Of a stretch of 44,975 nucleotides of DNA, positions 1 through 44,975 are shown one piece after another. The stretch comes from Phycisphaerales bacterium. GTDB lineage: Bacteria > Planctomycetota > Phycisphaerae > Phycisphaerales > SM1A02. A program made the translations under genes and the position numbers. The stretch spans positions 1 through 44,975 of the forward strand of contig JAKVBQ010000009.1 in NCBI GenBank assembly GCA_022447205.1. The letters run 5' to 3'. Below the pieces are notes generated by a model. It was not told the DNA's origin. It did no database searches and worked only from the letters and a program-made list of their open reading frames with translations. Within the stretch, counting starts at the first letter, position 1, and each line of letters begins with the position of its first letter.

Positions 1-630
1 GCCGTCTTCCTCTATCTCTCGTCCGCGGTCATCGAGGCGTGCCTCTTCGAATCCAACCTGGCGCTGTCGAGCGGTGGTGCGATCCAGATGAACTACTCCG
101 CTCCGGTCGTCCGGGACTGCATGTTCCGGACCAACGGTTCCGAGGACTGGGCGGGTGCCGTCCAGGTCCTCGCGGGTTCACCGAGCTTCGAGGGTTCGGT
201 GTTCTCCGGCAACACCGCCGTCTCCGAAGGCGGGGCGATGGTCCTCACGCTGGATTCCGCGCTCGGTGGTGACGTCCCGATCGCCGACAGCACGTTCATC
301 GCCAATGAAGCCGGGATCGACGCCGGAGGCGTGCTGGTGATCGGCACGCTGCACGACCTCAGGCTGATCGACACCGCCATGTGCGAGAACCTCCCGAATG
401 ATCTCGTCGGTCCCTGGGTCGACGAGGGCGGCAATGCCTCGTGTCTCTGCAACGTCGACCTTGACGGCAACGGCATGGTCGACGGGCCCGATCTCTCGAT
501 CCTCCTCGGGGCGTGGGGACCTTGTGACGATGCCCAATTCGGGTGCCCGGAAGACCTCACCTGGGACGGTGTCGTCGACGGCGCGGACCTTGCCTTCATG
601 TTGTCGAGGTGGGGGCTCTGCGAGGAGTGA
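1..630 (+). CDS. Secreted beta-helix repeat protein with C-terminal dockerin-like domain (5' partial)
   Basis: The reading frame is open from base 1, so the start lies outside the window. The visible 209 residues begin with imperfect repeats of the 'CLFESN.A..SGGAI' / 'CMFRTNGS' / 'SVFSGNTAVSEGGAM' kind, which are rungs of a right-handed parallel beta-helix as in polymorphic outer-membrane and pectate-lyase-like proteins. The last 60 residues hold two EF-hand-like units ('DLDGNGMVDGPDLSILLGAWG' split over a D/N/D loop, and 'DGVVDGADLAFMLSRWG') with flanking cysteines. Planctomycetes commonly carry this dockerin-like end on exported proteins. An extracellular or cell-surface role is likely; the ligand is unknown. 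The gene converges on the BshC-like gene with 23 bases between stops. Confidence 0.8.
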   Translation, partial: AVFLYLSSAVIEACLFESNLALSSGGAIQMNYSAPVVRDCMFRTNGSEDWAGAVQVLAGSPSFEGSVFSGNTAVSEGGAMVLTLDSALGGDVPIADSTFIANEAGIDAGGVLVIGTLHDLRLIDTAMCENLPNDLVGPWVDEGGNASCLCNVDLDGNGMVDGPDLSILLGAWGPCDDAQFGCPEDLTWDGVVDGADLAFMLSRWGLCEE

Positions 631-653
631 GGTGGTTACACCTCGCTCGTCGT

Positions 654-1862
654 TCAGGCAGCGTCATCGAAGCCGTTCGTCAGCGCCTCCCGCAGTGCCT
701 CGATGTCGTGGAGCGGCCATGCCCAGCTCCGTTCCTCGCCGACGAGCCTGCCGGCAAGCGCTTCGCGTCCCGCCTCGACTCCCGCCTTCATCTCCAGGAG
801 TCGTGAGCCGATGAGATCCTGCTGCCGGGCTCGTTCCGACTGCAGGTCGAGGTACCGGGTCCGACGTTCATCCGAACCCCGGGGCGCGTTCCTGATCGCT
901 TCGACCAGCACCTGCTTGTGTCCGGTTTCCGGCCAGGGGTCGTGCTCGAGCGCACGCACCTGTTCCGGGGTCGGGAGGTCCTGTTCCGCCGGGGCGAATG
1001 CCTCGAGTGGGAGCAGCACCGTGGCCGTCGTCATCACGATCGGCGGAAGCTCGATGCCGAGGAAGCGAGCGGCCCACTGGTTCGTGACTGCCTCGTATCG
1101 ACCACCTCCGGTGCCATGCACCATCGTCTCGAACCCGCTCGAACGAACGATCGCGGTCATGAGGAATGCCCGAGGCAGGATGGGCTCCTGTTCCGCCAGT
1201 GCCCTGCGCAGCTCTCCGAGGGTGCCTTTCCTGCGCAGTCCCGTGTCCCCGTCGACCGACCAGGTCGGGACTTCGATCGCGTTCGGATCCTCCTGGTCGA
1301 TGTGAAGCGGGCGGGCGGATCGTGGAACCGCTCGAATCGCCTCGTTCCAGCATTCCGCACAGCCGATCGGGTCCTCCGCGATCCGCTCCAGGATCGCGCG
1401 ACCGTGTTCGGTCTCGGACAGGCGGCTGGCATGGAGCATCCTGCACGGTGTGTCGACGAGTCGGCGGAGGAGCGCCTCGTTCGCTTCGGCGAACCGTTCC
1501 GACACCGTCGCGCCTCCGGCATCCTCGAGTGCTTCATGCATCGAATCGAGCCCCTCCTGAATCGATGGCGGGAGCTTCCTCGAGACGCGTGGCGGAGGGG
1601 CGATCCGATCCACCGACCTCATGCATGTCGGCACGCCCGGTCGAGGTGCGACGGCGTGCCAGGTGCGCCGGATCAATCGATCGTGTTCATCGAGATCGGG
1701 AAACTGGATCAGGCCGGGTTCATTGACATCCTGGTCGGCGACCAGCCAGGCGCATCCCGAAGCCCCGTCCTGCACGCGGGCGTCGATCAGCAGTCGCTTG
1801 GCAAGTATCCCCGGGTGGTAGAACGAGGGCTGGTGTCCGCTGAGGATGGTGCCGTCGGACAC
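654..1862 (-). CDS. BshC-like protein (bacillithiol synthase-related), function unproven
   Basis: A 402-residue soluble protein with no signal peptide or membrane segment. Three stretches line up by eye with BshC, the enzyme that adds cysteine to glucosaminyl-malate in bacillithiol synthesis: the N-terminal 'SGHQPSFYHPGILAK' (BshC 'GGQQ.GL..GPLY..HK'), 'WLVADQDVNEPGLIQF' (BshC 'FWVAGEDHDLDEIN'), and a central 'LPRAFLMTAIV' to 'FLGIELPPIVMTTATVLL' region (BshC 'RPL.Q...LP..A.I.GPGE..YW', then 'PPV.PR...T.L'). The C-terminal third, rich in Arg and Glu, looks like the coiled coil typical of BshC. Identity is low, so it may be a paralogue with another substrate. It sits just after the glycosyltransferase gene on the same strand (4-base gap), so the two are probably co-transcribed. 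That GT2 enzyme is not BshA, which is a GT4 type. Confidence 0.55.
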   Translation of the reverse strand: MSDGTILSGHQPSFYHPGILAKRLLIDARVQDGASGCAWLVADQDVNEPGLIQFPDLDEHDRLIRRTWHAVAPRPGVPTCMRSVDRIAPPPRVSRKLPPSIQEGLDSMHEALEDAGGATVSERFAEANEALLRRLVDTPCRMLHASRLSETEHGRAILERIAEDPIGCAECWNEAIRAVPRSARPLHIDQEDPNAIEVPTWSVDGDTGLRRKGTLGELRRALAEQEPILPRAFLMTAIVRSSGFETMVHGTGGGRYEAVTNQWAARFLGIELPPIVMTTATVLLPLEAFAPAEQDLPTPEQVRALEHDPWPETGHKQVLVEAIRNAPRGSDERRTRYLDLQSERARQQDLIGSRLLEMKAGVEAGREALAGRLVGEERSWAWPLHDIEALREALTNGFDDAA

Positions 1863-1866
1863 CGGG

Positions 1867-2604
1867 TCACTCCCTGCTCTGGAGACTCAGCTTCTCCGCG
1901 CATCGGCTGAGCTCGAGATGCATCACGGACAGGTAGGACTCCAGTCGGTTGCTCGAGTCATCGAGGGGGCCGCCGAAGCTCCTGGTCGGGTCGTTGTAGA
2001 TCAGGCGGACCGGGATCTCCTTGATTCGAAGACCGGCTGCGACGGCCTGGACCCAGAACTGCATCGGGAACTCGTAGCCGTTGACATCGAACCGGAGGTC
2101 GCGACAGGCCTCGATCCGATAGGCCTTGAAGCCACAGAAGGCGTCGGTCACGCGAAGGTCGAGGCGTTCCTCGAGTTCCCTCGAGATTCGTCGGTTGATC
2201 TCGCGACGATCCACCGGGGGGTCGTCGTCGCCGTCGTGGGATCGGAGGTAGCGGCTGCCCGAGATCACGTCGGCATCATCCGCTTCGATCGCCTCGATGA
2301 AGTCCGGGATCGCCTCCGGTTCGTGCTGCTCGTCGCAGTCCATGGTGATCAGCCACTCATATCCGTCGAAGTCCGCCCACCGAAGCATGTCTCGTATGGA
2401 GCGTCCGTATCCACGGTTCTCCGCGTGCCGGATCACTTCCACGTTCTGCTGGGCCAGGAGCTTCGGGGTGTCGTCGGTCGACCCGTCGTCGATGACCAGG
2501 ATGTCCCTGGCGCAGGTGGCGACCTCGCCGATGACGGACTCGATGTGACGAGCCTCGTTGTAGACGGGGATGGCGAGCAGGATTCCACTTCGATCGATCG
2601 GCAC
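1867..2604 (-). CDS. Family 2 glycosyltransferase, DPM1-like
   Basis: A 245-residue GT-A fold glycosyltransferase. Visible motifs are 'LLAIPVYNEARHIESVI' at the N-terminus, 'ILVIDDGSTDDT' (nucleotide-sugar binding), the 'MDCDEQHEPEAI' metal-binding stretch with the D-x-D, 'VISGSRYL', and the acceptor-side 'NDPTRSFGGPLDD' which resembles the 'R..G.SK' region of dolichol/polyprenyl-phosphate mannosyltransferases. There is no C-terminal membrane pair, so this is the short soluble type. The family transfers a sugar from a nucleotide sugar, often to a lipid phosphate; the actual sugar and acceptor cannot be read here. It lies between the secreted 520-residue protein (15-base gap) and the BshC-like gene (4-base gap), suggesting a three-gene minus-strand operon. 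Confidence 0.85.
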   Translation of the reverse strand: MPIDRSGILLAIPVYNEARHIESVIGEVATCARDILVIDDGSTDDTPKLLAQQNVEVIRHAENRGYGRSIRDMLRWADFDGYEWLITMDCDEQHEPEAIPDFIEAIEADDADVISGSRYLRSHDGDDDPPVDRREINRRISRELEERLDLRVTDAFCGFKAYRIEACRDLRFDVNGYEFPMQFWVQAVAAGLRIKEIPVRLIYNDPTRSFGGPLDDSSNRLESYLSVMHLELSRCAEKLSLQSRE

Positions 2605-2619
2605 GGTCGGTTCCTTGGT

Positions 2620-4182
2620 TCAACGGACGGGAAGTTGCTTCCGAGTGTAAAGCTCGATGAGGGTCTCGGGGTCGGTCGATTCCAGGATCAGCTCACCTCC
2701 ATCGTCGAGGGGGCTTCTTCTCATCAGTCTCGCCCCCGTCTCGCTGAAACCCTGGGTGAACGCCCCGGAGCCTCCGATGGAGGTGAGCTCGAACGAGCCG
2801 TCCGCTGCCACCGTGCATCGATCGCTTCGCTTGCGGATCCCGGCCCCGTTCAGGGACTGCCTGTCCAGGGCGTACCAGTCCAGGTCGAAGTCGCCCGTTC
2901 CGGATGCCGCCAGGAGGTGCCCGAGTACATAGAGTTCGGCCTGGGTGATGAAGGGCGTGTCATCCGCCGGGGCATCCAGCTGCACGTTCAGACCGTTCGA
3001 ATCCACCACGGTGATCGTCGAGCGGGGCTGTGGTCGGGTCCTGATCCCCGTTTCCGCGCTGGGAGAGCCGACTTCGGTCTCGGTGCGCCGCGCTCCGGCG
3101 CTCAGGATCCGTCTCGGCGTCCTGATGATCGACCAGCGACTCTCCGCGCGATCCAGGGAAATCCAGTGACTGCCGACCACGTCCACGGTCAGCTTCTGCG
3201 AGGGGAAGAACTCGACGATCTCGCTCTTGATGGTGACCAGGAGGCCTTGCTCCATCGAGACATCCTCACCGGCCGTGGTGCCCGGCACTTCCGCACAGCT
3301 GGCCAGTCGGGTGGTGACCTGCTGCCAGCCCACTTCCTTGACGGTGCCGTCCGGCGAGGTGGCGTAGAGCCGGTAGAAGTCATTGACGTCCTTCTCGGCC
3401 ACCGCACGGAGGAGTTCCGGGGTGAAGGCCGAGACCACGACGGAGCCGTTCTCGATGCGGGTTGATTCACGCTCCGTCTTGTCCGTCCCCGAGAGGATGC
3501 GGAGGGAGTCGAAGAGGGTTTCAAGGCTCGCCTTGCTGCGCTCCTCGAACGTGTCGCCCAGGGCGAAGAGGGTGCCGTAGAGGAACGTGGTCGGGTCGAT
3601 CTGGATCACGAGGAGTCCGCTGATCCCGGTGGTGGTCTCGTCGAGCTCGACGTCCAGGTAGACCAGTTCCGCCGGGTAGCGCTGTGCCTCCGTACCACCC
3701 ATGAGCCTCACCCCGAGCGCACGGCGCTCACGCACCGTCGAGAGGGGGGTCCCAGCCGGGGCGGTTTCTGGATCCGGAAGGGAGGCCAGGAAGCTGTCGA
3801 TCCTGCTTCCTGCGGTTTCCCCCATCTCCTGGACGCCCAGGCGCTGGAAGGTGATCGTCCAGCCCGGAGGGGTTGATTCGTCCACGAGGTGCAGGACATC
3901 AACGCCTCGATCATTGCGTTGCTCATTGGCGATGCAGTTCGGGGGCGCGGTATACGCCAGTCCCAGTTTTCCAACAAAGGTTTCTGGGGCCTCAGAAGCG
4001 GTCTTTGTGTCATCATCCTGTATTGAGCGATGTATTACCGGACTCAGAGTGCCGCCCAGCTCGTTCGCTGACGGCGCCGCCGTGGTGGATGCCTGCATCA
4101 GGCAAGCCAGGAGGGTGCCGGTGATCATGCCCCTCGTGGGGCGTGAGGCGTGATTTTGGGTGGTTTGGGCTGCTGTCTTCAT
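2620..4182 (-). CDS. Secreted protein of unknown function
   Basis: A 520-residue protein. The N-terminus has basic residues and then a hydrophobic stretch 'MITGTLLACLMQ' ending in 'ASTTAAPSA', a plausible Sec signal peptide, although the first ATG lies about 18 residues before the hydrophobic core. The mature part shows alternating beta-rich segments and no motif I recognise: residues about 50-200 contain 'GLAYTAPPNCIA', 'PGWTITFQRLG' and 'ALGDTFEERSKASLETLFDSLRI', reminiscent of lipoproteins that describe peak or load values, and the C-terminal part has 'AELYVLGHLLAASGTGDFDLDWYALD', which could be a small repeat of the same fold. It is first in the minus-strand group with the glycosyltransferase and BshC-like genes and diverges from the S10 operon. 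Export is likely; the role is unknown. Confidence 0.7.
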   Translation of the reverse strand: MKTAAQTTQNHASRPTRGMITGTLLACLMQASTTAAPSANELGGTLSPVIHRSIQDDDTKTASEAPETFVGKLGLAYTAPPNCIANEQRNDRGVDVLHLVDESTPPGWTITFQRLGVQEMGETAGSRIDSFLASLPDPETAPAGTPLSTVRERRALGVRLMGGTEAQRYPAELVYLDVELDETTTGISGLLVIQIDPTTFLYGTLFALGDTFEERSKASLETLFDSLRILSGTDKTERESTRIENGSVVVSAFTPELLRAVAEKDVNDFYRLYATSPDGTVKEVGWQQVTTRLASCAEVPGTTAGEDVSMEQGLLVTIKSEIVEFFPSQKLTVDVVGSHWISLDRAESRWSIIRTPRRILSAGARRTETEVGSPSAETGIRTRPQPRSTITVVDSNGLNVQLDAPADDTPFITQAELYVLGHLLAASGTGDFDLDWYALDRQSLNGAGIRKRSDRCTVAADGSFELTSIGGSGAFTQGFSETGARLMRRSPLDDGGELILESTDPETLIELYTRKQLPVR

Positions 4183-4265
4183 GGGGTTCGGAGCATCCTA
4201 GCTTCACCAGCGGAAGTGGGTGGAATCGGCTTGCGGTCCCAGCCCGGCTCGGGACTTGCATGATG

Positions 4266-4293
4266 TTGACACCCATCGCGTAATCCGTATCAT
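4266..4293 (+). promoter_or_regulatory. sigma70-type promoter of the S10-spc-alpha cluster
   Basis: A consensus -35 box TTGACA at 4266-4271 is followed after 16 bases by TATCAT at 4288-4293, five of six matches to TATAAT. It points at rpsJ and would give an untranslated leader of about 290 bases. It is the best promoter match I found in the window, and a strong promoter is expected for a ribosomal protein operon. Confidence 0.7.
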
Positions 4294-4299
4294 CGCCCA

Positions 4300-4590
4300 T
4301 TCGCGCCTGTCCACGGACAGGTGCCTGTTCTCTTGGTTTCGACGCTGGTACGTGCACTCGGGTTGGACGTTTCGTTCATCCTCCCCCCATGCAAGGCAAC
4401 CATCGCGAACGATTCGCCCCGCACGTCGGGTGCAGGCGACTCGAACAGCGATCTGCCCACTGGGTGCACCACCCCGAGACACCATGAAGACAGATCCGAT
4501 GCACCGCATGGTGTGGTGCATCGAACTTCGTTGAACGCTGTCTGGCTGCTTGCGCAGTCCGGCAACAAGAACAGATCGGGACGTCACTCG
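4300..4590 (+). promoter_or_regulatory. Long leader of rpsJ with stem-loops
   Basis: The roughly 290 bases between the promoter and rpsJ contain no convincing gene. An open frame runs through the second half in phase with rpsJ, but its first 90 codons look like no S10 extension. Two hairpins are visible. CCTGTC (4306-4311) pairs with GACAGG (4316-4321). A stronger one pairs CGATGCACC (4497-4505) with GGTGCATCG (4515-4523), nine perfect base pairs with a nine-base loop. In many bacteria the S10 leader is where L4 represses its own operon, so this leader is a candidate for autoregulation, but the structure does not obviously copy the E. coli one. Confidence 0.45.
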
Positions 4591-4899
4591 ATGGACGGCG
4601 GCAAGATTCGAATCAGGATGGAAGCCTACGATCACCAGGCGCTTGATGCGTCGGCACGTGAGATTGCCGATCACGCCAAGCGAACCGGAGCGATCGTCGC
4701 TGGTCCCATTCCTCTGCCGACCCGGCGTGAGGTCTACACCGTCAACCGTTCGCCGTTCATCGACAAGAAGTCGCGTGAGCAGTTCGAGATTCGCACGCAC
4801 AAGCGGATCATCGACATCACCGAGCCGAACCCCCGCACCGTCGAGGCCCTGAACAGGTTGGTGGTGCCCGCCGGCGTCTTCGTCAAGATCAAGGCGTAA
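4591..4899 (+). CDS. rpsJ: 30S ribosomal protein S10
   Basis: 102 residues, the normal length. '[21 protein letters not shown]' (read in two parts: [11 protein letters not shown], then QALDASA), '[25 protein letters not shown]' and 'THKRIIDI' are the conserved S10 stretches. S10 binds 16S rRNA in the 30S head and, as NusE, joins the NusB antitermination complex. The start is the ATG before DGGKIRIR; the frame is open further upstream but that part is not S10-like. It is the first gene of the cluster, and a terminator-like hairpin follows its stop codon. Confidence 0.97.
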
Positions 4900-4917
4900 T
4901 CGCGCAATGACATATCG

Positions 4918-4946
4918 CGGTCGTCCCTCGTGGGACGGCCGTTTTC
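4918..4946 (+). terminator. Terminator-like hairpin between rpsJ and rplC
   Basis: CGGTCGTCCC (4918-4927) pairs with GGGACGGCCG (4932-4941) through ten pairs, one of them G-T, around a four-base TCGT loop, and is followed at once by TTTTC. This has the form of an intrinsic terminator although the operon clearly continues into rplC. It may act as a partial terminator or attenuator that makes more rpsJ than downstream message. Confidence 0.6.
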
Positions 4947-5017
4947 AATGAATGCCCCCGCCACGTCATGACGACCTCTGGCGAATCCCCCCCAGCAGGA
5001 CTCGAAAGGAACCAACC

Positions 5018-5707
5018 GTGCCTCCCGCGATCATCGGCAGAAAAGTCGGAATGACCCGGTACTTCACCGAGGATGGAAAGAACATCCCCGTGACCGTCAT
5101 CCAGGCCGGTCCATGCGTCGTCACCCAGGTGAAGACCACCGAGACCGACGGTTACTCCGCGGTCCAGATCGGTTTCGACGACGTGAAGCCCCGTCGGTCG
5201 ACGATGCCCGTCATCGGTCACGATGCCAAGGCAGGCGTCGCGCCGAAGCGAGTCCACCGTGAGATCCGCTGTGCGGACGACGCGGAAGCGACCGGCTACG
5301 AGCCCGGCCAGGAAGTCACCGTCGACTCCATGTCGGACTGCCTGTTCGTCGATGTCACGGGCCAGAGCAAGGGCAAGGGATTCCAGGGCGTCATGAAACG
5401 ACACAACTTCCGCGGCCTCGAGGCGAGCCACGGCGTGCAGCGAAAGCATCGCTCCGCCGGTTCCATCGGTGGCGGCGGCATCAACCTCGGTACCGGACCG
5501 AAGGTGAAGAAGGGCAAGAAGATGGCGGGCCACATGGGCGACGAGCAGGTCACTGTTCGCTCCCTGAAGGTGGTCTCCATCGACGCGGAGCGCAACCTGC
5601 TCCTCGTCAAGGGTCCGGTCCCCGGGCCCAACACCGGCGTTCTTTTCATCAAGACACCAACGAGGCTCTACAAGCCGAAGGCCAACGCCCAGGCCGGGAA
5701 GTCCTGA
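5018..5707 (+). CDS. rplC: 50S ribosomal protein L3
   Basis: 229 residues from a GTG start with the ribosome-binding sequence AAAGGA seven bases upstream; an in-frame ATG 66 bases earlier would add residues unlike L3. Conserved stretches include 'IIGRKVGMTRYF', 'VTVIQAGPCVVTQVKT', 'GQSKGKGFQGVMKRHNF', 'SHGVQRKHRSAGSIG' and 'KMAGHMGD'. L3 is an early-assembly protein whose loop reaches the peptidyl transferase centre. The gene is flanked by unusually long gaps of 118 and 180 bases, both with stem-loops, unlike the tight packing of the next genes. Confidence 0.96.
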   Translation: MPPAIIGRKVGMTRYFTEDGKNIPVTVIQAGPCVVTQVKTTETDGYSAVQIGFDDVKPRRSTMPVIGHDAKAGVAPKRVHREIRCADDAEATGYEPGQEVTVDSMSDCLFVDVTGQSKGKGFQGVMKRHNFRGLEASHGVQRKHRSAGSIGGGGINLGTGPKVKKGKKMAGHMGDEQVTVRSLKVVSIDAERNLLLVKGPVPGPNTGVLFIKTPTRLYKPKANAQAGKS

Positions 5708-5854
5708 CCTGGGGGTCGGGAAGGCCGTCCCGGAACGAGCGCCCTCGGGTGCCGATCCGCCGGAACCACCCGATCGCGACAATTTCTGACGACCTGAGTT
5801 CAACCCTGCCCGGTGCCATCAAGCAACAGGCGCCGCGGAGGGAACAGCGAGATG

Positions 5855-5871
5855 CGGGCAAGACCTGCCCG
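5855..5871 (+). promoter_or_regulatory. Stem-loop just upstream of the rplD ribosome-binding site
   Basis: CGGGCA (5855-5860) pairs with TGCCCG (5866-5871) around AGACC, directly ahead of the AAGGTGA that serves rplD. It closes a 180-base gap without a gene. Its place before the gene for L4, the usual S10-operon repressor, makes a translational control element possible, but a six-pair stem can arise by chance. Confidence 0.3.
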
Positions 5872-5887
5872 GCAAGGTGACGAGACG

Positions 5888-6562
5888 ATGCTAGAAATAC
5901 CCGTCTACAACAGAAACGGCGACAAAGTCGACTCGATGCAGATCGACGAGGCTTCGCTTGGCGGACCGGACATCCGGAGTGCTCTGCTCAAGCAGGCTTA
6001 TGTCGTGGTCCACGGCAACCAGCGACAGGCGAGTGCGCGTACCCGCAGCCGCGGCATGGTCAAGGGTTCGACCCGCAAGATCTACCGCCAGAAGGGCACG
6101 GGCAACGCCCGCATGGGTGCGAACCGCACCGTGATCCGCAAGGGTGGCGGCGTGGCGTTCGCGAAGACCCGTGACTCGTTCCGGCGCAAGCTGAGCAAGA
6201 AGATGCGTCAGCTGGCGAATCGCAACGCGCTGCTCGCGAAGATGAAGGATTTCGACGGCAACCTCCTCGAGGAGATCAAGGTCGTCGATTCCATGGACTT
6301 CGCAGCGCCCAGGACCAGCGAGATGGCGTCGATGCTCGGTGCGCTCGGCGTGGACAGGACCTGCCTGGTCGCGCTCCAGCCCAGCAACCGGACGGCAGCC
6401 CTGTCGGCGCGCAACATCGCCAACGTCGACACCATCCGGGTCGATCAGCTGAATGTCTTCGACCTGCTGAACCACAGGTATCTGGTCATCGGCCGTGACG
6501 CTCTCGAATCATTCCTCGATGGCTCGTGTTTCCCCGAGCGTGAGAAGAAGGAGGTCGCCTGA
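5888..6562 (+). CDS. rplD: 50S ribosomal protein L4
   Basis: 224 residues. I chose the ATG of 'MLEIPVYNRNGDKV', preceded by AAGGTGA, because this is where L4 homology begins; the frame extends 25 codons further up without L4 character. Core motifs: 'ALLKQAYVVVHGNQRQ', 'SARTRSRGMVKGSTRKIYRQ', 'KGTGNARMGANRT', 'RNALLAKMKDF' and the C-terminal 'NVFDLLNHRYLVI'. L4 lines the exit tunnel and in enterobacteria represses the S10 operon. The stop overlaps the rplW start (TGATG), implying coupled translation. Confidence 0.96.
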   Translation: MLEIPVYNRNGDKVDSMQIDEASLGGPDIRSALLKQAYVVVHGNQRQASARTRSRGMVKGSTRKIYRQKGTGNARMGANRTVIRKGGGVAFAKTRDSFRRKLSKKMRQLANRNALLAKMKDFDGNLLEEIKVVDSMDFAAPRTSEMASMLGALGVDRTCLVALQPSNRTAALSARNIANVDTIRVDQLNVFDLLNHRYLVIGRDALESFLDGSCFPEREKKEVA

Positions 6563-6840
6563 TGAACGCGACCACGATCATCCGCAAGCCGATCGTCACC
6601 GAGAAGGCGACGATCGACTCCAACGAATTCAACCGCTTCACCTTCGAAGTCGACCGGCGCGCCACCAAGGCGCAGGTCAAGCGCGCAGTTGAAGAGCTCT
6701 ACAACGTCCGCGTCGTCTCGGTGGCGACCCAGCGTCGCAAGGGAGAGACCCGCCGCATGAAGCACGGCTGGACCACTTCCGGGACGATCAAGCGTGCGAT
6801 TGTCAAGATTCACCCCGAGGACTCGATCCAGCTCTTCTGA
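6562..6840 (+). CDS. rplW: 50S ribosomal protein L23
   Basis: 92 residues with the usual 'IIRKPIVTEKATI' start, 'YTFEVDRRATK' type strand (here FTFEVDRRATKAQVKRAVEEL) and 'VRVVSVATQRRKGE.RR' loop. L23 sits at the tunnel exit and docks trigger factor, SRP and the Sec translocon. The A of its ATG is the last base of the rplD stop codon. GGAGG in the end of rplD serves as ribosome-binding site. Confidence 0.96.
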   Translation: MNATTIIRKPIVTEKATIDSNEFNRFTFEVDRRATKAQVKRAVEELYNVRVVSVATQRRKGETRRMKHGWTTSGTIKRAIVKIHPEDSIQLF

Positions 6841-6879
6841 TCATCCTGATCAGGAAGACTGGCACGAACGGAACATCCG

Positions 6880-7734
6880 ATGGCCATTCGAATCTACAAA
6901 CCAACGACTCCCGGACGACGCAATGCGTCGGTGAACCTCCATGTCGAGGTGACCAAGAAGACTCCGGAGAAGTCACTGCTGGCGCCGCTCTCCAAGACCG
7001 GTGGTCGCAACAACCAGGGCAAGAAGACCGTTCGAGGTCGTGGTGGTGGTCACAAGCGTCGTTACCGACGCATCGACTTCCGTCGCACCAAGGACGACAT
7101 GCCGGCGACCGTCATCGGGGTCGAATACGACCCCAACAGGTCCTGCCACATCGCACTGCTCAGGTACGAGGATGGCACGCTGCGCTACGTCCTGGCCCCG
7201 AAGAACGTCACCGATGGCGAGGTTCTGCTGAGTTCGGCCGACATGATCGATCCGAAGCCCGGCAACTGCATGCCGATCCGTCACATCCCCACCGGCCTGA
7301 TGCTCCACTGCATCGAGCTCGAGCCGGGGCGTGGGGGCAAGCTCTGCCGCAGCGCGGGCATCGGCGGTCGTCTCACCAACAAGGAAGGGCGCTGGGCCAC
7401 CATCGTCATGCCTTCCGGCGAGATTCGACAGGTCTCGATGGATTGCCGGGCCACGGTCGGCGTCCTGGGCAATTCGGATCACGGCAACGTCAAGCTGGGC
7501 AAGGCCGGTCGCGCTCGATGGCTCGGTCGCAAGCAGACCACTCGTGGTGTCGCGATGAGTCACCACTGTCACCCGCACGGTGGTGGTGACGGCAAGTCCA
7601 AGGGTGGCCGCGAGCCGTCCAACCGGGCAGGCACCGGAGCGAAGGGCGGACGCACCCGCGCCCGTGGCAAGAGCAGTGATGCACGGATCATCAGGCGTCG
7701 CAAGTCGGTCCGTTACGGTCAGCTGAAAGTCTAA
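6880..7734 (+). CDS. rplB: 50S ribosomal protein L2 with a divergent PTC-side loop
   Basis: 284 residues, slightly longer than the usual 270-280. 'GRNNQGKKTVRGRGGGHKRRYR', read as GRNNQGK and GRGGGHKRRYR, 'YDPNRSCHIALLRYEDG', 'GNCMPIRHIPTG', 'HCIELEPGRGGKLCRSAG' and 'VRWLGRKQTTRGVAM'-type motifs identify it. L2 joins the subunits and its C-terminal loop is needed for peptidyl transferase activity. That loop (residues 226-238) reads MSHHCHPHGGGDG, where most bacteria have MNPVDHPHGGGEG. The essential HPHGGG is kept but the four residues before it differ, including a cysteine. The C-terminal segment 'NRAGTGAKGGRTRARGKSSDARIIRR' also departs from the common one. Confidence 0.96.
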   Translation: MAIRIYKPTTPGRRNASVNLHVEVTKKTPEKSLLAPLSKTGGRNNQGKKTVRGRGGGHKRRYRRIDFRRTKDDMPATVIGVEYDPNRSCHIALLRYEDGTLRYVLAPKNVTDGEVLLSSADMIDPKPGNCMPIRHIPTGLMLHCIELEPGRGGKLCRSAGIGGRLTNKEGRWATIVMPSGEIRQVSMDCRATVGVLGNSDHGNVKLGKAGRARWLGRKQTTRGVAMSHHCHPHGGGDGKSKGGREPSNRAGTGAKGGRTRARGKSSDARIIRRRKSVRYGQLKV

Positions 7735-7746
7735 GGAACGAAGATC

Positions 7747-8025
7747 ATGTCACGATCAATGAAAAAAGGACCGTACGTAGACGAGAAGCTCTACATCAAG
7801 GTCCAGAAGCAGGAAGAAGCCGGCAGTCATGCTCCCATCAAGACCTGGGCGCGTGCATGCACCATCGTTCCCGAGTTCATCGGCAAGACTTTCCAGGTCT
7901 ACAACGGCCGGACGTTCGTCGACGTGTTCTGCACCGAGGACATGGTCGGCCACAAGCTTGGCGAGTTTTCCCCGACCCGCGTCTTCCGCGGTCACACCAA
8001 CAAGAAGGAAGGCCTGAAGAGCTGA
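7747..8025 (+). CDS. rpsS: 30S ribosomal protein S19
   Basis: 92 residues, normal size. '[15 protein letters not shown]', '[19 protein letters not shown]', '[19 protein letters not shown]' and '[14 protein letters not shown]' are the family signatures. S19 works with S13 in the 30S head close to the A-site tRNA. It follows rplB after 12 bases and precedes rplV by 24, in the standard S10-operon order. Confidence 0.97.
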
Positions 8026-8049
8026 TCCGGCAATTCAGGAGAAGTCACG

Positions 8050-8379
8050 ATGAGCTACAGCGCATCACATCGATTTGCCCGCATCTCGCCCCGCAAGGCG
8101 CGCTTGGTCGTGGACATGGTTCGCGGCCTGAACATCGAGGAGGCGATCGCCACCCTCGATTTCTCGAAGCGCCGTGGAGCGTACTTCCTCAGTGGTGTTC
8201 TGAAGAGCGCCATCGCCAACGCGGAAGAGAACGAAGCGGATGTCTCCAAGCTCTTCGTCGAGTCCACCTGGGTCGACGAAGGCCCGACCATCAAGAGATT
8301 CCAGCCGAAGGATCGTGGCCGAGCCCATCCGATCTGGAAGCGGACCAGTCACATTCACGTCCAGGTAGCCGAGCGCTGA
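8050..8379 (+). CDS. rplV: 50S ribosomal protein L22
   Basis: 109 residues. 'ARISPRKARLVVDMVRGLNIEEAIATL', read here as RISPRKARLVVDMVRG, the 'SGVLKSAIANAEEN' helix and the C-terminal 'RGRAHPIWKRTSHIHVQV' hairpin are typical. The beta-hairpin reaches into the exit tunnel near the macrolide site. In the tip, 'GRAHPIWKRTSHI' replaces the common 'GRA.RI.KRTSHI'. GGAG (bases 8038-8041) lies about eight bases ahead of the ATG. Confidence 0.96.
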   Translation: MSYSASHRFARISPRKARLVVDMVRGLNIEEAIATLDFSKRRGAYFLSGVLKSAIANAEENEADVSKLFVESTWVDEGPTIKRFQPKDRGRAHPIWKRTSHIHVQVAER

Positions 8380-8407
8380 GCGAAGCAGTAAGAAACGGAC
8401 AGACTTC

Positions 8408-9112
8408 ATGGGACAGAAGACCCATCCATTTGGTTTCCGAGTAGGCATCACCGAGGCGCACAAGTCCCGGTGGTTCGCCCCCAAGGCGCTCTTCGGCGAA
8501 TTGCTCGTCGAGGACTATCGAATCCGCAAGTACGTGGACAAGCGCCTCAACCGCACCCCACCGTTCGCGGCGGTCTCGGACATCCTCATCGAACGCACGC
8601 GTGAGGAGCTCACGATCATCATCCGCACCGCGCGGCCCGGCCAGGTGGTCGGTCCCAAGGGGCAGGATGTCGAGAAGCTCACCGCCGATCTCCAGGCGCT
8701 CACCGGCCGCAAGGTCGTGATCCGCATCGTCGAGATCAAGAACCCCGAGATCGATGCCGTCCTCCTGGGCGAGGCGATCGCGGAGCAGCTCAAGAAGCGA
8801 TCGAACTTCCGTCGCCTGATCAAGCAGCGCTGCGAGTCAGCGATGCAGAACGGTGCGCGGGGGATCAGGATCCTCATCTCCGGCCGCCTCGGTGGCGCCG
8901 AGATGTCCCGTCGGTTCGACACTCGTCTGGGTTCGATTCCCCTGTCGACCCTGCAGGCGAACGTCGACTACGCCTATGTCCCCAGCCACACCACGTACGG
9001 CACGATCGGCGTGAAGGTCTGGGTCTACAAGGGCATGTACTCCGACGGCGACGAAGACCAGACTCAGTCCAGTGCGGCCGGTGGTCGTGCTCGAGCACGT
9101 GGGAGGCACTGA
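8408..9112 (+). CDS. rpsC: 30S ribosomal protein S3
   Basis: 234 residues. The N-terminal 'GQKTHPFGFRVGI', the KH domain with 'VVGPKGQDVEKLTADL' (GPKG where GRKG/GKKG is common), 'IVEIKNPEIDAVLLGEAIAEQL' and the C-terminal 'GARGIRILISGRLGGAEMSR' and 'YGTIGVKVWVYKG' segments are present. S3 forms part of the mRNA entry channel and has helicase activity there with S4 and S5. The last 20 residues are a polar Asp/Ser/Arg tail. It is followed by rplP after three bases. Confidence 0.96.
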   Translation: MGQKTHPFGFRVGITEAHKSRWFAPKALFGELLVEDYRIRKYVDKRLNRTPPFAAVSDILIERTREELTIIIRTARPGQVVGPKGQDVEKLTADLQALTGRKVVIRIVEIKNPEIDAVLLGEAIAEQLKKRSNFRRLIKQRCESAMQNGARGIRILISGRLGGAEMSRRFDTRLGSIPLSTLQANVDYAYVPSHTTYGTIGVKVWVYKGMYSDGDEDQTQSSAAGGRARARGRH

Positions 9113-9115
9113 CCA

Positions 9116-9535
9116 ATGCCGATGCTCCCGAAGCGAATGAAGTTCAGGAAGCAGATGCGTGGCCGTCTCCGCGGCAACGCCACTCGTGGCAACTACGTTG
9201 CCTACGGTGAATACGGCCTCCAGTCACTCGAGCCCAAGTGGGTCACCGCCCGCCAGATCGAGGCTGGTCGTATCGCCGCTCAGCACTTCCTGCGCCGCCA
9301 GGGCAAGATCTACATCCGGGTCTTCCCGGACAAGCCCGTGTCCAAGAAGCCGCTCGAGACCCGCATGGGCAAGGGCAAGGCCGAGGTGGACTACTGGGCA
9401 GCACGCGTGAAGCCCGGAACGATGCTTTATGAGATCGCCGGTGTCCCCGAGGACATCGCGAAGCAGGCGATGGCACGTATCGCCCAGAAGATGCCGGTGA
9501 AGTGCCGGTTCGTTGGAAGGCGGTTGTCGGTATGA
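9116..9535 (+). CDS. rplP: 50S ribosomal protein L16
   Basis: 139 residues, normal. 'MLPKRMKFRKQMRGRLRG', 'YGLQSLEPKWVTARQIEA', 'RIAAQHFLRRQGKIYIRVF', 'KPLETRMGKGKAEVDYW' and 'YEIAGVPEDIAKQAMARIA' identify it. L16 contacts the CCA end of A-site tRNA. Two starts three codons apart (MPM) are equally possible. Its stop overlaps rpmC by four bases (ATGA). Confidence 0.97.
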   Translation: MPMLPKRMKFRKQMRGRLRGNATRGNYVAYGEYGLQSLEPKWVTARQIEAGRIAAQHFLRRQGKIYIRVFPDKPVSKKPLETRMGKGKAEVDYWAARVKPGTMLYEIAGVPEDIAKQAMARIAQKMPVKCRFVGRRLSV

Positions 9536-9741
9536 AGGCCAAGGAAGTCCACAATTTCAACGATGAGGAAGTCGCGGTCGAGATCGAGCGCCTTCGCAAG
9601 CGGATGTTCGAACTCCGTTCGCAGAAGGTCACCGACAAGATCGAGGACACCTCGCAGTTCAAGAAGACGCGTCGGGACATCGCCCGTCTGCTGACCGAGC
9701 AACGTACCCGTGAAATCTCCAAGAGCGAGGCCCAGTCGTGA
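9532..9741 (+). CDS. rpmC: 50S ribosomal protein L29
   Basis: 69 residues forming the expected helical hairpin: '[19 protein letters not shown]', '[19 protein letters not shown]' and '[18 protein letters not shown]'. L29 sits beside L23 at the tunnel exit. The start is taken at the ATG that overlaps the rplP stop because the ten codons in front belong to rplP in another frame. The stop overlaps the rpsQ GTG by four bases. Confidence 0.95.
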
Positions 9742-10028
9742 AGACCAAGACCATCGAAATCCCGGAGAACTCTCCGCGCAAGACCGGACTGGTCGAGAGC
9801 GACAAGGGTGACAAGACCTGCAAGGTCGTCATCAACTTCCTCACGAAGCACCCGAAGTACGGAAAGTACATCCGTCGTCGGACCGTCCTTCAGGTGCATG
9901 ATGAGAACAACGAGTCCAGCGTCGGTGATCGCGTCGAGATCGCCGAGTGCAGGAGGATCTCCAAGACCAAGTCATGGATCCTCACCAAGATCGTCGAACG
10001 AGCCCCAGAAGGTGGCATGGACGCCTGA
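9738..10028 (+). CDS. rpsQ: 30S ribosomal protein S17
   Basis: 96 residues from a GTG start that overlaps the rpmC stop (GTGA). The OB-fold motifs are '[19 protein letters not shown]', '[20 protein letters not shown]' and '[21 protein letters not shown]'. S17 is a primary 16S rRNA binder. N- and C-terminal ends are a little longer than in E. coli. No alternative start fits the conserved region better. Confidence 0.95.
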
Positions 10029-10054
10029 GGCGTTCCTGAGAGCGAGAAGCAGCA

Positions 10055-10441
10055 ATGATTCAAAAAGAATCACGAATGGAAGTTGCCGACAACAGCGGCG
10101 CCAAGGTGGCCCAGGTCATCGGCGTGCTGGGCAAGAGCAGTGCACGAGGCCGTCACACCCGCCTTTCGATGGGCGTGGGTGAGAAGGTCGTCTGCACCGT
10201 CAAGAAGGCGCTTCCCAATTCCGACATCAAGACCGGCGAGAAGGTCCGCGCCGTGATCGTCCGGACCAAGTACCCCACTCGTCGCGAGGACGGCTCCTAC
10301 GTTCGTTTCGATTCGAACGCCTGCGTCATCATCGACGAGAACGGAAACCCAAAGGGCACCCGCATCTTCGGTGCGGTCGCCCGCGAACTGCGCGAGAAGA
10401 ACTTCATGAAGATCGTCTCGCTCGCAACGGAGGTGGTCTGA
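10055..10441 (+). CDS. rplN: 50S ribosomal protein L14
   Basis: 128 residues, a few more than the usual 122. '[17 protein letters not shown]', '[12 protein letters not shown]', '[20 protein letters not shown]', '[19 protein letters not shown]', '[18 protein letters not shown]' and '[17 protein letters not shown]' mark it clearly. L14 forms intersubunit bridge B8 and is the docking site of the silencing factor RsfS. The gene ends one base before rplX starts. Confidence 0.97.
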
Positions 10442-10442
10442 G

Positions 10443-10799
10443 ATGGCTGGCCATATCAAGACCGGTGACAACGTCTACGTGAACTCCGGCAACGACAAGG
10501 GCAAGGTCGGCGAGGTGCTTCAGATGCTTCCGAAGCACGACACCTGCATCGTCAAGGGCGTCAACGTCCGGACGAAGCATGTCAAGCCCAACCAGCAGAA
10601 CCAGCAGGGCGGGATCGTGCGTGTCGAGATGCCGATCCACGTCAGCAACGTCAGCCCCTGTGTCGGAGGCAAGCCCACCAGGGTGCGCTTCGAGACTCGC
10701 GATGACGGTTCCAAGGTCCGTGTCGCGGCACGGGACGGTTCAGATCTTCACGTCCTCCGCTCCGCGGGTTCGGGCGGCAAGAAGGCATCGAAGAAGTAA
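10443..10799 (+). CDS. rplX: 50S ribosomal protein L24
   Basis: 118 residues with the KOW motif '[21 protein letters not shown]' (given as [18 protein letters not shown]), '[23 protein letters not shown]' in part, '[10 protein letters not shown]' and '[17 protein letters not shown]'. L24 is one of the two assembly initiators of the large subunit. A short Ser/Gly/Lys tail follows the conserved part. Its ATG is separated from the rplN stop by one base. Confidence 0.95.
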
Positions 10800-10818
10800 G
10801 GCAGCGGGATAACGAATC

Positions 10819-11403
10819 ATGGTCTCTCAAACGACAAGTTCACAGCTCCGGCAGAAGTTCGACGACGAGGTCGCTGCGAGCGTTCGCGAGAAGTTCGGCA
10901 TCACGAACCTCAACGCCCAGCCGCGGCTCGAGAAGATCATCGTGAACGTCGGCATCGGCAAGGCTCTGGAGAACCAGAAGCTGAAGCCCGACGTGCGCGA
11001 CACGGTCATCTCCACGCTCACGACCATCACCGGCCAGAAGCCGATCATGGTCCTGGCGAAGAAGTCCGTCTCGAACTTCAAGGTTCGAGAAGGCGCGCCT
11101 TCCGCGTTCATGGTCACCCTCCGGCGTGATCGCATGTGGAACTTCCTCGATCGACTGATCAATCTCGCCACTCCCCGTATCAAGGACTTCCGCGGCGTGA
11201 GCCGCAAGTCCTTCGACAAGGGTGGCAACTACGGGATGGGTCTCACCGAGCAGGCGGTGTGGCCTGAAATCAACATGGCGTCCGTGTCCTACAACCACGG
11301 CATGAACATCAACCTCATCTTCCGCAACAGCAATCCTGAAATGAGCCTCTTCCTTCTCGAGGGCCTTGGCATGCCCTTCGCGAAGGTCGGCGGCGATCGC
11401 TGA
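10819..11403 (+). CDS. rplE: 50S ribosomal protein L5
   Basis: 194 residues, about 15 more than usual, the extra mostly at the N-terminus. '[18 protein letters not shown]', '[24 protein letters not shown]', read in parts, '[28 protein letters not shown]' in part, and '[19 protein letters not shown]' are conserved. L5 holds 5S rRNA and touches P-site tRNA. The ATG of 'MVSQTTSSQ' is the only reasonable start. Confidence 0.95.
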
Positions 11404-11435
11404 TCCGGAATTCCACTTTTCAACGAGACGAAACA

Positions 11436-11621
11436 ATGGCTAGCAAGAAGACATTCGCCAGGATGAAGCGTGAACCCAAGTTCTCCACTCGCAGGGAGAA
11501 CAGATGTGAGATCACCGGACGCAAGCGGGGCATCTACCGCAAGTTCCGCGTGAGCCGGATCATGCTTCGTGAGCTCGCGCTTCAGGGGATGGTCCCGGGA
11601 ATGCGCAAGGCGAGCTGGTGA
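11436..11621 (+). CDS. rpsN: 30S ribosomal protein S14, short form without the zinc site
   Basis: 61 residues, exactly the length of the zinc-binding short (type Z) S14, and the C-terminal '[17 protein letters not shown]' is the signature of that type. The four zinc ligands of type Z proteins stand at 24, 27, 40 and 43; here they are Cys24, Thr27, Ser40 and Met43, so only one remains and zinc cannot be bound in the usual way. Zinc-free S14 is normally the longer 90-100-residue form, so a short zinc-free one is unusual. The DNA around the changed codons is unambiguous. S14 binds late in the 30S head. The L36 gene in the same cluster shows the same kind of loss. Confidence 0.95.
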
Positions 11622-11673
11622 TTCTGAACGATTGGTCCTGCCCCGACTGGATCGGTGCAAGGAGTACACGACG

Positions 11674-12072
11674 ATGTCGATGAATGATTTGACTGCCGAC
11701 ATGCTCACGCGAATCCGCAACTCGGTCCGCAACAAGGCCAAGGATGTCACCGTGGTCAGCAACAAGCTGAACCGTGGTGTCGCCCAGGTCCTTGCCGACG
11801 AGGGGTACATCAACGGGTTCGACTGCATCGAGGATGGCCGGCAGGGTTTGATCAAGATTGAACTGAAGTATGGGCGTCGCGGTGAGCAACTCATCAACAC
11901 GCTTGATCGCGTCTCGAAGGGCGGCTGCCGTGTCTACTGCAGTGCCGACGATCTTCCCCGTCCCCTGCAGGGGCTGGGGATCGCGATCGTCTCCACGAGC
12001 AAGGGTGTATTGAGTGACCGTCGCTGCCGCGAGGAGCGTGTTGGCGGCGAGATCGTGGCAACCGTCTGCTGA
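11674..12072 (+). CDS. rpsH: 30S ribosomal protein S8
   Basis: 132 residues. The ATG at 'MSMNDLTADMLTRIRN' has AAGGAG nine bases upstream; the frame extends 35 codons further but into the rpsN region. Conserved parts: 'DMLTRIRNSVRNKAKDVTV', 'VLADEGYINGF', 'LINTLDRVSKGGCRVYCSADDLP' in part and the C-terminal 'GLGIAIVSTSKGVLSDRRC' plus 'VGGEIVATVC'. S8 folds the central 16S domain and represses the spc operon in E. coli. The C-terminal Cys residue and 'LSDRRC' replace the usual 'MTDREAR'. Confidence 0.95.
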   Translation: MSMNDLTADMLTRIRNSVRNKAKDVTVVSNKLNRGVAQVLADEGYINGFDCIEDGRQGLIKIELKYGRRGEQLINTLDRVSKGGCRVYCSADDLPRPLQGLGIAIVSTSKGVLSDRRCREERVGGEIVATVC

Positions 12073-12085
12073 ACCAGCGTAAAGA

Positions 12086-12106
12086 GCTCGCCCCTGATCG
12101 GCGAGC
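12086..12106 (+). promoter_or_regulatory. Stem-loop between rpsH and rplF
   Basis: GCTCGCC (12086-12092) pairs perfectly with GGCGAGC (12100-12106) around a seven-base loop. It fills the middle of the 50-base gap, with the rplF ribosome-binding region just after it. No T run follows, so it is not a terminator. Confidence 0.35.
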
Positions 12107-12122
12107 CAAAGAGGATTGAACG

Positions 12123-12680
12123 ATGTCTCGCATCGGCAAGAAACCAATCACAGTTCCCAGCGGGGTCACGGTCTCCATCGACCCGGCCAGCCGCTCCGTC
12201 AACATCGAAGGCTCGAAGGGCAAGCTTTCGCTCGTCCATCGTCCCGAGGTGGTCGTTGAATGGCATGCCGACGAGAAGTCGATCGAGTGTCGACTTGCCG
12301 AGGGCACCGCGCTCGACGGTTCGGGGAAGGCCTACTGGGGGCTCACTCGGTCCTTGATCAACAACATGGTCGAGGGCGTGACCAACGGGTACACCAAGAA
12401 GCTCGAGATCGTCGGTGTCGGCTACGGCGCGAAGGTCGCCGGTCCCAAGATCACCCTGAAGCTCGGTTTCGCCAACGAGATCGTGTTCCAGATTCCCGCC
12501 GGCGTCGAATGCTCGGTGGAGCGTGACGTCGTGACGGTCACCGGTGTCGACAAGCAGAAGGTCGGCGAGCTCGCCGCCAAGATCAGGAACTCCAGGAAGC
12601 CGGAACCCTACAACGGCAAGGGCGTGCGGTACCTCGGTGAGGACATTCGCAGGAAGCAGGGCAAGGCATTCGGCGCCTAA
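12123..12680 (+). CDS. rplF: 50S ribosomal protein L6
   Basis: 185 residues in two similar halves as expected. 'MSRIGKKPITVPSGVTV', 'VNIEGSKGKLSL', 'GLTRSLINNMVEGVTNGYTKKLEIVGVGY' (in part), 'LKLGFANEIVFQIPAGVE' and 'GKGVRYLGEDIRRKQGKAFGA' are all present. L6 lies near the GTPase centre of the large subunit. A ribosome-binding AGAGGA stands seven bases before the ATG. Confidence 0.97.
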   Translation: MSRIGKKPITVPSGVTVSIDPASRSVNIEGSKGKLSLVHRPEVVVEWHADEKSIECRLAEGTALDGSGKAYWGLTRSLINNMVEGVTNGYTKKLEIVGVGYGAKVAGPKITLKLGFANEIVFQIPAGVECSVERDVVTVTGVDKQKVGELAAKIRNSRKPEPYNGKGVRYLGEDIRRKQGKAFGA

Positions 12681-12737
12681 GCGTCGACCAGCCGGTCATC
12701 CGTCGCCTGATCGCGGCGAGGACCTAAGGACGAAACG

Positions 12738-13097
12738 ATGGACAGGAACAAGCTCAGGACAATCAGGCGCAACCGACGCAAGCGGGGCATCCGCAAGCAC
12801 ATCACTGGTGATGCGGAACGACCGCGCCTCACGGTCTACCGTTCGCTCAACCACATCTATGCCCAGGTCATCGACGACCTTCGTGGCAAGACCCTGGCTG
12901 CCGCCTCCTCGCGGGACAAGGGGCATTCCGGTCCGACCGGGAACGTGGAGGGAGCGAAGCTCATCGGCACCAGGCTCGCCGAGCGGGCGAAGGAAGCCGG
13001 TGTCGACAACGTGGTTTTCGATCGCAATGGCCTGCTGTTCCACGGACGCGTGAAGGCGCTCGCGGATGCGGCAAGAGAAGGCGGACTCAAGTTCTAG
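12738..13097 (+). CDS. rplR: 50S ribosomal protein L18
   Basis: 119 residues. '[38 protein letters not shown]' (recognised in pieces: [27 protein letters not shown]), '[22 protein letters not shown]' and '[28 protein letters not shown]' in part are the family core. L18 binds 5S rRNA with L5. The order rplF-rplR-rpsE is the standard spc order. An AAGGA stands eight bases before the ATG. Confidence 0.97.
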
Positions 13098-13151
13098 GAA
13101 GTGGTTCGAGCCGGACAGCCGGACACTCTTTCTTTGACCCTGGATGGACAC

Positions 13152-13931
13152 ATGCCAGAAGTACTCGACGAATCAACAGCTCTTGAGTCCACGACAGTGG
13201 GCATCTTCCGAACCGCCGCAACGGTGAAGGGTGGTCGACGCTTCAGCTTCGGCTCGCTCGTCGTCGTCGGCAATCGACGCGGACGCGTGGGAATCGGGTA
13301 TGGCAAGGCCAACCAGGTCCCCATGGCGATCGAAAAGGCACAGAAGGATGCCAAGAAGCGATTGAACGACTATTCGCTTCAGGGCATGACGATCCCCCAT
13401 CAGGTCGAAGGGCGCTTCGGTGCCTGCCGAGTCCGACTGGTCCCGGCTTCACCGGGTACGGGCGTCATTGCCGGTGCTTCGGTCCGTGCCGTCCTCGAGA
13501 TGGTCGGCATCCAGGACTGCCTGACGAAGTCCTTCGGTTCGACGAACCCGAAGAACCTCGTCAAGGCGACCCTCGAGGCGCTCGGCTCGATCCGCAGCCG
13601 CCATGAGGTCGCCGCACTCCGTGGCGTCGAGATCGAGGCAACCGCGGTGGAAGAGGCGATCGAACGAGGCAAGGCGTTCATGCCGGTCGCATCCGGCAGC
13701 GAACGTGCCCAGGCACCGGTGAACACCGTCGGCGAAGAACGTCGTGGTGGCGGTCGTCGCGGTGGCGGCGGTGGTCGCCGCGGTGGTGGCGGTGGTGGCG
13801 GTGGACGTCAGGGTGGGGCTCCCGAAGCACCTGCCCCGTCGGCTCCTGCAGCCGAAGCCGCTCCTCCCGCAGCACCGGAAGCGGCACCTCCCACTGATAC
13901 CCCTCCTGCTGGAGATGAAGCGTCCTCCTGA
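13152..13931 (+). CDS. rpsE: 30S ribosomal protein S5 with long Gly/Arg and Ala/Pro tail
   Basis: 259 residues from the chosen ATG ('MPEVLDESTALEST'); an in-frame GTG 51 bases upstream is possible but adds residues unlike S5. The S5 domain is clear: 'KGGRRFSFGSLVVVGNRRGRVG', in parts, 'GYGKANQVPMAIEKA', 'VRLVPASPGTGVIAGASVRAVLE' in part and 'GSTNPKNLVKATLEAL'. S5 acts in decoding accuracy and mRNA unwinding. From about residue 195 the protein runs into an added tail of some 65 residues: first Gly/Arg blocks encoded by (GGT/GGC)n-rich DNA, then Ala/Pro/Glu. Ordinary S5 is about 165-200 residues. rpmD, which normally follows, is absent. Confidence 0.95.
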   Translation: MPEVLDESTALESTTVGIFRTAATVKGGRRFSFGSLVVVGNRRGRVGIGYGKANQVPMAIEKAQKDAKKRLNDYSLQGMTIPHQVEGRFGACRVRLVPASPGTGVIAGASVRAVLEMVGIQDCLTKSFGSTNPKNLVKATLEALGSIRSRHEVAALRGVEIEATAVEEAIERGKAFMPVASGSERAQAPVNTVGEERRGGGRRGGGGGRRGGGGGGGGRQGGAPEAPAPSAPAAEAAPPAAPEAAPPTDTPPAGDEASS

Positions 13932-13962
13932 GGCGCGAGAAGTGATTTTTCCCACGAGAAAC

Positions 13963-13982
13963 CGGGTTCATGCGTGAACCCG
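13963..13982 (+). promoter_or_regulatory. Stem-loop in the place of rpmD, upstream of rplO
   Basis: CGGGTTCA (13963-13970) pairs perfectly with TGAACCCG (13975-13982) around TGCG. The 85-base gap between rpsE and rplO, where rpmD usually lies, contains this hairpin and no gene. No T run follows. It may be a processing or regulatory site. Confidence 0.4.
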
Positions 13983-14016
13983 ACACGAAGCCCAACGAGG
14001 GCGGAGTTCAGCAGCC

Positions 14017-14463
14017 ATGATGATCCATGAGATCACCGAGAAGGTCGGACGATACAAGGCGCGCAAGCGCATTGGCCGCGGCGAAGGCAGCGGTCATGGT
14101 GGTACTGCAGGTCGCGGGCACAAGGGTGCCGGCAGCCGTGCGGGCTTCAGCCGCCGCGCCAGCTATGAAGGCGGACAGCTTCCCTGGTTCCAGCGCTATC
14201 CGAAGCGCGGGTTCTCGAACTCGGCTTTCCGCAAGAACTACCACGTCGTGAACCTCAAGGTCATCGAGGAGCGCTTCGAGAGCGGCACCTCGATCGACGT
14301 CGCCATGCTCGCCGAGAATCGGATCGTTCGTGACACGAACCTTCCCCTCAAGGTGCTCGGTGAAGGTGAACTGACGAAGAAGTTCGATATCACCGCGGCC
14401 AAGTTCTCCGCCAGTGCCCGCAAGAAGATCGAAGGTGCCGGAGGTACCGCAACGGACGCGTGA
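14017..14463 (+). CDS. rplO: 50S ribosomal protein L15
   Basis: 148 residues. The Gly-rich N-terminus 'RKRIGRGEGSGHGGTAGRGHKGAGSRAG' (seen in parts: RIGRGEGSGHGGTAGRG, HKGAGSR), 'YEGGQLPWFQRYPKRGF' and the C-terminal 'ITAAKFSASARKKIEGAGG' are diagnostic. L15 is a late-assembly protein touching 23S domain II-V. Two ATGs in tandem (MM) start the frame; either may be used. It follows rpsE directly since rpmD is missing. Confidence 0.96.
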   Translation: MMIHEITEKVGRYKARKRIGRGEGSGHGGTAGRGHKGAGSRAGFSRRASYEGGQLPWFQRYPKRGFSNSAFRKNYHVVNLKVIEERFESGTSIDVAMLAENRIVRDTNLPLKVLGEGELTKKFDITAAKFSASARKKIEGAGGTATDA

Positions 14464-14495
14464 TTTCTGACATGCGTGCTTTCAGACCAGCTCCC

Positions 14496-14510
14496 GGAAC
14501 CCCGGGTTCC
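14496..14510 (+). promoter_or_regulatory. Small stem-loop before secY
   Basis: GGAACC (14496-14501) pairs with GGTTCC (14505-14510) around CCG, in the 70-base gap between rplO and secY. It is short and could be coincidence; it is listed because similar hairpins occur in most larger gaps of this cluster. Confidence 0.25.
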
Positions 14511-14533
14511 ATACAAGGTCAGTAGAACACTCA

Positions 14534-15946
14534 ATGCTTCAAGCCTTCCTCAACATCTTCAGAATCCCCGACCTGCGGAACAAGGTTCTCTTCACGCTGT
14601 CGATGCTGGTGATCTACCGCATCGGTTTCTGGATTCCGCTGGTCGGCGTGGATCAGACCCAGCTCGCGGAATCAGCCAGCAAGGCGATGGAGCAGTCCCA
14701 GACCGGGTTCGCTCGCATCGCGCAGTTCGCCTCGATCTTCTCCGGCGGCTCCCTGAGCCAGTCCACGATCTTCGGACTCGGGATCATGCCGTACATCACG
14801 GCGTCGATCATCTTCCAGCTGCTGCAGTCCGTCATGCCGACGCTCCAGGCCCTGAAGAAGGAAGGCGCTTCCGGCCAGCAGAAGATCACCGAGTGGACCC
14901 GTTACTCGACGGTCGGACTCTGCATCATCCAGGGCTTCATGTGGCTGTGGTACCTCCGTACCCAGAACCTGATCCAGCCTCAGTTCGCCACTGGAACCAA
15001 CTACGTCATCTTCATGGTCGCCGGGTTGACCGCACTCACCGCCGGCAGCATCTTCCTGATGTGGCTCGGTGAGCAGATCGACAAGTACGGCATCGGCAAC
15101 GGGGTCTCCCTGATCCTGACCGCCGGCATCCTCGCCCAGATGCCGAATGCCATCGGGTGGGTCTACGCCAACTTCGATCCCAGCCAGCAGGCGGAGCAGG
15201 GCAAGATCGGCCTGCTTCCGGTGATCTTCCTCATCGTCGCCTTCGTCGGGGTCACGGCGGGAGCGATCGTGATCACGATCGCCCAACGTCGCATACCGAT
15301 CCAGCAGGCCAAGCACACGCGTGGTCGTCGGGTCTTCGGTGGCCAGCGCCACTACCTGCCGCTTCGCGTCAATCATGCCGGCGTCATGCCCATCATCTTC
15401 GCCAGCTCGCTGATGATCTTCCCGTCCGCGATCTTCGGATGGATGGCCACTCGTGCCGGGCAGAGCGATTCCTGGGCCTGGTGGCAGAACACCACGACGT
15501 TCCTCTCGACGAACTTCCAGATGGGGCAGTATCCGTACATCGTGATCGAGATCATCCTCATCTACTTCTTCAGCTACTTCTGGACCACCGTCCAGTTCAG
15601 TCCGGACGACATGTCGAAGCAGTTGAAGGACCACGGTTCGTTCATTCCGGGCCTTCGCCCCGGACCGAGGACCGCGGAATACCTCGAGACCGTCATGGAG
15701 CGCATCACGTTCGTCGGTGCGGGCTTCCTGGCGATCATCGCGGTCATCCCCTCGATCGTCGCGGAACGATTCGGCATACCGTTCATGGTCGCCCAGTTCC
15801 TCGGTGGAACGGGTCTCCTGATCGTCGTCAGTGTCACCCTGGACCTCATCCAGAGGATCGAGGCGAACCTGCTCATGCGGAACTACGCCGGTTTCCTCTC
15901 CGGTGACGATCCGAAGGGCCCACGAGTGAGGAGTGCGCGAAGCTGA
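14534..15946 (+). CDS. secY: Protein translocase subunit SecY
   Basis: 470 residues, with the ten membrane helices of SecY. Recognisable parts are the N-terminal 'IPDLRNKVLFTLSMLVIYRIG', the plug region 'FSGGSLSQSTIFGLGIMPYITASIIFQLL' (in part), 'LTAGSIFLMWLGEQIDKYGIGNGVSLIL' in part, the cytoplasmic 'QRRIPIQQAKHTRG' and 'LPLRVNHAGVMPIIFASSL'. 'NPDDMSKQLK'-type loop appears as SPDDMSKQLKDHGSFIPGLRPG. SecY forms the inner-membrane protein channel with SecE and SecG. It sits in its usual spc-operon place but adk, its common follower, is absent. Confidence 0.97.
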   Translation: MLQAFLNIFRIPDLRNKVLFTLSMLVIYRIGFWIPLVGVDQTQLAESASKAMEQSQTGFARIAQFASIFSGGSLSQSTIFGLGIMPYITASIIFQLLQSVMPTLQALKKEGASGQQKITEWTRYSTVGLCIIQGFMWLWYLRTQNLIQPQFATGTNYVIFMVAGLTALTAGSIFLMWLGEQIDKYGIGNGVSLILTAGILAQMPNAIGWVYANFDPSQQAEQGKIGLLPVIFLIVAFVGVTAGAIVITIAQRRIPIQQAKHTRGRRVFGGQRHYLPLRVNHAGVMPIIFASSLMIFPSAIFGWMATRAGQSDSWAWWQNTTTFLSTNFQMGQYPYIVIEIILIYFFSYFWTTVQFSPDDMSKQLKDHGSFIPGLRPGPRTAEYLETVMERITFVGAGFLAIIAVIPSIVAERFGIPFMVAQFLGGTGLLIVVSVTLDLIQRIEANLLMRNYAGFLSGDDPKGPRVRSARS

Positions 15947-15981
15947 GCCGCGTCATGCGCTCCTGATCGACAGGCAACACC

Positions 15982-16962
15982 ATGGTTTCCATCACCCAGG
16001 CAATCCCGACACCGAACGAGACCGCGTCCAACGCGGTGAGCGGTTCGGTGCACTCCAGCCGGTCCGGGCTTCCGGCGAACGGTCCTGCCGTTCCCGCCCT
16101 GCGGACCGCTGATGAGATCGAATCGATCCGGGCTGCGGGTTCTGTGGTTCGCGCCGCACTGGAAGCAGTGGCGGAACGTTGTGTCGCCGGTGTCAGGACC
16201 AGTGAACTCGACGACGTCGCTCGTGCAGTCATCGAGTCCGCGAATGCGGAGCCGCTCTTCCTGCACTACCCCGAGTACGTTCGAGGCCAGGGCTTCCCCG
16301 CGGTCTCCTGCATCAGCGTCAACGATGCCGTGATCCACGGCGTGCCCGACCGGACCCTCCTCCAGGATGGCGACCTCGTGTCGATCGACTGCGGCGTCCG
16401 TCTCGACGGCTGGTGCGCCGACGCGGCGATCACGGTCGCCGTCGGCTCGATGACCCCGTCTCACCAGGCGCTCGTCGACACCACCCGGGACATTCTCGAT
16501 ATCGCGATCCGCAGAATCCGCCCCGGCGTTCGCTGGAGCTCGATCGCCTCCGAGATGGATGCACATGCCGCCCGGGCCGGCTTCGGCGTGATCGCCGACT
16601 ACGTCGGTCATGGAATCGGTCGCAAGCTCCATGAAGCGCCGAGCGCGCCCTCGGTCATGACCCAGTCGCTTCGGTTCCGTGGTGATTTCACCCTGCGCCC
16701 CGGCATGGTCATCGCCGTCGAGCCCATGCTCGTGCTGACGGATGCCGGCGCCTCGAACGCCACCGATACCGATAACCAGACCGCCTGCCGTGTCGCGACC
16801 CACAAGGACGCCGACGGCTGGACGGTTCGAACCGCGAGCGGGGCGGTCAGCTGCCACCTCGAGCACACGATCGCCGTCACCCGCTCCGGAAGTGACGTCC
16901 TGACCTCCCCGGACAGAACACCCGTCAGGGCCTGTCAGAAGCATGAGGAAGTGAATGGCTAA
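15982..16962 (+). CDS. map: Methionine aminopeptidase, type I, with N-terminal extension
   Basis: 326 residues. The metal ligands and catalytic residues of the pita-bread fold can be placed: His119 (NDAVIHG), Asp136 (SIDCG), Asp147 (CADAAIT), His210 (GHGIG), Glu247 (VEPM) and Glu294 (LEHTIAVT). The enzyme removes the initiator Met from new proteins, which fits its place among ribosomal genes. Residues 1-40 are a Ser/Pro/Ala-rich extension before the usual '[15 protein letters not shown]' start; no later ATG explains it away. 'HYPEYV' to '[15 protein letters not shown]' is typical type I. The last bases overlap infA by eight. Confidence 0.96.
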
Positions 16963-17269
16963 GGAAGAAAAGATCACACTCGAGGCCGAGGTCGTCGAAG
17001 CACTGCCGAATGCGCAGTTCAGGGTGCGTTTGCCCAACGATCACGAGATTCTCGCCTACATCAGCGGTAAGATGAAGACCGCTCGGATCCGTACCGTCCC
17101 CGGGGACACGGTCACGGTCGAAATCAGCCCCTACGACATGACCAAGGGTCGGATCATCTACCGAGGCCCGATGCCCAGGCGTGATCGAGGAGCCGAGACC
17201 CCAGAGGGTGCCCCCGAAGGCGGTCAGGCACCCGAAGGAAGCGAAACACCAGCTGGCGGACAGTCGTAA
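16955..17269 (+). CDS. infA: Translation initiation factor IF-1 with C-terminal tail
   Basis: 104 residues; IF-1 is normally about 72. The first 72 are a complete S1/OB domain: '[20 protein letters not shown]', '[32 protein letters not shown]' in part, 'TKGRIIYR'. IF-1 blocks the A site of the 30S subunit during initiation. The remaining 32 residues are a Gly/Glu/Pro tail ('[15 protein letters not shown]'). The ATG lies inside the end of map (eight-base overlap) and has an AGGAAGTG region ahead of it. Confidence 0.96.
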
Positions 17270-17300
17270 GCCGTCACTCAGGACCATTTGGATTGAACAG

Positions 17301-17319
17301 CCCCGACGTGCGGTCGGGG
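17301..17319 (+). promoter_or_regulatory. Stem-loop between infA and rpmJ
   Basis: CCCCGAC (17301-17307) pairs perfectly with GTCGGGG (17313-17319) around GTGCG, in the 77-base gap upstream of rpmJ and rpsM. There is no T run. In E. coli the rpsM leader binds S4; here rpsD is not in the operon, so any regulator would be different. Confidence 0.35.
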
Positions 17320-17346
17320 AGCAATGAAAGCAGCAAGGACAACCCC

Positions 17347-17463
17347 ATGAAGGTTCAAAGCAGTATCAAGCGCAGGACGAAGGACTGCCAGATCGTGATC
17401 CGCAAGGGGAAGCGATTCGTCATCAACAAGAAGAACCCGAGGTTGAAGGCCCGCCAGGGCTGA
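17347..17463 (+). CDS. rpmJ: 50S ribosomal protein L36, form without the zinc site
   Basis: A 38-residue protein, '[20 protein letters not shown]' followed by '[18 protein letters not shown]'. Zinc-type L36 uses Cys11, Cys14, Cys27 and His32. Here Thr11, Cys14 and Asn27 stand at the first three and a Leu replaces the His; one extra residue sits before NPR. The sequence is closer to zinc-independent RpmJ2 (YkgO) proteins ('CQIVKRKG...NPR.KARQG'). It is the only L36 in its normal chromosomal place between infA and rpsM. CAAGGA precedes the ATG by six bases. Same pattern as S14 of this cluster. Confidence 0.93.
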
Positions 17464-17469
17464 CTCATC

Positions 17470-17482
17470 CCCGCATTGCGGG
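17470..17482 (+). promoter_or_regulatory. Small stem-loop between rpmJ and rpsM
   Basis: CCCGC (17470-17474) pairs with GCGGG (17478-17482) around ATT in a 41-base gap. Only five pairs, so chance is quite possible. Confidence 0.2.
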
Positions 17483-17504
17483 CAACTGAACGGAGCGCGA
17501 GACC

Positions 17505-17882
17505 ATGCCTCGTATCGCCGGCGTCGACATTCCTGAAAACAAGAAGATCCTGTACTCCCTGCAGTACGTCCACGGTATCGGTCCGGCCACTGCTCGGCGC
17601 ATCCTCGAGCAGACCGGGGTCGATCCCGACACCCGGGCGAAAGACCTCGCCGACCATGAGGTCGCGGGCATCGCAGGTGAGATCGACACCAACCACATCG
17701 TCGAGGGTGCCCTTCGACGTCAGGTGCAGCAGGACATCCAGCGTCTCAAGGACACCCGCTGCTGGCGTGGTGAACGACATCGAAAGGGCCTCCCGGTTCG
17801 AGGGCAGCGCACGCGTTGCAATGCTCGTACCCGCAAGGGCCGCAAGCGTACCGTCGCCGGCAAGAAGGGCGTCAAGGGTTGA
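17505..17882 (+). CDS. rpsM: 30S ribosomal protein S13
   Basis: 125 residues. 'MPRIAGVDIPENKKILYSLQYVHGIG' (in parts MPRIAGVDIPENKK and YVHGIGPATARRIL), 'VEGALRRQVQQDIQRLKDTRCWRGERHRKGLPVRGQRTRCNARTRKG' (in parts GLPVRGQRTRCNARTRKG) and a basic C-terminus are typical. S13 makes the bridge to the large subunit and touches P-site tRNA. Start is the ATG of MPRIAG; a GGAG precedes it. Confidence 0.97.
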   Translation: MPRIAGVDIPENKKILYSLQYVHGIGPATARRILEQTGVDPDTRAKDLADHEVAGIAGEIDTNHIVEGALRRQVQQDIQRLKDTRCWRGERHRKGLPVRGQRTRCNARTRKGRKRTVAGKKGVKG

Positions 17883-17886
17883 TCTA

Positions 17887-17917
17887 TTCGGAGTCATCCG
17901 GGCACTGGTGCTCCGAA
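17887..17917 (+). promoter_or_regulatory. Stem-loop between rpsM and rpsK
   Basis: TTCGGAG (17887-17893) pairs perfectly with CTCCGAA (17911-17917) around a 17-base loop, filling most of the 56-base gap. No T run follows. Confidence 0.3.
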
Positions 17918-17938
17918 CTCCCTGGGAACTGACAGAAC

Positions 17939-18313
17939 ATGGCTAGCAAGAAAAAGATTCGTAAGAACGTGCTGAAGGGCGTGGCCCACATCAAGGCCAC
18001 CTTCAACAACACGATGGTGACCATCACCGACGTCAACGGCGAGACCCTCTGCTGGGATTCGGCCGGAACCGTCGGATTCAAGGGTTCGCGCAAGTCGACC
18101 CCCTTCGCCGCCACCCGCGCCAGCGAACGCTGCGCGGTCAAGGCGAAGCGCATGGGCATGCGCGAACTCGAGGTTCATGTCCGAGGCCCCGGCCCCGGTC
18201 GTGAATCGGCGATCACCGCCCTCCAGGCCAACGGCCTGAAGGTCACTGCAATCGAGGATCACACCGGCATTCCCCACAACGGGTGCCGTCCTCGAAAGCG
18301 CCGCCGCGTCTGA
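17939..18313 (+). CDS. rpsK: 30S ribosomal protein S11
   Basis: 124 residues. '[19 protein letters not shown]', '[22 protein letters not shown]', in parts, '[13 protein letters not shown]' and the C-terminal '[18 protein letters not shown]' are the family signatures. S11 lies on the 30S platform near the mRNA exit. It is followed by rpoA; rpsD, normally between them, is absent. Confidence 0.97.
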
Positions 18314-18364
18314 CGCGTCGGACCGATCCGAGACCTTTCTGGAACTCGGGCGCACAGAAGGCAA

Positions 18365-18388
18365 CCGGATGCATCGACAGGCATCCGG
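18365..18388 (+). promoter_or_regulatory. Stem-loop in the gap before rpoA
   Basis: CCGGATGC (18365-18372) pairs perfectly with GCATCCGG (18381-18388) around eight bases. It lies in a 138-base gap at the place where rpsD usually stands. No T run follows. Confidence 0.4.
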
Positions 18389-18451
18389 CCACGCCGAGAA
18401 GCGTTCGAGCAAACCGTTTTCACCGGTACTGTCGAACACTGGAGTTTCATC

Positions 18452-19453
18452 ATGCATGTTCGCTGGCGAGGCCTCGAACTTCCCGCTCGCGTCGAATCCG
18501 ACGCTTCAACCTCCTCCGAGACGTTCGGTCGCTTCGTCGCCGAACCCTTTGAACGTGGATTCGGAACCACGGTCGGCAACAGCCTCCGTCGCATCCTGCT
18601 CTCGAGCATCGAGGGTGCTGCGGTCACCAAGGTCCGGATCACGGGAGCGCCCCACGAGTTCACCACCATCCCCGGTGTCATGGAGGATGTCACCGACATC
18701 ATCCTGAACATCAAGGGACTCATCGTGAGCATGGAGTCCGACGAACCCCGCACGATACGTGTCGAGGTCACCGGACCCGGTGAGATCACCGGCGAGATGA
18801 TCGAGGCGGACACTTCGATCACCATCCACAACCCCGGTCACGTCATCGCCACGCTGACCGACTCCATCGACTTCGAAGCCGAATTCACCGTCGAGCGCGG
18901 TCGTGGCTACATGCCCGCATCCGACCAGTACAACACCAACGAAGAGCAGGTCATCGGTGAGATCCCCATCGACGCCGTCTTCAGCCCCGTCAAGCGCGTG
19001 CGGTATCGCACCGAGGACACCCGCGTGGGCCAGAAGACCAACTACGACCGGCTCATCATGGACGTCTGGTCCGACGGGACCGTCTCGCCCGAGATGGCGC
19101 TCGTCGAGTCGGCGAAGATCCTCCGCAAGCACCTGAACCCGTTCGTCCAGTACTCCGAGGTCGGTGCAGGCACCCTCACCGAGGACGTGATGGCGGCGAC
19201 TGACGAGGATCTCGAGCTCATCAGGAAGCTCCAGATGCCGATGTCCGAGCTCGAACTCTCGGTTCGTGCGAGCAACTGCCTTGAAAGTGGTCGCATCCGC
19301 CTGGTTGGCGACCTTGTCCAGCGGAGCGAGGACGAGCTCCTCGCGCTGCGGAGCTTCGGTCGGACCTCCCTCCGTGAGGTCAAGAAGAAGCTTGAGATCA
19401 TCGGCCTGACCTTCGGCATGCAGGTGCCGGAAGGATGGCAGGAGGGGGGCTGA
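18452..19453 (+). CDS. rpoA: DNA-directed RNA polymerase subunit alpha
   Basis: 333 residues. The N-terminal dimerisation domain shows 'GRFVAEPFERGFGTTVGNSLRRILLSSIEGAAVT' in parts ('FERGFGTTVGNSLRRILL' is the hallmark) and 'EFTTIPGVMEDVTDIILNIKGL'. The C-terminal domain has 'MSELELSVRASNCL' and 'LLALRSFGRTSLREVKKKL', the part that binds UP-element DNA and activators. Length and order are normal. It lies between S11 and L17 as in most bacteria. Confidence 0.98.
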   Translation: MHVRWRGLELPARVESDASTSSETFGRFVAEPFERGFGTTVGNSLRRILLSSIEGAAVTKVRITGAPHEFTTIPGVMEDVTDIILNIKGLIVSMESDEPRTIRVEVTGPGEITGEMIEADTSITIHNPGHVIATLTDSIDFEAEFTVERGRGYMPASDQYNTNEEQVIGEIPIDAVFSPVKRVRYRTEDTRVGQKTNYDRLIMDVWSDGTVSPEMALVESAKILRKHLNPFVQYSEVGAGTLTEDVMAATDEDLELIRKLQMPMSELELSVRASNCLESGRIRLVGDLVQRSEDELLALRSFGRTSLREVKKKLEIIGLTFGMQVPEGWQEGG

Positions 19454-19517
19454 GCGCCCTCGGAAGGCCCCTCACCGGGCCGTACAGGAGGCGCGCCCGT
19501 GAGGGTCCGCCTCAAGT

Positions 19518-19531
19518 CCCGCTGAAGCGGG
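19518..19531 (+). promoter_or_regulatory. Stem-loop adjoining the rplQ ribosome-binding site
   Basis: CCCGC (19518-19522) pairs with GCGGG (19527-19531) around TGAA, directly next to AGGAG (19533-19537), which serves the rplQ ATG. It could shield the ribosome-binding site; five pairs only. Confidence 0.25.
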
Positions 19532-19544
19532 TAGGAGCAATCTG

Positions 19545-20270
19545 ATGCGTCATCGAATCTACGGCAAGCAACTCAACCGGACCAGCGAACATCGCAAGGC
19601 GATGTTTCGCAACATGGCTTCCGGTCTCTTCGAGCATGGCCGGATCGAAACAACCATGCCGAAGGCCAAGGCCGTCCAGCCTTTCGTCGAGAAGCTGATC
19701 ACCCTGGCCAAGAAGAACCCCGGCCTTCATGGTCGGCGTCGGGTGGAGGCCCAGCTCAACGATCGCAAGCTCTTTGCGTGGCTGGCTGATCCCAACGTGC
19801 CCGACGAGAAGAAGTCGAACGATCACTTCGACCTTCCCGATACCGGCAAGATCGAGTTCAACCGCTACGGCGAGGTCCGCAAGGCCCCTCGTCTGGTCCA
19901 GCATCTCTTCGAGCGGATCGTCCCGCTCTTCGAGGATCGCGACGGCGGCTACACCCGCATCGTGAAGCTCGACAAGCATCGCCTCGGTGACGGCACCGAC
20001 CTCGTCCTTCTCGAGCTCGTCGGGCAGGAGGAAGGCCCCCAGATCGGTGGAGGTACCTCCAACCGTCGCAAGGCGGCCGATCGACGGACCGCCTTTGCAG
20101 CGAGCATCCGGAAGGATGCCGCGGCTGCCGAGACCGAAGAGGCCCCGGCGGACGAGGAGGACACGGCAACCGCAGTCGCAGAACCCGTCGAGGAACCTGC
20201 GGCGGAGGCGCCCGAGGCCCCTGAAGCGGAGACCGAATCCGAGGACGCCGAGAAGCCTGCCGAGGACTGA
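19545..20270 (+). CDS. rplQ: 50S ribosomal protein L17 with insertion and acidic tail
   Basis: 241 residues, twice the usual 115-130. The L17 core is 'MRHRIYGKQLNRTSEHRKAM', 'FRNMASGLFEHGRIETTMPKAK', read in parts, 'KLITLAKK' and 'LFEDRDGGYTRIVKL'. An insertion of about 35 residues ('WLADPNVPDEKKSNDHFDLPD') splits the middle, and from residue 165 a tail of about 75 residues turns first basic and then strongly acidic (Ala, Glu, Pro). L17 sits beside the tunnel exit, so a long acidic tail there would be exposed. It is the last gene of the cluster; a good terminator follows. Confidence 0.95.
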   Translation: MRHRIYGKQLNRTSEHRKAMFRNMASGLFEHGRIETTMPKAKAVQPFVEKLITLAKKNPGLHGRRRVEAQLNDRKLFAWLADPNVPDEKKSNDHFDLPDTGKIEFNRYGEVRKAPRLVQHLFERIVPLFEDRDGGYTRIVKLDKHRLGDGTDLVLLELVGQEEGPQIGGGTSNRRKAADRRTAFAASIRKDAAAAETEEAPADEEDTATAVAEPVEEPAAEAPEAPEAETESEDAEKPAED

Positions 20271-20311
20271 TCCGGCAGGAGGGCATTCGCCCGCATCCTG
20301 AGAATCCATCC

Positions 20312-20340
20312 GAAGCCCCGGCATCCTGCCGGGGCTTCTT
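20312..20340 (+). terminator. Intrinsic terminator of the ribosomal cluster
   Basis: GAAGCCCCGGC (20312-20322) pairs perfectly with GCCGGGGCTTC (20328-20338) around ATCCT, followed by a short TT. It stands between rplQ and pheS and should end the long ribosomal transcript, though the weak T run may allow readthrough into pheS. Confidence 0.75.
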
Positions 20341-20364
20341 CATGAATCGAGTACACTTCCGCCC

Positions 20365-21360
20365 ATGCTTGCGGAACTGGAACAACTCGAAAGCGATGCC
20401 CTCGGGCAACTTGGCGAGGTCACCGATGCGGACGGGCTCGAATCCTGGCGGATTGCCTACCTCGGTTCGAAGGGCCGTCTCAAGGGGATGATGCCGCTGC
20501 TCAAGGATGTCTCGCGCGAGGACAAGCCTGCCGTCGGCAAACGCCTGAACGAAGTCAAGACCGCGCTCGAAGCGGCCTTCGAGGCCAGGCAGTCCGCCGC
20601 GCTTGCCGGGGGAGCCGCCGGGCCGGCGATCGATGTCACCGAGCCGGGGCTGCCAGGTGGGGGTGGCTGCAGGCACGTCCTCAGCCGGACGATCGCGGAA
20701 GTCGCCGAGGTCTTCGCCCGCATGGGGTTCGCGATCGCCGAAGGCCCGGAGGTCGAGGATGAGTGGCACAACTTCACCGCCTTGAACATCCCGCCGGAGC
20801 ACCCGGCCCGTGACGAGATCGAGAACTTCTACCTCGCGGGTTCCGAGGGAGGGCTCAAGCTCCTGCGGTCACAGACCTCGACGGTCCAGATCCGTGCGAT
20901 GGAGCGACAACGTCCGCCGCTTCGGGTCACCGCGATCGGGCGGGTCTACCGCCCGGACACCCACGACGCCACGCACTTCTCGATGTTCCACCAGATCGAG
21001 GGGCTCTACATCGATCGTGGCGTGAACATGGTGGATCTGAAGACGGTCCTCTTCCAGTTCGCCAGGAACTACTTCGGCGAGGAGGCGGAGGTCCGAATGC
21101 GGCCCGGCTTCTTCCCGTTCACCGAGCCATCCGCCGAGATCGACATGAAGATGCGGGTGAAGGACGAGTGGATGTGGGTCGAGCTCGGTGGGTGCGGCAT
21201 GGTGCACCCCAACGTGCTCACCTCCGCCGGGATCGATCCCGAGGAATTCACCGGGTTCGCCTTCGGGCTGGGCATCGAGCGAATCGCGATGCGGAAGTAC
21301 GGGATTCCCGACCTCCGCTGGTTCTTCGAGAACGATGCCCGTTTCCTGCGCCAGTTCTGA
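20365..21360 (+). CDS. pheS: Phenylalanyl-tRNA synthetase alpha subunit
   Basis: 331 residues. Class II synthetase motifs: 'HPARDEIENFYL' (motif 1 side), 'LLRSQTSTVQIRAM', 'RVTAIGRVYRPDTHDATH' with 'FHQIEGLYID' (motif 2), 'PSAEIDMKM', 'WVELGGCGMVHPNVL' and 'FAFGLGIERIAMRKYGI' (motif 3). With PheT it forms the heterotetramer that charges tRNA-Phe. The coiled-coil N-terminus is 'MLAELEQLESDALGQL'. pheT is not next to it, unlike in many bacteria. The start is 25 bases after the terminator; its own promoter is not obvious, though TACACT lies nearby. Confidence 0.97.
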   Translation: MLAELEQLESDALGQLGEVTDADGLESWRIAYLGSKGRLKGMMPLLKDVSREDKPAVGKRLNEVKTALEAAFEARQSAALAGGAAGPAIDVTEPGLPGGGGCRHVLSRTIAEVAEVFARMGFAIAEGPEVEDEWHNFTALNIPPEHPARDEIENFYLAGSEGGLKLLRSQTSTVQIRAMERQRPPLRVTAIGRVYRPDTHDATHFSMFHQIEGLYIDRGVNMVDLKTVLFQFARNYFGEEAEVRMRPGFFPFTEPSAEIDMKMRVKDEWMWVELGGCGMVHPNVLTSAGIDPEEFTGFAFGLGIERIAMRKYGIPDLRWFFENDARFLRQF

Positions 21361-21647
21361 GTTATCCACGCCACCACTGGATCGATCTTCGTGCAAAACC
21401 CTCCTCAGGGCCTCTCAGGCGGTTTTGGGAGGTGATTTGGTGCAGGTCTGGTCAAGAACTGTGCCAATCAGGGCTTGAGCGTTGTACCAAGGCATGCCGT
21501 TGGGTAGGCTCATGTCTGGAGAGGTCAGGGAAAACTCGAGGGAACAGGGCGTCCGCGATCCGAAATGTCGCCGGATGTGTCGCATGCTTCCAATTGCGGC
21601 GATGTGGAAGATCGTCGCTTTCGAGTTTTATAAGTACTTAGAAGAGA

Positions 21648-22319
21648 ATGAAGGCCACTCCAATGAGAACGATGAACACAATGACTACGCTGCTGGCAGC
21701 CTCAGGCATGTTCGCCTGCATGAGCGTTGCGAATGCGGACACCACCTACTCCAGCAGCTGGGAAGACACCAACTCCCCGGCACTCCTTGGCACCTATGGC
21801 AACGTGGCGGACTACGGTTACGACAGCGCCAATTACCACGATGGCAGCAACTCCGTCTTCATGATGGAAGACCCCCTGCAGAGCACGCCTCAGGGCTACC
21901 TTGCCTGGATCCACGACCTCGAGGTCGGCGACGAAGTGACCGTCGGTATCTGGGCAATGGGGATGGACACCGGCGGCACCAACAGCCGTGGTCGACTCTG
22001 GCATCACTACAGCGATAGCGAAGACATCACTGCCTACGCTGGTGGTGGCAATGGCGGCACCGACACCTCATACATTGGTGAAGGCGGCGAATGGACCTAC
22101 GGAGAGACCACCTTCACCTTCACCGGTGATGAAGGTGAATCCATGGTCATCGAAGGTCGCGTCTACGCCTACGGTGACAACAACATGGTCTGGTACGACG
22201 AGATGACCATCACGGTCAACAATGATGCTGCCAGCGTCGAGATGGCCGGCGTCCCCGCGCCTGGCGCACTCGCCCTCCTCGGTCTCGGTGGCCTCGTCGC
22301 TCGTCGACGTCGCGCCTGA
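21648..22319 (+). CDS. Secreted PEP-CTERM-type protein with jelly-roll-like domain
   Basis: 223 residues. A signal peptide 'MTTLLAASGMFACMSVANA' ends at ADT. The mature part looks like a beta-sandwich of the carbohydrate-binding kind: 'SSSWEDTN', 'YHDGSNSVFM', 'GDEVTVGIWAMG', 'GEWTYGETTFTFTG' and 'RVYAYGDNNMVWYDEMTITV'. The end 'VPAPGALALLGLGGLVARRRRA' is a PEP-CTERM-like sorting signal: Pro motif, hydrophobic helix, arginines. An ATG five codons further in ('MRTMNTM') is an equally good start. The carbohydrate-binding idea is inference from the fold-like pattern. No exosortase gene is in the window. The 287 bases upstream hold no gene I can support. Confidence 0.8.
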   Translation: MKATPMRTMNTMTTLLAASGMFACMSVANADTTYSSSWEDTNSPALLGTYGNVADYGYDSANYHDGSNSVFMMEDPLQSTPQGYLAWIHDLEVGDEVTVGIWAMGMDTGGTNSRGRLWHHYSDSEDITAYAGGGNGGTDTSYIGEGGEWTYGETTFTFTGDEGESMVIEGRVYAYGDNNMVWYDEMTITVNNDAASVEMAGVPAPGALALLGLGGLVARRRRA

Positions 22320-22350
22320 TCGAGTCCAGCTCGAGAACCTGAAATGAACA

Positions 22351-22386
22351 GCCCGCCGGAACCATGAGGTTCCGGCGGGCTTTCTT
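22351..22386 (+). terminator. Terminator, possibly bidirectional
   Basis: GCCCGCCGGAACC (22351-22363) pairs perfectly over 13 bases with GGTTCCGGCGGGC (22368-22380) around ATGA, then TTTCTT. It ends the PEP-CTERM gene and, lying 32 bases past the infC stop on the other strand, may also end infC. Confidence 0.85.
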
Positions 22387-22417
22387 CATGTCATCAGGGG
22401 GTTGGCAGGGGGGCGGC

Positions 22418-23128
22418 TCAGCCGTCCTCTCGGGGCTCCTCGGCGGTCGTGTCCTCCGTGGCCTCGGTCGCCTCCGAGGTCGTCTCAGGAGCCGCTGAGG
22501 AGGTCTCCACGGCATCCATGAGGGCGGAAGCCTCTTCCGTGTTCAGGAGGTTGCTGCCGGCTACAGGGGCTTCAGCGTCTTCCTCGCCGGTCTCGCCTTC
22601 CTTCAGGCCGTGGGTCTGGCGATAGGACTGGATCTTGGCCTTGTCCGGAGCCAGGACCATCGTCATGCGTCGTCCTGCCATGCGGGGATAGAGCTCGACC
22701 TTGGCGATGTCCTCCATCTGGTCGACGATCTCGTTCATCCGCTGGTTGCCGCGGTCCTTGTGGGCCATTTCCCGGCCGCGGAAGTTCTGGACGATCTGGA
22801 CCTTGTGGCCTTCGAGGAGGAACTTTCGAGCCTGCTTGAGTCGGATCTCGATGTCGTGCTGGTCGATCTTCATCGAGCGGCCCAGACGGACTTCCTTGAG
22901 TTCGGTGGCCTTGGTCTTGTTGGCACGCGCCTTCTTGGACTTCTCGTACTTGTACTTGCCGTAGTCCATGATCTTGCACACGGGGGGGCGTACGTCGGCG
23001 GCGATCTCGACGAGATCGAGTCCGAGGTCCCGGGCTCTCATGCGTGCTTCATCCGTCTCGACCACCCCGACCTTCTCCCCGTTTTCATCGAGGAGCATGA
23101 TGGGTGAGATCCGGATGCGTTCATTCAT
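22418..23128 (-). CDS. infC: Translation initiation factor IF-3 with acidic tail
   Basis: 236 residues; IF-3 is usually 170-180. 'MNERIRISPIMLLDENGEKVG', in part, starts where IF-3 proteins start; 'VVETDEARMRARDLGLDLVEIA', in part, 'PPVCKIMDYGKYKYE' and the C-domain 'VRLGRSMKIDQHDIEIRLKQA', in part, 'GHKVQIVQNFRGREMAHKD' follow. IF-3 checks the start codon and keeps subunits apart. From about residue 178 a Glu/Ala/Thr tail of nearly 60 residues is added. A plain ATG is used, not the rare AUU that allows autocontrol in E. coli, and I see no good ribosome-binding site. rpmI and rplT, the usual followers, are absent; convergent with the PEP-CTERM gene. Confidence 0.95.
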   Translation of the reverse strand: MNERIRISPIMLLDENGEKVGVVETDEARMRARDLGLDLVEIAADVRPPVCKIMDYGKYKYEKSKKARANKTKATELKEVRLGRSMKIDQHDIEIRLKQARKFLLEGHKVQIVQNFRGREMAHKDRGNQRMNEIVDQMEDIAKVELYPRMAGRRMTMVLAPDKAKIQSYRQTHGLKEGETGEEDAEAPVAGSNLLNTEEASALMDAVETSSAAPETTSEATEATEDTTAEEPREDG

Positions 23129-23522
23129 TCGTGGTCCAGTGGGGGCCTGGACGGGGCGGTAGAAGCGTCTGCGGGGAATGGGCGAGTCCTCCTAGGCGTT
23201 GGTGCATGACACGACGGGACCGGCGCAGGATCGCGTCGGGGGTGTCCGGTCGTCTCGGTACGGGATGGTGGCTACCGTCGGCGACGTTGCAGCTCGATCA
23301 CTCATGAGTTGCAGGTTGCCGATATCGAACGGGTCATTGGCATGAAGTGCCTCAGGGTCCTGATCGGACTGCCCTCCGGGGGCGGCCGACGGTGCCTTCA
23401 GGGGACACGGTGTCTCCCTGTGGCCCTGACGGTACCGCTTCGGGAGTGCTGCGGCAAATGCGAAAGCCGGATTCCGGTCGTTTGTCGGCACGATATCGAG
23501 GGCTCGGATCGCGTTCACCGGG
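23129..23522. other. 394-base stretch without a supported gene (infC leader side)
   Basis: Between the start of infC and the stop of the DUF2237 gene. Small open frames exist on both strands but show no family character and lack ribosome-binding sites. An imperfect hairpin (GGGGACAC at 23401-23408 against GTGTCTCC at 23410-23417, with a bulge) is visible. It would be transcribed as a long infC leader if the promoter lies near the DUF2237 end. Confidence 0.4.
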
Positions 23523-23921
23523 TCAGGAACCCGCCGCATAGGCCTCGAGGTCCTCGAGATCGATCAGTTCCAGCGCCGCTTCGTTGGTGGCCTCGAGGCA
23601 CACCTCGGGGGCACACCCTGCTTCCAGGGCCTGCTGCCAGCGGGCGGCACAGAGGCACCATCGATCCCCGGGCCGGATCCCGGGGAAGCCGTGCTGGGGC
23701 ATGGGCGTTGAGAGGTCGTTGCCTGCGGCCCGGCTGAACTCGAGGAAACGTTCCGTTGCGATGATGCAGACCACGTGTCGTCCGTGGTCATCGGGGCCGG
23801 TCTCGCAGCAGCCGGTTCGGTAGAACCCGGTGAGGGGGTCCGTCGAGCATGGCTCGAGGGGTGTTCCGAGGACGTTTCGTGCCGTCGACTGGGTCGGTGT
23901 GTTGCCTGGTCTCGAGATCAT
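23523..23921 (-). CDS. DUF2237 family protein
   Basis: 132 residues from the chosen ATG ('MISRPGNTPTQSTARNVLG'). The core 'NVLGTPLEPCSTDPLTGFYRTGCCETG', in parts, 'DHGRHVVCIIATERFLEFSRAAGNDLSTP', in parts, 'GFPGIRPGDRWCLCAARWQQALEAGCAP' in parts, and 'LEATNEAALELI' match the DUF2237 family closely, including its conserved cysteines. The function of this small soluble family is not known. The frame stays open 36 codons further upstream, but that part is not family-like. Ala-Ala-Gly-Ser ends the protein. Confidence 0.85.
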   Translation of the reverse strand: MISRPGNTPTQSTARNVLGTPLEPCSTDPLTGFYRTGCCETGPDDHGRHVVCIIATERFLEFSRAAGNDLSTPMPQHGFPGIRPGDRWCLCAARWQQALEAGCAPEVCLEATNEAALELIDLEDLEAYAAGS

Positions 23922-24211
23922 GTCCGCAGCGTACCCGAAGAGGCGATTCCCCTCCGAGCGGCTCCACGGGGTGATTTCGGCCGTCGGCTCGAAAAAAGAA
24001 CGGAATTCCCCTGAACCGGTGTCACACATGGGGGGTCATGCGAGTAGCTCATTATGGACCCGGGGACTGGAGTCGGCCTCCCGCCGGAACTCCGGTTCGC
24101 GTACCGCATCGAGTACCTCAACGACAAGAGCAGTCCTGCGCTCGTGCGCTGCCGCTGTCCCCTTGTCATCGCACTGACAGATCCTCTCGGACCAGTCACA
24201 TGGAGAAGACA

Positions 24212-25177
24212 ATGACTCTAGACACCGACTACACCGCTTCGGAAAAGACCACGCGACTTCGAGGCCGCGTCACCGCCTGCGCCGTCCTCATGCTCGTCAA
24301 CCAGTTCGCGCCGCTTGCCGCGGCGGATGACTTCTTCTGCTACCACGCACCCGACCTGAACTGCGACCGGGTCGTCGACGGTCAGGATCTCTCCCTCCTG
24401 CTCGGGAGCTGGGGGACCGGGGATCGCACCATCGACTTCGACGGCAGTTGTTCCGTGGATGGCGGCGACCTCGCGTACCTCCTGGCAAGCTGGGGTGCGC
24501 TGCCTGATCCGCCCACCCTCTCGGAGGTGGAGTTCGACAACGAATCCGTGCAGTTCTGCATGGGGTCGGACTCCCTTGAGGCGACGATCGACGGCTCGCT
24601 CTACATCGATCCCATGACCTCGGATCAGTTCGGTTTCATCAACGTCAGTCTGCAGGATGGCGTGTACGTCTCGATGGAGTACCAGCAGTCCTCGCTGGTG
24701 ATGATGTCCGGCATGTCCAAGGTCGGGATCTACGGATCCGATCCGGCCACTGATCCCTACATCTACGTCAACGGCTACCCGTGGGCACCGGGGGACGTGA
24801 TCGATGACCTGCACGGGGACATCATGGATCATGGGATGGATCCCTGGGCCTGGGAGGACTACAGCCAGATGATGATGGCCCAGCTCCTGGTCCATGAGAC
24901 CACCGCCTACGAGCAGAACCTGATCGCCGTCCAGATGGCCGGTGCCGGTGGCCCCGGCTTCTGGTGCAAGACCGCCTGCATCGCGGCGGGTGCTGCGATC
25001 ACGACCGCGGCGACCGCGGGTTGCCTGGTCCTGACCGGAAGCTGTGCGGTCGGCTCGACCGTGACCTTCGGTGGGCTGGCGATCCCCTGCACCGGCCTGA
25101 TCGCACTCTGTGCGGGTGGCGTCTTTGCAGGTGGAACGGCTGCGTATGAGCTTGCTCTGGCTTCCTGGGGCAACTGA
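24212..25177 (+). CDS. Secreted dockerin-like protein with six-cysteine hydrophobic C-terminus
   Basis: 321 residues from the ATG that has GGAGAAG six bases upstream; the frame is open further up but without a signal peptide start. A signal peptide ('RVTACAVLMLVNQFAPLAAADD') is followed at about residues 38-95 by two dockerin-like EF-hand units ('NCDRVVDGQDLSLLLGSWG', 'DGSCSVDGGDLAYLLASWG'). The middle is beta-rich with several Met and Tyr. From about residue 248 comes a hydrophobic Gly/Ala/Thr segment with six cysteines ('WCKTACIAAGAAITTAATAG', 'GSCAVGSTVTFGGLAIPCTG'). That end reminds me of the halocin C8 type of cysteine-rich hydrophobic peptides; this is a resemblance by eye, not a match. 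It could instead be a membrane-inserting anchor. Confidence 0.75.
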   Translation: MTLDTDYTASEKTTRLRGRVTACAVLMLVNQFAPLAAADDFFCYHAPDLNCDRVVDGQDLSLLLGSWGTGDRTIDFDGSCSVDGGDLAYLLASWGALPDPPTLSEVEFDNESVQFCMGSDSLEATIDGSLYIDPMTSDQFGFINVSLQDGVYVSMEYQQSSLVMMSGMSKVGIYGSDPATDPYIYVNGYPWAPGDVIDDLHGDIMDHGMDPWAWEDYSQMMMAQLLVHETTAYEQNLIAVQMAGAGGPGFWCKTACIAAGAAITTAATAGCLVLTGSCAVGSTVTFGGLAIPCTGLIALCAGGVFAGGTAAYELALASWGN

Positions 25178-25213
25178 CCGAACCACACGGTTTCCGTTGG
25201 TCCTCCTGTCACA

Positions 25214-25245
25214 AGGACCCGCCCCTTCGGGGGCGGGTCCTGTTG
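25214..25245 (+). terminator. Intrinsic terminator with UUCG loop
   Basis: AGGACCCGCCCC (25214-25225) pairs perfectly with GGGGCGGGTCCT (25230-25241) around TTCG, then GTTG. The stable tetraloop hairpin ends the dockerin-like gene; being nearly symmetric it may also stop thrS transcription from the opposite side. Confidence 0.8.
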
Positions 25246-25289
25246 CTTGGTTCGGCGATCGACACACCAGCCGGGCGTGCCCGTGGTGG

Positions 25290-27368
25290 TCACTCGGACG
25301 GGGTCTCGAACCGGTCGAGGAGCCGGGTCGCCCCGCGGGAGTTCATTTCGGCGGTGACTTCCGTCACGAAGTCGTCCAGCGGGACCTCGCCGAGATTGCG
25401 ATCGACCCCGAAGGCACGTACCGAGACCATCCGTGATTCGGCATCCCGGGGTCCGACCACCGCGAGGTAGGGGACCTTCATGTCCGCGGCGACCTTCACC
25501 TTGGCCTGGATCCGGTCCGCGCCGTGGTCGATCGTCGCGCGGACGCCACCTGCCTTGAGCTTCGCGAGGACCTCGTCCGCGTAGTCGGCGCTCTTCTCGC
25601 TGATCGGGAGGACCCGGACCTGCTCGGGTGCGAGCCAGCAGGGGAACGCGCCGGCGAAATGCTCGATGAGCACGCCGATGAATCGTTCCATCGATCCGAA
25701 CGGCGCTCGATGGATCATCACCGGACGATGTCGCTGGTTGTCGGCACCGATGTACTCCAGGTCGAACCGTTCCGGCAGGTTGTAGTCCACCTGGACCGTG
25801 CCCAGCTGCCATTCCCGTCCGATGACGTCCCTCACCACGAAGTCGATCTTCGGGCCGTAGAAGGCGGCTTCTCCCGGCTCCTCGGTGAACGGGACGCCCA
25901 GGGTCGCCGCCGCGTCGCGGCAGGCCTGTTCCGCCCGGTCCCAGTTCGCCGGGTCGCCGACGTACTTGGAGCTGTCCGGATCACGCAGGCCGACCCGGAC
26001 CCGGTAGTCCTCCATGCCGAGCGTGCCGAAGATCAGCTTCACGATCGAGAGACAGCCCTGGACCTCCTCGGCGACCTGGTCCTCCCTGCAGAAGAGGTGG
26101 GCGTCATCCTGGGTGAAGCCCCGGACACGGGTCATCCCGCCGATCTCGCCCGACTGTTCCCACCGATAGACCGTTCCGAACTCGGAGAGCCTGATCGGGA
26201 GATCGCGATAGGAGCGCTGCTCGCTCGCGAAGATGCGGATGTGGTGCGGGCAGTTCATCGGCTTGAGCAGGTAGCCGTCGATCTCACCTTCGTTCATCAG
26301 GTTGGCGAGGTCGCCGCAGGAGCAGCCTTCCTCCGCAAGTTCGTGGAGCTTCGCGCGGTCGATGATTGGCGTGTACTGGCTGTCCTGGTAGTAGGGGAAG
26401 TGTCCCGATGTCCGGTAGAGGTCGAGCTTGCCGATGTGCGGCGTGAAGACCTGGTTGTAGCCCTGTCGGGTCAGTTCCTCGGAGATGAATTCCTGCAGCT
26501 GATGACGGACCATCGCGCCGTTCGGCGTCCACAGGACCAGCCCCTGCCCGACCATCTCGTCGATCGTGAAGAGCTTCAACTGCTTGCCGAGCACGCGGTG
26601 GTCGCGCTTCCTCGCCTCCTCGAGGCGATGGATGTGCTGCTTCAGCTGCTTCTTGTCCGCGAATGCCGTCCCGTAGACACGAGTCAGGCGGTCGGAGTTC
26701 TCGTCGCCATGCCAGTAGCTCGAGGCGAGGGTCATGATCTTGAAGGCACCGATGCGGCCGGTCGACGGGACATGCGGGCCTCGACAGAGGTCCTCCCAGT
26801 CCTTGCCCGGCTCGCCGGTCGCGTACCAGGTCAGTTCGTCCGATCCGGCCTCGATCGCACGCTCTGCATTGTCGACCTTGTACTTGGAGCCTTCCGAGCG
26901 GAGCTTCTCGAGTCCGTCGCCTGCGGGCATGCCGTAGCGGCAGAAGGGGCGGTCCTCCTTGATGATCCGCTTCATCTCGGCCTCGATCGCCTCGAAGTCC
27001 TCGGTCGAGATCGAACGGCCGTCCGGGAAGGCCATGTCGTAGTAGAAGCCGTTCTCGACGGGAGGGCCGTAGACGAGTTCGGTTCCCGGGAACACAGCCT
27101 GGATCGCTTCAGCCATCACGTGCGCACAGGAGTGGCGAATCAGGAACAGCGCATCCTCGTCGACATCGCCTTCACGCGTCTTCGCGGTCACCAGGCCGAG
27201 TTCGACATCCTCGTTGATGACGGTGGCGAGATCGCAGAGCGTTCCGTCGATCCTCGCGCCCAGGGCGGCCTTCGCCAGACCCGGACCGATGTCCGCGGCG
27301 ACTGCCGCAGGAGTGGTGGGTTCGTCGTATGAACGGAGACTGCCGTCGGGGAGCGTGATCTTGGGCAT
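25290..27368 (-). CDS. thrS: Threonyl-tRNA synthetase
   Basis: 692 residues. N-terminal TGS domain ('MPKITLPDGSLRSYDEPTTP'), editing domain with 'HSCAHVMAEAIQAVFPG' and 'CRGPHVPSTG', then the class II catalytic core. The zinc ligands are seen in 'LKPMNCPHH' (Cys), 'TQDDAHLFC' (His) and 'PVMIHRAPFGSMERFIG' (His). 'YRWEQSGEIGGMTRVRGF' is motif 2. The anticodon domain follows ('VRVLPISEKSADYADEV'). About 40 residues before NCPHH lies an insertion with 'EEGCSCGDLANLMNEG', not in E. coli ThrS. The start is 30 bases behind the nrdR stop, so the two are likely co-transcribed. No infC-rpmI-rplT follows directly. Confidence 0.97.
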   Translation of the reverse strand: MPKITLPDGSLRSYDEPTTPAAVAADIGPGLAKAALGARIDGTLCDLATVINEDVELGLVTAKTREGDVDEDALFLIRHSCAHVMAEAIQAVFPGTELVYGPPVENGFYYDMAFPDGRSISTEDFEAIEAEMKRIIKEDRPFCRYGMPAGDGLEKLRSEGSKYKVDNAERAIEAGSDELTWYATGEPGKDWEDLCRGPHVPSTGRIGAFKIMTLASSYWHGDENSDRLTRVYGTAFADKKQLKQHIHRLEEARKRDHRVLGKQLKLFTIDEMVGQGLVLWTPNGAMVRHQLQEFISEELTRQGYNQVFTPHIGKLDLYRTSGHFPYYQDSQYTPIIDRAKLHELAEEGCSCGDLANLMNEGEIDGYLLKPMNCPHHIRIFASEQRSYRDLPIRLSEFGTVYRWEQSGEIGGMTRVRGFTQDDAHLFCREDQVAEEVQGCLSIVKLIFGTLGMEDYRVRVGLRDPDSSKYVGDPANWDRAEQACRDAAATLGVPFTEEPGEAAFYGPKIDFVVRDVIGREWQLGTVQVDYNLPERFDLEYIGADNQRHRPVMIHRAPFGSMERFIGVLIEHFAGAFPCWLAPEQVRVLPISEKSADYADEVLAKLKAGGVRATIDHGADRIQAKVKVAADMKVPYLAVVGPRDAESRMVSVRAFGVDRNLGEVPLDDFVTEVTAEMNSRGATRLLDRFETPSE

Positions 27369-27398
27369 GATTCGCGAAGTGTACGCGAATGCGGCGAT

Positions 27399-27902
27399 TC
27401 AGTCCGTATCGAAGAGCTCGTTCTGTCCCGAGACCGGTGGCGGGGTGCTCTTGAGTTCCTGGATCGCCTCCTGGACCTGGTCGATCGACTCGAAGGACTG
27501 GTACTCACTCGCGTAGCGGATCCAGGCGACCTGGTCCGTCTCCCGGAGCAGTCGTGCGACGTGCCGGCCGATCTCGATGGAGTCGATCTCCCGCTCGAAC
27601 TCCCGGTGGATCAGTTCCTCGACCTCCGTGACGATCTCCATCTTCCGTTCCTCGGAAACCGGTCGCTTGCCGCAGGCTGCCTGGATCCCGCTGAGGATCT
27701 TCCTGGGATCGAGGGGGACCCTCGTCCCGTCCTTCTTGATCACCATCATCCGCGAGGTCTTCTCGATCCGCTCGTAGGTCGTGAACCGTGTCTCGCAGCT
27801 CTTGCACTCACGGCGACGCCTGATCGAACTGCCACCCTCACGGTCGCTGGAGCGGCTGTCGATCACCTTGGAGTCATAGTGTCCGCAGTACGGGCATCGC
27901 AT
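27399..27902 (-). CDS. nrdR: Transcriptional repressor NrdR
   Basis: 167 residues. A zinc ribbon at the N-terminus uses Cys3, Cys6, Cys33 and Cys36 ('MRCPYCGHYDSKVIDSR', 'RRECKSCETRFTTYERIE'), followed by an ATP-cone domain ('MVIKKDGTRVPLDPRKILSGI', 'RPVSEERKMEIVTEVEELI'). NrdR senses ATP/dATP and represses ribonucleotide reductase genes. No nrd gene or clear NrdR box is in the window. It precedes thrS on the same strand with a 30-base gap, an unusual pairing. The last 20 residues are a polar tail. Confidence 0.96.
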   Translation of the reverse strand: MRCPYCGHYDSKVIDSRSSDREGGSSIRRRRECKSCETRFTTYERIEKTSRMMVIKKDGTRVPLDPRKILSGIQAACGKRPVSEERKMEIVTEVEELIHREFEREIDSIEIGRHVARLLRETDQVAWIRYASEYQSFESIDQVQEAIQELKSTPPPVSGQNELFDTD

Positions 27903-27966
27903 CGAGACACATCGTCCGTCCCATCGAGGTCGGGGTCAACTCGTGGTCCCGGATTCGCGATTCAGG

Positions 27967-28650
27967 TCAGTTGCGGCGGCGTCTGCGGCCGGAGGCGAGT
28001 GCCATCAGGGTGGCGAGGCCGCCTGCGCCCGGAACGGCCGCTCCGGCGGCGGCATATTCGACCGCCACGTCCCAGCAGACCATCGAGCCGTTGTCCGTCA
28101 GGGTGTTGCTTCCCGACATGGAGAACACCAGCTGGTAGGCGGTGTCCTTCTCGAGATCATAGCTGTCGGCCATGTCGTTCAGGCTGCCGATGAGGTTCTC
28201 GTTCGACCCGTACAGTTCCACCGACCAGGAGGCGACGCTCGAGAGTGCCTCGAGATTGGAGATCAAGCCGAGGGAGATGGACGCGTCGTGATCGAGGCTG
28301 AACATCGTCGAAGTGGTTCCGACCGCGCTCATTCCGAGCAGGTCCGAATGCATGTTGAGGTTGCACCAGTCGAATCGGATGATGTCGACGTTGTCCTCGA
28401 TGCTTGAACACTCGTCGGAGGCCGAGATGCAGGCCTGGTAGTCGTCACCGATGTGTGCGTGGATGCATTCCGCATAGGCGGATGCCGGGTCGAATTCCAG
28501 CGTGCAGTCGTGGGTCAGGGTGTAGAAGGACACCTTGGCATCAAGGCAATGCGTCCTCATCGCATGGGGGTCGAGGCCCTCCGCGACAACCTGCCCCGCG
28601 ATCACGAGGCAGCACGACGCTGCGAAAAGTGTCCTCTTCGTTGAGGTCAT
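27967..28650 (-). CDS. Secreted protein with PEP-CTERM-like tail
   Basis: 227 residues. Signal peptide 'TLFAASCCLVIAGQVVAEG' at the N-terminus. The mature region has eight or so cysteines ('HCLDAK', 'HDCTLEF', 'ECIHAH', 'ACISASDECSS', 'DWCNLNM') likely forming disulfides outside the cytoplasm, then a beta-rich part. The C-terminus 'AAVPGAGGLATLMALASGRRRRRN' is a degenerate version of the 'VPAPGALALLGLGGL' sorting tail of the other secreted protein in this window. Function unknown. It is transcribed toward nrdR with a 64-base gap and has no clear promoter. Confidence 0.75.
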   Translation of the reverse strand: MTSTKRTLFAASCCLVIAGQVVAEGLDPHAMRTHCLDAKVSFYTLTHDCTLEFDPASAYAECIHAHIGDDYQACISASDECSSIEDNVDIIRFDWCNLNMHSDLLGMSAVGTTSTMFSLDHDASISLGLISNLEALSSVASWSVELYGSNENLIGSLNDMADSYDLEKDTAYQLVFSMSGSNTLTDNGSMVCWDVAVEYAAAGAAVPGAGGLATLMALASGRRRRRN

Positions 28651-28736
28651 CGTTCTTCGATCTCCACGATGCCAGAACCCCGGCCGGGTTCTGACCCCTC
28701 CAGAGTGTCACAAGTGCCCATGATTGCAAGGGATAA

Positions 28737-28760
28737 ATCCCCCGCTAGAGGGGGGCTTTC
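28737..28760 (-). terminator. Possible terminator after frr
   Basis: On the minus strand CCCCC (complement of 28750-28754) can pair with GGGGG (complement of 28739-28743) around TCTAGC, followed by ATTTAT. The stem is short and the T run weak; it lies about 70 bases past the frr stop. Confidence 0.3.
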
Positions 28761-28827
28761 TCTCCCATGGTCCGATAGCCTGCCATTCAAGCCTGGATCC
28801 CGTGGGACCTGGGCGATCACCGGGTTC

Positions 28828-29388
28828 TCAGATGTCCTCGATCTCCGTGACCTTGCCGTTCACCATCTCGTCGATCTTCGATGTGGCCTTCTTGGTCAGG
28901 TCGTCGACATCACCCTTGGAGGACTTGATCACGTCATCCGCGATCTTGAGTTCGGACTGGGCGCCGTCGAGGGACTTGTTCGCGTCGCGTCGTTCGTTCC
29001 TGACCGCGACTTTCGCGTCCTCGCCGAGCTTCTTCACCTGCGAGATCAGCTGCTGTCTTCTCTGCGCGGTCGGAGAGGGGATCGAGATCCTGATGGTGCC
29101 GCCGTCGCTCTGCGGGTTGAGCCCCAGGTCCGAGGTCTCGATCGCCTTGATGATCTCGTTCTTCGCTCCCGGGTCGAAGGGCTTGACGACCAGTGTCGTC
29201 GCGTCCACGACACTGACCGCGGCGAGTTCCCTGAGGTCGGTCGCACTGCCGTAGTAATCGACCTTCAGGTACTCGATCAAGGCGGTGTTCGCCCGCCCGG
29301 TGCGGATGCCGCGGAGTTCCCGTCCGAGGTACTCGATCGTCTTGTCCATGCGATCCTCGCATTCGAGGAGGATTTCGTCGGGTTCCAT
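28828..29388 (-). CDS. frr: Ribosome recycling factor
   Basis: 186 residues, the usual length. I chose the ATG of 'MEPDEILLECEDRMDKTIEYL' (in part), nine bases behind GGAG; the frame stays open upstream into pyrH. 'LRGIRTGRANTALIE', 'VDYYGSATDLRELAAVSV', 'VVKPFDP' and 'SDGGTIRISIPSPTAQRRQQL' (in part) are typical. RRF with EF-G splits terminated ribosomes. It lies 35 bases downstream of pyrH, the common pyrH-frr pair. Confidence 0.96.
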   Translation of the reverse strand: MEPDEILLECEDRMDKTIEYLGRELRGIRTGRANTALIEYLKVDYYGSATDLRELAAVSVVDATTLVVKPFDPGAKNEIIKAIETSDLGLNPQSDGGTIRISIPSPTAQRRQQLISQVKKLGEDAKVAVRNERRDANKSLDGAQSELKIADDVIKSSKGDVDDLTKKATSKIDEMVNGKVTEIEDI

Positions 29389-29423
29389 GGTTCTTGTCTC
29401 CGGTTCCTCGGCATCTGCCGTGA

Positions 29424-30161
29424 TCAGACGGTCGTGTGCTGGTCGGGAAGCACCAGGGTTCCGATTCCCGGTGTTCCCTCGACGACCCTGCGGATGTTGC
29501 CCTGTTTCTTGAAGTCGAACACGCAGATCGGGAGCTTGTGCTCCATGCACATGGTCATCGCGGTGAGATCCATCACGCCGAGCTGCCGGTCCAGGACCTC
29601 ACTGAAGTTCAGGTTGTCGTACCGGACCGCGTCCGGGACCTTGTGAGGATCGGCATCGTAGATGCCGTCGACCTTGGTCGCCTTGAGCAGGATGTCCGCT
29701 CCGAGTTCGATCGCCCGGAGGGAGGCGCAGGTGTCGGTGGTGAAGAAGGGGTTCCCGGTGCCTGCGACGAGGATCACGATGCGTCCCTTCTCGAAGTGGC
29801 GCATCGCCCTTGCGCGGATGAACGGTTCCGCGACGGAGGTCAGGTTGATCGCACTCATGACCCGTGCGGCCTGGTTCCTGCTCTCGAGGGCCTCCTTCAG
29901 GGCAAGCCCGTTGATCACCGTGCCGAGCATGCCCATGTAGTCCGATGCGGATTGATCGAAGGACGTGGATTCGGCAAGCTTCGCTCCCCTGATGATGTTG
30001 CCTCCGCCCACCACGACGGCGATGTCCGCACCCGTCTCCCTCGCGGAGGCGATCTCATCCGCGATCAGCATGAGTTCGTCCGGATGGATGCCGAGTTCAC
30101 CTTCCCCGGCGAAGCTTTCTCCGCTGATCTTCAGGACGACTCTCTTGTAGGGCTGGCTCAT
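29424..30161 (-). CDS. pyrH: UMP kinase
   Basis: 245 residues of the amino acid kinase fold. 'YKRVVLKISGESFAGEGELG', 'DIAVVVGGGNIIRGAKLAE', 'DYMGMLGTVINGLALKEAL', 'VILVAGTGNPFFTTDTCASLRA' in parts, 'LLKATKVDGIYDADP' and the C-terminal 'MDLTAMTMCMEHKLPICVFDF' (in part) are characteristic. It makes UDP from UMP and ATP, the bacterial hexameric type. frr follows on the same strand. It diverges from the VWA/ExbBD operon across about 150 bases. Confidence 0.97.
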   Translation of the reverse strand: MSQPYKRVVLKISGESFAGEGELGIHPDELMLIADEIASARETGADIAVVVGGGNIIRGAKLAESTSFDQSASDYMGMLGTVINGLALKEALESRNQAARVMSAINLTSVAEPFIRARAMRHFEKGRIVILVAGTGNPFFTTDTCASLRAIELGADILLKATKVDGIYDADPHKVPDAVRYDNLNFSEVLDRQLGVMDLTAMTMCMEHKLPICVFDFKKQGNIRRVVEGTPGIGTLVLPDQHTTV

Positions 30162-30276
30162 CTGGCGGCTCCTGGTCGGGGCTCCGGGGCGTGCCCGGCG
30201 GGGGTATCCCCCAATTGGAACCGGGAACCGAGCTTCCGGTCAAGCTGGGCGGTTTTCGCGGTTGATTATTTCGGCG

Positions 30277-30282
30277 TAGAAT
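30277..30282 (+). promoter_or_regulatory. Possible -10 element of the VWA/ExbBD operon
   Basis: TAGAAT, five of six bases of TATAAT, lies 30 bases before the first ATG of the operon in the divergent gap to pyrH. The -35 side is poor (TTTTCG 18 bases upstream), so only the -10 is suggested. Confidence 0.3.
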
Positions 30283-30312
30283 CCATATTCCAGCCCGAAT
30301 CCCGGCTCCTAC

Positions 30313-31344
30313 ATGCGTAGTTGTCTACTGAACGTGATCTACAGCGATTCGAATCCAGGTCCCGAGGTCGGCTCCCGAAACCTCGCCGCGTCGGATGAGC
30401 TTCGGCGCACTATCGGCATGCTCGTCGAGGAGAGGCGTCGTCTCCGACGCCAGAGGGTCACCAACCTGATCCTGATCGGATTCGCGATCTCGATCCCGTT
30501 TCACCTCGCCATCATCATCTACCTCGCCAGCGTCCGGATGGCCGCTCCCCAGGGAGCTGGTCCCGAGGAAATGGTGGTGGAATTCGCAGTTCTCTCCGAG
30601 TCGGAGCTCGAGGATCTCGGCGAGCAGGATGAGCTCGAGGCGCTCGACACGCCGGAGGTCGAGGAGCTCTCGACCTTCTCCGAGTCGCTGTCGGAGGATC
30701 TTGACACCGCAGCCGTCGCGATGGCCGTCTCCACCGATCTCAGCGGAGCGGTGCCGACCCCCGGCGGCGGCGCCGGGCTGGGTCAGTCCGATGCGGTCGG
30801 CGGGGGGCTTGCGGGCGGGGCATCCTTCTTCGGCGTCAGCAGTCGAGGCCGTCGTTTCGCCTACATCGTCGACGTCTCCGGCTCCATGAACAGCAACGAC
30901 AAGTTCCCGATCGCGATGGCCGAATTGAAGCGATCGATCAAGGCGCTTCCCGACTACGCCTCGTTCGTCGTCCTCCTCTACTCGAACATCCTCCGGGCAC
31001 CACCGATGCAGACCGACTGGTTCCGTGCCAATGCCACCAGTGTCTCTCGAGTGAGTCGGTGGATCGACACCGTCGAGACCGGCGGCGGCACGCTGCCCTA
31101 TCCCGCCTTTGCCGAGGTCTTCAAGCTCGAGGAACGCCCCGACGTGATCTTCTTCCTCACCGACGGGATCATTCCCGAGGACACCCCGGAACAGGTGGTC
31201 GATCTCAACTCGCAGGGGCGATCCGTCGTGGTCAACACGATCTCCTTCGGTCAGGACGCTTCCCGTGAGCCGCTCCAGAGGATGGCGGACGAGAGCGACG
31301 GGGTCTATCGACACGTCGACGCGGGAAGGAGGGGGCAGCCATGA
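30313..31344 (+). CDS. Membrane-anchored VWA-domain protein with TonB-like N-terminal helix
   Basis: 343 residues. Residues 1-50 are basic and probably cytoplasmic ('EERRRLRRQRVT'), 51-73 form one membrane helix ('NLILIGFAISIPFHLAIIIY'), 85-130 are a strongly acidic linker, 145-170 are Gly-rich and 180-335 a VWA domain. Its metal-binding MIDAS is complete: Asp187, Ser189, Ser191 (DVSGS), Thr260 (GGGT) and Asp284 (LTDG). In the helix Ser60 and His64 make S-x3-H, the spacing of Ser16/His20 in TonB, which is essential there for coupling to ExbB-ExbD. ExbB- and ExbD-type genes follow in the same operon. I infer a PMF-energised protein with TonB topology whose working end is a VWA domain. There is no clear ribosome-binding site. 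Confidence 0.85.
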   Translation: MRSCLLNVIYSDSNPGPEVGSRNLAASDELRRTIGMLVEERRRLRRQRVTNLILIGFAISIPFHLAIIIYLASVRMAAPQGAGPEEMVVEFAVLSESELEDLGEQDELEALDTPEVEELSTFSESLSEDLDTAAVAMAVSTDLSGAVPTPGGGAGLGQSDAVGGGLAGGASFFGVSSRGRRFAYIVDVSGSMNSNDKFPIAMAELKRSIKALPDYASFVVLLYSNILRAPPMQTDWFRANATSVSRVSRWIDTVETGGGTLPYPAFAEVFKLEERPDVIFFLTDGIIPEDTPEQVVDLNSQGRSVVVNTISFGQDASREPLQRMADESDGVYRHVDAGRRGQP

Positions 31345-32489
31345 CCATGTTCCACACCGATCGCCCCCGCCGGGCGCTGCACCATGCGCTGAATGCCGCG
31401 CTCATGGCGGGCTGGTTCCAGATGACATCCGTCGTCTCGGCTGAAACGATCCACCTGCGTGGAGGCGATGACTCGATCGAATCCACGACGTTCGATCTCA
31501 GGGACGACGGGATTCACCTCCTGGCGTCGGGCTCGGAGACCGGTGAAGTCTCACGGGTGATTCCATGGGACATGGTCCGCGAGATCGATGGGATCAGTGC
31601 TCCGTCGATCCGGGATGCCTGGGAGAAGTACCGCCCGGTGGCCCTGGAGCTCTGGCGGGCACGGTCCCGCCTCCAGCGTGGAGACGCCCGGCTTGCGGAG
31701 CTGCTCTTCGAACGGCATTTCGAGCAACTCGCCGGAGGCGACGCGGCATCCGAACTTGACCTGATCATCGCGGAAGGTCTTCTTCGCGTTCGCCTGGCCC
31801 GTGGTGCGGTCGAGGAGGCACTCGCACCCGCTCTCGAGACGATTCGATTGCGACGAGCGGGTATCAGCACCGATCGTTACGACGAACTCCCGGACGTGAT
31901 CGATGAGCAACTCTGGCTGGTTCCGGAACTCCCCCCGATCCGCACCGACCTGCGGATGATCGATCTGCTGCCCGATCTGCTGCGGCCCTGGAGCGAATCC
32001 GAGGACCCTCATGTCCGGGCGCTTGCCGAAGGGTACGCAGGTCCAACGGACACGCTTCTCGTGGAGGATGCAGGCACCGGGGTCCTTCTCCTCGCCGCCG
32101 CGCGTGAGGCGATCGCCATCGACCCGGTGGTGCGACAAAAAGGGCGTGCTCAACTCTCGAGCCTGGCCACGATGCAGGATGCTCCTCCCTGGGTCGATGC
32201 CTGGAGTCGCTGGTTCACCGCACGGTCACTGTCCCTTGAATCAGATGCGGATGTCGATGACATCCTGATCGAGCTCCTGCACATCCCCGCACGACATGCG
32301 AGCCGCTGTCCTGCGCTCGCCTCTCGTGCGATCATCCACGCCACCGAGATCCTGGACGAGGCCGGACGTTTCCCTGAAGCGAACATGCTGCGACGGGAAC
32401 TTCTTGTTTCGCATGCAAGTGTCGTGCCTGCCATACATCCAGACCCTGTCACACATGATGGTCCTACAGACGGATCGGAGACTCCATGA
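31341..32489 (+). CDS. Exported protein of unknown function in the VWA/ExbBD operon
   Basis: 382 residues; start overlaps the VWA stop (ATGA). The N-terminus is hydrophobic ('ALNAALMAGWFQMTSVVSAE') and cleaves plausibly after VSA. Residues 37-85 are beta-rich ('STTFDLRDDGIHLLASGS', 'SRVIPWDMVREIDGI'), the remainder alpha-helical with Leu/Ala/Arg-rich repeats suggesting a TPR-like solenoid. I do not recognise the family. Its place between the VWA and ExbB genes points to a periplasmic partner of that complex. Confidence 0.75.
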   Translation: MTMFHTDRPRRALHHALNAALMAGWFQMTSVVSAETIHLRGGDDSIESTTFDLRDDGIHLLASGSETGEVSRVIPWDMVREIDGISAPSIRDAWEKYRPVALELWRARSRLQRGDARLAELLFERHFEQLAGGDAASELDLIIAEGLLRVRLARGAVEEALAPALETIRLRRAGISTDRYDELPDVIDEQLWLVPELPPIRTDLRMIDLLPDLLRPWSESEDPHVRALAEGYAGPTDTLLVEDAGTGVLLLAAAREAIAIDPVVRQKGRAQLSSLATMQDAPPWVDAWSRWFTARSLSLESDADVDDILIELLHIPARHASRCPALASRAIIHATEILDEAGRFPEANMLRRELLVSHASVVPAIHPDPVTHDGPTDGSETP

Positions 32490-33226
32490 CGACGTTGATT
32501 CCCGCCCTTCTGGGCGCGGCTGATTCACAGGCCGGCTCGACCCTCCTCAAGTTCATCACCGGAGGGGGCTTGATCGGGTACATGATCATCCTCCTGTCGA
32601 TCGTCGGTCTCGTGCTCGTGGTGATCCACGCCTTCCAGATCCGCCGAAGCGAACTGGTGCCACCGGAGCAGTCCGTCGCCCTCCGGGAGCTCCTCTCTTC
32701 CGGACGAGCCGAGGAGGCGCTGCAGTTCTGCATCCAGCCGGCCAACGACACGTTCCTGACCAGGGTGCTGGCCCCCGGGCTCACGCGTTTTCTCAAATCG
32801 CCCTTCGGAGCCTTCGAGATCAAGACCGCCCTCGAGGATGCCGGGGCCGAGCAGACCGAACGGCTCTACCGTTCGACGGACGCTCTCGGGGTGATCGGCT
32901 CGATCGCTCCCCTGATGGGGCTGCTGGGCACCGTCTGGGGCATGATCGGCGCGTTCGACACCGTGTCCGCTGGTGCGGTCAGTGACGCCGCCTACTACGA
33001 GCAGCTGGCCGCGAACATCAGTCTCGCGCTGGTCACCACGATGCAGGGGCTGGTGGTCGCGATTCCTTGCGTGATCCTCTACTCCTTCTTCCGCAATCGC
33101 ATCGATGCGATCGCCGCCGATGCCGGAGGAGAGCTCGATCAGCTGGCGATGCTCCTGGAATCAGCGCAGGCATCTCGCGGCGACAAGAGGGCGGCTCCCT
33201 CCGCTCCCCAGGGTGCGGCTCGATGA
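32486..33226 (+). CDS. MotA/TolQ/ExbB family proton channel protein
   Basis: 246 residues, three membrane helices: about 29-50 ('LIGYMIILLSIVGLVLVVIH'), 134-157 ('LGVIGSIAPLMGLLGTVWGM') and 178-201 ('SLALVTTMQGLVVAIPCVIL'). The signature 'GSIAPLMGLLGTVWGMI.AF' and Thr149 plus Thr184/185 correspond to the conserved polar residues lining the ExbB/TolQ pore. With ExbD-type partners such proteins turn proton flow into movement of a third protein. The start overlaps the previous stop (ATGA); the stop overlaps the next start. Whether it is nearer ExbB or TolQ cannot be decided by eye. Confidence 0.93.
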   Translation: MTTLIPALLGAADSQAGSTLLKFITGGGLIGYMIILLSIVGLVLVVIHAFQIRRSELVPPEQSVALRELLSSGRAEEALQFCIQPANDTFLTRVLAPGLTRFLKSPFGAFEIKTALEDAGAEQTERLYRSTDALGVIGSIAPLMGLLGTVWGMIGAFDTVSAGAVSDAAYYEQLAANISLALVTTMQGLVVAIPCVILYSFFRNRIDAIAADAGGELDQLAMLLESAQASRGDKRAAPSAPQGAAR

Positions 33227-33654
33227 AGTTCGCCAGGTCGGGTTCGCGCCCGAAATCCATGCTCCTCGACATGACACCGATGATCGACATCGTGTTCCTG
33301 CTGTTGATCTTCTTCCTGACCACCGCCCAGCTCGCACGCGAGTCACGTGCCGAACTCGACCTGCCCGAGGAGCGGGGTGAACAGCGGGAGGACGTGGAAC
33401 GAGCCGGTCTGATCATCAGCGTGCTCGCCACCGGTGAGCTGATGCAGGGGGATCGCGTCATCACGGTCCCCGAGCTCGAGGAGATCGCGATCGCCCAGGT
33501 GGTGGGGGGGCGCGACGAGAACGGTCGCCTGGTCCGGCCGCTGGTGCGAGCCGATCGCAACGCGCCCGCTGAACGATTGAACGAGGTCTTCAACGCCCTG
33601 CGTCGTGCCGGGACGGGTTCGGCCCGGCTCGCGACCAGTGCGCCACGAAGGTGA
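33223..33654 (+). CDS. ExbD/TolR family protein, first copy
   Basis: 143 residues; ATG overlaps the ExbB-type stop. The start is set here, since upstream in-frame residues belong to the previous gene in another frame. One helix near the N-terminus reads 'MTPMIDIVFLLLIFFLTT'; Asp22 is the proton-carrying residue equivalent to ExbD Asp25. The periplasmic part ('AGLIISVLATGELMQGDRVI', 'LVRPLVRADRNAPAERLNEV') has the beta-alpha pattern of ExbD. It would form the dimer inside the channel pentamer. Confidence 0.93.
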   Translation: MKFARSGSRPKSMLLDMTPMIDIVFLLLIFFLTTAQLARESRAELDLPEERGEQREDVERAGLIISVLATGELMQGDRVITVPELEEIAIAQVVGGRDENGRLVRPLVRADRNAPAERLNEVFNALRRAGTGSARLATSAPRR

Positions 33655-33688
33655 ACCACAGACGAACGCATCGTCCGGAGCAGACCGC

Positions 33689-34120
33689 TTGCGCATCAAG
33701 GCAAAGACAAATCGACGCCGCAATGAACGCCTGACCCTGAACATGGCGAGCATGATCGACTGCACCTTCCTGTTGCTCGCCTATTTCCTGCTGACGATGG
33801 TCGTGGTCCAGCCCGAGGATCAGCTCGCCCCGAACCTGCGTGCGGATCGAACGGCCGCATCAGGTGCTTCCAGTGACTTCCAGCCCCAGATCGTCGATGT
33901 CCAGCTTCGGGAATCGGGTCCGGTCTTCCTGCTCGGAGACCGGGTCTTCCAGGATCGTGATGCACTGACCGCTGCGCTGGTTGATCTTCCGAAGGAGACC
34001 GGTCTGTTCGTGCGGGTTCACCCGGGTCCCACCGTCGGTGCCGCGGCTGCGGCCATGCAGGCCGGCCGTGATGCCGGGTTCGAGACCGTGACGTACGTGC
34101 CCGCGGGATCGGGAGGGTGA
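33689..34120 (+). CDS. ExbD/TolR family protein, second copy
   Basis: 143 residues if begun at TTG 33689, nine bases after GGAG; no ATG fits before the helix and the GTG upstream lies inside the first ExbD gene. With this start both ExbD proteins have the same length. The helix is 'NMASMIDCTFLLLAYFLLT': Asp24 is kept, but the usual Thr-Pro before it is Ala-Ser and a Cys follows. The periplasmic part ends 'AAAMQAGRDAGFETVTYVP', the typical ExbD C-terminus. Two unlike ExbD genes after one ExbB suggest a heterodimer in the channel. The stop overlaps the next gene's GTGATG. Confidence 0.85.
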   Translation: MRIKAKTNRRRNERLTLNMASMIDCTFLLLAYFLLTMVVVQPEDQLAPNLRADRTAASGASSDFQPQIVDVQLRESGPVFLLGDRVFQDRDALTAALVDLPKETGLFVRVHPGPTVGAAAAAMQAGRDAGFETVTYVPAGSGG

Positions 34121-36693
34121 TGGTCGACGTGCGACATGTCATGGCACAACTCATCGCCTTGCTGCTCTTCGCCACGACCGCGAACGGCCAGGAAGTCGTG
34201 GCGACCTGGCTCGAGGAGACCGGACTGCAACGCCTCCATGCTCGTGAGCTCGAGCGACTGCTTGGGGAGACTGCCAACCAGGAGACACGTGCCCGGATCG
34301 CGCTCTCTCTTGCCGGACTCTACGCGGAGCTTCTCCAGTCGACTCCTGCGGGGGCACAGCGGAAGGTGCTTGAGGATCGTGCGCGCCTGCTTCTTGACAA
34401 GATCGAGGAGACCGCGGGCGATCCGCTTCGCCTCACACTGCTTCGTTCCCGCTATGCGCTCGCTTCCGGGAGCTGCGAGCGGATCCGACTCGCCCTCGAC
34501 ATCGAGGGAACGAGGCAGGCCCTGGTGGAAGAGCTCGCCGAGATCGCGCAGGAACTCCTGGAGGTCGGCGAACGACTCGAGCGCAGCGAGCGGGCGCTTG
34601 AGCGCAGGATCAACCGGACCGGCGGCATGCGTGCCCAGGCGCTGGGCGCACGTTCCGATGGGATCGGCATGCGGATCGCCCAGTCCACCTACCTCCAGGC
34701 GTGGGCACGCGCCTACCTGGGATGGCTGACGGATGACCGGGCGGAGGCGATCAAGGCCCAGAAGCTCTTCGGCCTGATCCTTTCGACCGGGGATTCATTT
34801 CCGTCTCCCACCGATATCTCGAAGGATCTCCGTCGAAACGAGATCTATGCGGAATCGATCCTTGGCATGGCCTTCGCGAAGAGCGTGACGGATTCCCTCG
34901 CCACCGTCCGCACCTGGATCGATCTCCTGGACTCCTCCGAGACCTCGGGCTACGTCCGCGACTCTCTTCCGTACTGGAGACTTCTCCTGTATTCGGAGGC
35001 AGGAGCACATGAGGACGCGCTCGACCTGCTTCGCAAGCTGCCTGATGAGGCACCGGTCAGCTGGCTTCGCCTCGCCGCAGTTCGTGGCCTTGGTGCCGAG
35101 GTCCCAGACAGTGCGACCCGCTCGCTCGGTACCGAGGCGATCGCAATCCTCGCATCTCGCGGCGAACTGGCCCAGGTCGTCGATCTTGCGGAACGCTTCA
35201 ATCTCTCCGGCATGGATCAGGGGGGCTTCGCCCTGCAGTATGTGAACGGCGTCTGTCATTACCAGGATGCCCAAGCTGCCGTCGAGGCGGGTCGTGACAC
35301 CGAGTCGCTTCGTGACTATCGATCCGCACTCGACGATCTCGAGTCCGCGCTCCTTGAGGCGGACTCGGAGGACTTCCCCGAGGCGGTCCCCGGTGCGATC
35401 GCGATGCGGGCGTGGTGTCTTCACAAGCTCGGGAGGTTCCCGGAGGCGTCCTTCGCCTTCGAGGCGGCGGCGGAGCGTCATGCCGGTGTCGATGCGGGGA
35501 ACTACCTCTGGATGGCGCTCGAGAGTCTCGACCCCGTCAAGGCCCGAACAGTGGGAGGACGATCGACCGTTGAGCGCAGGGCGGAGCTGATCACCCGCTT
35601 CCTCAACGATCATCCCGCGCATCCGAACGCGCCCAATGCACTGCTCAGGCAGTTCGCTTCGATCAGCGATCCCAGCCTGGAGGATGCCGAGACCCTTGTC
35701 ATGGTGCCGACCGGGACGGCGAACGGGAATCGGGCGTACCAGCAGGGGCTCCAGCTGCTCTATCGCATCTTTCGACGTGGTGATGCCGATGAACGAATCA
35801 AGGCGGGTGAACGTTTCCTCGAACTGGTCCCGATCCCCCGGTTTACATGGGACATGGATGATTCGGAGCGGCTTCATGCCGTTCTGCGTGTCCGTCAATT
35901 GCTGGACATCTCCCTTGCTTCCGTGATCGCACGGACCGAGATCGCACGTGCTGCGCTTGACGCGATCGACCAGGCCGTCGATGCGGGTGTCATCGACCTG
36001 ACGGAGAATGAGCGGGAGATCATCTACCGACGACTGATGCTTGCCCTGCTCGAGGGTCGTCCGGAGGATGCGCTGTACCACTTCGGCCTGCTGGAGAACG
36101 ATTCCGACGACTGGACCAGGGTGGCCGCACGCAGCCTCTACAACGCGGCACGCGTGGTGCTCGTCGATCCAGATCTTCCACTGGAGGACTTCCGCACCCA
36201 GTACGGCATCGATGGTGTCCGGCGGGCGGCCGGTTTCCTGCTTGGGGAGGACCCGGAGACAGCGGACTTCACCGACGACTCGACTTTCAGGATCGGTCGT
36301 GCCCTGGCTCTTGCGGAACGGATGGCATACGAATCGAGTGGAGATCAGCAGGGGCTCGATCGAGCCTACGCGCTCTTCACCATTCTGAACGGCGCACGTC
36401 CTCGCGACGAAGGAGTGCTCGAGGGGCTTGCATGGTCCGCCGAGATGCTTGGTGACGATGATGCCGCTCTTGCGGCACTGCGCACCCTGGTGTCGGGCAC
36501 TGCGATCGGGACCGAGCGCTGGTTCCGTCGGAAGCATGAACTGGTTCGCGTCCTCGCCCGAACGGATCCTGCGCGTGCCCGAGACGTGCTCGAACAGCAT
36601 GTCGTGCTGCATCCGGACTACGGACCGGCGCCCTGGGGCGAACGACTGTCCGCCTTGCACGCGGAACTCGGCAGGGAAGGGGGCGTTCGATGA
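34117..36693 (+). CDS. Large exported helical-repeat protein of unknown function
   Basis: 858 residues; the start overlaps the ExbD stop (GTGATG, two possible starts one codon apart). Signal peptide 'VMAQLIALLLFATTANGQE'. The rest is nearly all helical, with many Ala/Leu/Arg-rich pairs of helices and TPR-like units such as 'FPEASFAFEAAAERHAGVDA', 'RALALAERMAYES' and 'DDDAALAALRTLVSG'. A long alpha-solenoid in the periplasm is the likely shape, often a protein-binding scaffold. I recognise no enzymatic motif. It ends ATGA-overlapped with the next gene. Confidence 0.75.
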   Translation: MMVDVRHVMAQLIALLLFATTANGQEVVATWLEETGLQRLHARELERLLGETANQETRARIALSLAGLYAELLQSTPAGAQRKVLEDRARLLLDKIEETAGDPLRLTLLRSRYALASGSCERIRLALDIEGTRQALVEELAEIAQELLEVGERLERSERALERRINRTGGMRAQALGARSDGIGMRIAQSTYLQAWARAYLGWLTDDRAEAIKAQKLFGLILSTGDSFPSPTDISKDLRRNEIYAESILGMAFAKSVTDSLATVRTWIDLLDSSETSGYVRDSLPYWRLLLYSEAGAHEDALDLLRKLPDEAPVSWLRLAAVRGLGAEVPDSATRSLGTEAIAILASRGELAQVVDLAERFNLSGMDQGGFALQYVNGVCHYQDAQAAVEAGRDTESLRDYRSALDDLESALLEADSEDFPEAVPGAIAMRAWCLHKLGRFPEASFAFEAAAERHAGVDAGNYLWMALESLDPVKARTVGGRSTVERRAELITRFLNDHPAHPNAPNALLRQFASISDPSLEDAETLVMVPTGTANGNRAYQQGLQLLYRIFRRGDADERIKAGERFLELVPIPRFTWDMDDSERLHAVLRVRQLLDISLASVIARTEIARAALDAIDQAVDAGVIDLTENEREIIYRRLMLALLEGRPEDALYHFGLLENDSDDWTRVAARSLYNAARVVLVDPDLPLEDFRTQYGIDGVRRAAGFLLGEDPETADFTDDSTFRIGRALALAERMAYESSGDQQGLDRAYALFTILNGARPRDEGVLEGLAWSAEMLGDDDAALAALRTLVSGTAIGTERWFRRKHELVRVLARTDPARARDVLEQHVVLHPDYGPAPWGERLSALHAELGREGGVR

Positions 36694-39600
36694 GTCACCC
36701 TCCCTTGCGTCGCTTTCTCGGGCTCGATGAGAACTCGAGCGATCATGCACTCCTGGGGCTCCAGCCCGACGAATGTGGTGATCGGGAGCGTGTCGCACAG
36801 GCGCTTGCCGACCGTCTTGATCGTCTTGAGCGGCATCCGTCCGGCCGGAGTGCGGATGCGATGACCGTCCGCCAGTGTCTCGGCGCGGCGGCTGCCCGAC
36901 TCATTGGTGACCTCGACGTCGTACCCGTCCAACAGGCACCGCCCAGGTCACCAGCCGCGATCGTTCCCGACGGTGCCATCTCGCTCGATGAACAGGATGA
37001 GGTGGCGCGTGAGCCCGAACCACCCCCACGGATCGAACATGCGGTTCCGGTGTCGTCGACCGATCAGGGTGGACAACCCCCGGCCACGAAGGAACCCACC
37101 AGGCCCGATGACGCGTCGGTCGCGACGCTCAACGACTTCGACCGAACGGTGTTGGCGATCCTGGTTGGTTCGGGTGGGTGGAATGCGGAGAGTCGCGGTC
37201 GCCTCATCGAACTTGCTTCTCGACGTGGGCTCAAGCCCGCAGGCTTGATGAGAATCGTCAACGGTCTCTCGCACCTGTTGCAGGGGGGAGGCTTTGAGGG
37301 TGTCGCAGGTGCCCCACGTGCGATCGATGTGGCGTTGCCGCCGGCCAAGGTGGCACGGCCCCCGACGAAGATGGAAGTCCGCATGAACCAGATCTCGGAG
37401 GTTCTGGCCAGCGAGATGCGTGGGGACACGGCTGGATCGAGGCTTCGACTGGGGATCCTGTTCTCGGTGATCGGCATCGTCCTGAGCGGTCTCTTCATGG
37501 CATTGCTCATGCTGCCGTCGCCTGCAATCGAGGCGGCACGCAGGAAGGCTGCGGAAGCGGCTGCTCGCGAGGAACTGCTCGCTGCTTCAAACGATGCCTC
37601 CGTTGATTCGGCACCGGTGATTTCAGGTGGATTCATGCCTGATGATTCCGGCGTCGAGGAATTCACGGTGCAGCCCGTCATCTGGGAGCGACCACCGACC
37701 TTCCGTGGTGATTCCCGCCCGACTCGAGCGATCCTCAGGTCCCACGATGCGCCGGAGTGGATCAAGGGTCTCGAGACGATCGCACGGAAGTCATCGTTGC
37801 CACGTCCTGCAGGTGGCTCGAGGATCTTCATCGACTACACGGCATACCTTGATGACGCCGCAAGCTGCTGGCCGTTGCTCGAGCCCGGTCTCCGAGGCCA
37901 GCTCCTCGTGGCCCTCGCCGAGCCTGCGGCGGTCGGCGTCACGCTCGAGGTTCGTGAGCAGTTCCTCGACCTGATCGATGCCGGTTTCGTCACCTTGAAC
38001 AAGCCCGAGGACGTCTGGAAGTCGGCCTGGTCCGCTGGGCTGCTGGCCGGCATCATCGCCGACCCGCTTCAGCCGGAAGGCGTCCGTTCCCTTGCCACCC
38101 TCCGTCTGAACGAGGAGCTTGGAAGTCGTCGCCGTGTTCGTGGTGAGGGGGAAAGTCCGTTCCAGCTCGCCACGGGAAGGAAGTTGGATCGCATGGTTCC
38201 GGAGCTCGTGCAGCTCGCGGTGATCGAACATCCCGACGTGCTCGATGCGTGGGAGTACTGGATCCAGGCCCAGAAGGCCGTTCGAACCGGATTGCTTGCC
38301 GAGACCGCCTGGTTGGAGGCCGCGCTCGTCATCCTCGAGGAGGGGTATGCGCTCGAACGACCGGGTGCGCTCACCGAGATTCTTGGCCGCCTGCTCTCGG
38401 AGCTCGACCTCACGACCCGTTCGCTCGATCCTGATCTCGTGCGTTCGAATCTCCGTTCATGGTTCGAATCCCCTGAGATCCCGTCCGACAATCTCTGGGT
38501 CCTGACCAGCATCCTGGCGCGTTCAGCCGATGTGCCTTGGTGGGATGCCCGTCACGTCCTCGATCCTGCCGCAACGGTGCCGGAGCGGCGGGCATTCATG
38601 GATCGGGTCGAGATGATCTGGCCGGAGCGACTGCCGACCGAACGTCCTCGGGGAATTCCCGTTCCTGGTGAGCTCCTCGACCGCATCGATCGAGTTCGTC
38701 ACGACTTGCACACCGATCTTCGCCGTGGCGACCGGATCGAAATGCTGCATCGCCTTGTCGCCTGCAGTCGCCTCGCTGCCACCGTCGAATTGTTCGAGCA
38801 GGGAGAGCGCTTGCTCGGTCTGGAAGAACTCGGTCGCGCGGAGGAGCTTGCCGGGACCGACGTCGAGCGGATGCTTCATCCGGAGTTCATCACGGAATCC
38901 GTCGGCGTCTCGCGGGATCGAGACGGGCTCTGGGCAGCTCAATGGAAGGATGCAAGACGAGGGGAACGCGAGCCGATTCTTCGCCAGCTCAAGCAAAGGA
39001 GTGGAGGGGACCTTGGTCCCGTCGATGCGGCTGCCCTGGCGGCCGAGGCCTATCGAGGCCAGGGCATGGACATCCTGCTCCTGGCGAGGAAGATGATCAC
39101 CGATCAGTTCCCCTACGGTCCCAACATGGCCCTTGCACTCCTCGATGAGTTCGGTCAGGCGTCGAGGAACGCTGAGACGAACGACTTCCTCTTCAGCCTC
39201 GGGGTGCTTGATCTGCCGACCGTGACCGATCCGAACTGGCATGCCAAGGTTCGTCTCGCGCTCGCACGCCATGCCTTCGCTCTGCAGGAATCCACACTGC
39301 ATGACATCGATCGGCTTGTGGAGGATCATGCGGATGTCCTTCGGAAGCGCTTCGATCAACTTGGTGGCGAGGCCTACCTTCGTGATTCAACACCGGAGGA
39401 GGTCGCCAGTGCCTTGGCTGGGCTGATGGACAGGCGCGCTCGCGATCGTTTCGTGTCCGATCCGATCCCCGCCGATCTCGAGGAGCTTCGCCGACGCCGT
39501 TCGGTCCGTTGGGCATCCGCCGTCACCAGCGCACAGCAGCTCGTGGCCGAGCTCACCTCGATCGCCGACATCGCCTTCTACGAGACGGCGAGTCTTCGCC

Positions 39601-39755
39601 CCGACCTTCGGAAGGCACTCATGGAGGAGCACATGGAACTGACGACACGGGTCTCTGCCGCACCGGACGTGCTTCACCAGCTGCTCGAACTCGAGCTTGC
39701 GCTCGTCGATCTCGTCCTCCTCCGACTGGAACCCGAGGAGGACGTCCTCCAATGA
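36690..39755 (+). CDS. 1021-residue single-pass membrane protein of unknown function
   Basis: The N-terminal 75 residues ('LRRFLGLDENSSDHALLGLQ', 'LGAAAARLIGDLD') look like the short helical module often placed at the front of planctomycete proteins that starts with 'FLGL' or 'LLGL'; it is somewhat J-domain-like without HPD. Residues 75-145 are Pro-rich; 145-215 a helical domain; about 251-273 one membrane helix ('LGILFSVIGIVLSGLFMALL'). Some 740 residues follow that should be periplasmic, mostly helical. It overlaps its neighbours by four bases on both sides and so is certainly translated with the ExbBD-type genes. No family recognised. Confidence 0.75.
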   Translation: MSHPPLRRFLGLDENSSDHALLGLQPDECGDRERVAQALADRLDRLERHPSGRSADAMTVRQCLGAAAARLIGDLDVVPVQQAPPRSPAAIVPDGAISLDEQDEVAREPEPPPRIEHAVPVSSTDQGGQPPATKEPTRPDDASVATLNDFDRTVLAILVGSGGWNAESRGRLIELASRRGLKPAGLMRIVNGLSHLLQGGGFEGVAGAPRAIDVALPPAKVARPPTKMEVRMNQISEVLASEMRGDTAGSRLRLGILFSVIGIVLSGLFMALLMLPSPAIEAARRKAAEAAAREELLAASNDASVDSAPVISGGFMPDDSGVEEFTVQPVIWERPPTFRGDSRPTRAILRSHDAPEWIKGLETIARKSSLPRPAGGSRIFIDYTAYLDDAASCWPLLEPGLRGQLLVALAEPAAVGVTLEVREQFLDLIDAGFVTLNKPEDVWKSAWSAGLLAGIIADPLQPEGVRSLATLRLNEELGSRRRVRGEGESPFQLATGRKLDRMVPELVQLAVIEHPDVLDAWEYWIQAQKAVRTGLLAETAWLEAALVILEEGYALERPGALTEILGRLLSELDLTTRSLDPDLVRSNLRSWFESPEIPSDNLWVLTSILARSADVPWWDARHVLDPAATVPERRAFMDRVEMIWPERLPTERPRGIPVPGELLDRIDRVRHDLHTDLRRGDRIEMLHRLVACSRLAATVELFEQGERLLGLEELGRAEELAGTDVERMLHPEFITESVGVSRDRDGLWAAQWKDARRGEREPILRQLKQRSGGDLGPVDAAALAAEAYRGQGMDILLLARKMITDQFPYGPNMALALLDEFGQASRNAETNDFLFSLGVLDLPTVTDPNWHAKVRLALARHAFALQESTLHDIDRLVEDHADVLRKRFDQLGGEAYLRDSTPEEVASALAGLMDRRARDRFVSDPIPADLEELRRRRSVRWASAVTSAQQLVAELTSIADIAFYETASLRPDLRKALMEEHMELTTRVSAAPDVLHQLLELELALVDLVLLRLEPEEDVLQ

Positions 39756-40570
39756 TTCGTGTCATGCACAGATCCCGAATCCTGCTCTTCGCCTGTTCGA
39801 TCCTGCTTCCGGCGGGCTTGTCGGGATCGATGGATCCCTCGATGTCCGACACCACCGCACCGGTCGACTGGACCGAGCGACTGGAGGCTCTGGAGCCTGC
39901 CCGTGCCCTGGAGTACTTCGAACTCGCGGAGGAGGTCTCCGAAACCGCTTCCAGCGTGGAGGAGCGGGAGCTCGCACGACAGCTCTTCGGGCTTGCGGGA
40001 CTCCTCGACGAGAAGCTCAGCTGCAGTGCGGCTCTCGCGATCGCGGACATGCCCGGCATGGAGCAGCGGAGGAACGTGCAGGAGCGGTTGCGTGCCGCTG
40101 CCGAGCTCCTCGCACCTTCCGGGACCATTGTCCTTGGTGCCAGCCGGAAGAGTGGGATCTCCGAACAGGATCGGATCATGCTCTGCAGGGCGCTCGGCAT
40201 GCTGCGACGAGGGGATGGCTACCGTGCCGGCAGGGCGTTCGAGGAACAGGGCGTCGTCGATGCGCTCGAGGAGGTGGGTTTCCTCTTCAACGGTGGAGCC
40301 AATCGGGTTCGCGAGGACTGCTCGATCTACAGGGGAGGGCTTCGCCCCGATCTTTCCGCCGAGGGGATCAGGTCGCACCTGATCGCGGAGATCATCACCC
40401 TGGCACCCGGCAATCCGGGGTGGGGGATCGAACTCCTTCGTTCCGACGCCGCACCACTGACGGTCGTCGATCTTGAACGGCTTGACCTGCTTTTCGGAGT
40501 CGATCCCGCCCGCCCCTACTGGCGGGGCGGTGCCTGGGTGGGCGCGCAGGACGCCCGTCGAGGCTACTGA
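39752..40570 (+). CDS. Exported protein of unknown function, last gene of the VWA/ExbBD operon
   Basis: 272 residues from the ATG overlapping the previous stop; the longer open frame upstream is the shadow of the preceding gene. Signal peptide 'SRILLFACSILLPAGLSGS'. The mature part is helical ('LEPARALEYFELAEEVSETA', 'ERELARQLFGLAGLLDEKL') and then has 'LLAPSGTIVLGASRKSG' and 'DLLFGVDPARPYWRGGAWVG'. No family recognised. It converges on the cystathionine gamma-lyase gene with 17 bases between stops and no clear terminator. Confidence 0.7.
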   Translation: MIRVMHRSRILLFACSILLPAGLSGSMDPSMSDTTAPVDWTERLEALEPARALEYFELAEEVSETASSVEERELARQLFGLAGLLDEKLSCSAALAIADMPGMEQRRNVQERLRAAAELLAPSGTIVLGASRKSGISEQDRIMLCRALGMLRRGDGYRAGRAFEEQGVVDALEEVGFLFNGGANRVREDCSIYRGGLRPDLSAEGIRSHLIAEIITLAPGNPGWGIELLRSDAAPLTVVDLERLDLLFGVDPARPYWRGGAWVGAQDARRGY

Positions 40571-40587
40571 ACGAAGGAAGGTCGTCC

Positions 40588-41796
40588 TCAGACCGCGTCG
40601 AGTGCACGCTCGAGGTCGGCCATGAGGTCGTCGACCCGTTCGATGCCGACCGAAAGCCGCACCAGGGAATCACTGATCCCGAGCTTCGCACGTGCTTCGG
40701 CCGGGACCGATGCGTGGGTCATGATCGCGGGATGTTCGATGAGGCTCTCGACCCCACCGAGGCTCTCTGCGAGTGCGAAGATGCTGACCGTCTCCAGGAA
40801 GCGTCGGGACTCGTCGATGCCGCCCTTGAGGAAGATCGTGATCATGCCTCCGAAGGCGGGCGTTCCCTCGAGTCTCATCTGGCGCGCCGCGACCTCGTGC
40901 TGGGGATGACTTTCGAGTCCCGGGTAGACGACGCGCTCCACCTTCGGGTGGTTCTCGAGCATCCTCGCGATCGCCATGGCGTTTTCGCAGTGGCGCTGGA
41001 TCCGGACGGCGAGCGTCTTGACACCGCGCAGGCAGAGGTAGGCGTCGAAGGGGCCCATCACGGATCCGATCGAGTTCTGGAGGAAGCGCAGTCGTTGTGC
41101 GATCTCCTCGTCCCGGGTCACCAGGGCGCCGCCGACCACGTCGCTGTGTCCGCCGAGGTACTTGGTCGCCGAGTGCATGACCACGTGCATGCCGGCTTCG
41201 AGGGGACGCTGGAGCATCGGCGAGGCGAAGGTGTTGTCGGCCACGGCGATCGCTCCGTTCTCCTCGGCGATGCGCGCGATGCCTTCGAGATCGGAGACCT
41301 TCAGGGTGGGGTTGGTGGGGGATTCCACCCAGATCATCCTGGGCTTGTGTTCCTTGACGGTGCTCGCCACCGAGTCGAGGTTCGTCATGTCGATGTAGAT
41401 CGGTCGCAGGCCCTGGCTGCGCTCCCGGACCCTCGAGAGCAGCCGATAGGTCCCGCCGTACATGTCGTCCATGGCGAGGATGCAGTCACCTGAATCGATC
41501 ATTTCCAGGCAGGTGGCGGTCGCCGCCAGGCCGGAGGAGAACGCGAAGCCGCCGTTGGTCGTGTCCTGTTCCCTGGAAAGACCGCTGCCTTCGAGGTTCG
41601 CGATCGCACGCTCGAAGCTGTATCTCGTGACGTTGTGGCTTCTGGAGTACTCGTAGCCCTTGTGGACGCCGGGTGATTCCTGGGCGTAGGTGCTCGAGGT
41701 GTAGATCGGTGGCATCACCGCCCCGGTGACCTCGCACTTCTCCTGGCCTCCATGGATGCAGCGGGTGTCGATGTGTGTGGCGTCGTGTTCTTGCAT
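40588..41796 (-). CDS. Cystathionine gamma-lyase / transsulfuration PLP enzyme
   Basis: 402 residues of the Cys/Met metabolism PLP family. Features: 'HIDTRCIHGGQ' start, 'PPIYTSSTYAQ', 'YEYSRSHNVTRYSFERAIANLEG' in part, 'AFSSGLAATATCLEM', 'MYGGTYRLL', 'VESPTNPTLKVSDL', 'VADNTFASPMLQRPLE' and the PLP lysine Lys212 in 'HSATKYLGGHSDVVGG'. Next to cystathionine beta-synthase it most likely splits cystathionine to cysteine (CGL), but MetB and MetC relatives cannot be separated by eye. Together the two genes form the reverse transsulfuration path. The CBS gene lies 17 bases upstream on the same strand. Confidence 0.9.
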   Translation of the reverse strand: MQEHDATHIDTRCIHGGQEKCEVTGAVMPPIYTSSTYAQESPGVHKGYEYSRSHNVTRYSFERAIANLEGSGLSREQDTTNGGFAFSSGLAATATCLEMIDSGDCILAMDDMYGGTYRLLSRVRERSQGLRPIYIDMTNLDSVASTVKEHKPRMIWVESPTNPTLKVSDLEGIARIAEENGAIAVADNTFASPMLQRPLEAGMHVVMHSATKYLGGHSDVVGGALVTRDEEIAQRLRFLQNSIGSVMGPFDAYLCLRGVKTLAVRIQRHCENAMAIARMLENHPKVERVVYPGLESHPQHEVAARQMRLEGTPAFGGMITIFLKGGIDESRRFLETVSIFALAESLGGVESLIEHPAIMTHASVPAEARAKLGISDSLVRLSVGIERVDDLMADLERALDAV

Positions 41797-41813
41797 GTCT
41801 CTGGCTCGGGGCT

Positions 41814-43217
41814 TCAGGGCAGTTCCTTGCGGAGGTAGTTGATGAGGTCGATCTGGGTGATGATTCCGTAGAAGGCGTTCTTGTCGTGCACGATCGCGAC
41901 CCGGCCGCTCTTGAAGATCGGCATCAGTTCGCTGACATCCGCGTCAGGCTCGATGGTCACGAGGTCGCGGGTCATGAATCGATCGATCGCGTCGGTCGAA
42001 TCCGCGTCCTTCCTGGTCAGTGCCAGGAGGATGTCGGACTCGTCGATGATGCCCACGACCTGCTCGTCATCGTCAAGCACCACCATCTGGCTCACGTCAT
42101 ACATGCGCATGCGACGGATCGCCTGTCGAAGCGGTTCGTTCGCCCGCAGGACGTAGTCCTCGCCGTCGAGGTGCCTTCTCGCGATCAGGTCCTGGAGATT
42201 GCCGTGTCTCGTCCTCTCGATGAAGCCGTTCGCGATCATCCACTGGTCATTGAACATCTTGGAGAGGTACTTCGCCCCGTTGTCGCAGATCAGCGTCACG
42301 ACGTGTTCCGGTTCGGTCCGTTCCCGGCAGTAGCGAAGTGCCGCGGCAAGGAGAGTTCCCACGCTGGAGCCCGCAAGGACCCCTTCCTTCTGCAGAAGCT
42401 CGCGTGCGACATGGAAGGCTTCGCCATCCTCGATGGTGTAGGCGCAATCGACGAGATCGAGGTCGAGGATTCCGGGGACGAAATCCTCTCCGATGCCTTC
42501 GACAAGCCATGCACCGGGTTCGATGTCGATGCCATCATTGACCTTCGGGGCGAGAATGGACCCGTCAGGATCGGCGAGCACCATGTTGACCGAGGGGTTC
42601 TTCTCCTTCAGGAAGCGTCCGACTCCGGTCAGCGTGCCGCCTGATCCGACACCGGAGACGAAGGCGTCGACCTTGCCCTCCATCTGTTCCCAGATCTCAG
42701 GTCCGGTCGTCAGGTAGTGCGCATCCGCATTGGCGTTGTTGAAGAACTGGTTGATGTAGAACGCGCCGGCGTTCTCCCGGGCCAGTCGCTCCGCCACGTC
42801 CTGGTAGTAGTCGGGGTGACCCTTCGCCACGTCGGATCGGGTCAGCACGACTTCCGCGCCCATCGCCCGCAGGTGCGAGATCTTCTCGTCGGACATCTTG
42901 TCCGGGACCACGACCATGACCCGGTATCCCTTCTGGCCGGCGATGAGTGCGAGGGCGAGACCGGTGTTGCCCGCGGTCGCCTCGATGATCAGGCCCCCGG
43001 GTTTCAGGAGACCATCCTGTTCCGCCTTCTCGACCATCGCCACGGCAATCCGATCCTTGATCGAGTTGCCGGGATTCATCGATTCCATCTTCACGAAGAG
43101 TCGGCATGGCCCCGTGTCGAGATTCCGCAGCTCGAGCATCGGGGTGTTCCCGATCATCTCGAGGACGTTGCTGAAGACGGGAGCGGTCTGGATCTGTTCT
43201 GGTCGGCTGTTCATCAT
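41814..43217 (-). CDS. Cystathionine beta-synthase with CBS-domain pair
   Basis: 467 residues from the ATG with GGAG six bases before it; an in-frame GTG 36 bases further up is possible. The PLP core: 'LEMIGNTPMLELRN', the lysine in 'NPGNSIKDRIA', 'IIEATAGNTGLALALIAGQKG' in part, 'VSGVGSGGTLTGVGRFL'. About 60 residues after 'YLSKMFND' two CBS domains follow ('YDVSQMVVLDDDEQVVGIID', 'KSGRVAIVHDKNAFYGIITQ'), the regulatory pair that in eukaryotic enzymes binds AdoMet. It makes cystathionine from serine and homocysteine. Forms an operon with the lyase gene 17 bases downstream and diverges from rsmJ. Confidence 0.93.
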   Translation of the reverse strand: MMNSRPEQIQTAPVFSNVLEMIGNTPMLELRNLDTGPCRLFVKMESMNPGNSIKDRIAVAMVEKAEQDGLLKPGGLIIEATAGNTGLALALIAGQKGYRVMVVVPDKMSDEKISHLRAMGAEVVLTRSDVAKGHPDYYQDVAERLARENAGAFYINQFFNNANADAHYLTTGPEIWEQMEGKVDAFVSGVGSGGTLTGVGRFLKEKNPSVNMVLADPDGSILAPKVNDGIDIEPGAWLVEGIGEDFVPGILDLDLVDCAYTIEDGEAFHVARELLQKEGVLAGSSVGTLLAAALRYCRERTEPEHVVTLICDNGAKYLSKMFNDQWMIANGFIERTRHGNLQDLIARRHLDGEDYVLRANEPLRQAIRRMRMYDVSQMVVLDDDEQVVGIIDESDILLALTRKDADSTDAIDRFMTRDLVTIEPDADVSELMPIFKSGRVAIVHDKNAFYGIITQIDLINYLRKELP

Positions 43218-43359
43218 GCGGATCTCCGAAGCGGGCATGGTAGGGGATTGCACCCCGGCACCTGCTCATTTCCCGTGCCCCAGCGGTCATTTCCCACTCG
43301 TTTCCGATCGGAGTGTCGGACCCCACGTTGGAGGGGGGGCGATTGGCTAGGCTGATGCC

Positions 43360-44022
43360 GTGACGTTGCCCGGAATCGACATCCCCGACGAGCTCGTCCT
43401 CGAATCGACCGATGCCGGCCTGGAGCTCCGCCAGCGTTCCGACCGCCCGGGAAATGGCGTTCGTGCGGACCTTTCGGGTGGACGACGAGGCACACACCCC
43501 CTGGCGCGAGCCCTTCGCGGAGCGCAGGGCGTGGTGGTGGATGCGACTGCCGGGTTCGGCGGCGATGCCGGGGTCCTTGCCGCTCTGGGCAGATCGGTGC
43601 TCGCGATCGAGCGGAATCCGGTCCTCTTCACCCTGCTCGAGGATGCCCATCGCCGTCTCGCTCTCGAGGTGCCGACTCGTGCGGAGGCCGTCACCCTGCG
43701 ACACGGTGATGCACGGGATCTCCTGTCCGGGCTCGAGTCACCCTGGAACCGGGCTGCCGCGATCGTGCTCGATCCCATGTACCCCGGTCGTCGATCTGCC
43801 AGTGCACTGCCGCCGAAACCGATGCAGCTCCTGCGTGCGCTGCTCCGACCGGACGGGGCGATGGATGACGTGGAGACACTGATCGCCTCCGCCTTCCGGA
43901 CCGAGGCTCGCCGGGTGGTCCTGAAGCGGCCTCCAGAAGCGGCGCCTCCCGAAGGTGTCGGGAAGCCGACGTTCTCGATTGAATCAAAGCTCGTTCGCTG
44001 GGATGTCTGGGAGCGTGGCTAG
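43360..44022 (+). CDS. rsmJ: 16S rRNA (guanine-1516-N2)-methyltransferase, RsmJ family
   Basis: 220 residues from a GTG start. The AdoMet-binding motif is 'VVVDATAGFGGDAGVLAAL', then 'VLAIERNPVLFTLLEDAH', the catalytic-side 'IVLDPMYPGRRSASALPPK' and 'RRVVLKRPPEAAPP', all characteristic of RsmJ. The family methylates G1516 near the decoding site. Its TAG stop shares a CTAG with the stop of the next gene on the other strand. Confidence 0.88.
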   Translation: MTLPGIDIPDELVLESTDAGLELRQRSDRPGNGVRADLSGGRRGTHPLARALRGAQGVVVDATAGFGGDAGVLAALGRSVLAIERNPVLFTLLEDAHRRLALEVPTRAEAVTLRHGDARDLLSGLESPWNRAAAIVLDPMYPGRRSASALPPKPMQLLRALLRPDGAMDDVETLIASAFRTEARRVVLKRPPEAAPPEGVGKPTFSIESKLVRWDVWERG

Positions 44023-44243
44023 CCGTCTTCTTCAGTGAGGCCCAGCTTGCGATCATGTGCCGTCGAGCATCGCTCCATGAACCAGGCGAAGGCCACCGGC
44101 AGGACCACGAAGCAGCCCACGATGATGAAGCCGCGTGCCGCCGGTTCCCTGACCGCCTGGTCGCTGAGGGTGTCCTGCTGAAAGTCGGCCAGCAGGAGGG
44201 GGGCCTGGGATGCCAGCTCGATGAGCCCGGTCAGGTCCGGCAT
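44019..44243 (-). CDS. Small single-pass membrane protein
   Basis: 74 residues with one membrane helix ('GFIIVGCFVVLPVAFAWFM') and a polar C-terminus ending 'KLGLTEEDG'. No family recognised. It converges on rsmJ with both stops in the same CTAG and diverges from another small membrane gene 170 bases away, so the two may belong together. A GGAGGA lies five to ten bases before its ATG, supporting that it is translated. Confidence 0.6.
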   Translation of the reverse strand: MPDLTGLIELASQAPLLLADFQQDTLSDQAVREPAARGFIIVGCFVVLPVAFAWFMERCSTAHDRKLGLTEEDG

Positions 44244-44412
44244 GATCGAATCCTCCTACGGGGCGCCCCACGGGGTGGAGCGGACTTCGCTTCCCCTCCA
44301 GTGTAGCCGCAGGCGGGATCCGGCTGGTGAATCGGCGGACTGCCTGCCGATGAGATGGATTCACCTCGTCGGTTCCGGTACTCTGGTCGGAACCCCAAGG
44401 AGCACCCGCCCC

Positions 44413-44610
44413 ATGTCCCTGATGCTGCTCGAACTCCTCGAACCGGCCGCTTCCACCGTCATGGCCGCCGTCGATCCCCAGCTGGCGAAGACCCGATCGA
44501 TGTTCTATCTCATGACCGGGCTCATGGTGGTGCTTCCCCTCATCTCGGGTGTCCTCATCTACTACAGCCTGAACTTCCCGCATGCCCAGCACGGGCATGA
44601 CGATCACTGA
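44413..44610 (+). CDS. Very small membrane protein, His-rich C-terminus
   Basis: 65 residues from the ATG ten bases behind AAGGAG; a longer frame upstream is not supported. One membrane helix 'MFYLMTGLMVVLPLISGVLI' and the end 'NFPHAQHGHDDH', which is rich in His and Asp and could bind metal. No family recognised. It converges on the PDZ protein gene. Confidence 0.55.
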   Translation: MSLMLLELLEPAASTVMAAVDPQLAKTRSMFYLMTGLMVVLPLISGVLIYYSLNFPHAQHGHDDH

Positions 44611-44622
44611 GCTGTCCTTGCA

Positions 44623-44975
44623 TCAACGCGTGACCGCCGCCTCCGGCCGCTCGAGGATCTCGAGCGTCGTGTCGAACGTCTCGCCCGCGCGGAAGATGCT
44701 GACATCGACCGTGCTGCCGATGCCGGCAAGGTAGAACCACTTCTGGAACTCGATCGGGGTGTTGATCCGGTGTCCGTCGAAGGAGACCAGGAAGTCACCC
44801 GGTCGGATCCCCGCCTCATGCGCAGGGCTCGGTTCGAACACGTTCTCGATGTAGATGCCGGTGGTCGGTCGAGTCATCTTCGAGAGGGCCCTCGGACCGA
44901 ACGCCTCCCGAAGCTCACCTCGTCCCATCACCGAGAACCCCACCCAGGGTGATCGGGTCGAACCGTTCTCGAGGA
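44623..44975 (-). CDS. PDZ-domain protein, probably DegP/HtrA-type serine protease (5' end outside window)
   Basis: The last 117 codons of a gene read toward lower coordinates; the frame is open to the window edge. A PDZ domain is clear: 'IYIENVFEPSPAHEAGIRPG', 'DFLVSFDGHRINTPIEFQKW', 'VDVSIFRAGETFDTTLEI'. The part before it ('STRSPWVGFSVMGRGELREA') matches the stretch between protease and PDZ domain in S1C proteases. The catalytic domain is not visible, so protease activity is inference. Confidence 0.75.
   Translation of the reverse strand, partial: LENGSTRSPWVGFSVMGRGELREAFGPRALSKMTRPTTGIYIENVFEPSPAHEAGIRPGDFLVSFDGHRINTPIEFQKWFYLAGIGSTVDVSIFRAGETFDTTLEILERPEAAVTR

Follow-up and report, generated by a model that had tools for sequence, protein, structure and literature searches.

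What does an ExbB/ExbD-type motor drive when its operon brings a VWA protein and four further partners? Among ExbBD/TolQR-type envelope machines, a job is known, to our knowledge, only for the Ton and Tol systems and a small number of motility motors, and the question is raised by an eight-gene cassette at positions 30313-40570 of a 44,975-nucleotide stretch of planctomycete DNA (hereafter the window). The genes encode, in this order, a VWA protein, P2, ExbB, ExbD1, ExbD2, TPR858, BIG1021 (BIG) and P8 (Table 1). In agreement with the initial annotation, which had described an eight-gene operon with overlapping genes, we found all eight open reading frames, with 4-base overlaps at six of the seven junctions (VWA/P2, P2/ExbB, ExbB/ExbD1, ExbD2/TPR858, TPR858/BIG and BIG/P8) and, as the exception, a short gap without overlap between the ExbD1 stop (33654) and ExbD2. 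The start codon of the VWA gene is uncertain (ATG at 30313 without a clear ribosome site), and the most plausible start of ExbD2 is TTG at 33689 behind GGAG. In addition to the VWA_3, MotA_ExbB and weak TPR matches, Pfam recognized both ExbD proteins (7.8e-23 and 1.3e-11). P2, BIG and P8 had no Pfam match above cut-off; because Pfam, NCBIfam and PDB sequence searches with these three gave no match worth naming (none in the PDB for BIG1021), assignment to a known family was dropped.

Table 1 Features of the cassette and its upstream border; values are those of the Pfam matches.
Feature	Coordinates	Strand	Description
pyrH	29424-30161	-	Divergent neighbour of the VWA gene
Intergenic space	30162-30312		Separates divergent pyrH from the VWA gene
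VWA protein	30313-31344	+	343 aa; VWA_3 4.2e-13; proposed force transducer
P2	31341-32489	+	382 aa; exported; N-terminal helix resembling a signal, beta domain of six strands (35-83), helical solenoid of TPR-like kind
ExbB	32486-33226	+	246 aa; ExbB/TolQ-type motor subunit; MotA_ExbB 6e-28
ExbD1	33223-33654	+	143 aa; Asp22; ExbD Pfam match
ExbD2	33689-34120	+	Second and different ExbD; ExbD Pfam match, conserved Asp
TPR858	34117-36693	+	858 aa; exported TPR solenoid; weak Pfam TPR
BIG1021	36690-39755	+	Bitopic; membrane helix near 248-274
P8	39752-40570	+	272 aa; exported, no known family; no Pfam match

We propose that the cassette probably encodes a proton-motive-force-driven trans-envelope machine with the VWA protein as its force transducer and, as part of the same explanation, that the five non-motor genes (VWA, P2, TPR858, BIG and P8) form a stable core served by an exchangeable motor trio. 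The comparison of gene order suggested by the initial annotation revealed all eight genes in identical order at 55 of the 60 additional loci that had been selected through the TPR gene, so the cassette is not a chance assembly. Genes of these relatives were called by codon-usage scoring and six-frame profile scans, since open reading frames picked by length are often antisense in GC-rich DNA. Of 73 loci, 67 have divergent pyrH next to the VWA gene.

The partner proteins consist largely of helical repeats. The AlphaFold2 model of P2 (mean pLDDT 87.9) had mostly TPR and other helical-repeat solenoids as Foldseek neighbours in the PDB, none at E <= 0.001, and VIA-align placed it with TPR and similar solenoids (Z up to 12.0, rmsd 3.2-10.6 Å), a level common for helical repeats; one P2 homologue gave a TPR_12 match at 1.2e-5. 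BIG1021 comprises an N-terminal helical domain (1-76), a small helical domain (149-198) and a long alpha-helical repeat (345-1021), and Foldseek with its model (mean pLDDT 78.5, pTM 0.43) returned generic helical-repeat solenoids only, none at E <= 0.001. Judged by eye, domain 1-76 is J-like. Two CxxC pairs occur in 12 of 23 aligned P8 rows and are absent from the P8 of the window. The large proteins had been taken for a periplasmic scaffold; the exported helical-repeat partners fit that picture, but BIG, with its membrane helix, probably spans the inner membrane, and the approximately 245 residues ahead of the helix would be cytosolic.

Such a parts list could also belong to a planctomycete version or close relative of Agl-Glt/Nfs, in which exported TPR proteins and surface polymers or adhesins are moved by a motor of one TolQ and two TolR, with bitopic BIG resembling GltG and exported TPR proteins on both sides, as far as the available part of the Agl-Glt account describes them (PMC3169522). 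We consider this unlikely. The FHA and TonB domains given there for GltG have no counterpart here, as Pfam detected neither FHA nor TonB_C in the eight cassette proteins, and TPR composition is readily convergent. The likeness is one of parts list. Nor do we know of gliding in these bacteria.

The VWA protein itself argues for a transducer. It has a single membrane helix carrying Ser60-x3-His64, a motor-box-like strand after the helix (VVEFAV, residues 88-93), a linker and a C-terminal VWA domain (approximately 180-335) with an intact MIDAS; its N terminus would be cytosolic. Seven columns are invariant among 13 aligned homologues (S60, H64, D187, S189, S191, T260 and D284). Over the VWA proteins of 73 cassettes plus one from the related locus L049, DxSxS was present in all 74 and Ser-x3-His in 71, compared with 14 of the 366 membrane or signal segments of partner proteins that served as controls. 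The remainder of SHLS is poorly kept: of 117 VWAs, 35 have Leu at His+7 and 5 have Ser at His+11, and the window protein has Leu71 at the former position but Arg75 at the latter. In the available part of the account of the SHLS-helix family, the full motif is ascribed to 'many of' the members and hence is not strictly defining (PMC12204202). Thus Ser60-x3-His64 in the sole helix, the motor-box-like strand and the linkage to ExbB-ExbD-ExbD lend support to the earlier suggestion of the VWA protein as the partner that is moved.

Alternatively, the VWA protein is not moved at all and serves as a regulator or assembly factor, the ExbB-ExbD motor acting on TPR858 or BIG directly. VWA-TPR proteins of the Bat/MoxR type are thought to be regulators or assembly factors, VWA and TPR proteins are often partners in such systems, and the five non-motor genes are still found as a group where the motor is missing, in 8 of the 73 cassettes. 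This reading has a low probability in our estimate. Neither MoxR nor DUF58 was found by Pfam search of the eight cassette proteins, and the helix motif follows the motor: among 131 VWA genes, 104 had both Ser-x3-His and an ExbB gene within 6 kb, 13 the motif only, 6 ExbB only and 8 neither (Fisher p = 1.9e-4, uncorrected for kinship), in a set that includes loci fetched for an ExbB hit and is therefore biased towards linkage. Put differently, 8 of the 21 VWA proteins that have no ExbB nearby lack the motif, versus 6 of the 110 that have one; of these six, two have SLLLH or SLGLH just beyond the scored segment, two AxxxH, one TxxxH and one (L179) none. A recount over the 62 VWA genes in loci chosen by VWA hit alone gave 43, 8, 3 and 8 in the same classes (p = 4e-4), and the 50 non-cassette genes among them gave 34, 5, 3 and 8 (p = 3e-4), both likewise uncorrected for kinship.

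The eight motorless cassettes bear on both readings. A VWA gene unlinked from the ExbBD pair had been named in the initial annotation as a case that would speak against its proposal, and such cassettes do occur; but a stand-alone motor trio lies elsewhere in four of the eight genomes, and Ser-x3-His is kept in the VWA helix of all eight, so the unlinked cassettes qualify the link between VWA and motor rather than refute it. The four stand-alone trios belong to one lineage, and no trio of cassette type was found in the other four genomes. In one genus, tree tests indicated that the lineage of the stand-alone trio is not native (AU p = 2.5e-9), and the motor therefore seems to have been swapped. 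A fuller account, on which we are evenly divided, would be a five-gene machine with a plug-in proton motor: the trio can leave the operon; in at least one genus a stand-alone motor from the lineage of another family has taken the place of the native one, which was lost; and other genomes keep the machine without a motor of its own and with a changed motor box, probably borrowing a paralogous motor.

The altered motor box is only a lead. The consensus VEFAVMTxAELxxL is clear in family f2 and variable in the other families, including that of the window. With a profile built from 51 of 65 training rows, 33 of 35 motor-bearing f2 rows scored at least 11, and the other 30 motor-bearing rows ranged from -14 to 29. 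Four rows with no trio, which represent only two lineages, scored at most 1.1 versus a median of 24.6 for the 35 motor-bearing f2 rows (Mann-Whitney p = 2e-4, uncorrected for kinship); two motor-bearing f2 rows (L137 and L144) were likewise low, and the rows with a trio elsewhere scored 3.2, -2.1, 8.0 and 30.7. We also considered whether loss of the cytosolic N-terminal domain of BIG tracks motor loss. In the open reading frames used, the domain is absent from L041, L048 and L050, yet wholly or largely kept in L143, L146, L152 and L164, and L042 has a motor but lacks the first part of the domain; given this mixed pattern, the idea was dropped.

The motor genes retain key residues. Thr149, Thr185, Ser38 and Pro194 of ExbB are invariant in 8 rows, and the Asp matching ExbD1 Asp22 is kept in both ExbDs and invariant in 15 of 15 rows; the Trp that the available part of a structural account names beside Ser on TM1 of ExbB/TolQ (PMC12905483) is not among the invariant ExbB residues in these 8 rows. 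The best curated models, TolQ for ExbB and TolR for ExbD1, would suit a conventional system of TonB or Tol type whose transducer end has gone unrecognised, but the scores fall far below the cut-offs (74.8 of 221 and 45.7 of 127.3 bits) and the transducer ends in a VWA domain. As had been noted from the sequence, profile searches of the eight operon proteins (Pfam and curated models) found no TonB, TolA, TolB, Pal or receptor, and the whole genome, 95% complete, had no match to TonB_C or the TonB-dependent receptor barrel, profiles that each match in 3 of 14 control genomes. With its clients absent, this explanation is largely refuted and very improbable. A Zorya-like anti-phage system, which would likewise combine motor subunits of the same superfamily (MotA/MotB type) with large accessory proteins as effectors, was dropped as extremely improbable because PADLOC models gave no match to the eight proteins at E <= 0.5, and Pfam found no nuclease or helicase in the cassette, whose usual place beside pyrH is unlike a defence island.

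Under the preferred transducer model, ExbB and the ExbD1-ExbD2 pair would form an inner-membrane proton motor, as family membership and the kept residues suggest. The VWA helix would dock on ExbB through Ser60 and His64 in the manner of TonB and TolA, the strand right after it would act as motor box, and a linker of approximately 70-80 residues would provide reach, so that the metal-site VWA domain could take hold of a partner, either periplasmic or at the outer membrane. The dedicated partners of the VWA protein would be P2, TPR858, P8 and BIG's periplasmic portion, mostly helical repeats, and BIG would connect them to the cytosol. The motor trio could relocate or be replaced while the five non-motor genes stay. 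No outer-membrane target gene is encoded within the cassette.

The initial annotation suggested a separate kind of energised system, but as a new idea this is not supported: vWA force transducers, function unknown, have already been proposed, Planctomycetes included (Williams-Jones et al. 2025, Mol Biol Evol 42:msaf138, PMC12204202). According to the available part of that account, the genes for those of the PVC group have as neighbours one tolQ-like gene, one TPR gene and a pair of dissimilar tolR-like genes, and in AF3 models vWA transducers occupy the motor site that is used by TonB/TolA, whose Ser and His contact ExbB/TolQ in structures (PMC12905483, likewise available in part). The window cassette shares these linked genes, the Ser-x3-His helix and the vWA C terminus, and its motor-box-like strand may correspond to the motor box in the linker of those transducers. 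It differs in that P2, BIG and P8 are conserved in addition to the TPR gene, the only extra partner in that account, and in that the VWA gene comes first, upstream of the motor; motorless cassettes and a replaced stand-alone motor have no mention in the part available. New here are thus the conserved extra partners, the full gene set, the steady chromosomal place and the modularity of the motor. Our searches of the open literature found no work joining Phycisphaerae with ExbD and TolQ, and none joining TolQ, VWA domain, TonB and gene cluster. So far a VWA-tipped transducer is a computational proposal; the cassette, from a genome without a TonB or TonB-receptor match, adds a conserved parts list with four partners beside the motor, and the lost, moved or replaced motors are natural experiments that predict which motor and transducer residues must match, which together make the proposal directly testable.

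Compared with TonB-ExbB-ExbD and TolA-TolQ-TolR, the cassette has the same ExbB/TolQ family, ExbD/TolR Asp and Ser-x3-His docking helix, but a VWA end and two different ExbDs, and it is without a TonB C-terminal domain, receptor, TolB or Pal. TPH-vWA/TolQ pairs, the second family of the vWA account, also join a TolQ-like protein to membrane-tethered vWA proteins, but are described, in the part of the account available, as having no ExbD and an Asp in the vWA helix (PMC12204202), whereas the cassette has ExbDs and Ser-x3-His and no Asp in the window VWA helix. The nearest working analogue, by parts list, is the Agl-Glt core complex of Myxococcus xanthus, for which the available part of the account gives one TolQ-type and two TolR-type genes (aglR, aglQ and aglS), the TPR proteins GltD, GltE and GltC and bitopic GltG with a cytosolic domain (PMC3169522). 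Its transducer GltG bears FHA and TonB domains, unlike the VWA protein here and the J-like domain seen by eye on BIG. The Agl-Glt core is conserved also in bacteria without documented gliding (PMC3169522), and by analogy with it the cassette may serve in handling a surface or outer-envelope component.

The VWA protein of the cassette has been proposed to be a force transducer moved by the ExbB-ExbD proton motor. Its membrane helix in the window, GFAISIPFHLAIIIYLAS, carries Ser60 and His64, which are invariant across 13 aligned VWA homologues, as are the MIDAS residues Asp187, Ser189, Ser191, Thr260 and Asp284. According to the available text of PMC12905483, TonB and TolA touch the first membrane helix of ExbB/TolQ through the Ser and His of their SHLS motif; the Leu and second Ser of the motif showed no conservation in the VWA helices. 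A single rule, applied to the most hydrophobic segment of each protein, found Ser-x3-His there in 71 of 74 VWA proteins (the shorter variant L049 included) and in 2/56 P2, 6/66 ExbD1, 1/66 ExbD2, 5/52 TPR, 0/71 BIG and 0/55 P8 control proteins, after exclusion of sub-threshold proteins (P2, 17; ExbD1, 0; ExbD2, 0; TPR, 22; BIG, 2; P8, 16). Behind the helix, at the position of the motor box in the literature, lies a strand with the consensus VEFAVMTxAELxxL, which is clear in family f2 but varies in the other families.

Presence of the motif was associated with ExbB linkage (≤6 kb from the VWA gene, same strand). Among 131 VWA genes, including some from loci fetched for an ExbB hit, 104 had both, 13 the motif only, 6 ExbB only and 8 neither (Fisher p = 1.9e-4, kinship ignored). 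The 62 genes from loci chosen by VWA hit alone gave 43, 8, 3 and 8 in the same order (p = 4e-4), and the 50 among them that do not belong to cassettes 34, 5, 3 and 8 (p = 3e-4), kinship again being ignored in both recounts. The 13 motif-only genes belong to eight cassettes without the motor trio (ExbB-ExbD1-ExbD2) and to L168, L177, L190, L199 and L202; L177 and L190 are close to the ends of their contigs. On the motor side, ExbD Asp22 was invariant in 15/15 rows, and the Asp pattern was found in 64/65 ExbD1 and 61/65 ExbD2 rows, the five non-matching rows also showing Asp. Thr149, Thr185, Ser38 and Pro194 of ExbB were invariant in 8 rows; we read them as the pore Thr, TM1 Ser and TM3 Pro that the available text of PMC12905483 names for ExbB/TolQ, together with a Trp that is not among the invariant residues of these 8 rows.

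Searching with the VWA protein matched 140 of 150 genomes of the class, many matches being other VWA proteins. Of 17 foreign loci read from these matches, L038, L039 and L042-L047 held all eight genes in order, L040 and L102 (which comes from the end of a different contig in that genome) are probably two halves of one further cassette, the motor trio was missing from L041, L048 and L050, L049 and L051 were shorter VWA-ExbB-ExbD variants, and L052, L053 and L054 were other VWA loci. Within the order, 131 of 201 genomes gave a hit to the TPR profile (E <= 0.001). Hits were strong in many, not all, genomes of families f1, f2, f5 and f25 (for f1, the listing includes 16 genomes that gave none) and no more than marginal in f3 and f4. 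Of 294 genomes of the phylum, 58 gave a hit, and outside the order only those in G441 and G519 (family f89) were full-length. We then fetched 60 full-length TPR loci, selected so that the contigs left enough room and the genera were varied: the complete set of eight genes, in unchanged order, was present in 55, and five lacked the trio (in one, L116, the contig stops inside BIG), a proportion that gives order given TPR, not cassette frequency, because the loci were picked by the TPR gene. BIG matches were partial or weak in a few of them (for example, L113, L124, L125, L130 and L131). With the window and earlier loci, the total came to 73 cassettes, 8 without the trio. A further set of 80 loci, partly repeating contigs already read, contained 18 with all eight genes and 8 with VWA-P2-TPR and no trio, the remainder being cut by contig ends, other VWA genes or cases of a missed weak member. 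Where the relatives' contigs are named, most come from metagenome genomes that carry the label Phycisphaerales or Planctomycetota. L216, a contig with the title Chitinophaga pinensis, bears a VWA-P2 pair of the planctomycete cassette type, and its source is perhaps a mislabelled or mixed metagenome genome. Of 73 loci, 67 had a divergent pyrH ≤2.5 kb from the VWA gene; this count excludes the window and includes L049, which is not a cassette of this type.

In the source genome, that of a planctomycete (3.25 Mb, 86 contigs, 95% complete), the cassette is likewise divergent from pyrH, with frr behind it, and a gene of cystathionine type converges on the cassette (product names that we presume for these neighbours). 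No ATG lies near the ExbD2 start, and the best candidate is a TTG preceded by GGAG. Elsewhere in the window, a 227-aa protein ends in VPGAGGLATLMALASGRRRRRN, which we take to resemble a PEP-CTERM-type sorting signal.

Coordinates of the cassette and of features discussed in the text
Feature	Source	Position	Strand	Remark
Eight cassette ORFs	window	30313-40570	plus	4-base overlaps at 6/7 junctions
ExbD2 start (TTG)	window	33689		
227-aa protein	window	27967-28650	minus	
P2 and TPR858, apparently fused	L041 (G102)	8768-12286	minus	one 1172-aa ORF; motorless cassette
ExbB- and ExbD-type genes	L086 (G090)	7173-11778	minus	no VWA match
VWA-ExbB-ExbD-ExbD-803 aa	L035 (C3:33000-47000)	4618-9877	minus	second such locus of source genome
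ExbB/TolQ-type gene and operon	L036 (C17)	6391-10081	plus	no ExbD match in locus

Pfam assigned VWA, MotA_ExbB and, twice, ExbD to the eight proteins, with a weak TPR in the 858-aa protein, and gave no match over a cut-off for P2, BIG and P8. In NCBIfam the nearest families were TolQ for ExbB and TolR for ExbD1, both far below cut-offs; PADLOC matched none of the cassette proteins, and among PDB entries the TPR profile hit designed TPR proteins. P2, modelled from 29 sequences with a mean pLDDT of 87.9, is predicted to combine a six-strand domain and a TPR-like solenoid with a signal-like helix. The model of BIG, made from 25 sequences (mean pLDDT 78.5, pTM 0.43), shows a membrane helix near 248-274, a long helical repeat and a confident small N-terminal helical domain in which an HP loop joins two long helices; by eye, this predicted domain is reminiscent of a J domain minus the HPD Asp. 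Two zinc-ribbon-like CxxC pairs occur in 12 of 23 aligned P8 rows, the window's P8 being without them.

All eight motorless VWA proteins keep Ser-x3-His. The cassette-type ExbB profile found unlinked matches of 235-329 bits in G102, G261, G209 and G245 (G102 supplies one of the 8 profile rows, and still scores 240 bits with a profile built without it); the best matches in G221, G318, G113 and G090 were at paralogue level (127-149 bits). In the former four genomes the full trio stands alone (L089, L167, L165 and L166), with no VWA gene within the 9-12 kb read. A TPR tree of 73 rows required a minimum of 5 motor/motorless changes. A concatenated tree of 522 columns was built from the 4 stand-alone trios and 61 trios of cassettes; L046, L128 and L156 were dropped for being near copies or to limit the number of rows, and L040 because it is incomplete. 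In this tree the stand-alone trios formed one clade (99) within the f2 motors (100), although G102 and G261 are f1 genomes; an ExbB-only tree also joined the four (97). Constraining the G102 and G261 motors to f1 was rejected (log-likelihood 177 lower, AU p = 2.5e-9), as was constraining their TPR proteins to f2 (90 lower, p = 0.005). In this genus, the two rejections make the cassette look native and the motor foreign, in what appears, from these trees, to be a motor swap, most simply by horizontal transfer. The trees are quick ones of fast-evolving proteins, with groups named after the tree was seen and long branches that may attract; the assemblies are drafts with listed contamination of 1-2%, and two separate genomes of the genus agree. 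The ExbB- and ExbD-type genes of L086 are a candidate donor motor for motorless cassettes. Close to them lie a KDO-transferase gene and an AIR-synthase-like gene, and gene sizes in L088 (G113) are similar.

Neither TonB_C nor the TonB-receptor barrel was matched in the source genome, which is 95% complete. Its locus L036 is a motor-linked operon of a different kind, in which the ExbB/TolQ-type gene is followed 3′, with 4-base overlaps, by genes for a 453-aa protein weakly like the type II secretion G protein and for an FHA and SpoIIE-phosphatase protein. L035, which adjoins a DoxX-like gene and whose VWA helix has Ser-x3-His, is a paralogous system; its layout is closer than that of the cassette to the gene clusters described by Williams-Jones et al. 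2025 (PMC12204202). As far as the available text of that paper goes, it describes vWA proteins of the PVC group that have a motor box and an SHLS helix and whose genes adjoin a TPR gene, tolQ and two tolR; it offers AF3 models and no phenotype. On this basis the window cassette is a fuller variant of the same kind. The Agl-Glt core complex (aglR, aglQ, aglS, gltC, gltD, gltE and gltG in the portion of PMC3169522 consulted), compared by composition, resembles the cassette in its parts list, and the GltG domains given there are absent from the cassette. Judged from sequence, the cassette would be a Ton/Tol-like transducer system in its working, but neither a Ton nor a Tol system.
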